33,029 nt of DNA from NCBI GenBank assembly GCA_003194525.1, contig NBIV01000492.1, forward strand, positions 1 to 33,029, written 5' to 3'. Positions 1 to 33,029 of the stretch are shown here, one piece after another (the first letter of the stretch is position 1; every line of letters begins with the position of its first letter). The position numbers and the translations under genes were made by a program. Source of the DNA: Gracilariopsis chorda (lineage: Eukaryota > Rhodophyta > Florideophyceae > Gracilariales > Gracilariaceae). A model generated the notes under the pieces. The model had not been told where the DNA came from, did not search any database, and saw only the letters and a program-made list of their open reading frames with translations.

Positions 1-1708
1 AAACAACATCATGACTTTGACCGAAGAGTTCATCCGCAGAAACGTTGAGAATATTTATCTTGAATCAAACAAAGACATAATAAAAAGTGCTTCCAGGCCT
101 ATGACACAGCCGTCGCAAGCGTGCATACGAGGAAGACGTCAAGATTATCGCTTTTGGGTTGCGAAGAGAGTGGATAAGAGAACATGCTAGATGGGGCGTA
201 GCGTGTAGTAAGGTGTTGCCATAAGTATTGTGAGGCGGTTTTCGTAGTGACTGATTTAGGAGACGAAGGACGATGCGACTTTGTTAGGGGGTTTGCTGCG
301 GATGCACGAATGAGATTGGGTATGATGACGAAACCCACGAGTGGCATTCCCAAGCACATCACCGTTTGTGTAAAACTTTCTACGTCAACAGCTCTTGCTT
401 ACCGCTTTTGGCTCTTTTCGGATCTGCATCAACACTTGCAGTAACAATTTAAGGAAAAAATTCCAAAACGTTTCCTTCACATCTGATGGTCCTCTCATAT
501 GCAAACATTCAATCTAATCTACAGCGGACTGTACTGCAACAACTGTAATGTGAGCGTGGGTTTGGATCACAAAATGTCAGATTTTGAATTTACAAAAACT
601 ATCGAAGCATGCACATGAACACAGATGACCTACCGCAGTTCGTTGAGAGTTGACCGATAAAAGCTGCACATGTCGCAGTTTCTGAAACTGTTGAAGAAAA
701 ATGGCTGGGATTAACCCAGCATTGATGTTGTAGAGTATTGACGGTAGTGCCCTGTTTTCTACAGATTTTTGAACAACAAGTTTAGGATAACCACACCCTT
801 TTTGTACACTTTGAAAAATATCGTCATGGGGCTCGGCTCTGAAAAATCAAGTTTCCAGCACCACCCGAGCTTCGAACCCGTAACCCCAACGGTCAGGCCA
901 ACAGTTTTTTACTGGTCCACGACTGCGCTGTGCGCCTCCGCTTCCCACGATGGTTATGTTCTGGCCTCGTGGTGGCTGTATTTATATCAGGTTTTCATAA
1001 ACAAGTATAGTCCGAGTTTTCATTCCGATTCCTAATATCAATCTGTGGGCAGGTAGCTGCATGTTTCGTTAGCTCCTTAGTTCGCTACAACGAGGAGTGC
1101 CATTTAAATAATAGAGAGATGTATTAAGATCTGGCAACGTTAGATTTCTTTATCGATGAAATTGGAGGTGCTCGAGTGGGCACCGTAACTCTATTTGCCA
1201 TTTGTGTGCAAGCATCGAGCACCAAACTCCAGTACGTGCGTGGTTCCTTCACAGGCAGCACTTCGGAAGAGACAAACGTATCTTATTGTACTGAGACCGG
1301 TATCGAATGTCTCGATGGCAGAAGCGCAAGTACCACAGAATCGTCATCAGGAAAGGCGTCGTTAAGCCGCATCAACAGAGCCGCAGAAACAGGGCTAATA
1401 GTGACCGCGGTTGTATCTATGCGAACGTACACAAAGATACTATAACTCGACTGGCGAACGACTAGTGCGAATGGTCCACAGAAGGAGCGCGCAATGGTGT
1501 AAAACGTAGAGGGGTGAGAATTCCGGGGGAAGAAGGGTTACTGCCTGGGGAGGACATGAAGCGAGAAGATGTGTAGAACGGGAGAGAGAGTTGTCGTCTT
1601 ATAGAGGTTCAAGGTGGGGGCGACATCGGCGCCTTTGAGTACCCATTTAGAGGGTGATCCTTCGTGTCATCAGCCTGCACTATTCAATGGATGCACCCTC
1701 TGTGCGCG
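1..1708. other. Region without a recognisable gene (copy A left part)
   Basis: No recognisable coding sequence. Short frames of 60-90 codons occur on both strands. The 89-codon frame at 1176-1445 survives in copy B, but the copies are nearly identical there, so this says nothing about coding. The first 900 bases show a higher density of copy A/copy B indels than the DDB1 body, as expected of unconstrained DNA. The part next to 1708 would be the 3' flank of the DDB1-like locus. No T-rich run that would mark a retrocopy tail was seen on this side. Confidence 0.5.
60..72. repeat. 13-bp repeat TTGAATCAAACAA (copy A)
   Basis: In copy B the same 13-mer occurs twice, at 23807-23819 and 23872-23884, the first straddling the start of the matched segment. 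In copy A only this occurrence is complete; the first seven bases of the window are the tail of what would be the upstream one. This suggests that the repeat continues left of the window. Confidence 0.7.
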
Positions 1709-4700
1709 TTATACAAGCCCAAGACCTCCCAAGTTTACCATCGAAGCCATCTTGTTCATCTGCGCCAGGTGGAGATCCAAGACCCACTCAATCGGGTCTC
1801 CGTGAACCTAATTCTTCGCACCCGCACTGAAAGGGGCACGTCTTTCTTGATGTCCGGCCATTGACCATGCTTCAGACCCTCGACCTCAGTAATCAGCGTA
1901 GCCATAGCATTCTACACCTCCACAAAAAAGTGGTACTTGTCGGCCTTCAGTGTTGCGATCACGCCAGCATCCCATCCGTAGTTCGAAAGATCATCGTGTT
2001 CACCGCGCTGGCTCGTTTTCCGCCAATTGCATCACCAGTGATCCATGTTCGATGCCATTCACTCTCGCTCCCAGGTGGAACTGTCCTACTCTTTCGAGAC
2101 GCTGCCGTTCACCATCAGATGTAGCACGAGAGTTTCGCTTGCATGTGTACAAGTGCTTTGAGTGGTGAGCGACAATATACGTGTCGTCGTCCAACATTTC
2201 CATCGCCATCACCCGTACCACCCCATAATCCCTTGCCAGCTGCTCTACCCGATAGTTATCCCCTAGCTTCTTGCAGGACAGTAGAGCCACTGACCTCACA
2301 ACGTCTCCAACAAGTACAAAGTCCCCACGCAGTTTCATTCGATACGCCAGAATATGTCCCCGATGTCTGTCCAGCTGTTGAATACTTAGCATACAGTCTT
2401 TTCGTTCAGAAACAGAGGGCAGCCGCACCTCCGGACCCACACGGATAATCAACATTCCGTTATGCGAATTCATGTTGTACACAGCGCCGTGACACTTTTG
2501 TTCCGCTACCAGAACCGCCTTGCCTTCGATGATCCGGAAAATCAGTACCCGCCCACTATTCGGATCCTCTTCGGTTGGCAAATCGAATTCTGTTCCAACG
2601 ACCAGGAATTGTTCGTTCTTGTCAATTACGCTTTCAGTGAAAGTAGTAGCAAGAATCGAATTTCCGTTCTCCATAGGTTTTAGCTTATACTTGGACAATG
2701 TATCGTACCTTGAATCATCGATGATTCGCACATATCCTTCCAATACGTCATCACCGACATCTTCAATGGCTTGTGTCTCTGTGGTCACGCCAAAGCATTT
2801 TGCCATTTCCATATGAGTAATCTGACGTGGTTGCTCACCTAATGGTATTGAGGTAATATGTAGTTTTTGGATCTCATCCACCTCACCCAGGTGCAGTCCG
2901 TTTTCTGTAGCAATTGCCAACGAGTCCGGGAAAGCTTCGGTGTCAAATCCACAAACTCGGGTAAGCTCTTGAAGGTTCACGTTAGACACTAGCAGTTTCC
3001 CACCCCAGTGGCAGAGTAGACTACTGTTGGTCGGTCGCTTGCTGCAAATACATGATTTGCCCCACCGCTCCTGAAGATGCTCAGCTGGGCAGGCTGGGTA
3101 CCTATACTCAGTTTTCTTCGCTCTGGAACTATGGAAACCGGCATTGATGATGAATCCAATTCCTCAGAAGATGTTGCGGCCATCGCTATTTCGCCGTTCA
3201 CCGAGTAGGTCAGAAGGAACCCGTCCCAAAGGTCAACAAGCAGATAATGCTGACCTTCAAGGGACGCTAAGAGAACTGAACGAACGATGACATCGCCACC
3301 CAGTTCTATACTTTCAAGGGCTCGTAAAGATGGAAGAGTGACCAAATTCACTACCGAACTTTCATTCACTTCAGCCCATAGTCCAACTACAGCCAGATAT
3401 GCCGCACCCCTGCTTTCCGTAGAATCTTCAATATCTGTCATTTGATTTGTTGATTGCAAGAAATTGCAATTCAAACAAGAAACCTCTCTGTCCATCTTTG
3501 TCAGTGTAACTTCCACTAGAGTCTTGTTATCTGGCTCAACCTTCAGGAGAATAAGATACCCACCAGTTGTGGCGAAAAGAAGCTGATGGATATTCTTGGA
3601 CGCAATTGAAATCCGCATATTTGGGGAGGGACCCAGCTGTAGGTCGGCTGAGACGTCATTGTTCTATAATCAGTGAAATGAACACCTTTTGCTGTAACTT
3701 GAACGATGATAACACCCTTCATGATTGCCGCATACAGTGTAGGTGTATCCTCGTCTAAGCCTGGTAAACTTGCCGGAGCCATTTCATCCGCGCTAATAAT
3801 TCCTAATGTCCTGATGGCAGAAGTGAAGGTTTGGAGGAGGTAAGAGTCATATCTGTCAACGATATGTCTCTATAAGGATCACATGTCTTTAATACCCGGC
3901 AGGTCCTCTGATGCGTGTTCCGACTTGCTTATTCCGTTTCCGATGAACTGTAAAGAACCGCCTTTCCCTGCTCCAGAGCATGTCCCAACTTGTCTTTGAC
4001 CGTGAGGCAAATAGCCCATGCCTCCAACAATGCAAAAGTCTAGAATAGGACCGAGATGAGGGTATGTTTGCACAAGTTCGACGTCAGTACAGTTCTCCTT
4101 ATTTCGTTCACGACCGAGATGGACGAGATTTGAATCACCTTTCTTTGCCCTAATAAAGGCAAAAGCACTGTCACGGTTGGAGATGCAACAAGGTACACTG
4201 GTTTCCCCAAGACGTTCCATCTTGATTCGCCTAACTACGTTGTTCTGATCTGTCACTAGAAGAAGAACACTGCGTTCTCCCTTATGATCCCCGAAAAGAT
4301 ATTGTGTGCCTTGGGCATCAACCCTTCCCACAGCAGTGATAATTGTTTTTTCAAATTATTGCGCCGTATAATCTTCGTTTGTGTTCATGTAGGTGACAAG
4401 ATCATCACCAAAGACCAAAGCACCGCATATGGGTTCTGAAACAGCAAATAGTTTTTTAGATGTAACATCAAGCTTGCCTTTTTTCGATGTGGTAGGCGCG
4501 ATATCTTGGTCGCTCATCCGAGTGACGTAGTTCGCATTTCACGATTACCGTTTCCCCGCCAACACAAAATGGCGATTGTGAGATTCTATCAGCAGTGCAA
4601 GGAGACCATGTCGAGGACGCTTTTTTCCGTGAGGCGGACTTTAAACGCCGTCTTATGTGCATCGTGCTCAGTCAGGGCTACTTTGCGTAATCGCTTGTAC

Positions 4701-5095
4701 TGATACGTTGCGATGCATTTTGCCTTCGAGTCAACAATGCTAACGCGCTCGAATATGGAATTGGACACGAAGTGGTCTTCCATATCGCCGGAGGACACGA
4801 CATGACAGCGCGACTCGGCAGCATTCCATCGCAAAACGCAGAGCTTGTATTTGTCGGTGATGACGACGAGGTGATCTTGATTCTCTCGGGTCATACGCAT
4901 AAGATGCATTACGGAAGTAGTGCCATAAATCGGTAGCTCGATAGTGCAAGCAAGACCTTCTCTAGTGATGGTGTATACCTGAATATAGTTGACCTTCGAG
5001 CCGATAAGGTTGCGCTGATCTGGGGCTAGAAAGCTTCCGACAGCGGTGTGCGAGACCCGCGACGGCTTATGGGCGGTTACGACGTAGTTGTACAT
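1709..5095 (-). pseudogene. DDB1: DDB1-like (DNA damage-binding protein 1) locus with disrupted frame, copy A
   Basis: DDB1 is the three-propeller adaptor of the CUL4 ubiquitin ligase, acting in the nucleus in DNA-damage recognition and protein turnover. The start at 5095 gives MYNYVVTAHKP, matching the family N-terminus. Further family signatures, in order, are GRVDAQGTQYLFGDHKG, LGPILDFCIV, VTCSGA-like TCSGAGKGGSLQFIGNGI, SDRPTVVYS, FPDSLAIATENGL, DEIQKLHI, GDFVLVGDVVRS and HGSLVMQ; the C-terminal IEWVLDLHLAQM fits the family's DGDLIESFLDL region. The span of 1,129 codons equals the usual 1,090-1,140 aa, so no intron is needed. Stops shared with copy B interrupt it: TGA-TAG at 4591-4586, TAA at 4358-4356, TGA at 3881-3879, TAG at 3872-3870, TAG at 1914-1912 and TAG at 1810-1808. 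Shared frameshifts lie near 4520 and 1833. Copy A alone has further frameshifts near 3625, 3003, 2004 and 1967. I infer a pseudogene; the family assignment is firm. Confidence 0.92.
2000..2989 (-). CDS. DDB1: Largest open block of the DDB1-like locus, copy A (third propeller region)
   Basis: This 329-codon block is part of the DDB1-like locus above and its best-preserved stretch. It begins SNVNLQELTRVCGF, corresponding to the family's SNVNLKEV, and runs through the segment rich in LAIATENG, GEVDEIQKLHI, GRVLIFRIIEGK, GAVYNMNSHNG and GDFVLVGDVVRSVALL to HGSLVMQLAENEPA. The frame opens only because copy A lacks one C near 3003. Copy B keeps that base but loses two bases (CTCTTG to CTTG) near 26780. 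Combining the two copies at these sites gives a longer uninterrupted frame, so the breaks at either end of this block are copy-specific. Confidence 0.8.
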   Translation of the reverse strand: MSNVNLQELTRVCGFDTEAFPDSLAIATENGLHLGEVDEIQKLHITSIPLGEQPRQITHMEMAKCFGVTTETQAIEDVGDDVLEGYVRIIDDSRYDTLSKYKLKPMENGNSILATTFTESVIDKNEQFLVVGTEFDLPTEEDPNSGRVLIFRIIEGKAVLVAEQKCHGAVYNMNSHNGMLIIRVGPEVRLPSVSERKDCMLSIQQLDRHRGHILAYRMKLRGDFVLVGDVVRSVALLSCKKLGDNYRVEQLARDYGVVRVMAMEMLDDDTYIVAHHSKHLYTCKRNSRATSDGERQRLERVGQFHLGARVNGIEHGSLVMQLAENEPAR

Positions 5096-5933
5096 TCTGG
5101 GCACGGGTTGAAGCAAGAACCGAGCGGAGGATTGGGAACGAGATGGGGAAGGAAAACAGCAGAGCACAACGGCTCAGGGCCAGCGCGGGCCAGCGCGGGC
5201 TCCTGTCGGACTAGAAGATCTCGACACCGCGCTCTTCTGCAGCAAGACGTCGGAGAGAGGCGATGCAAAGAAGCGGCGGCGTTGAAGCGAGACGGTGATG
5301 GAGGAAAAGTGCGCCAAAAAGGCCGGGGCTGTGGAAACTTCGGAAAGTTTCCACTCTGACTTGTTCAGGCAGATGCCGTTGGTACGACGGTACAGTAACT
5401 GTACAAAATTGGTAAACTACCGACGGTAGCGTTCCTGGAGTAGGAACCTATTTCGCTGCATCTTCTGTGCTTTGGCGCTATGGATCAACGCTCCCCGCGA
5501 AAAGTAGGGGTGATCGGCTACCACGAGCTACTGCGGCTACTAGAAATGTTAATCCAAACTTCGAAATGCGAGATTCGGCTGCCGTTCTGCTCTTCACGGC
5601 GCATGCGCACAGCTCCACTGCGCAGTGACGTGATGGCGCAGCACTTCTGTTGTCGGTCATCGTTTCGGTTCGGATGCTGTGCTCCGCCTCGCGGGCCGTT
5701 GCTAACCCTTTCACACTTCCGCTCCGTCCGCTGCCCACCGTCTCCCCAAGTCGCCAGCATTCGTCACTACAACGTCTTTCTTCTGGTCCATGTCGTCTTC
5801 TGCCCATGACTTGCGGCCCTTTTCACTCCAGCACCCGCCTTTATTGACCTCCCAGAAGCCTCCGCCACTTTTCTGCCTCCCCCTTCTCTTGCGCTCTGCA
5901 TCCCTCTGAAACACACAATCCACCACTTTCAGT
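5096..5933. promoter_or_regulatory. Divergent intergenic region between the DDB1-like and BLTP1-like loci, copy A
   Basis: The two start codons face away from each other across 838 bp, so this stretch probably holds both promoters. It contains a direct repeat CCAGCGCGGG (two units near 5180-5200), a cluster of four perfect palindromes at 5331-5447, and pyrimidine-rich DNA just before the plus-strand ATG, ending TTTCAG directly before TATGGG. That end resembles a 3' splice site and could mark an intron in the 5' leader. Open frames on both strands at 5478-5809 look incidental: they overlap each other and match nothing I know. Confidence 0.5.
5331..5447. repeat. Cluster of four perfect palindromes, copy A
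   Basis: Seen directly. At 5331-5354, arms GTGGAAACTT and AAGTTTCCAC flank the loop CGGA. At 5390-5404 lies GTACAGTAACTGTAC. At 5417-5429 lies CTACCGACGGTAG. At 5431-5447, arms GTTCCT and AGGAAC flank a five-base loop. All four lie within 117 bases between two divergent genes and are identical in copy B. They could be binding sites for dimeric proteins, structured leader RNA or a nucleosome-free promoter element; the sequence alone does not decide. Confidence 0.85.
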
Positions 5934-6001
5934 ATGGGCGCCGAAACGGCGTCCATGTCTGCGTCCGCAGACAACTCTTCTCTTTCTCTTTCATTCCGCT
6001 C

Positions 6002-7630
6002 GTGCTTGCCTTTGTGCTATGGATTATCATCGTTGCCATTATCCTCCCTCGCTTCTTGGGTCGCATCGTGTCCTTCTTCATCAATCGCGCGCGAGGCAAC
6101 ACACTTCGGATCGTTGTACATTCGATTTACATCTACCCGTTTGCTGGTCACGCCGTTGCTCATTCAGTGCGCTACACGGTGCCAAACGGTACCATTGCGG
6201 TAAAGCAGTTAATACTCCAGATACTATGGTGGCGAAAATCACCCAGAGTCAACTTCAACCAACTTCTAACCGTCGAGCAACCAGCTACGCTCGATCGCGT
6301 GGCGCACGCCCAACAAGAAATTGAGAAGGAAAACGCCGCCTTCTTTCTTAAACGTCCGTTGTATCGCTTGAGAAGATGGTGGCGTCGAGTCACCGCTTCT
6401 CCGAATCAAGATGTGTCCGATGAACCCACCCCTCTTATCTCCGTCGTTTGCGTCGGCCTTCGTACTCGCATGGTTAACTATCAATCCAACTACAACCTTG
6501 TTAAGCGCGTACTCCACATGTCTGGAAATGAGTCTACACTTGACAGCCTTGTCAATTACGGTGTGCGATCGAGAGACACTCCTAACCCTGATTCCGACGC
6601 TACTGTCCCCGCCCGTTCCAGTTCGTCTTCAAGGCCTGACGAATCATCCTCTGCCTCGTCGTTTTCGTCTGTACAATCAGTGGATGAGAAGCCTTTTGTG
6701 GAGCGCCTCCTCGAGCGTACGTCGTTAAGAATCACGCACGGTGCCTTTTATTTTTGCGACATGAGTGAGTCCCCTCTCGTTCGAATCTCGGTCAAGTCAG
6801 CAAAGTTACGCTATATGTACGGTGCACCGGCATGTTCTATAGATAAGTGCCGAAAACGCATTCGCATGCGGACATCTGGTCTGAAAATCTCCGTTTCTGA
6901 TGAAACCTCTGTGAAGAGTGTCACTGAAACGTCTAATGCGACAAGAGGCTCGGCACAGAACCTTAATGGTACCGAACCCCTCGTGAAAAAGGAGGATACT
7001 ACGAACCGCTTGATACAGCGCGTTTTAGATCACGGGTATAGAGGTATTAGTGAATCCCTGTCTGAAACAGGCACAGTTCGCGAACACTCGCATAAGCAGT
7101 CGGTAGACCAAAATCCTCCGCGGACCGGGAACAGACGAATTCCGCTACCCACATTCCAGAAGAAGGGATGGCGATTTAAACCAACTGTCCGGCGAACTAG
7201 ACCGTTACCATGCTCTGAGGTACTGAAAGCTGAAACGGCCATCATTGACTACGTATTTGACGAACCGGGTGTCGAATCTGCTCGTCCAGAAGAAGTGGTA
7301 GGACGAGATGATCATAATGGGGAACAAACAAGCATGGATGTGCGTGAGGATTCAAATTCCAATACGCCGCCAGTGTGCCGTGTGTCAGTGTTGCCGAGAG
7401 GTACGTCGCTTTCGTACAATGCACAAGCGAAAGCAGACATTGAGAAGGTTGTTGAAAGGCTTCAACCGCCGTTTTACGATCTAGATCCACTGGAAAAGAG
7501 ACTATACACCAAAGAAGGTAAACGGGAAGCAACCGGGATTCAGATTGCCATTGACGCCTCTCCGAAGATTTCGAAAGAGAATCAACTACCTTTGATTGCT
7601 ATACCATTTGATGCGAGGGAAAACACGTAG
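6002..7630 (+). CDS. N-terminal block of the BLTP1/Csf1-like protein, copy A
   Basis: This open block of 542 codons starts at a GTG within the membrane helix. The real start is probably the ATG at 5934, which needs a one-base frame change or a tiny intron near 5950-5985. Residues 1-25 form one hydrophobic helix. The next 120 residues hold the family-like strand region and PLISVVCVGLRTRMVNYQSNYN. A serine-rich stretch follows (SSSSSRPDESSSASSFSS-type, about residues 205-225), then a second strand-rich part (RISVKSAKLRYMYGAP) and a charged linker. The block ends at TAG 7628-7630, after which the same frame stays open with similar composition. Copy B carries at least six small indels that break this block, so copy A is the better template. 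Confidence 0.65.
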   Translation: MLAFVLWIIIVAIILPRFLGRIVSFFINRARGNTLRIVVHSIYIYPFAGHAVAHSVRYTVPNGTIAVKQLILQILWWRKSPRVNFNQLLTVEQPATLDRVAHAQQEIEKENAAFFLKRPLYRLRRWWRRVTASPNQDVSDEPTPLISVVCVGLRTRMVNYQSNYNLVKRVLHMSGNESTLDSLVNYGVRSRDTPNPDSDATVPARSSSSSRPDESSSASSFSSVQSVDEKPFVERLLERTSLRITHGAFYFCDMSESPLVRISVKSAKLRYMYGAPACSIDKCRKRIRMRTSGLKISVSDETSVKSVTETSNATRGSAQNLNGTEPLVKKEDTTNRLIQRVLDHGYRGISESLSETGTVREHSHKQSVDQNPPRTGNRRIPLPTFQKKGWRFKPTVRRTRPLPCSEVLKAETAIIDYVFDEPGVESARPEEVVGRDDHNGEQTSMDVREDSNSNTPPVCRVSVLPRGTSLSYNAQAKADIEKVVERLQPPFYDLDPLEKRLYTKEGKREATGIQIAIDASPKISKENQLPLIAIPFDARENT

Positions 7631-7720
7631 AAGGCTCTTAAAATTACCGGCATCAGACAGTGGAGTTCGTCAGACAAGAATGGAAAAAAAGGAGAACGGG
7701 ACAAGGAGCCATGCTTTCCT

Positions 7721-8311
7721 ATGCCAAGCAAGTTGCTGTTACATGCCAAAAAGATTTCGCTTCGAGCAGAAATACCCTACGAATATGGTGCGTCTCAGAA
7801 AACAGTTATAACCATGAAAGATATGGAAGCTCGAGTGGAAGGAGTAGTTAATATGCCAATCAGCCGTTCACAGCTGACTACCATCACAAAAGTAGTGCAC
7901 ACTCCAAGGATCTGGAATGAAGTACATGCTGTTTCCTTCGATATTGTTATGTCGCAAATGGAGCTTAACTACTTTCCCGACACCCTTCGCATCATTGATG
8001 ATATTGGCGCCTACTCTAGAGAACATAGTAAGAAACCGGAAAACGTTCGTTACTTTGTTCCTTACCGGGAAATTGTAAAGATTCGTGCCGAAAAAGACTA
8101 CTGTGTGGTTCTAGCATGCAGCCACGATAACACGTGGAAGGACATCCAGAACGTGTTTCAGATCAGTATAGACAGATCAAAGTGTGCGGAACGAGTTGCG
8201 CGTTTACCCCTACCCCAGTTGCAGCATCGTCATATCGTGATGATTCTTCCGAGACTCATTGGACGTTATCGTTTCCAAATACAACAGGAAAGATCTCTGT
8301 CGACGTACTAG
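7721..8311 (+). CDS. Second block of the BLTP1/Csf1-like locus, copy A
   Basis: This 196-codon block is in the same frame as 6002-7630. The 90 bases between them contain only the single stop TAG at 7628, so translation would resume without a frame change. It contains a strand-rich segment (HAVSFDIVMSQMELNYFPDTLRIIDDIG) and a cysteine-containing stretch near VVLACSHDNTWKDIQ, which fit a repeating beta-groove protein but are not diagnostic. It is identical in length in copy B (31507-32097). Past about 8260 the adjacent frame (to TAG 8392) looks equally coding, so a frameshift or splice boundary probably lies near 8250-8300. Confidence 0.5.
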   Translation: MPSKLLLHAKKISLRAEIPYEYGASQKTVITMKDMEARVEGVVNMPISRSQLTTITKVVHTPRIWNEVHAVSFDIVMSQMELNYFPDTLRIIDDIGAYSREHSKKPENVRYFVPYREIVKIRAEKDYCVVLACSHDNTWKDIQNVFQISIDRSKCAERVARLPLPQLQHRHIVMILPRLIGRYRFQIQQERSLSTY

Positions 8312-8503
8312 GGACCCCAGGTTCTCTGAGAAAAAGTCAAAATAAGTCTGAAACCACAGAAGGCACTGATACCAGTGACGACTTTCTCCGATAGGGTCGC
8401 ACCTCGTCCCTTGCGCAGCGTATGCTGAGTCAGCTTGAAACGCTTTTAACTCAACACGGAAGCACCTCTCTCCAACCTATCTCGCAGAAAAAAAACCACG
8501 GTT

Positions 8504-9160
8504 GTGGAGCGTGTGTTCTTGGCGGCTGGGGAAACGTCTGAACTGTCTCGAAAGCTGATTACAAGCGAGAGTAAGTTCTCCTTGGATAGTCCAAGGCATG
8601 CCTTTCTCCACGCTGCAAACAAGAGTGAAATGCACTTCAACACGTCCAGCTTGGTTGTAGTCTTGAACCCGCATCACACGACACATGTTTTAAACCTAAG
8701 TAAGAACTACAGTTCTGGAAAACCTCACACAATATCTTCAAGAGAAAACACCAAGACGGATGATGTACGCAAAGAAATCGCGACTCGCGTATTGGGTAAA
8801 GGCCGGTATCGAAACTTGTCTGAATGTCTTACTATGGGTTTGAGCACGGGTCTAATGACACGTTCAGCAGCATCTGGGAACGCTGAAGATGATACATTTG
8901 AACTGATTATATGTATTGATTCACTTCTTGTGCGCATATACGATCTCCCACACTCGATTTCTCCATTCTCAACTGCATCTGACCGTGTCTGCTCACTTGA
9001 ATGCCACAAATCTGAAGGTGCTTTGCGCTCAAATCTGTTGACTTCAGAATTAACATGGCATCCAGATAGAAGGAATGACCAGATATCAATTTTTAGTGGC
9101 TACCTTCCATATCCTGCATCATCTGTGAAGGCAACTGACGCTCTTTGCTTCCTGAAATGA
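8504..9160 (+). CDS. Third block of the BLTP1/Csf1-like locus, copy A
   Basis: This 218-codon block is in the same frame as the previous ones. The first residues read VERVFLAAGETSELSRKLI. In copy B the preceding A-run is followed by two extra bases (ACACC instead of ACC), which joins this block smoothly to the upstream frame reading GRTSSLAQRMLSQLETLL. Copy A has therefore probably lost two bases near 8495. The block includes SSLVVVLNPHHTTHVLNLS and FELIICIDSLLVRIYDLPHS, compatible with beta-rich groove repeats. It ends at TGA 9158; the reading moves to another frame at about 9145 in both copies, so that shift is shared. Confidence 0.5.
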   Translation: MERVFLAAGETSELSRKLITSESKFSLDSPRHAFLHAANKSEMHFNTSSLVVVLNPHHTTHVLNLSKNYSSGKPHTISSRENTKTDDVRKEIATRVLGKGRYRNLSECLTMGLSTGLMTRSAASGNAEDDTFELIICIDSLLVRIYDLPHSISPFSTASDRVCSLECHKSEGALRSNLLTSELTWHPDRRNDQISIFSGYLPYPASSVKATDALCFLK

Positions 9161-10443
9161 CCATCGATCTAATAACGCCGTGGGGTGACAAACTTGCACC
9201 ATGGGTAGATGAGGCTACCATGAAGGCTCAGGTCTCGCATGCGAGTGAGTTAGGCATAGAACATCCATCAAACCTCTTCGAAAAAACAGGAGTTATGAGA
9301 AAAGTGGGTGAGATCAAAAGAATCTCGTTGGATATTCTTCTGGAGTCCACACCGTCTATCTGGTCTTCCAGTATCTCATCGCTACAACAGGGGCACGTGA
9401 TTTCACTTTTCGAGAAACTACGACATTATGCACTGCAATGGGCAGGGCATGGAGTACATTCAATTCGTGCGAGAGCATTGGATAAAACAGGGGGTACAGA
9501 TATTGACGAAGAGTGGTGGTGTTTTCTATCCAACGCAAACAAAGCATCAATTTTGGATACAAAATCAACAGCGGGCGAGAACCAAAGTATTCGTACCGAG
9601 AACATATATGTATCTCTTTTCAAGCCTCTTGACGACAATTTGTCTCCAGAATGCTTAGAAGTTGCAAACGACATTATAATGAGAATGCATGAAAGTTTTT
9701 CATACTACAAAAAGAATCCCCGAATCAGTGAAAAGAATCGAAGGGTGAATCAATATGTAGATGAAATACTAGACTTATGGGAGCGATACGAATCTATAGA
9801 GCTTCATCAAATAGAGAGCTTCGCTCTTCCAGATTACCTCACTCGGAATACAAGAGGGTTCGAGAGTGAGCAATTGAATTTGAAGTTACTCCCACCTGCA
9901 GTTATGGGCTTGACAGATCTTGAAGGATTCTCCAATGTTCGCACAAGCGGGAGTACCTTGATCATTTCTGTTCCGTTCGGTTTGCATTTTATGCATTCAA
10001 CACAGTTCGAAATTGAACCGGGTCAGTCGACAAAGAGTTTGAAGCCATCACGCCCCTCACCATTCTACTCACCAACTGACAATGTGTTCGCGAAGAACAT
10101 CTCACACGCTTCTATTCCCGCCATTTCTGTTCTATGTCACAGGCACGGCTTGGACGCAACTGACGTTGGTCTGCTAAAAGACCTCATCATCATCTTTCTA
10201 GATCGGCTTTCTGCCAGAGACCGAAGCCATTACTCACAGGACAACATGTGGTACCGTCCGAGAGCAGAACGCCGTGTTTTAGTTGGCAAACTTTCGTCTA
10301 TCCAACTCGGGTCTCAGTTCTCTTTCAATGTATTCCGCGTTTGGAAAGGTGGCGTCAGTCTTTATGCTACTGATGAGAACCTTAGCTTTGAGATATACAT
10401 TATTAACAAAGCTTCGGACGGGAGTGATGGAAAACATATGTGA
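9145..10443 (+). CDS. Fourth block of the BLTP1/Csf1-like locus
   Basis: This 432-codon open block is in a different frame from its neighbours and overlaps the end of the previous block by 16 bases. It contains DLITPWGDKLAPWVDEA near its start, a helix-rich middle (KNRRVNQYVDEILDLWERYESIELHQIE) and later strand-rich parts (STLIISVPFGLHF; RRVLVGKLSSIQLGSQFSFNVF). I know no domain for it beyond its position in the locus. It ends at tandem stops TGATAA (10441-10446). A pyrimidine-rich sequence ending TTTTAGCAG (10473-10483) follows directly, so an intron of about 30-45 bases may separate it from the next block, but I found no donor site that keeps the frame well. Only the first 100 bases are present in copy B. 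Confidence 0.5.
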   Translation: MLPEMTIDLITPWGDKLAPWVDEATMKAQVSHASELGIEHPSNLFEKTGVMRKVGEIKRISLDILLESTPSIWSSSISSLQQGHVISLFEKLRHYALQWAGHGVHSIRARALDKTGGTDIDEEWWCFLSNANKASILDTKSTAGENQSIRTENIYVSLFKPLDDNLSPECLEVANDIIMRMHESFSYYKKNPRISEKNRRVNQYVDEILDLWERYESIELHQIESFALPDYLTRNTRGFESEQLNLKLLPPAVMGLTDLEGFSNVRTSGSTLIISVPFGLHFMHSTQFEIEPGQSTKSLKPSRPSPFYSPTDNVFAKNISHASIPAISVLCHRHGLDATDVGLLKDLIIIFLDRLSARDRSHYSQDNMWYRPRAERRVLVGKLSSIQLGSQFSFNVFRVWKGGVSLYATDENLSFEIYIINKASDGSDGKHM

Positions 10444-10483
10444 TAAATTGGTATCAACTCCACTTAATGTCTTCTTTTAGCAG

Positions 10484-11599
10484 GACTCCTCTGACATATA
10501 TCTAGCTTTCACTGACGCCGAAGAAATCGCAACAAAACGTAAGAACCACCAAGAAAGCCGCATCAAGCTTCTGCATCATGAAGAAGTCAAATCTTTTGGA
10601 ATGGACTCTGAGAATACGGGACGTATCGGTCAAAGCAGGTCAATGGATTTTACATTCAGAAACATATCTGTGAGACTCAGTGGACATGAGATACTGCATA
10701 TTAATATCTTTCTCTGTAAGAGCGGTTCTTGTGCAGCCTCGTCGAATTCTGGAGCGCAACGCGGTGATGAAACAATTGTGAAAGCAGCTTTTGGTGTAAC
10801 AACAATCTTCATGACAGATAGTATTGCAGCTGATGCTCTAAGAGTGGTATCCGAAGTTGCCTCATTTGTAGGAAGAACTACGACGCTCTTCCCAATGCTC
10901 AAACAAGACATCGAAGAGAAAGCTGATGCTGGAGGGAGTTCTTTCACGTTTTCTTCTTCGGTTCCTGACAAGGGCGAGGATGTCAACGGCCAGTTGAGAT
11001 CTGCCACACGACGGCCATCTGAGTACTACAGAGCGTCTGGAGACCATCACAGGAAACAGGGTCATGATCGTACAGTGACGCTTAGCCCCTATGCATACAC
11101 GTCCACCGTTAGAAATATGTCAAGCCCCCGTTGGTCTGTTAGACAATCGAAACACAATTTGATGAGCTTGGACAAAGCAGTGCCCAGTTCGAACTCAGGA
11201 ACAGGTGCTTTCCGACGTGTGCCATCTACACCATCGCCTACGTTTCGAATTCCTAATCGTTACGGATCACAACAAATTGAACGCACAGACAAACCGATCA
11301 ACAGTTCGCGATCAAGACAATATCGTGAGGCTAGGGAATATATGTCCCATTTTCTGTCTGATATTACGGCTAATACCAGTGCATCTCCCCGACAAGAGCA
11401 CACAGACAGTGCTGAAACAACAGATTATCAAGTTGTTGCAGTCATTACTGCAGGGGAAACAGGTCCACCACGAAAGCGCGCGAAACGTATGATCCCGAAG
11501 ACGATTGTACCGCCGGCATTCAGAGCAACATCGAAGGTACCCAATGCACTACCTGACAAGAGAAATCCGTTCTCTATTGCTGCTAGAGAAGAGTTTTGA
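10484..11599 (+). CDS. Fifth block of the BLTP1/Csf1-like locus
   Basis: The frame opens right after TTTTAGCAG at 10483 (DSSDIYLAFTDAEE), and its first ATG is at 10601. The early part is strand-like (FTFRNISVRLSGHEILHINIFL). Residues from about 10980 on are polar and disordered-looking, rich in Ser, Arg and Thr, ending in a basic run (RKRAKRMIPK). This looks like a long linker between groove segments. TGA at 11597 stops it, and the same frame continues open for another 960 bases. A perfect donor-like GTAAGT lies at 11603 and an acceptor-like CCTACCGTCAG at about 11753-11763, but the stop precedes the donor, so splicing alone would not remove it. Confidence 0.5.
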   Translation, partial: DSSDIYLAFTDAEEIATKRKNHQESRIKLLHHEEVKSFGMDSENTGRIGQSRSMDFTFRNISVRLSGHEILHINIFLCKSGSCAASSNSGAQRGDETIVKAAFGVTTIFMTDSIAADALRVVSEVASFVGRTTTLFPMLKQDIEEKADAGGSSFTFSSSVPDKGEDVNGQLRSATRRPSEYYRASGDHHRKQGHDRTVTLSPYAYTSTVRNMSSPRWSVRQSKHNLMSLDKAVPSSNSGTGAFRRVPSTPSPTFRIPNRYGSQQIERTDKPINSSRSRQYREAREYMSHFLSDITANTSASPRQEHTDSAETTDYQVVAVITAGETGPPRKRAKRMIPKTIVPPAFRATSKVPNALPDKRNPFSIAAREEF

Positions 11600-12702
11600 G
11601 GGGTAAGTTTCCCAGATCGAAAGGGAAGAGAACAAACTGTATCGTCTAAGAACGGACGCCGATCACAGCTTGTTCGTCCTGGTGGGCATGGGCACAGAAA
11701 GCGACTTTGTCTTGTTCTCAAACCCAAACCCATAATTTTCCCAAAGACTTTTCCTACCGTCAGTATGTTTCTATCATTCAAGAAGGTTGAGATGCAATAC
11801 TTCCGGGGAGGAGGTACGTCCAGAAGGAAGCAAGTAAGAACAAAGAACTTGAAGGATGCCGGTGTGCTTTTCGTTATGAATCAAACCCGGTTGACTCTGA
11901 AGTCTTCTGCAAATGGAATGTGTTCAGTAGTTCTGACAGCATCTTCATCGGAATTAAGGTCTTCCAATGACCCCAAATGTGTGCTGGCCGGGGCGATTTC
12001 TCGATTTGGAATGACAGCAAGCATTGTGCAAGGTCCGTTTCCTCACAGTTTACCGAAGCTTATCGCATCTACTCGGATTTCTAAGTTCATAGCTACTCTT
12101 CATGCACGAGACTTGCAAGCAGTCCTTAAGTTTCGTGAAGACTTTAAGGAAGACCTGAAGGGCGTTCTGGCTGTGTTTGTAACAACAAAGCATTCAGTCT
12201 CCGAAATGGCTCGTGCAACCAGATTGATGACACCTACATCAGTTGGTCTGAAAGCTCTATTCTCAACACTGGCTGTTGATTTGCTCTTCGAGGATTCCAG
12301 AGTCGTTCTAACAGGGTTCCATCCGAAGGATACTTCGATGAGTGTAACATACTTGCTTGACGGATTATTCTTCTCAGCTGTCACGTCTGAGGCAGACAGC
12401 GCTGCTTTACTACTTGGATTGAGACTATACGGCCACGGACTGCGTTTGGCCGCACAGACAGGGGGCGCCGCAGAAGTGCTGCGACTCCCACGCTTGTATG
12501 CTCGTGGAGCTGAGTGGAGAGAATCGATTGATTTAGATGCTGGTGATGTTTTATTTCATTATTAGGAACAGAGGGAGAGAGTTAACCTGCTTCATTTTAT
12601 TACATTCGTACGCAATTCACTGCAATATTGGGCTCTACAACTGGCCAACCCTTCACAGACATTGGCAGTTGAGCTCTTGTGGCATACTCGTAGCATATTC
12701 TG
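11600..12702 (+). CDS. Last blocks of the BLTP1/Csf1-like locus
   Basis: This is the same frame as the previous block. From 11600 it reads GVSFPDRKGREQTV and continues to an ATG at 11765 and a strand-rich domain (GMTASIVQGPFPHSLPKL; KFIATLHARDLQAVLKFREDFKEDL; RVVLTGFHPKDTSMSVTYLLDGLFFSAV). A TAG at 12563-12565 interrupts it, but the frame then stays open for 45 more codons (NLLHFITFVRNSLQYWALQLA) to TGA near 12702. The helical tail after a single stop repeats the pattern seen elsewhere in the locus. The transposon-like element begins just downstream, about 40 bases later, so the 3' end of the gene may have been cut by that insertion. Confidence 0.45.
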
Positions 12703-12744
12703 ATAGGTTGTAGTTCTGTTTAAAAATAGTTACATGCAACGAAT

Positions 12745-12902
12745 GGCGTACACCCACTCCTGCTACAAAACTAACTGCACTGGCGTACCGCCCAAAGGCG
12801 TACGCCACTTGCCGATTTCCTCAATACTACCATAATGCTCATTCTGTCACATTGGTACGCCATTTATTGTAAGATAGCACTATGTTTGCACATTGGTACG
12901 CC
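12745..12902. repeat. Left cluster of GGCGTAC/GTACGCC motifs
   Basis: Exact heptamers at 12745-12751, 12782-12788, 12797-12806 (a full palindrome GGCGTACGCC), 12855-12861 and 12896-12902. The last two sit in the same longer context, CATTGGTACGCCAT or ATTGGTACGCCAT. The orientation flips within the cluster. Confidence 0.85.
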
Positions 12903-12916
12903 ATCTGCTGCACTAA

Positions 12917-13309
12917 AATTTTGCTAGGGATACACCAGCGCCGCTGGGAAATACCCACACCCCTCTTGGGGAAAAAGGCGGCCAAGCTGCAGTCGAAGCT
13001 TTAAGCCCTGGCTTGCAAGCACCGGAAACGCCTCCCGTCTTTGACGGAATCAAAGCCCCCGCTACGGGGAATAATTTGCGCCAACCCCCGCACCGCTGCG
13101 GCGAAGAACCGAGAAACTCGGGAATAACGCGCGCCATCGCACGCTCGAAACCGGTCGTACCGGACGCTGCTCCTCCTCACGGAGATGGTGCACTGCGCTC
13201 AGCGGCAATGCCCCTGAAAAGGGTGTCATCGGCACCTGCCCAGAACCCCCCAAAGGGGAATTTTGACCAAAATACCGGTGTACCGGAGTTAGCCCCAGGC
13301 AACCCGTGA
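12917..13309 (+). CDS. Upstream part of the chromodomain ORF, no ATG seen
   Basis: The frame is open from 12917 to TGA 13307-13309 and is the same frame as the chromodomain ORF. Only 33 bases separate the TGA from the ATG at 13343, and they contain no other stop. The peptide is rich in Pro, Gly and Ala (PLGN, PLGEKGG, APATGNN, PKGNF) and looks disordered, like a degenerate low-complexity gag-type or linker region. There is no recognisable domain and no ATG start. It may be the decayed 5' part of the same protein, or its codons may simply stay open because of high GC content. The dispersed mini-hairpins described separately dictate much of the peptide composition here. Confidence 0.35.
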   Translation, partial: NFARDTPAPLGNTHTPLGEKGGQAAVEALSPGLQAPETPPVFDGIKAPATGNNLRQPPHRCGEEPRNSGITRAIARSKPVVPDAAPPHGDGALRSAAMPLKRVSSAPAQNPPKGNFDQNTGVPELAPGNP

Positions 13310-14065
13310 GTAGCCGAGGACACCACGGCATCGCCGGAACGTATGGTGCAAAGCGCTCGTGCGCCTGCCAGGGAGGCGGTTTGCCACCCAATCACCGTGT
13401 CGCACGGGACCCCCCAGGGGATTGTGGAAATGCCGATCCCGCAGGAGCGGTCATCTTCCCGCAAACTCGCGGTTCGTGAGCTCAACCGCGAAGGCGGAGC
13501 CCAAGTCCCCCGCCGACTGGCGGTTCGCCCGGCCTACCGTGAAGACGGGAACAACGACACCCCAATGGGGAATGACTTGCCGGGGAAAACCGTGACACCA
13601 CACACACTCTTGAGGGATATTTTCCCGCATGAGCAGCGGCCACTAGGACAGCGCACGGCAACGTCGGAGTTATCGCCGAACACCCTGCTAAGGGACATTA
13701 TACCGCACAGCGGGCAGCCCTCGCAAGGGAGTACAACCACCACCCGGCACGGCAGGCAGGTCTACGAACGAGAGTTCGTAGTAGACCGACTTGTCGGACA
13801 CACCTGGAACCAGGATGGTATTCTACAATACCGCGTCCGCTGGTACGGGTACGACCCCAGTGGGGATACGTGGGAGCCAATTGAACACCTCCCACGGTCG
13901 CAGGTTCTGCGATACCACCGTCAGACGGGAACTGCAGACCCAGCCACGCTGGTTAATGCCCAAGTTGGGTAACGTTGCCACGCGAGCGGAGAGCGAAAGG
14001 AAAGGATAACAAGGCAAAGTCCGTCGAAGACGGGGAACTCAACCGAGAAGCACCGTTCTAAACGG
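12960..14065. repeat. Dispersed family of micro-hairpins (5-bp arms, 3-4 base loops)
   Basis: Seen directly. Perfect small inverted repeats occur at 12960-12971 (CCCC/GGGG), 13035-13047 (CCGTC/GACGG), 13057-13069 (CCCCG/CGGGG), 13093-13101, 13109-13121 (CCGAG/CTCGG), 13151-13163 (CCGGT/ACCGG), 13173-13184, 13248-13258, 13275-13286, 13412-13420, 13468-13490 (7-bp arms), 13510-13523 (CCGCC/GGCGG), 13537-13548, 13560-13570, 13918-13928, 14021-14033 and 14053-14065. Most loops are 3 bases, and the right arm is often followed by GAA or GGAA. They fall in different reading frames, so amino-acid repetition does not explain them. They are absent from the flanking DNA at this density. Confidence 0.8.
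13343..13972 (+). CDS. Chromodomain protein, probably retroelement-derived
   Basis: This 209-residue ORF starts with ATG. Residues 1-138 are polar and low-complexity, with a near-repeat (TLLRDIFPHEQ and TLLRDIIPHSG, about residues 89-120). Residues 141-193 form a chromodomain: YEREFVVDRLVGH, then YRVRWYGY and DTWEPIEHL. The aromatic-cage positions are present (F145, W167, Y170), as is the TWEP motif. Such domains bind methylated histone tails and, at the C-terminus of chromovirus integrases, direct insertion to heterochromatin. Here no integrase precedes it. It could be a fragment of a Ty3/gypsy polyprotein or a protein encoded by the surrounding GGCGTAC element. Confidence 0.8.
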   Translation: MVQSARAPAREAVCHPITVSHGTPQGIVEMPIPQERSSSRKLAVRELNREGGAQVPRRLAVRPAYREDGNNDTPMGNDLPGKTVTPHTLLRDIFPHEQRPLGQRTATSELSPNTLLRDIIPHSGQPSQGSTTTTRHGRQVYEREFVVDRLVGHTWNQDGILQYRVRWYGYDPSGDTWEPIEHLPRSQVLRYHRQTGTADPATLVNAQVG

Positions 14066-14217
14066 GAAAGTTTATTCAGGGGAGCAGCTAGCTCCCCACA
14101 ATACTACACTACACTAACTGGCATAGCCAGGGAAAGAAGAACCAGGAAACTGGACCAGAGGTTTCACTCACCCCCATCGCCCTAGGAAACTTATAGTGCT
14201 ACAAATATGTGATTCAT

Positions 14218-14436
14218 GGCGTACATTTTTGTGCAATAAAAGGCGTACAAATCATGACTAGAGTGTACGCCATTGGTAGGATAGCTACAAATGGCGTTCT
14301 ATGTTCTATCTATTTTGGTGTATTTTTGGTACGGCAACCGTATTATTGCAACGAGTGTGCTGCAATATATTTCAGATGGCGTACGAAAGGCGTATTTAGC
14401 GAAATTTGTACGCCTAGTGTTCGCAATGGGTACGCC
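14218..14436. repeat. Right cluster of GGCGTAC/GTACGCC motifs
   Basis: Exact heptamers at 14218-14224, 14242-14248, 14265-14271, 14378-14384, 14408-14414 and 14430-14436, with a near-match at 14389. GTACGCCATTGGTAGG at 14265 echoes the left-cluster context. Both orientations occur. Confidence 0.85.
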
Positions 14437-14481
14437 TGATGTTCGCCAAGCAGTGAAAATTCGACATTTCAAAACTAACTG

Positions 14482-17351
14482 AAGGCGTTTGAAAACGTAG
14501 CCAGTTTGTAAGCAATTCGTCAGTTTTTGTCAACTAGTTAGATTCCTAACATTAAGCATTGAGCCACAAAGCTGGCACCGAAACGCTACGCTTTTGCTAT
14601 CTTCTTGCGCTCTGTGGACGACGGTTATGCTTCATGTTTATACATTTATTGTGTCATATAGCGTACAGACTGGTTCCTCAACCGTATTGTTAAACAGAAA
14701 TATAAACCTCTAAAATAACGGCCCAGGCCTCTCCGACTAAATCATTGACTCGAAAGCGACCCCTATAAGATTGAGTGAGTCTGTGTACGTTTGTGTGCCC
14801 AACGTGCCAGTAGCTCCAAAACTTCAGTGGTGTAGTCAAAGTAATCGTCTGCTAGGATGTCTGGAAAGAACAAGTCTGTCCATGTACTTTGCTTTCCACC
14901 CCTCGCGAATGAAAACCAGAATCAGTAATGTCACAACCCAAAGGCTCGCTGTTGCGCTCAAAGCCTACGTCCCTGTCGTTCTAGTAGTGTGCCGGTTGTT
15001 GCAGTAGTGATTGATACAGAAGGAATGGTACGTGCATGAGGCAATGTGTGTATCCGCATCCCAGCTCAGTAGAGCATGCTGGAGGTAGGCAGTTGCTTGA
15101 GCTTGAGCTTTACCCTATTGTGTGCGCAAGAAAACATGACGGGCGGAATGTATTGGGTGCAATGGAGACGGTAGATCTATATCAATTGAGAAGATAGCAT
15201 GAATGCCACATTTCTGAGACACCAGAGTTTGCGAGTGGTCAAGGTGACCGGTGCGCTGCGTGAGAAAGAATAATGGTAGGATGCAACACATTCATCATAT
15301 TTCCAGGATGATGTTGCCCATACATCAACAATGACAAAATGCGATAGAATACGGCAAAATGCCCGAATGTACATTATGCTAACGAAAGAATTTGAGCATC
15401 TTAAGCGAGATCCACGAATCCTTTGCCATGGAGTAATCAATAACGGTGATCTAAAGCGCCTGCCGCCTTTCAAAGTCGATGGAATGACCTGAAAATCCAA
15501 ACAGGTGCATAATATTCGCTCAGATACGGTTTCCGCACTCACACCTGATCAGATCAAGAAGCGTGTTCTTATGCTTTTCAAGAAGACTTGGGGTCTGGTA
15601 ATAGACAACTCGACCGCTTCCGCTGTTTGATTGACAATTAACTTGCGTGTGAATGCAAACTCGGGCATAGTAGTCAAGGAACTCGTCCAGTGCAACGGCT
15701 GTGGAACGCATTTCTGTCGCTGTAATTTCTTCTTCACACACTGTGAACCTAGCGCACAAGCAGACTCGACAAATCACACAGCTTGCTATTACGCCCAAAT
15801 CTTATGCTCGAGTCCTTTTGCGTGCCTTTCAGTGGTCCAATTAGGGATTGGAACAGCTTCCCGTTCACTGAACGTAAATGTGTATATCTTGATTCTTTGG
15901 ATGCTTCGCCTTGAACCTAGTCTTCCGCCAAAGGCTTACGATACCACAACGAGCTATCAATTAATTTTAGGTCTCAGAGTTGAAAGGCTGCACACCACCT
16001 GCAGATAGATATACGACCTGAGAAGAAGTCTCGATCCACTCATTGGTGTGTGTCAAGAGAGATAGGCTGAGATTGGCCAAGTGGTGAGGCAAGAGATACC
16101 AATTGAATGCAATGTGAGTTACAAATGCAAAGAGACGGCGGCAGAAAGGCAATAAGCATTCATAAACTCCACGTCGCGGTTTTCCTATGAATTGGTGACG
16201 GGATGCAGCAAGAGTTAATGCATTAACGTAGTGGTACAGAATGCGGCAGAAGGGTTGACAGAATACCGTGACGCGCAGGAAGACGCAGAAATAAGTAAGA
16301 CAGTGGGGACCCACTTTGTAAAAGCTGCAAATGCCATGGTACGGCTTCAAGCAACAAGCTGATGCCACGAAGTCTGAGAAAGGTGGAAACAATAATGCAT
16401 CAAAGCAGAGAAAGACAGAGAAGAATAAGAATGCAAGTGCGGCATGGCGTTCTCGTGGAAGCAACATAGCTCTCTGAGCTCCTGAGCTTGAGTAAGAATG
16501 CTTTCATATTGAAAGTGGCTAGTATACAGGTAGATGAAGGCCAAAAGTTGCGCTTAGACAGAGTGCTTGATGGTGGGATGGGGAAGTCTGTCGTGGAACG
16601 AAAGAGCTGGGAGACAGCACTTGATAAACCGAACCGTTCATTCATACGGATGCCACCTCCCTTCAATTATGCACCACGTGTACAGCGGGAGCCACGTTTG
16701 TAACGCATACATGCTGTTACTTTTGCATCATTGTAATGGTACTGTGAGTGGTATTTAAGGAGATAGGCACTTTCTTCCGAACGGGGTAGTAACGGCACGA
16801 TTGAAACGATCGTAGTGAACAGGGAAGGTATAAACGCGCGGTGTGCAGTAATCCTGAGGTGTTTCTCTTCACTAAGAAAAATATATCTCTCAGATGCAAG
16901 AAACACATTCTGCAACGAGGAACTGATCTAGATATGACTCCAGTTCCGGAGACATGGTTCACATGCTTGCCTGGTTGTATTCATCATGATGCTGATCCTC
17001 TCTTCTTCATGCCTGATTTGTTCTGGCAAGTTCTACTTCTCACTGCCTCATGGGGTTGACAAAAGAATTCAATGGTTACCACATATCACGCTTTCAATCA
17101 GAGGGCACTACTCCTAGCCGTAATTCTACGCATCTTTTCCTCACAACCCTGCCCACTCGATTCCTATGTTGCAGCCGTTCTACCCAGGCTTAAAGGATTC
17201 TGTTTCTTATATTAAAGTATAATAGGAGAACCAAGTCTGACTCAAGGTGCAGCCATGCCCCACTATTATAGCATGCAGTGTTGGACTCAAGACAAATTTA
17301 TCGTGATCCAAGGCAGGGATGTTCTCTTACTATGATCGGTTTCATAATCAT
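14482..17351. other. 2.9-kb stretch without an intact gene
   Basis: Only short open frames, none recognised, apart from the transposase relic at 15901-16039. Two minus-strand frames (15177-15542 and 15967-16467) share a loose FCRIL-x-H-[FY]-V motif with each other and might be further decayed transposase pieces, but the similarity is too weak to call. No tRNA or other RNA gene was seen. CACTAC at about 17105 and TAGTG-type words near 14980-15010 were checked as possible transposon ends, without a matching partner on the right side. Confidence 0.5.
15901..16039 (-). pseudogene. Relic of a Tnp2-type transposase
   Basis: The DNA aligns with 19275-19460 of the intact transposase gene (minus strand). 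Shared words include CTTGAACCTA, GAGCTATC, TTGAAAGGCTGCACACCA and CGACCTGAGAAGAAGTC. About 70 bases present in the intact gene (about 19373-19442) are missing. The translated motif is LSAGGVQPF where the intact gene has LSADGVQPF, so the presumed catalytic Asp is Gly. The remaining sequence is too diverged and short to be functional. It shows that a related element sat here earlier. Confidence 0.75.
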
Positions 17352-20303
17352 CTAAACTTCAATTCCTTTCAAAGAACATCGCACAACGTCTTTGTTTGAA
17401 TCTAAGTACGTCATTACACCATCCGTGTCTTGCATTTCATCGACGAAGTATGTCCGCACGGAATGCCGCTTCCCAACACAAGGATAGGTCGTCTGTACTA
17501 CAGCAATTGGATGACTTATCACCTCAACCTCCTCTACAGTCCGGCATGCAAAAAGGTAGTCACTATCAATCCTGGAGCGGGAATAAACCTGACCTTGGTT
17601 ACCTCTTCTCAAACCTCGAGTGGCCCAGTCAGCTACTACTAGCTCGTGTGAAGCTGTGCATACTTCGTGGCTCAAGAAGCAAAACGTTTTTCCGTAGTAC
17701 ACATCAACCTCATTCGAACGGTTGCAAGCAAACATTCCAGAAAAGTAACATGTCGATCTATGCTCACTATATTGAGAGAATCCGTGATATGTCCATGGGC
17801 GCAGTATCATCGTCTTGCTGTCCCGCAAACGACCCCAAACGCGTATTGAGTCATTTTTGCGTACAAGGTTACCAGCTTCAGCTCGTGATATGCCCAATTT
17901 CGAAATATAATAACGGACAAGGAGATCTCTTAAACCCGGTATGTTAGTTTTTCCTTCGTTGGTTATGGATGTATGACATGAAGGCCCTAGGAGAGAGAAT
18001 TGCGTTTGTCCACTTTCGGTACTACTTGGTGAAGAAATACTTGTGAGGGGAGAGATCCAATTGTTGTTGACATCAGTTTCTTCAATATGGGGGATCTGAA
18101 TTCCATATCGAAGGCTATACAAAGAGGCTGCAACATGATACTTGATCTTCTCCCTCGCCGATTGGGCAAAGAGATGCTTTGCATGCGTGATTCTGTTCAC
18201 GTATCCGACAAAGTTTTCAGTCGTCCATTGCCCTAGAAGCGAGATAGGACCACAATCTCTAATATTCTGAGCAAGGTGTAGTAACAAATGATATACATAC
18301 TTGCAGAGATGAACTCGGTCGGGTGTTTTCTTGTAATACAGATCCACAAAATGTCTGTAGAATCTCTCGGCTAAAGACCCAATCTGATCGACATCTTCTT
18401 CACTGTGTCTCCACTGGCACGTGAGCCGTACAAGCTGAACGAAGTACTTCCATCCACTCAATACTTGGGCGGGTACCCAGCCGTCCAGCACTACAAGACT
18501 TGTTGAGGTCGTGAATAACTTCCATTCGGATGCTTTCCAGAGTCCTCTTTTGTCTAGACCTCGTGGCGCCCGGCAATAGTATGAGCCAAACCCCTTCCTA
18601 CAAGCTCTCAGATTATCGTTCACAGCTTCATACACCTTTCGCGAGGATAGGTATGCAAGTTCTACATGGCGACCAGAGTCATTGCACCAAATTGAAACAA
18701 CATCTTTAGCAACATTCTCAAACAACAAGTGCATGATATCGATAGGAAAAGATCGGAATGCACGCATGGTATTCAGTTCTAATAGAGGTGTAGGGTGGGT
18801 GGAAGAGAATCCGTTTTGTTTGAGATGATATTCAAGTTCTCGTTTTGGAATTTTGAACTCCATCTCTTTGAACCAGTTATAGGCCTCCATGACCTCACTA
18901 TGAGTTCGGAGAGGAAGGCATGAAGGATCCCATAAAACTCGATCTACAATCCTTCTCTTTGCGTTAGATTGGTCATGGCCGGAAAACACCGGTGGAAAGT
19001 AACAATGGTGAACATGAATGCCTCTGATGAGGCAAAAACGACAAGGAACAAGCCCATTAGGGCCTTTCAGATGAGTAAGCTTTTTCATGGCAGGTAAGTC
19101 TGCCAAAGCAAACAGCAGATGCACTCTAACTATCCTCCGTTCGCCGTTCCACAGTTTTGCATTCCGTCCATACAGCGATAAACTCTGAATCTCCGTGATA
19201 AATGGACGGAGAAAGCTCGTGAGGTCCTTTGGTTCATTAGGGCCCGGGATGAGAAGCAAAGGCAGTAGTCGTCTTGCCTTGAACCTAATACTCGGCGGAA
19301 GGTTTAGAATAACACAAAGAGCTATCCAGTAGGTGTAGTTATCCAACTTGAAAGGCTGCACACCATCCGCAGATAGAGCAAGAAATATATCATACTTCAC
19401 CATCTCTAGACCTCCTCTCTGTGAAACAATATCCTGGAAAATGCGACCTGAGAAGAAGTCGCTATACACTCCCTCCTCCTTTTCAAGGACACCACGCCAA
19501 AAATAACTGCAAAGGAGCGGCCCCTCCACAGGACTCTGAAGCAACATCTCGATACGTTCCCACACCGGGATGTACTCAAACAGACCAGCTGCGGTACTGA
19601 AATTGTCGTTACAGTATGAGCATTCTAGAACCGATCCATCTGATGTTTTGTCCAGAGCTTTGTGGAATTTGGTACAAGCTGGGTGCTCTGTTGTACATAG
19701 TCCAGAATTACGCAGTAGTGCTTTGCGTACACCCGAGAATGACTTATATGGGCGCTGAGAGCTATCAGATACCGAGATGTCTTTGATAAGATCAGTCATG
19801 AAGGCATCGTCTGCTGAGTGCTTGATGCCAAGTCCAAGCACATTAGCGTGCTTTTCCATGAACAGAGCAAACTTTCTATCCAAGCACATAACATGTCTGT
19901 TGCTTCCAAGCGAATCAGAAGAAACTTCGTTCGCTGTGATTTGAACATGATCGATGACTCGTTCCGCTACGGGTATGAGACAAAGAGAATTCTCTGACTC
20001 CGATCTGGTTGAGAGAGTGATAGATACGGTACTATTCGATTGAGTCGAGTTGGATGAGTACGCTTCCCCATTTTCGATATCGTTTTCATCTACTTCACTA
20101 GCGTGAGCGTACAGAGAAGAGAGCTGCAAGGAACTAGTGATGGCAGAAGGAAGTGGCAAAAAGATGTCTTCATCATGTTCATTTCCATCAATTCTGTTGT
20201 GTGCCACTGCCCGATGTCGCATTGCAGTTTCTCTAGAAACCAACTTTCCTTTCCCACATCGACATTTGTAGTCGGGATGGCAAATGTATCCTAACATACC
20301 CAT
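17352..20303 (-). CDS. Tnp2-type (CACTA-like) transposase, intact
   Basis: This uninterrupted 983-residue protein catalyses cut-and-paste movement of its own element in the nucleus. Features in order: an N-terminal zinc finger with C14, C16, H30 and H35 (CRCGKGK...MRHRAVAH); the Tnp2 core with LALSADGVQPFK and presumed catalytic D313; LPPSIRFKARRLLPLLLIPGP; a second CxxC-like motif (CRFCLIRGIHVHHCYFPP); FPIDIMHLLFENV with D522 and E529; and a C-terminal part with QWTTENFVGYVNRITHAKHLF. Length and motif order fit transposases of the CACTA/CMC class. It is divergently paired with the 571-aa ORF at 21151, as expected of a two-gene transposon. No stop or frameshift was seen, unlike the DDB1 and BLTP1 loci, which suggests recent arrival or recent activity. 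Confidence 0.9.
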   Translation of the reverse strand: MGMLGYICHPDYKCRCGKGKLVSRETAMRHRAVAHNRIDGNEHDEDIFLPLPSAITSSLQLSSLYAHASEVDENDIENGEAYSSNSTQSNSTVSITLSTRSESENSLCLIPVAERVIDHVQITANEVSSDSLGSNRHVMCLDRKFALFMEKHANVLGLGIKHSADDAFMTDLIKDISVSDSSQRPYKSFSGVRKALLRNSGLCTTEHPACTKFHKALDKTSDGSVLECSYCNDNFSTAAGLFEYIPVWERIEMLLQSPVEGPLLCSYFWRGVLEKEEGVYSDFFSGRIFQDIVSQRGGLEMVKYDIFLALSADGVQPFKLDNYTYWIALCVILNLPPSIRFKARRLLPLLLIPGPNEPKDLTSFLRPFITEIQSLSLYGRNAKLWNGERRIVRVHLLFALADLPAMKKLTHLKGPNGLVPCRFCLIRGIHVHHCYFPPVFSGHDQSNAKRRIVDRVLWDPSCLPLRTHSEVMEAYNWFKEMEFKIPKRELEYHLKQNGFSSTHPTPLLELNTMRAFRSFPIDIMHLLFENVAKDVVSIWCNDSGRHVELAYLSSRKVYEAVNDNLRACRKGFGSYYCRAPRGLDKRGLWKASEWKLFTTSTSLVVLDGWVPAQVLSGWKYFVQLVRLTCQWRHSEEDVDQIGSLAERFYRHFVDLYYKKTPDRVHLCKYVYHLLLHLAQNIRDCGPISLLGQWTTENFVGYVNRITHAKHLFAQSAREKIKYHVAASLYSLRYGIQIPHIEETDVNNNWISPLTSISSPSSTESGQTQFSLLGPSCHTSITNEGKTNIPGLRDLLVRYYISKLGISRAEAGNLVRKNDSIRVWGRLRDSKTMILRPWTYHGFSQYSEHRSTCYFSGMFACNRSNEVDVYYGKTFCFLSHEVCTASHELVVADWATRGLRRGNQGQVYSRSRIDSDYLFACRTVEEVEVISHPIAVVQTTYPCVGKRHSVRTYFVDEMQDTDGVMTYLDSNKDVVRCSLKGIEV

Positions 20304-21150
20304 CTCTAGAGTGATTGACTAACAAATTCGGAGTATCTTGCACAGAGATTCCTTGGGATGCAATATGGTAACGGATTCGAAAGAAGGGATCGGATGTGTC
20401 GAGCAACATGAAAACAGCCTAACAGATATGACGTCAGAACTAGTGAAAAGGGATTCCTCAAAGTTGCGAAGATGAAAAAAAACTTGTTTCCTTGAAAAAG
20501 TATCCTTCTTCACTCCGACCGTTTCGGGTTGTGCGAAAGAAAATGTGACAGACAGTCATACAGAAAGTATCACGATATCGTCACGTCACGTTTCTCTTCA
20601 AAGTATTTTGTAGCACCCAACTCCCACTCTGCGCTCTATCTTTCCTTTCTTTGATCGTTTTGTGTTGGTGCTCGTGTTGTGTTGGTGTTTTGTTTCAAAC
20701 TTTAGCAAGGATTGCCATCTCCTGGCCAAAAAAAGGAGCTCTTTTGATGCATACAGGTGGTAACGATCTGGGCGGCAACGTGACTTTCCCCATCAATTCT
20801 GTCAGGCGTTGTCGCCACACGGTAACACGCCACGAGCAATCTTAAGTACGCATTCCATGGCCATGCATGCAGATGAACAAAAGTACAATTCACTTCAATG
20901 GTGAATATCGTGGCATGTTTGCGCTTGGAGTCAGTGAACGCGACGGGTATTTCATATTGCACCACCAAACGCAACGTCACAAATGTGCGCACAGCGTGTT
21001 TGGGGATATGTGTCCTCAAGAAAACACCAGATTCAAACCCTTTATCGCTTGTTCATGTGCTGGGTTCTCTTCTCTATCCCAACGAAGTGCGCAGATACTG
21101 GAGCACTCACGAAGGACTCACCATCTCAATCTTGCACATCAGTACTCATC
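20304..21150. promoter_or_regulatory. Divergent promoter region of the transposon gene pair
   Basis: These 847 bases separate the start codons of the Tnp2 gene (minus) and the 571-aa ORF (plus). They include a GT-rich tract with repeats of GTGTTGGTG near 20660-20690 and pyrimidine-rich runs at 20640-20655. A frame from 20983 is open into the downstream ORF, but its peptide looks non-coding and the ATG at 21151 is a better start. No clear TATA box was identified. Confidence 0.4.
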
Positions 21151-22866
21151 ATGGTGATGATAGCGAACAAAATCGTTTTCCCGGCCCCTAGTTCCCGAAC
21201 GTCGGCGAAGGACTCGAGCTCGTTTAGCATTGGAAATGAAATCAAGAGGGCAATCGAGTGTCACAACGAAAGCCTTCGAGAAAACGAAGCAGATTATCGT
21301 GTGGAGATCCCATTCAAGAGTACTGGCAAGTATTCTGTAGCTGTCCTGGGCACTGTTGGTCGCTTGCTGCGCTCATCTGATGTATTTTCACAGCATGTAG
21401 GCAGAAGAAGCTTTCGTTCCATCAAACAGGCTACAGGCCAGAACATGTTCCAGAAGGCTGTGAACGGGCTGATTCGCGATATCAACGAGAAGCACAAACT
21501 TCTTACGTACACCGAAGGTGATTGGGGAGCAATGAAATCCATTGTGCAGAAGCTTCGCAATGAGGTCGCGCACAGAAATAGCAAGAAGAGGGCAAAATTA
21601 ATGAAAAAGAGGCAGCTCGCTCGGCGTCCAAGGAATGATTCAGAAGCTATGTTGACAAACAAGCAGACCTTTGAAGAACACAGAGTTCAAAAGCAGCGTT
21701 TTGTTTCCCGGACTCCAAATCGTACAGAGCCAAGTACGAATGTGCCTCGTTCTCGTCATGATGAACATTCCCGGGTCAAGAGAAACCGAAAGCTCAGCCA
21801 AAAGGTCGGGAGGAGTGATCACAGAATCCTTAACAACATTTGTAGTTCTGATGATTGCACTGGTCTTAGTTCGTCCAGTTCGGATGAGATTGACACGAAA
21901 AGCAAACCCACGAAGCATCGCAGCTTACGAAGGAGCCAAAAAGTGGAACGCCGTAAGGAAAGCAGAACTCCTGAAGATAGTGATGATGATATTCAACCAG
22001 TTTTCAGAACACACAAATCCTCGCTGGCCAGTGCAAGGACCAAAACGGTTAGAACTCATGCGAAGGGGAGAGAGTTACTTCATCGCTCGGATGGTGAGTT
22101 ATCTGAGAAATCTGATGACGATGATATTCATTCAAATAAGAGTCCATACAGCTCCTCCACGCTGAGGCTGAGCCCCAGACAACAAAATGGCAATGGTAAG
22201 AAAAGACTGTTACCTCAGCGCCTTGATGCAGGCCAGTGTGTGGCTGAAAGCCGTCAGACATCACATGCCTCTGATGTTGCAGTAGAACCCATTTTGAGGA
22301 CGAAGACTAAAGCTTCGTTCACGCCACTCACCAAACACCCCCAAAGGGTTAGGAAACATAGAACTCTACTTCACTGCGTAGACATTTCATCCCCTCAGGG
22401 GGGTGACGAAGTTGATGTGATCGGAAGCAAGAATACAAAGAACGTTGCGTTGACGAAAAGGAAGCAACTTGCCCTAAAACGTAAGAGGCGCGTTTTGCCT
22501 GAAAGTTCTGAAGATGTGCAGAAACAAACTCACGTCCACAAGAAGCCACGTCTCGAAACCCGTTTCGAGAATATTGACGAAGGTGTGCCAAAGGGATCTC
22601 ATACCTCTGGGTCTTTGACTGAACACACTGCACATATGGATCGTAACAGAATGCGTTCATTGGGCGAGGAAGACAGTAGCAATTGTGATCGAAAGTGCAA
22701 CGTAGTAGGTTGCAACATGCCAGGGGATGCGGCTCATAGATGCAATGTGTGCGGAAGAGCTATGCATAACCTTTGTGGTCAACGAGTGCTAGGTGCTGCT
22801 CATGTTGAAGGAAAGTTCATCTGCTCTTTTAGTTGCGTGTCGAGTGCTTTGAAGCAGATAACGTAG
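21151..22866 (+). CDS. Basic nuclear-type protein with C-terminal PHD-like zinc finger (second transposon gene)
   Basis: This 571-residue protein starts at ATG 21151 (MVMIANKIVFPAPSS); a second ATG follows at 21157. The frame is open further upstream to 20983, but that part has no protein-like composition. Residues 25-160 are mixed, probably helical (GNEIKRAIECHNESLREN; FQKAVNGLIRDINEKHKL). Residues 160-500 are strongly basic and Ser/Asp-rich with several KKR/RKR-type nuclear signals. The C-terminus has ordered Cys/His (C512, C516, C521, H529, C531, C534, H539, C542, C558, C562); C-x2-C-x4-H-x2-C is the core spacing of PHD and related treble-clef fingers. The pairing with the Tnp2 gene suggests a DNA- or chromatin-binding partner, analogous in position to TnpA of plant CACTA elements. 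That role is inference. Confidence 0.65.
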   Translation: MVMIANKIVFPAPSSRTSAKDSSSFSIGNEIKRAIECHNESLRENEADYRVEIPFKSTGKYSVAVLGTVGRLLRSSDVFSQHVGRRSFRSIKQATGQNMFQKAVNGLIRDINEKHKLLTYTEGDWGAMKSIVQKLRNEVAHRNSKKRAKLMKKRQLARRPRNDSEAMLTNKQTFEEHRVQKQRFVSRTPNRTEPSTNVPRSRHDEHSRVKRNRKLSQKVGRSDHRILNNICSSDDCTGLSSSSSDEIDTKSKPTKHRSLRRSQKVERRKESRTPEDSDDDIQPVFRTHKSSLASARTKTVRTHAKGRELLHRSDGELSEKSDDDDIHSNKSPYSSSTLRLSPRQQNGNGKKRLLPQRLDAGQCVAESRQTSHASDVAVEPILRTKTKASFTPLTKHPQRVRKHRTLLHCVDISSPQGGDEVDVIGSKNTKNVALTKRKQLALKRKRRVLPESSEDVQKQTHVHKKPRLETRFENIDEGVPKGSHTSGSLTEHTAHMDRNRMRSLGEEDSSNCDRKCNVVGCNMPGDAAHRCNVCGRAMHNLCGQRVLGAAHVEGKFICSFSCVSSALKQIT

Positions 22867-23234
22867 GCCCCAACAGCATGATTTACATCCAGTGTGACGA
22901 GGCTCTGGGTCCCAAGGGAATATATAGAGCACCGAACCCGCAATGAAGGCTGATTTCGATGTGCTGCGAGCGATGAGGACTGTGCTTTGTGGTTACAGAT
23001 GGCTATCAGTCATTGCTTAAGGGGTCTCTGAGCTTGGGCTGAACGATCGAACCGTGATATTAACCACAGAAACTGCAGAGCTTGACGTAAGGCATAACCT
23101 ACTTCTGACTGGTTCGTCAGAATGTTGTACGACTTATCTCTTTGTGGAATAAATAATAACATATGTGACGTTGAGCCAGAGCTTATTCTTGTAGCCCACC
23201 TGTCATCTCAAGCCTCCAACACATCTTCATTACC
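22867..23234. other. Intergenic DNA after the zinc-finger gene
   Basis: No open frame of note. AATAAATAATAA-like sequence at about 23148-23158 could serve as a polyadenylation signal for the upstream gene. No terminal repeat matching the left side of the transposon was found. Confidence 0.4.
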
Positions 23235-23749
23235 ATGGGTTTATCTGAAATGAGCACGAGTTCTGGAACTTGTACAGCAGATTTGCAGCCAGAAGTAGCC
23301 AAAAACAGGTGAAGAGAATACAATTCGATGCATCACAAAGCCCAGCAACGTAGCAACAAGAAGCGAGAGCAAGAAAGACGCGCTCTTTCCAAAAGAAGAG
23401 GTGAGTGTCGACGAATCTCTGCGCCTGTGTGTCAACAGATATGTTGCACCGCCTTTTTGCGAAATGGATGTGGTCCGTCCTTGCGAAGGTGGGTAAGGTG
23501 CAGATTCACGACGGAAGGAAAGTCGCAAGTGACTTTGTATGTGAGGCTACGGTCAATGGTGGCAAAGTGATACACCGCAAGACACAACGGAGCTGCTGCT
23601 ATAGTTGGTGGCCGCGACCGCGTCTGTCGTTGTGGGGGTGGGGGAAGTTCAGCTTCACTGCTAGAGCGCGCTTGCTTGCATGGATGGGTGTCCAGAGAAT
23701 CGTAACTCAAACGGTCTGCCAATACAGTTGCTCTTCCATTGTAACGTAG
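23235..23749 (+). CDS. Possible small spliced gene with two very short introns
   Basis: The start ACCATGGG at 23235 gives MGLSEMSTSSGTCTADLQ. A donor-like AG/GTGAAG follows AAAAAC, with a possible acceptor GTAG 45 bases on. Exon 2 (NKKREQERRALSKRR) ends at a strong donor AG/GTGAGT (23400) and the acceptor TCAACAG (about 23438), a 38-base intron. Exon 3 reads DMLHRLFAKWMWSVLAKVG and DGRKVASDFVCEATVNGG and stays open to TAG 23747-23749, though its end looks less protein-like. The second intron is the better supported. I do not recognise the product; it is small and basic. Without the first intron the alternative start is ATG 23328. It lies just before copy B, and in a tandem array it would also lie left of the window. 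Confidence 0.35.
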
Positions 23750-23806
23750 AACGCATTCTCGACAGGCCATAGCAGCAAAAAGAGCAATTTCAGCCGGGGT
23801 ACCGCG

Positions 23807-23884
23807 TTGAATCAAACAACATCATGACTTTGACCGAAGAGTTCATCTGCAGAAACGTTGAGAATATTATCTTGAATCAAACAA
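23807..23884. repeat. Two copies of TTGAATCAAACAA at the entry of copy B
   Basis: The 13-mer occurs at 23807-23819 and 23872-23884, 65 bases apart start to start. The first straddles base 23814, where the match to the window start begins. Because the window starts inside this word, the apparent repeat boundary is probably just the window edge. Confidence 0.75.
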
Positions 23885-25520
23885 AGACATAATAAAAGTG
23901 CTTCCAGGCATATGACACAGCCGTCGCAAGCGTGCATACGAGGAAGACGTCAAAATTATCGCTTTTGGGTTGCGAAGAGAGTGGATAAGAGAACATGCTA
24001 GATGGGCGTAGCGTGTAGTAAGGTGTTGCCATAAGTATTGTGAGGCGGTTTTCGTAGTGACTGATTTAGGAGACGAAGGACGATGCGACTTTGTTAGGGG
24101 GTTTGCTGCGGATGCACGCATGAGATTGGGTATGATGACGAACCCACGAGTGGCATTCCCAAGCTCATCACCGTTTGTGTAAAACTCCTTACGTCAACAG
24201 CTCTTGCTTACCGCTTTTTGGCTCTTTTCGGATCTGCATCAACACTTGCAGTAACAATTTAAGGAAAAATTCCAAACGTTTCCTTCACATCTGATTGTCC
24301 TCTCATATGCAAACATTCAATCTAATCTACAGCAGACTGTACTGCAACAACTGTAATGTGAGCGTGGGTTTGGATCACAAAATGTCAGATTTTGAAATTA
24401 CAAAAACTATCGAAGCATGCACATGACACAGATGACCTACCGCAGTTCGTTGAGAGTTGACCGATAAAAGCTGCACATGTCGCAGTTTCTGAAACTGTTG
24501 AAGAAAAATGGCTGGGATTAACCCAGCATTGATGTTGTAGAGTATTGACGGCAGTGCCCTGTTTTTCTACAGATTTTTGAACAACAAGTTTAGGATAACC
24601 ACACCCTTTTTGTACACTTCGAAAAATATCGTCATGGGGCTCGGCTCTGAAAAATCAAGTTTCCAGCACCACCCGAGCTTCGAACCCGTAACCCCAACAG
24701 TCAGCCCAACAGTTTTTTACTGGTCCACGACTGCGCTGTGCGCCTCCGCTTCCCACGATGGTTATGTTCTGGGCCTCCGTGGTGGTCTGTATTTATATCA
24801 GGTTTTCATAAACAAGTATAGTCCGAGTTTTCATTCCGATTTCCTAATATCAATCTGTGGGCAGGTAGCTGCATGTTTCGTTAGCTCCTTAGTTCGCTAC
24901 AACGAGGAGTGCCATTTAAATAATAGAGAGATGTATTAAGATCTGGCAACGTTAGATTTCTTTATCGATGAAATTGGAGGTGCTCGAGTGGGCACCGTAA
25001 CTCTGTTTGCCATTTGTGTGCAAGCATCGAGCACCAAACTCCAGTACGTGCGTGGTTCCTTCACAGGCAGCACTTCGGAAGAGACAAACGTATCTTATTG
25101 TACTGAGACCGGTATCGAATGTCTCGATGGCAGAAGCGCAAGTACCACAGAATCGTCATCAGGAAAGGCGTCGTTAAGCCGCATCAACAGAGCCGCAGAA
25201 ACAGGGCTAATAGTGACCGCGGTTGTATCTATGCGAACGTACACAAAGATACTATAACTCGACTGGCGAACGACTAGTGCGAATGGTCCACAGAAGGAGC
25301 GCGCAATGGTGTAAAACGTAGAGGGGTGAGAATTCCAGGGGAAGAAGGGTTACTGCCTGGGGAGGACATGAAGCGAGAAGATGTGTAGAACGAGAGAGAG
25401 AGTTGTCGTCTTATAGAGGTTCAAGGTGGGGGCGACATCGGCGCCTTTGAGTACCCATTTAGAGGGTGATCCTTCGTGTCATCAGCCTGCACTATTCAAT
25501 GGATGCACCCTCTGTGCGCG
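23814..25520. other. Region without a recognisable gene (copy B left part)
   Basis: This is the counterpart of 1-1708. It differs by many single-base indels in homopolymers (for example AAAAA/AAAA, TTTT/TTTTT) and a few substitutions. The short frames present are not conserved in length between the copies except where the DNA is identical. No gene is called. Confidence 0.5.
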
Positions 25521-28500
25521 TTAGACAAGCCCCAAGACCTCCCAAGTTTACCATCGAAGCCATCTTGTTCATCTGCGCCAGGTGGAGATCCAAGACCCAC
25601 TCAATGGGTCTCCGTGAACCTAATTCTTCGCACCCGCACTGAAAGGGGCACGTCTTTCTTGATGTCCGGCCATTGACCATGCTTCAGACCCTCGAACCTC
25701 AGTAATCAGCGTAGCCATAGCATTCTACACCTCCACAAAAAAGTGGTACTTGTCGGCCTTCAGTGTTGCGATCACGCCCAGCATCCCATCCGTAGTTCGG
25801 AAAGATCATCGTGTTCACCGCCGCTGGCTCGTTTTTCCGCCAATTGCATCACCAGTGATCCATGTTCGATGCCATTCACTCTCGCTCCCAGGTGGAACTG
25901 TCCTACTCTTTCGAGACGCTGCCGTTCACCATCAGATGTAGCACGAGAGTTTCGCTTGCATGTGTACAAGTGCTTTGAGTGGTGAGCGACAATATACGTC
26001 GTCGTCCAACATTTCCATCGCCATCACCCATACCACCCCATAATCCCTTGCCAGCTGCTCTACCCGATAGTTATCCCCTAGCTTCTTGCAGGACAGTAGA
26101 GCCACTGACCTCACAACGTCTCCAACAAGTACAAAGTCCCCACGCAGTTTCATTCGATACGCCAGAATATGTCCCCGATGTCTGTCCAGCTGTTGAATAC
26201 TTAGCATACAGTCTTTTCGTTCAGAAACCGAGGGCAGCCGCACCTCCGGACCCACACGGATAATCAACATTCCGTTATGCGAATTCATGTTGTACACAGC
26301 GCCGTGACACTTTTGTTCCGCTACCAGAACCGCCTTGCCTTCGATGATCCGGAAAATCAGTACCCGCCCACTATTCGGATCCTCTTCGGTTGGCAAATCG
26401 AATTCTGTTCCAACGACCAGGAATTGTTCGTTCTTGTCAATTACGCTTTCAGTGAAAGTAGTAGCAAGAATCGAATTTCCGTTCTCCATAGGTTTTAGCT
26501 TATACTTGGACAATGTATCGTACCTTGAATCATCGATGATTCGCACATATCCTTCCAATACGTCATCACCGACATCTTCAATGGCTTGTGTCTCTGTGGT
26601 CACGCCAAAGCATTTTGCCATTTCCATATGAGTAATCTGACGTGGTTGCTCACCTAATGGTATTGAGGTAATATGTAGTTTTTGGATCTCATCCACCTCA
26701 CCCAGGTGCAGTCCGTTTTCTGTAGCAATTGCCAACGAGTCCGGGAAAGCTTCGGTGTCAAATCCACAAACTCGGGTAAGCTTGAAGGTTCACGTTAGAC
26801 ACTAGCAGTTTCCCACCCCCAGTGGCAGAGTAGACTACTGTTGGTCGGTCGCTTGCTGCAAATACATGATTTGCCCCACCGCTCCTGAAGATGCTCAGCT
26901 GGGCAGGCTGGGTACCTATACTCAGTTTTCTTCGCTCTGGAACTATGGAAACCGGCATTGATGATGAATCCAATTCCTCAGAAGATGCTGCGGCCATCGC
27001 TATTTCGCCGTTCACCGAGTAGGTCAGAAGGAACCCGTCCCAAAGGTCAACAAGCAGATAATGCTGACCTTCAAGGGACGCTAAGAGAACTGAACGAACG
27101 ATGACATCGCCACCCAGTTCTATACTTTCAAGGGCTCGTAAAGATGGAAGAGTGACCAAATTCACTACCGAACTTTCATTCACTTCAGCCCATAGTCCAA
27201 CTACAGCCAGATATGCCGCACCCCTGCTTTCCGTAGAATCTTCAATATCTGTCATTTGATTTGTTGATTGCAAGAAATTGCAATTCAAACAAGAAACCTC
27301 TCTGTCCATCTTTGTCAGTGTAACTTCCACTAGAGTCTTGTTATCTGGCTCAACCTTCAGGAGAATAAGATACCCACCAGTTGTGGCGAAAAGAAGCTGA
27401 TGGATATTCTTGGACGCAATTGAAATCCGCATATTTGGGGGAGGGACCCAGCTGTAGGTCGGCTGAGACGTCATTGTTCTATAATCAGTGAAATGAACAC
27501 CTTTTGCTGTAACTTGAACGATGATAACACCCTTCATGATTGCCGCATACAGTGTAGGTGTATCCTCGTCTAAGCCTGGTAAACTTGCCGGAGCCATTTC
27601 ATCCGCGCTAATAATTCCTAATGTCCTGATGGCAGAAGTGAAGGTTTGAGGAGGTAAGAGTCATATCTGTCAACGATATGTCTCTATAAGGATCACATGT
27701 CTTTAATACCCGGCAGGTCCTCTGATGCGTGTTCCGACTTGCTTATTCCGTTTCCGATGAACTGTAAAGAACCGCCTTTCCCTGCTCCAGAGCATGTCCC
27801 AACTTGTCTTTGACCGTGAGGCAAATAGCCCATGCCTCCAACAATGCAAAAGTCTAGAATAGGACCGAGATGAGGGTATGTTTGCACAAGTTCGACGTCA
27901 GTACCGTTCTCCTTATTTCGTTCACGACCGAGATGGACGAGATTTGAATCACCTTTCTTTGCCCTAATAAAGGCAAAAGCACTGTCACGGTTGGAGATGC
28001 AACAAGGTACACTGGTTTCCCCAAGACGTTCCATCTTGATTCGCCTAACTACTTTGTTCTGATCTGTCACTAGAAGAAGAACACTGCGTTCTCCCTTATG
28101 ATCCCCGAAAAGATATTGTGTGCCTTGGGCATCAACCCTTCCCACAGCAGTGATAATTGTTTTTTCAAATTATTGCGCCGTATAATCTCCGTTTGTGTTC
28201 ATGTAGGTGACAAGATCATCACCAAAGACCAAAGCACCGCATATGGGTTCTGAAACAGCAAATAGTTTTTTAGATGTAACATCAAGCTTGCCTTTTTTCG
28301 ATGTGGTAGGCGCGATATCTTGGTCGCTCATCCGAGTGACGTAGTTCGCATTTCACGATTACCGTTTCCCCGCCAACACAAAATGGCGATTGTGAGATTC
28401 TATCAGCAGTGCAAGGAGACCATGTCGAGGACGCTTTTTTCCGTGAGGCGGACTTTAAACGCCGTCTTATGTGCATCGTGCTCAGTCAGGGCTACTTTGC

Positions 28501-28900
28501 GTAATCGCTTGTACTGATACGTTGCGATGCCTTCGAGTCAACAATGCTAACGCGCTCGAATATGGAATTGGACACGAAGTGGTCTTCCATATCGCCGGAG
28601 GACACGACATGACAGCGCGACTCGGCAGCATTCCATCGCAAAACGCAGAGCTTGTATTTGTCGGTGATGACGACGAGGTGATCTTGATTCTCTCGGGTCA
28701 TACGCATAAGATGCATTACGGAAGTAGTGCCATAAATCGGTAGCTCGATAGTGCAAGCAAGACCTTCTCTAGTGATGGTGTACCTGAATATAGTTGACCT
28801 TCGAGCCGATAAGGTTGCGCTGATCTGGGGCTAGAAAGCTTCCGACAGCGGTGTGCGAGACCCGCGACGGCTTATGGGCGGTTACGACGTAGTTGTACAT
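25521..28900 (-). pseudogene. DDB1: DDB1-like locus with disrupted frame, copy B
   Basis: The second copy of the DDB1-like gene starts at the ATG at 28900 (MYNYVVTAHKP). It shares with copy A every stop I checked: tandem TGA-TAG after SLHC, TAA after YTAQ, TGA and TAG after LPGIKDM, TAG after FFVEV, and TAG before VHGDPIE. Here the block 26758-27597 (279 codons) joins two segments that are split in copy A, including MAPASLPGLDED and MRISIASKNIHQ. Copy B has its own damage: a 2-base loss near 26780, a 2-base loss near 25998, a 7-base loss near 28530, a 2-base loss near 28782 and a 1-base loss near 27648. Extra bases near 25800-25835 restore some positions and break others. Confidence 0.9.
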
Positions 28901-29725
28901 TCTGGGCACGGGTTGAAGCAAGAACCGAGCGGAGGATTGGGAACGAGATGGGGAAGGAAAACAGCAGAGCACAACGGCTCAGGGCCAGCGCGGGCCAGCG
29001 CGGGCTCCTGTCGGACTAGAAGATCTCGACACCGCGCTCTTCTGCAGCAAGACGTCGGAGAGAGGCGATGCAAAGAAGCGGCGGCGTTGAAGCGAGACGG
29101 TGATGGAGGAAAAGTGCGCCAAAAAGGCCGGGGCTGTGGAAACTTCGGAAAGTTTCCACTCTGACTTGTTCAGGCAGATGCCGTTGGTACGACGGTACAG
29201 TAACTGTACAAAATTGGTAAACTACCGACGGTAGCGTTCCTGGAGTAGGAACCTATTTCGCTGCATCTTCTGTGCTTTGGCGCTATGGATCAACGCTCCC
29301 CGCGAAAAGTAGGGGTGATCGGCTACCACGAGCTACTGCGGCTACTAGAAATGTTAATCCAAACTTCGAAATGCGAGATTCGGCTGCCGTTCTGCTCTTC
29401 ACGGCGCATGCGCACAGCTCCACTGCGCAGTGACGTGATGGCGCAGCACTTCTGTTGTCGGTCATCGTTTCGGTTCGGATGCTGTGCTCCGCTCGCGGGC
29501 CGTTGCTAACCCTTTCACACTTCCGCTCCGTCCGCTGCCCACCGTCTCCCCAAGTCGCCAGCATTCGTCACTACAACGTCTTTCTTCTGGTCCATGTCGT
29601 CTTCTGCCCATGACTTGCGGCCCTTTTCACTCCAGCACCCGCCTTTATTGACCTCCCAGAAGCCTCCGCCACTTTTCTGCCTCCCCCTCTTCTCGCTCTG
29701 AAACACACAATCCACCACTTTCAGT
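28901..29725. promoter_or_regulatory. Divergent intergenic region, copy B
   Basis: This is the counterpart of 5096-5933, 13 bases shorter. The palindrome cluster is unchanged. The differences lie close to the BLTP1-like start: CCGCCTCGC reads CCGCTCGC near 29491, and a deletion between two CTCTG words removes about ten bases near 29695. Confidence 0.5.
29136..29252. repeat. Cluster of four perfect palindromes, copy B
   Basis: Identical to 5331-5447: hairpins at 29136-29159, 29195-29209, 29222-29234 and 29236-29252. Not one base differs, while nearby DNA has indels. Confidence 0.85.
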
Positions 29726-32700
29726 ATGGGCGCCGAAACGGCGTCCATGTCTGCGTCCGCAGACAACTCTTCTCTTTCTCTTTCATTCCGCTCGTGCTTG
29801 CCTTTGTGCTATGGATTATCATCGTTGCCATTATCCTCCCTCGCTTCTTGGGTCGCATCGTGTCCTTCTTCATCAATCGCGCGCGAGGCAACACACTTCG
29901 GATCGTTGTACATTCGATTTACATCTACCCGTTTGCTGGTCACGCCGTTGCTCATTCAGTGCGCTACACGGTGCCAAACGGTACCATTGCGGTAAAGCAG
30001 TTAATACTCCAGATACTATGGTGGCGAAAATCACCCAGAGTCAACTTCAACCAACTTCTAACCGTCGAGCAACCAGCACGCTCGATCGCGTGGCGCACGC
30101 CCAACAAGAAATTGAGAAGGAAAACGCCGCCTTCTTTCTTAAACGTCCGTTGTATCGCTTGAGAAGATGGTGGCGTCGAGTCACCGCTTTCCGAATCAAG
30201 ATGTGTCCGATGAACCCACCCCTCTTATCTCCGTCGTTTGCGTCGGCCTTCGTACTCGCATGGTTAACTATCAATCCAACTACAACCTTGTTAAGCGCGT
30301 ACTCCACATGTCTGGAAATGAGTCTACACTTGACAGCCTTGTCAATTACGGTGTGCGATCGAGAGACACTCCTAACCCTGATTCCGACGCTACTGTCCCC
30401 GCCCGTTCCAGTTCGTCTTCAAGGCCTGACGAATCATCCTCTGCCTCGTCGTTTTCGTCTGTACAATCAGTGGATGAGAAGCCTTTTGTGGAGCGCCTCC
30501 TCGAGCGTACGTCGTTAAGAATCACGCACGGTGCCTTTTATTTTTGCGACATGAGTGAGTCCCCTCTCGTTCGAATCTCGGTCAAGTCAGCAAAGTTACG
30601 CTATATGTACGGTGCACCGGCATGTTCTATAGATAAGTGCCGAAAACGCATTCGCATGCGGACATCTGGTCTGAAAATCTCCGTTCTGATGAAACCTCTG
30701 TGAAGAGTGTCACTGAAACGTCTAATGCGACAAGAGGCTCGGCACAGAACCTTAATGGTACCGAACCCCTCGTGAAAAAGGAGGATACTACGAACCGCTT
30801 GATACAGCGCGTTTTAGATCACGGGTATAGAGGTATTAGTGAATCCCTGTCTGAAACAGGCACAGTTCGCGAACACTCGCATAAGCAGTCGGTAGACCAA
30901 AATCCTCCGCGGACCGGGAACAGACGAATTCCGCTACCCACATTCCAGAAGAAGGGATGGCGATTTTAAACCAACTGTCCGGCGAACTAACCGTTACCAT
31001 GCTCTGAGGTACTGAAAGCTGAAACGGCCATCATTGACTACGTATTTGACGAACCGGGTGTCGAATCTGCTCGTCCAGAAGAAGTGGTAGGACGAGATGA
31101 TCATAATGGGGAACAAACAAGCATGGATGTGCGTGAGGATTCAAATTCCAATACGCCGCCAGTGTGCCGTGTCAGTGTTGCCGAGAGGTACGTCGCTTTC
31201 GTACAATGCACAAGCGAAAGCAGACATTGAGAAGGTTGTTGAAAGGCTTCAACCGCCGTTTTACGATCTAGATCCACTGGAAAAGAGACTATACACCAAA
31301 GAAGGTAAACGGAAGCAACCGGGATTCAGATTGCCATTGACGCCTCTCCGAAGATTTCGAAAGAGAATCAACTACCTTTGATTGCTATACCATTTGATGC
31401 GAGGGAAAACACGTAGAAGGCTCTTAAAATTACCGGCATCAGACAGTGGAGTTCGTCAGACAAGAATGGAAAAAAAGGAGAACGGGACAAGGAGCCATGC
31501 TTTCCTATGCCAAGCAAGTTGCTGTTACATGCCAAAAAGATTTCGCTTCGAGCAGAAATACCCTACGAATATGGTGCGTCTCAGAAAACAGTTATAACCA
31601 TGAAAGATATGGAAGCTCGAGTGGAAGGAGTAGTTAATATGCCAATCAGCCGTTCACAGCTGACTACCATCACAAAAGTAGTGCACACTCCAAGGATCTG
31701 GAATGAAGTACATGCTGTTTCCTTCGATATTGTTATGTCGCAAATGGAGCTTAACTACTTTCCCGACACCCTTCGCATCATTGATGATATTGGCGCCTAC
31801 TCTAGAGAACATAGTAAGAAACCGGAAAACGTTCGTTACTTTGTTCCTTACCGGGAAATTGTAAAGATTCGTGCCGAAAAAGACTACTGTGTGGTTCTAG
31901 CATGCAGCCACGATAACACGTGGAAGGACATCCAGAACGTGTTTCAGATCAGTATAGACAGATCAAAGTGTGCGGAACGAGTTGCGCGTTTACCCCTACC
32001 CCAGTTGCAGCATCGTCATATCGTGATGATTCTTCCGAGACTCATTGGACGTTATCGTTTCCAAATACAACAGGAAAGATCTCTGTCGACGTACTAGGGA
32101 CCCCAGGTTCTCTGAGAAAAAAGTCAAAATAAGTCTGAAACCAAAGGGCACTGATACCAGTGACGACTTTCTCCGATAGGGTCGCACCTCGTCCCTTGCG
32201 CAGCGTATGCTGAGTCAGCTTGAAACGCTTTTAACTCAACACGGAAGCACCTCTCTCCAACCTATCTCGCAGAAAAAAAACACCACGGTTGTGGAGCGTG
32301 TGTTCTTGGCGGCTGGGGAAACGTCTGAACTGTCTCGAAAGCTGATTACAAGAGAGTAAGTTTCTTGGATAGTCCAAGGCATGCCTTTCTCCACGCTGCA
32401 AACAAGAGTGAAATGCACTTCAACACGTCCAGCTTGGTTGTAGTCTTGAACCCGCATCACACGACACATGTTTTAAACCTAAGTAAGAACTACAGTTCTG
32501 GAAAACCTCACACAATATCTTCAAGAGAAAACACCAAGACGGATGATGTACGCAAAGAAATCGCGACTCGCGTATTGGGTAAAGGCCGGTATCGAAACTT
32601 GTCTGAATGTCTTACTATGGGTTTGAGCACGGGTCTAATGACACGTTCAGCAGCATCTGGGAACGCTGAAGATGATACATTTGAACTGATTATATGTATT

Positions 32701-33029
32701 GATTCACTTCTTGTGCGCATATACGATCTCCCACACTCGATTTCTCCATTCTCAACTGCATCTGACCGTGTCTGCTCACTTGAATGCCACAAATCTGAAG
32801 GTGCTTTTGCGCTCAAATCTGTTGACTTCAGAATTAACATGGCATCCAGATAGAAGGAATGACCAGATATCAATTTTTAGTGGCTACCTTCCATATCCTG
32901 CATCATCTGTGAAGGCAACTGACGCTCTTTGCTTCCTGAAATGACCATCGATCTAATAACGCCGTGGGGTGACAAACTTGCACCATGGGTAGATGAGGCT
33001 ACCATGAAGGCTCAGGTCTCGCATGCGAG
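29726..33029 (+). pseudogene. BLTP1/Csf1-like locus, copy B, cut by the window end
   Basis: This matches copy A 5934-9245. The membrane helix and first strand region are intact (29794 onward), but single-base changes near 30075, 30189, 30685, 30965, 30990 and 31311, and a 2-base loss near 31172, scatter the coding sequence of the copy A 542-codon block over several frames. The second block (31507-32097) is open and full length. Near 32280 copy B keeps two bases that copy A lacks after the A-run, which restores the frame there. The third block is broken near 32355 and 32805. The stops corresponding to TAG 7628 and TAG 8392 are present here too. The rest of the locus lies beyond the window. Confidence 0.6.

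Follow-up and report, generated by a model that had tools for sequence, protein, structure and literature searches.

Gypsy fragment and flanking transposons in the window

The window analyzed is a stretch of 33,029 nucleotides from the red alga Gracilariopsis chorda (contig NBIV01000492.1). It contains a fragment of a Ty3/gypsy chromovirus, here assigned to family A, located between the ends of two copies of a giant Tnp2-type transposon. The features are, by position and strand:

12566-12929, forward strand: end of the upstream Tnp2-type giant transposon (copy 1), with the terminus ...GCTAGGG and subterminal GGCGTAC repeats
12929-14182, forward strand: Ty3/gypsy chromovirus family A fragment, comprising the 3' part of pol, the chromodomain and the 3' region of a parent element of about 10 kb
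12930-12932, forward strand: ATA, apparent target-site duplicate of transposon copy 1, whose other half is on C644 (junction L090 against the window)
12935-14153, forward strand: array of 40 non-overlapping perfect mini-hairpins (stem of at least 4, loop of 3-5) within the gypsy fragment
13343-13972, forward strand: open frame of 209 amino acid residues, C-terminal end of the pol polyprotein (Chromo, PF00385, E 6.5e-11)
14177-14179, forward strand: TCG, apparent target-site duplicate of transposon copy 2, whose other half is on C426 (junction L084 against the window)
14180-14760, forward strand: start of the downstream Tnp2-type giant transposon (copy 2), CCCTAGG..., with subterminal GGCGTAC repeats
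17352-20303, reverse strand: transposase-like ORF of 983 amino acid residues of the flanking transposon (PF02992, Transposase_21/tnp2, E 1.3e-13)

The gypsy fragment was found in at least 40 places of its own genome (91.3 Mb), window included, with 96-100% identity; 40 matches were scored among 702 candidates, so this copy number is a lower bound. Most of the matches span exactly 12929-14182. Its place inside longer copies was located on C31, C2 (two copies) and C53, and the flanks of the fetched copies are alike, which indicates that the fragment is part of a larger element. In the C31 copy, the open frame at 13343-13972 lies in frame with an integrase-like ORF (978 amino acid residues in C31).

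The end of transposon copy 1 gave 11 matches, window included, 10 of them over the full 363 bases, and its terminus is identical in all six junctions read (L084-L089). The start of copy 2 gave 12 matches, window included, and the five junctions read (L090-L094) show the CCCTAG start. The giant transposon has the ends CCCTAG...CTAGGG and apparent 3-bp target duplicates. The gypsy fragment is truncated on both sides by two copies of the giant transposon. As the 3-bp duplicates match, the ends of C644, C426 and the window can be joined, and 12929-14182 together with both contigs appears to be a single locus, where one gypsy copy was struck twice by the giant transposon. A preliminary description of this DNA, made from the letters alone, had the hairpins stop at GGCGTAC arms; the sharp ends are instead those of the gypsy fragment, cut by two other transposons, and the GGCGTAC repeats are a property of the flanking transposons, separate from the hairpin array.

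Positions 1-9245 and 23814-33029 of the window are 99% identical to each other, and these two window ends look like parts of two copies of one Tnp2-type transposon of about 22-23 kb. The giant transposon also carries large ORFs (e.g., 6002-7630 and 20983-22866), which gave no Pfam match.

Parent element and related families

The parent element is a Ty3/gypsy chromovirus, which we named family A. Stretches around four copies contain LTR-like direct repeats of about 806 bp in an element of about 10 kb: C31:282385-283190, on the 3' side, is 95-99% identical to the stretch at the 5' side of both C2 copies and of the C53 copy. The same repeat also matches C31:273214-274020, and two element copies abut in C31. 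The order RT, RNase H, integrase core with H2C2 and chromodomain was established by Pfam in the pol ORFs of families D (L081) and E (L080), where Pfam also detected gag; in family A, Pfam was applied to the window ORF (Chromo), and gag, RT, RNase H and integrase were assigned by likeness. The RT protein of family A is 65-78% identical to those of families B, C and D. Families B and C are about 10 kb each, and the family-B pol has its closest named relatives among the proteins of the red alga Agarophyton chilense (Gracilariaceae).

Four families each contain, toward the 3' side, a long antisense ORF of 436-774 amino acid residues:

L034:544-2370, reverse strand: antisense ORF of family A
L052:2622-3929, reverse strand: antisense ORF of family C
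L081:8413-9900, reverse strand: antisense ORF of family D
L080:7551-9872, reverse strand: antisense ORF of family E

These ORFs are mutually homologous (25-44% identity over the matched parts) and show no Pfam match. The family B stretch, which runs up to the last base of its contig, has no antisense ORF of at least 170 residues among those listed.

A CCHC zinc knuckle is not universal in the Gag of Ty3/gypsy chromoviruses. Read by eye, it is present at the end of Gag in families A, B, C, D and the L069 family, and degenerate in families E and F.

Hairpin array of family A

Hairpins were defined as perfect, with a stem of at least 4 and a loop of 3-5. Between 12960 and 14065 there are 43, against 13.7 ± 3.7 (maximum 25) in 300 dinucleotide shuffles, which bears out the density claimed in the preliminary description. 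With a stem of at least 5, there are nine hairpins with loop 3 (1.3 in shuffles) and 15 with loops of 3-5 (3.4 in shuffles). That description had reported at least 16 mini-hairpins, mostly with a 5-bp stem and a 3-base loop, in all reading frames and limited to 1.1 kb. The hairpins are real and do lie in all frames; the majority, however, have 4-bp stems, and they extend over 12935-14153 in the window and over the whole parent element of about 10 kb. Both flanks of the fragment are at background, with two hairpins in 12728-12928 (1.9 expected) and three in 14183-14460 (3.1 expected).

The long family-A copy C31:274021-283190 (9170 bp) contains 285 non-overlapping hairpins, against 94 in shuffles, about one per 30 letters along the whole element. 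Every 500-bp window across it exceeds the shuffles (z 2.9-7.5), and z drops to about 0 in the adjoining DNA, copia-like by eye. Density is even, with 28.5-33.5 per kb in each of seven regions (gag, RT-RNase H, integrase, linker, chromodomain, antisense ORF and LTR), and that of the LTR is not above that of the RT. Since the trait spans the LTR and the antisense ORF as well as the sense ORFs, it is not about translating one gene.

The excess is concentrated in a few size classes: loop 3 with stem 5 occurs 53 times against 5.3, about ten-fold above chance, and loop 4 with stem 4 occurs 82 times against 21, with hardly any excess beyond loop 5 or stem 6. Hairpins with one G-U pair show a 1.09-fold excess, against 3.19-fold for perfect ones. 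GC content is higher in the stems and lower in the loops than in chance hairpins.

The CC...GG form noted earlier is recognizable, with C at the outermost 5' position in 84-92% of hairpins of the three most frequent classes and in 61% of stem 5/loop 4. On the sense strand the flanks are rich in A, and the reported GAA tail is real on one strand: GAA stands at the right end of 53 of the 285 hairpins, whereas the mirror TTC stands at the left end of 15. This asymmetry is absent from the antisense ORF region (4 vs. 3 of 52 hairpins).

Hairpins also keep a distance from each other. In family A, gaps of 0-3 nt occur 14 times against 52.9 expected and gaps of 4-11 nt 116 times against 78; in family D the counts are 21 against 50 and 97 against 76, respectively. 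Hairpins of A and D shun spacing below 4 nt and favor 4-11 nt, which those of B and C hardly do.

Hairpin excess in synonymous codon choice

When synonymous codons were shuffled with protein and codon usage kept, the 78 hairpins of ORF1 fell to 28.1 ± 4.1, the 93 of ORF2 to 34.1 ± 4.8 and the 28 of the RT domain to 9.2. As this shuffling abolishes the excess, the excess resides in synonymous choice.

Two explanations lose nearly all their weight here. The element is GC-rich, which would suit an origin in composition, codon usage or chance; nevertheless, both dinucleotide and synonymous shuffles lie far below the observed counts, and families E and F have a GC content similar to that of the hairpin families with no excess in the RT. 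Composition, codon usage and chance as the cause are ruled out by these shuffles and retain a practically negligible probability. Equally negligible is the preliminary suggestion of self-spreading hairpin inserts of the GC-cluster type, although the hairpins are dispersed, short and tailed as such inserts would be: they lie within ungapped alignments of conserved RT codons of families A, B and C (L043, with no block, and L039, out of frame, not included), and synonymous shuffling removes the excess. For the RT, the ungapped alignment rules out presence or absence of whole hairpins as inserts.

Folding energy was predicted for the sense strand as the mean z per 120-nt window (20 shuffles each), with values of -1.31 for family A, -0.52 for B, -0.34 for C, -0.76 for D and -1.14 for E, which is poor in micro-hairpins. 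It is moderate in A and weak in B-D, and it does not track the micro-hairpin trait. Folding energy as such was rejected as the trait; its predicted value is scarcely below that of family E.

Distribution over families and relatives

In an RT survey of 32 sequences with synonymous shuffles (L059 left out), 13 sequences from families A-D show z values of 5.1-10.8 and the L069 relative 2.2, while the 18 others, which comprise families E and F, further gypsies from this genome and six foreign relatives, range from -2.0 to 1.9. Families B, C and D show the excess over nearly their whole length. The trait is weaker in the L069 family, with 67 hairpins against 37.9 over 3.7 kb.

The hairpins of the families share no common loop motif; they show base preferences at set stem positions and in the flanks, which differ by family. 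Family A has C-G outermost and family C has C-G pairs one step inward; family D has stem 4 with loop 4-5, often closed by G-C, and in families B and C loops of 5-7 occur as well. Hairpin positions are mostly unshared between families at about 70% identity, which indicates that location counts for less than density and form.

In an RT tree of 21 rows, a single change of the label accounts for the ten hairpin rows (support 75/72, 76% of 200 bootstrap trees). As the tree is rooted at the midpoint only, it is compatible both with a gain in A-D and with a loss in E, F and L053.

Seven foreign gypsies (L053-L059) show no hairpin excess in the RT (z -0.6 to 1.8). For L056, 164 hairpins were counted in the whole contig, with 103 expected (z 7.9), and 17 in its RT match, with 16.4 expected, and its excess lies outside its pol; the whole contigs of L057 and L059 reach z 2.6 and 2.4. 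These seven contigs come from bins labeled as bacterial genomes (Moorena, Calditrichota and others) and encode a eukaryote-type gypsy pol; they look like contamination there.

Some structure is also present in family E (L080), with 132 hairpins against 101 (z 3.3). Its stems of 6-7 bp number 31 against 11.7, and those of at least 8 bp nine against 1.2 expected. These longer stems are perhaps another style of RNA structure that replaces the micro-hairpins.

Mutation patterns and arm co-variation

Private and shared mutations were counted in 24 of 30 loci over columns 1-3150; the 3' third, where the sequence is unrelated, was excluded, and L001, L007, L016, L018, L021 and L030 were left out for short or unlike flanks. 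Private mutations fall evenly on stems (145/891 columns), loops (51/367), flanks (86/561) and spacers (200/1321), which argues against a host process acting at the DNA level. Changes shared by at least three copies are rarer in stems (9/891) than in loops (11/367), a modest difference (p 0.022); the comparison of stems with all non-stem columns gives p 0.11, and in a wider hairpin set (sites in at least three copies) shared changes in stems equal those in non-stems.

The preliminary description held that pairing is kept while stem sequences change, and between close relatives this is supported. In five close pairs (four of family A, one of D), base pairs with both partners changed are Watson-Crick in 64 of 117 cases within hairpins and in 751 of 1919 non-hairpin control pairs (p 0.0012, for a pool picked after the results were seen; the lowest p among the 11 single comparisons is 0.05, with none clearly below). 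Summed over nine pairs of hairpin families, the counts are 143/300 and 2084/5602, respectively. The A/C comparison shows no enrichment of compensated pairs (16/51), and in the two family-E pairs 4/9 and 2/15 are Watson-Crick. By a permutation test of kept pairs, which ignores regional rate differences, family-A lineages at 73-89% identity retain Watson-Crick pairs above permutations (e.g., 737 vs. 699 ± 3), the D pair is little above them (185 vs. 179.3 ± 3.9), and A, B and C against D keep no more than permutations do (145/148.2, 114/112.7 and 97/94.7, respectively).

These data bear on a mutational origin, by which the reverse transcriptase of the element would fold back, copy one arm from the other, and so make and perfect hairpins. 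Such an origin would account for the perfect-only character, near-perfect hairpins being hardly in excess, and for the limitation of the trait to some families; a like pattern in nematomorph mitochondria is read as active maintenance, perhaps by template switching (PMC6649704). However, template switching inverts spacers (PMC8604942), and a loop equal to the reverse complement was found in only 2 of 426 changed loops, which are one single-base difference seen from both sides. Furthermore, among hairpins with at least two changes, one-armed change was seen in 20 of 165 against 48.6 expected; private mutations create hairpins in 40 of 482 cases against 34.9 expected, with no surplus; and the LTR is no denser than the RT. 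Template-switch palindromes were rejected, as one-armed change stays below expectation and loops do not invert, and we regard the mutational origin as improbable. Because private mutations ignore stems, loops are not inverted and there is no surplus of new hairpins, selection on the replicating element is favored. Taken together, the results indicate that the replicating lineage keeps its hairpins and that in dead copies they decay without constraint.

Comparison with known systems

The RNA phages MS2 and Qbeta share several properties with the algal families. In both there are many short stem-loops spread through coding RNA (predicted in families A-D), with GC-rich stems and GC-poor loops, and the phages show an excess of perfect pairs of 2.4 and 2.5 with no special G-U excess; the scarcity of G-U pairs therefore does not speak against selection on RNA. 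They differ in density (24-31 hairpins per kb in the algal families vs. about 20 in the phages), in stems of at least 6 bp (3-4-fold excess in both phages vs. 0.7-2-fold in the algal elements, whose stems are mostly of 4-5 bp) and in the spacing rule, which is absent in the phages. Moreover, the algal host is an LTR retrotransposon, with no shared loop motif and a putative Gag partner.

With other Ty3/gypsy chromoviruses, the elements share the LTR-like direct repeats, the CCHC knuckle of gag, the RT-RNase H-integrase order and the chromodomain, and differ in the hairpin array and, for A, C, D and E, in the antisense ORF toward the 3' side. Genome-scale ordered RNA structure is structure spread over a whole RNA genome; the algal trait likewise extends across the whole RNA, but folding energy does not follow it. 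The palindromes of nematomorph mitochondria are also perfect inverted repeats in conserved protein genes, imperfect ones not being in excess, as described in PMC6649704; according to the same source they number 110 in four genomes with arms of 15-142 bp, against arms of 4-5 bp and hundreds per element in the alga.

A search of Rfam and viral contigs gave no lead. Searches of one open-access library showed no earlier description of such retrotransposon arrays.

Proposed function of the hairpins

We infer that the molecule holding all hairpins is the genomic RNA or the cDNA. At a probability of about one half, the hairpins of families A-D, and more weakly those of the L069 family, are a selected, genome-long RNA property, most likely as dispersed docking sites for Gag. 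They would act on the genomic RNA of the element while it is active, where many dispersed hairpins would serve as docking sites for a Gag that ends in a CCHC zinc knuckle, and this docking would let the RNA of the element be recognized and packed ahead of other RNA. The base preferences would give every family a recognition code of its own. The scheme resembles the dispersed packaging signals of RNA phages, with higher density and smaller hairpins; dispersed stem-loops act in the packaging of MS2 and other viruses, according to PMC6281560. Docking of Gag is pointed to by the knuckle of the hairpin families, degenerate in E and F, together with the yeast Ty3 nucleocapsid, whose zinc finger is described as critical for RNA packaging (PMC4974528). 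The preliminary description had already proposed protein-binding RNA hairpins for packaging or copying the element, and this stays the leading candidate function. The foreign L053 has a CCHC knuckle (by eye) without hairpin excess, so that the knuckle is not sufficient, and knuckle and hairpin trait may share only one evolutionary change, on the same branch. Further points that speak against docking are the absence of a common loop motif, the mostly unshared positions between families at about 70% identity, the lack of co-variation of D with A, B or C, the near-absent excess of hairpins with one G-U pair, in which MS2 and Qbeta are similar, and a predicted folding energy scarcely below that of family E. 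We more tentatively suggest that the hairpins may be a dialect of each family, repeated 200-300 times by means of synonymous codons and read by Gag to separate its own RNA from that of sister families.

The main rival to Gag docking also takes the hairpins as selected, for another purpose: local folding on both strands would block pairing among sense RNA, antisense RNA and minus-strand cDNA, or would hide the element from silencing. Perfect pairs lacking G-U can form on either strand alike, as this purpose would have it, and families A, C, D and E have homologous antisense ORFs. In Qbeta and MS2 the two strands must stay apart, and these phages carry a similar signature. Strong intramolecular structure has also been proposed to limit dsRNA formation (PMC6913131). 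Against it, family E has the antisense ORF but lacks the micro-hairpin array, the B stretch has the array but no antisense ORF in the list, the hairpin flanks are strand-asymmetric, and strand separation has no need of family-specific base preferences. We consider this purpose rather unlikely, though well ahead of the mutational origin.

Significance

The array suggests an RNA copy whose shape would help it to be bound, to be packed or to stay single-stranded. Should this hold, an LTR retrotransposon would have a whole-genome RNA architecture of the kind known from RNA phages, under heavy protein constraint, and synonymous sites over 10 kb would be able to carry a dense structural signal. Related families of one host, some rich and some poor in hairpins, would then offer a natural comparison, which bears on the old question of how retroelements recognize their own RNA.
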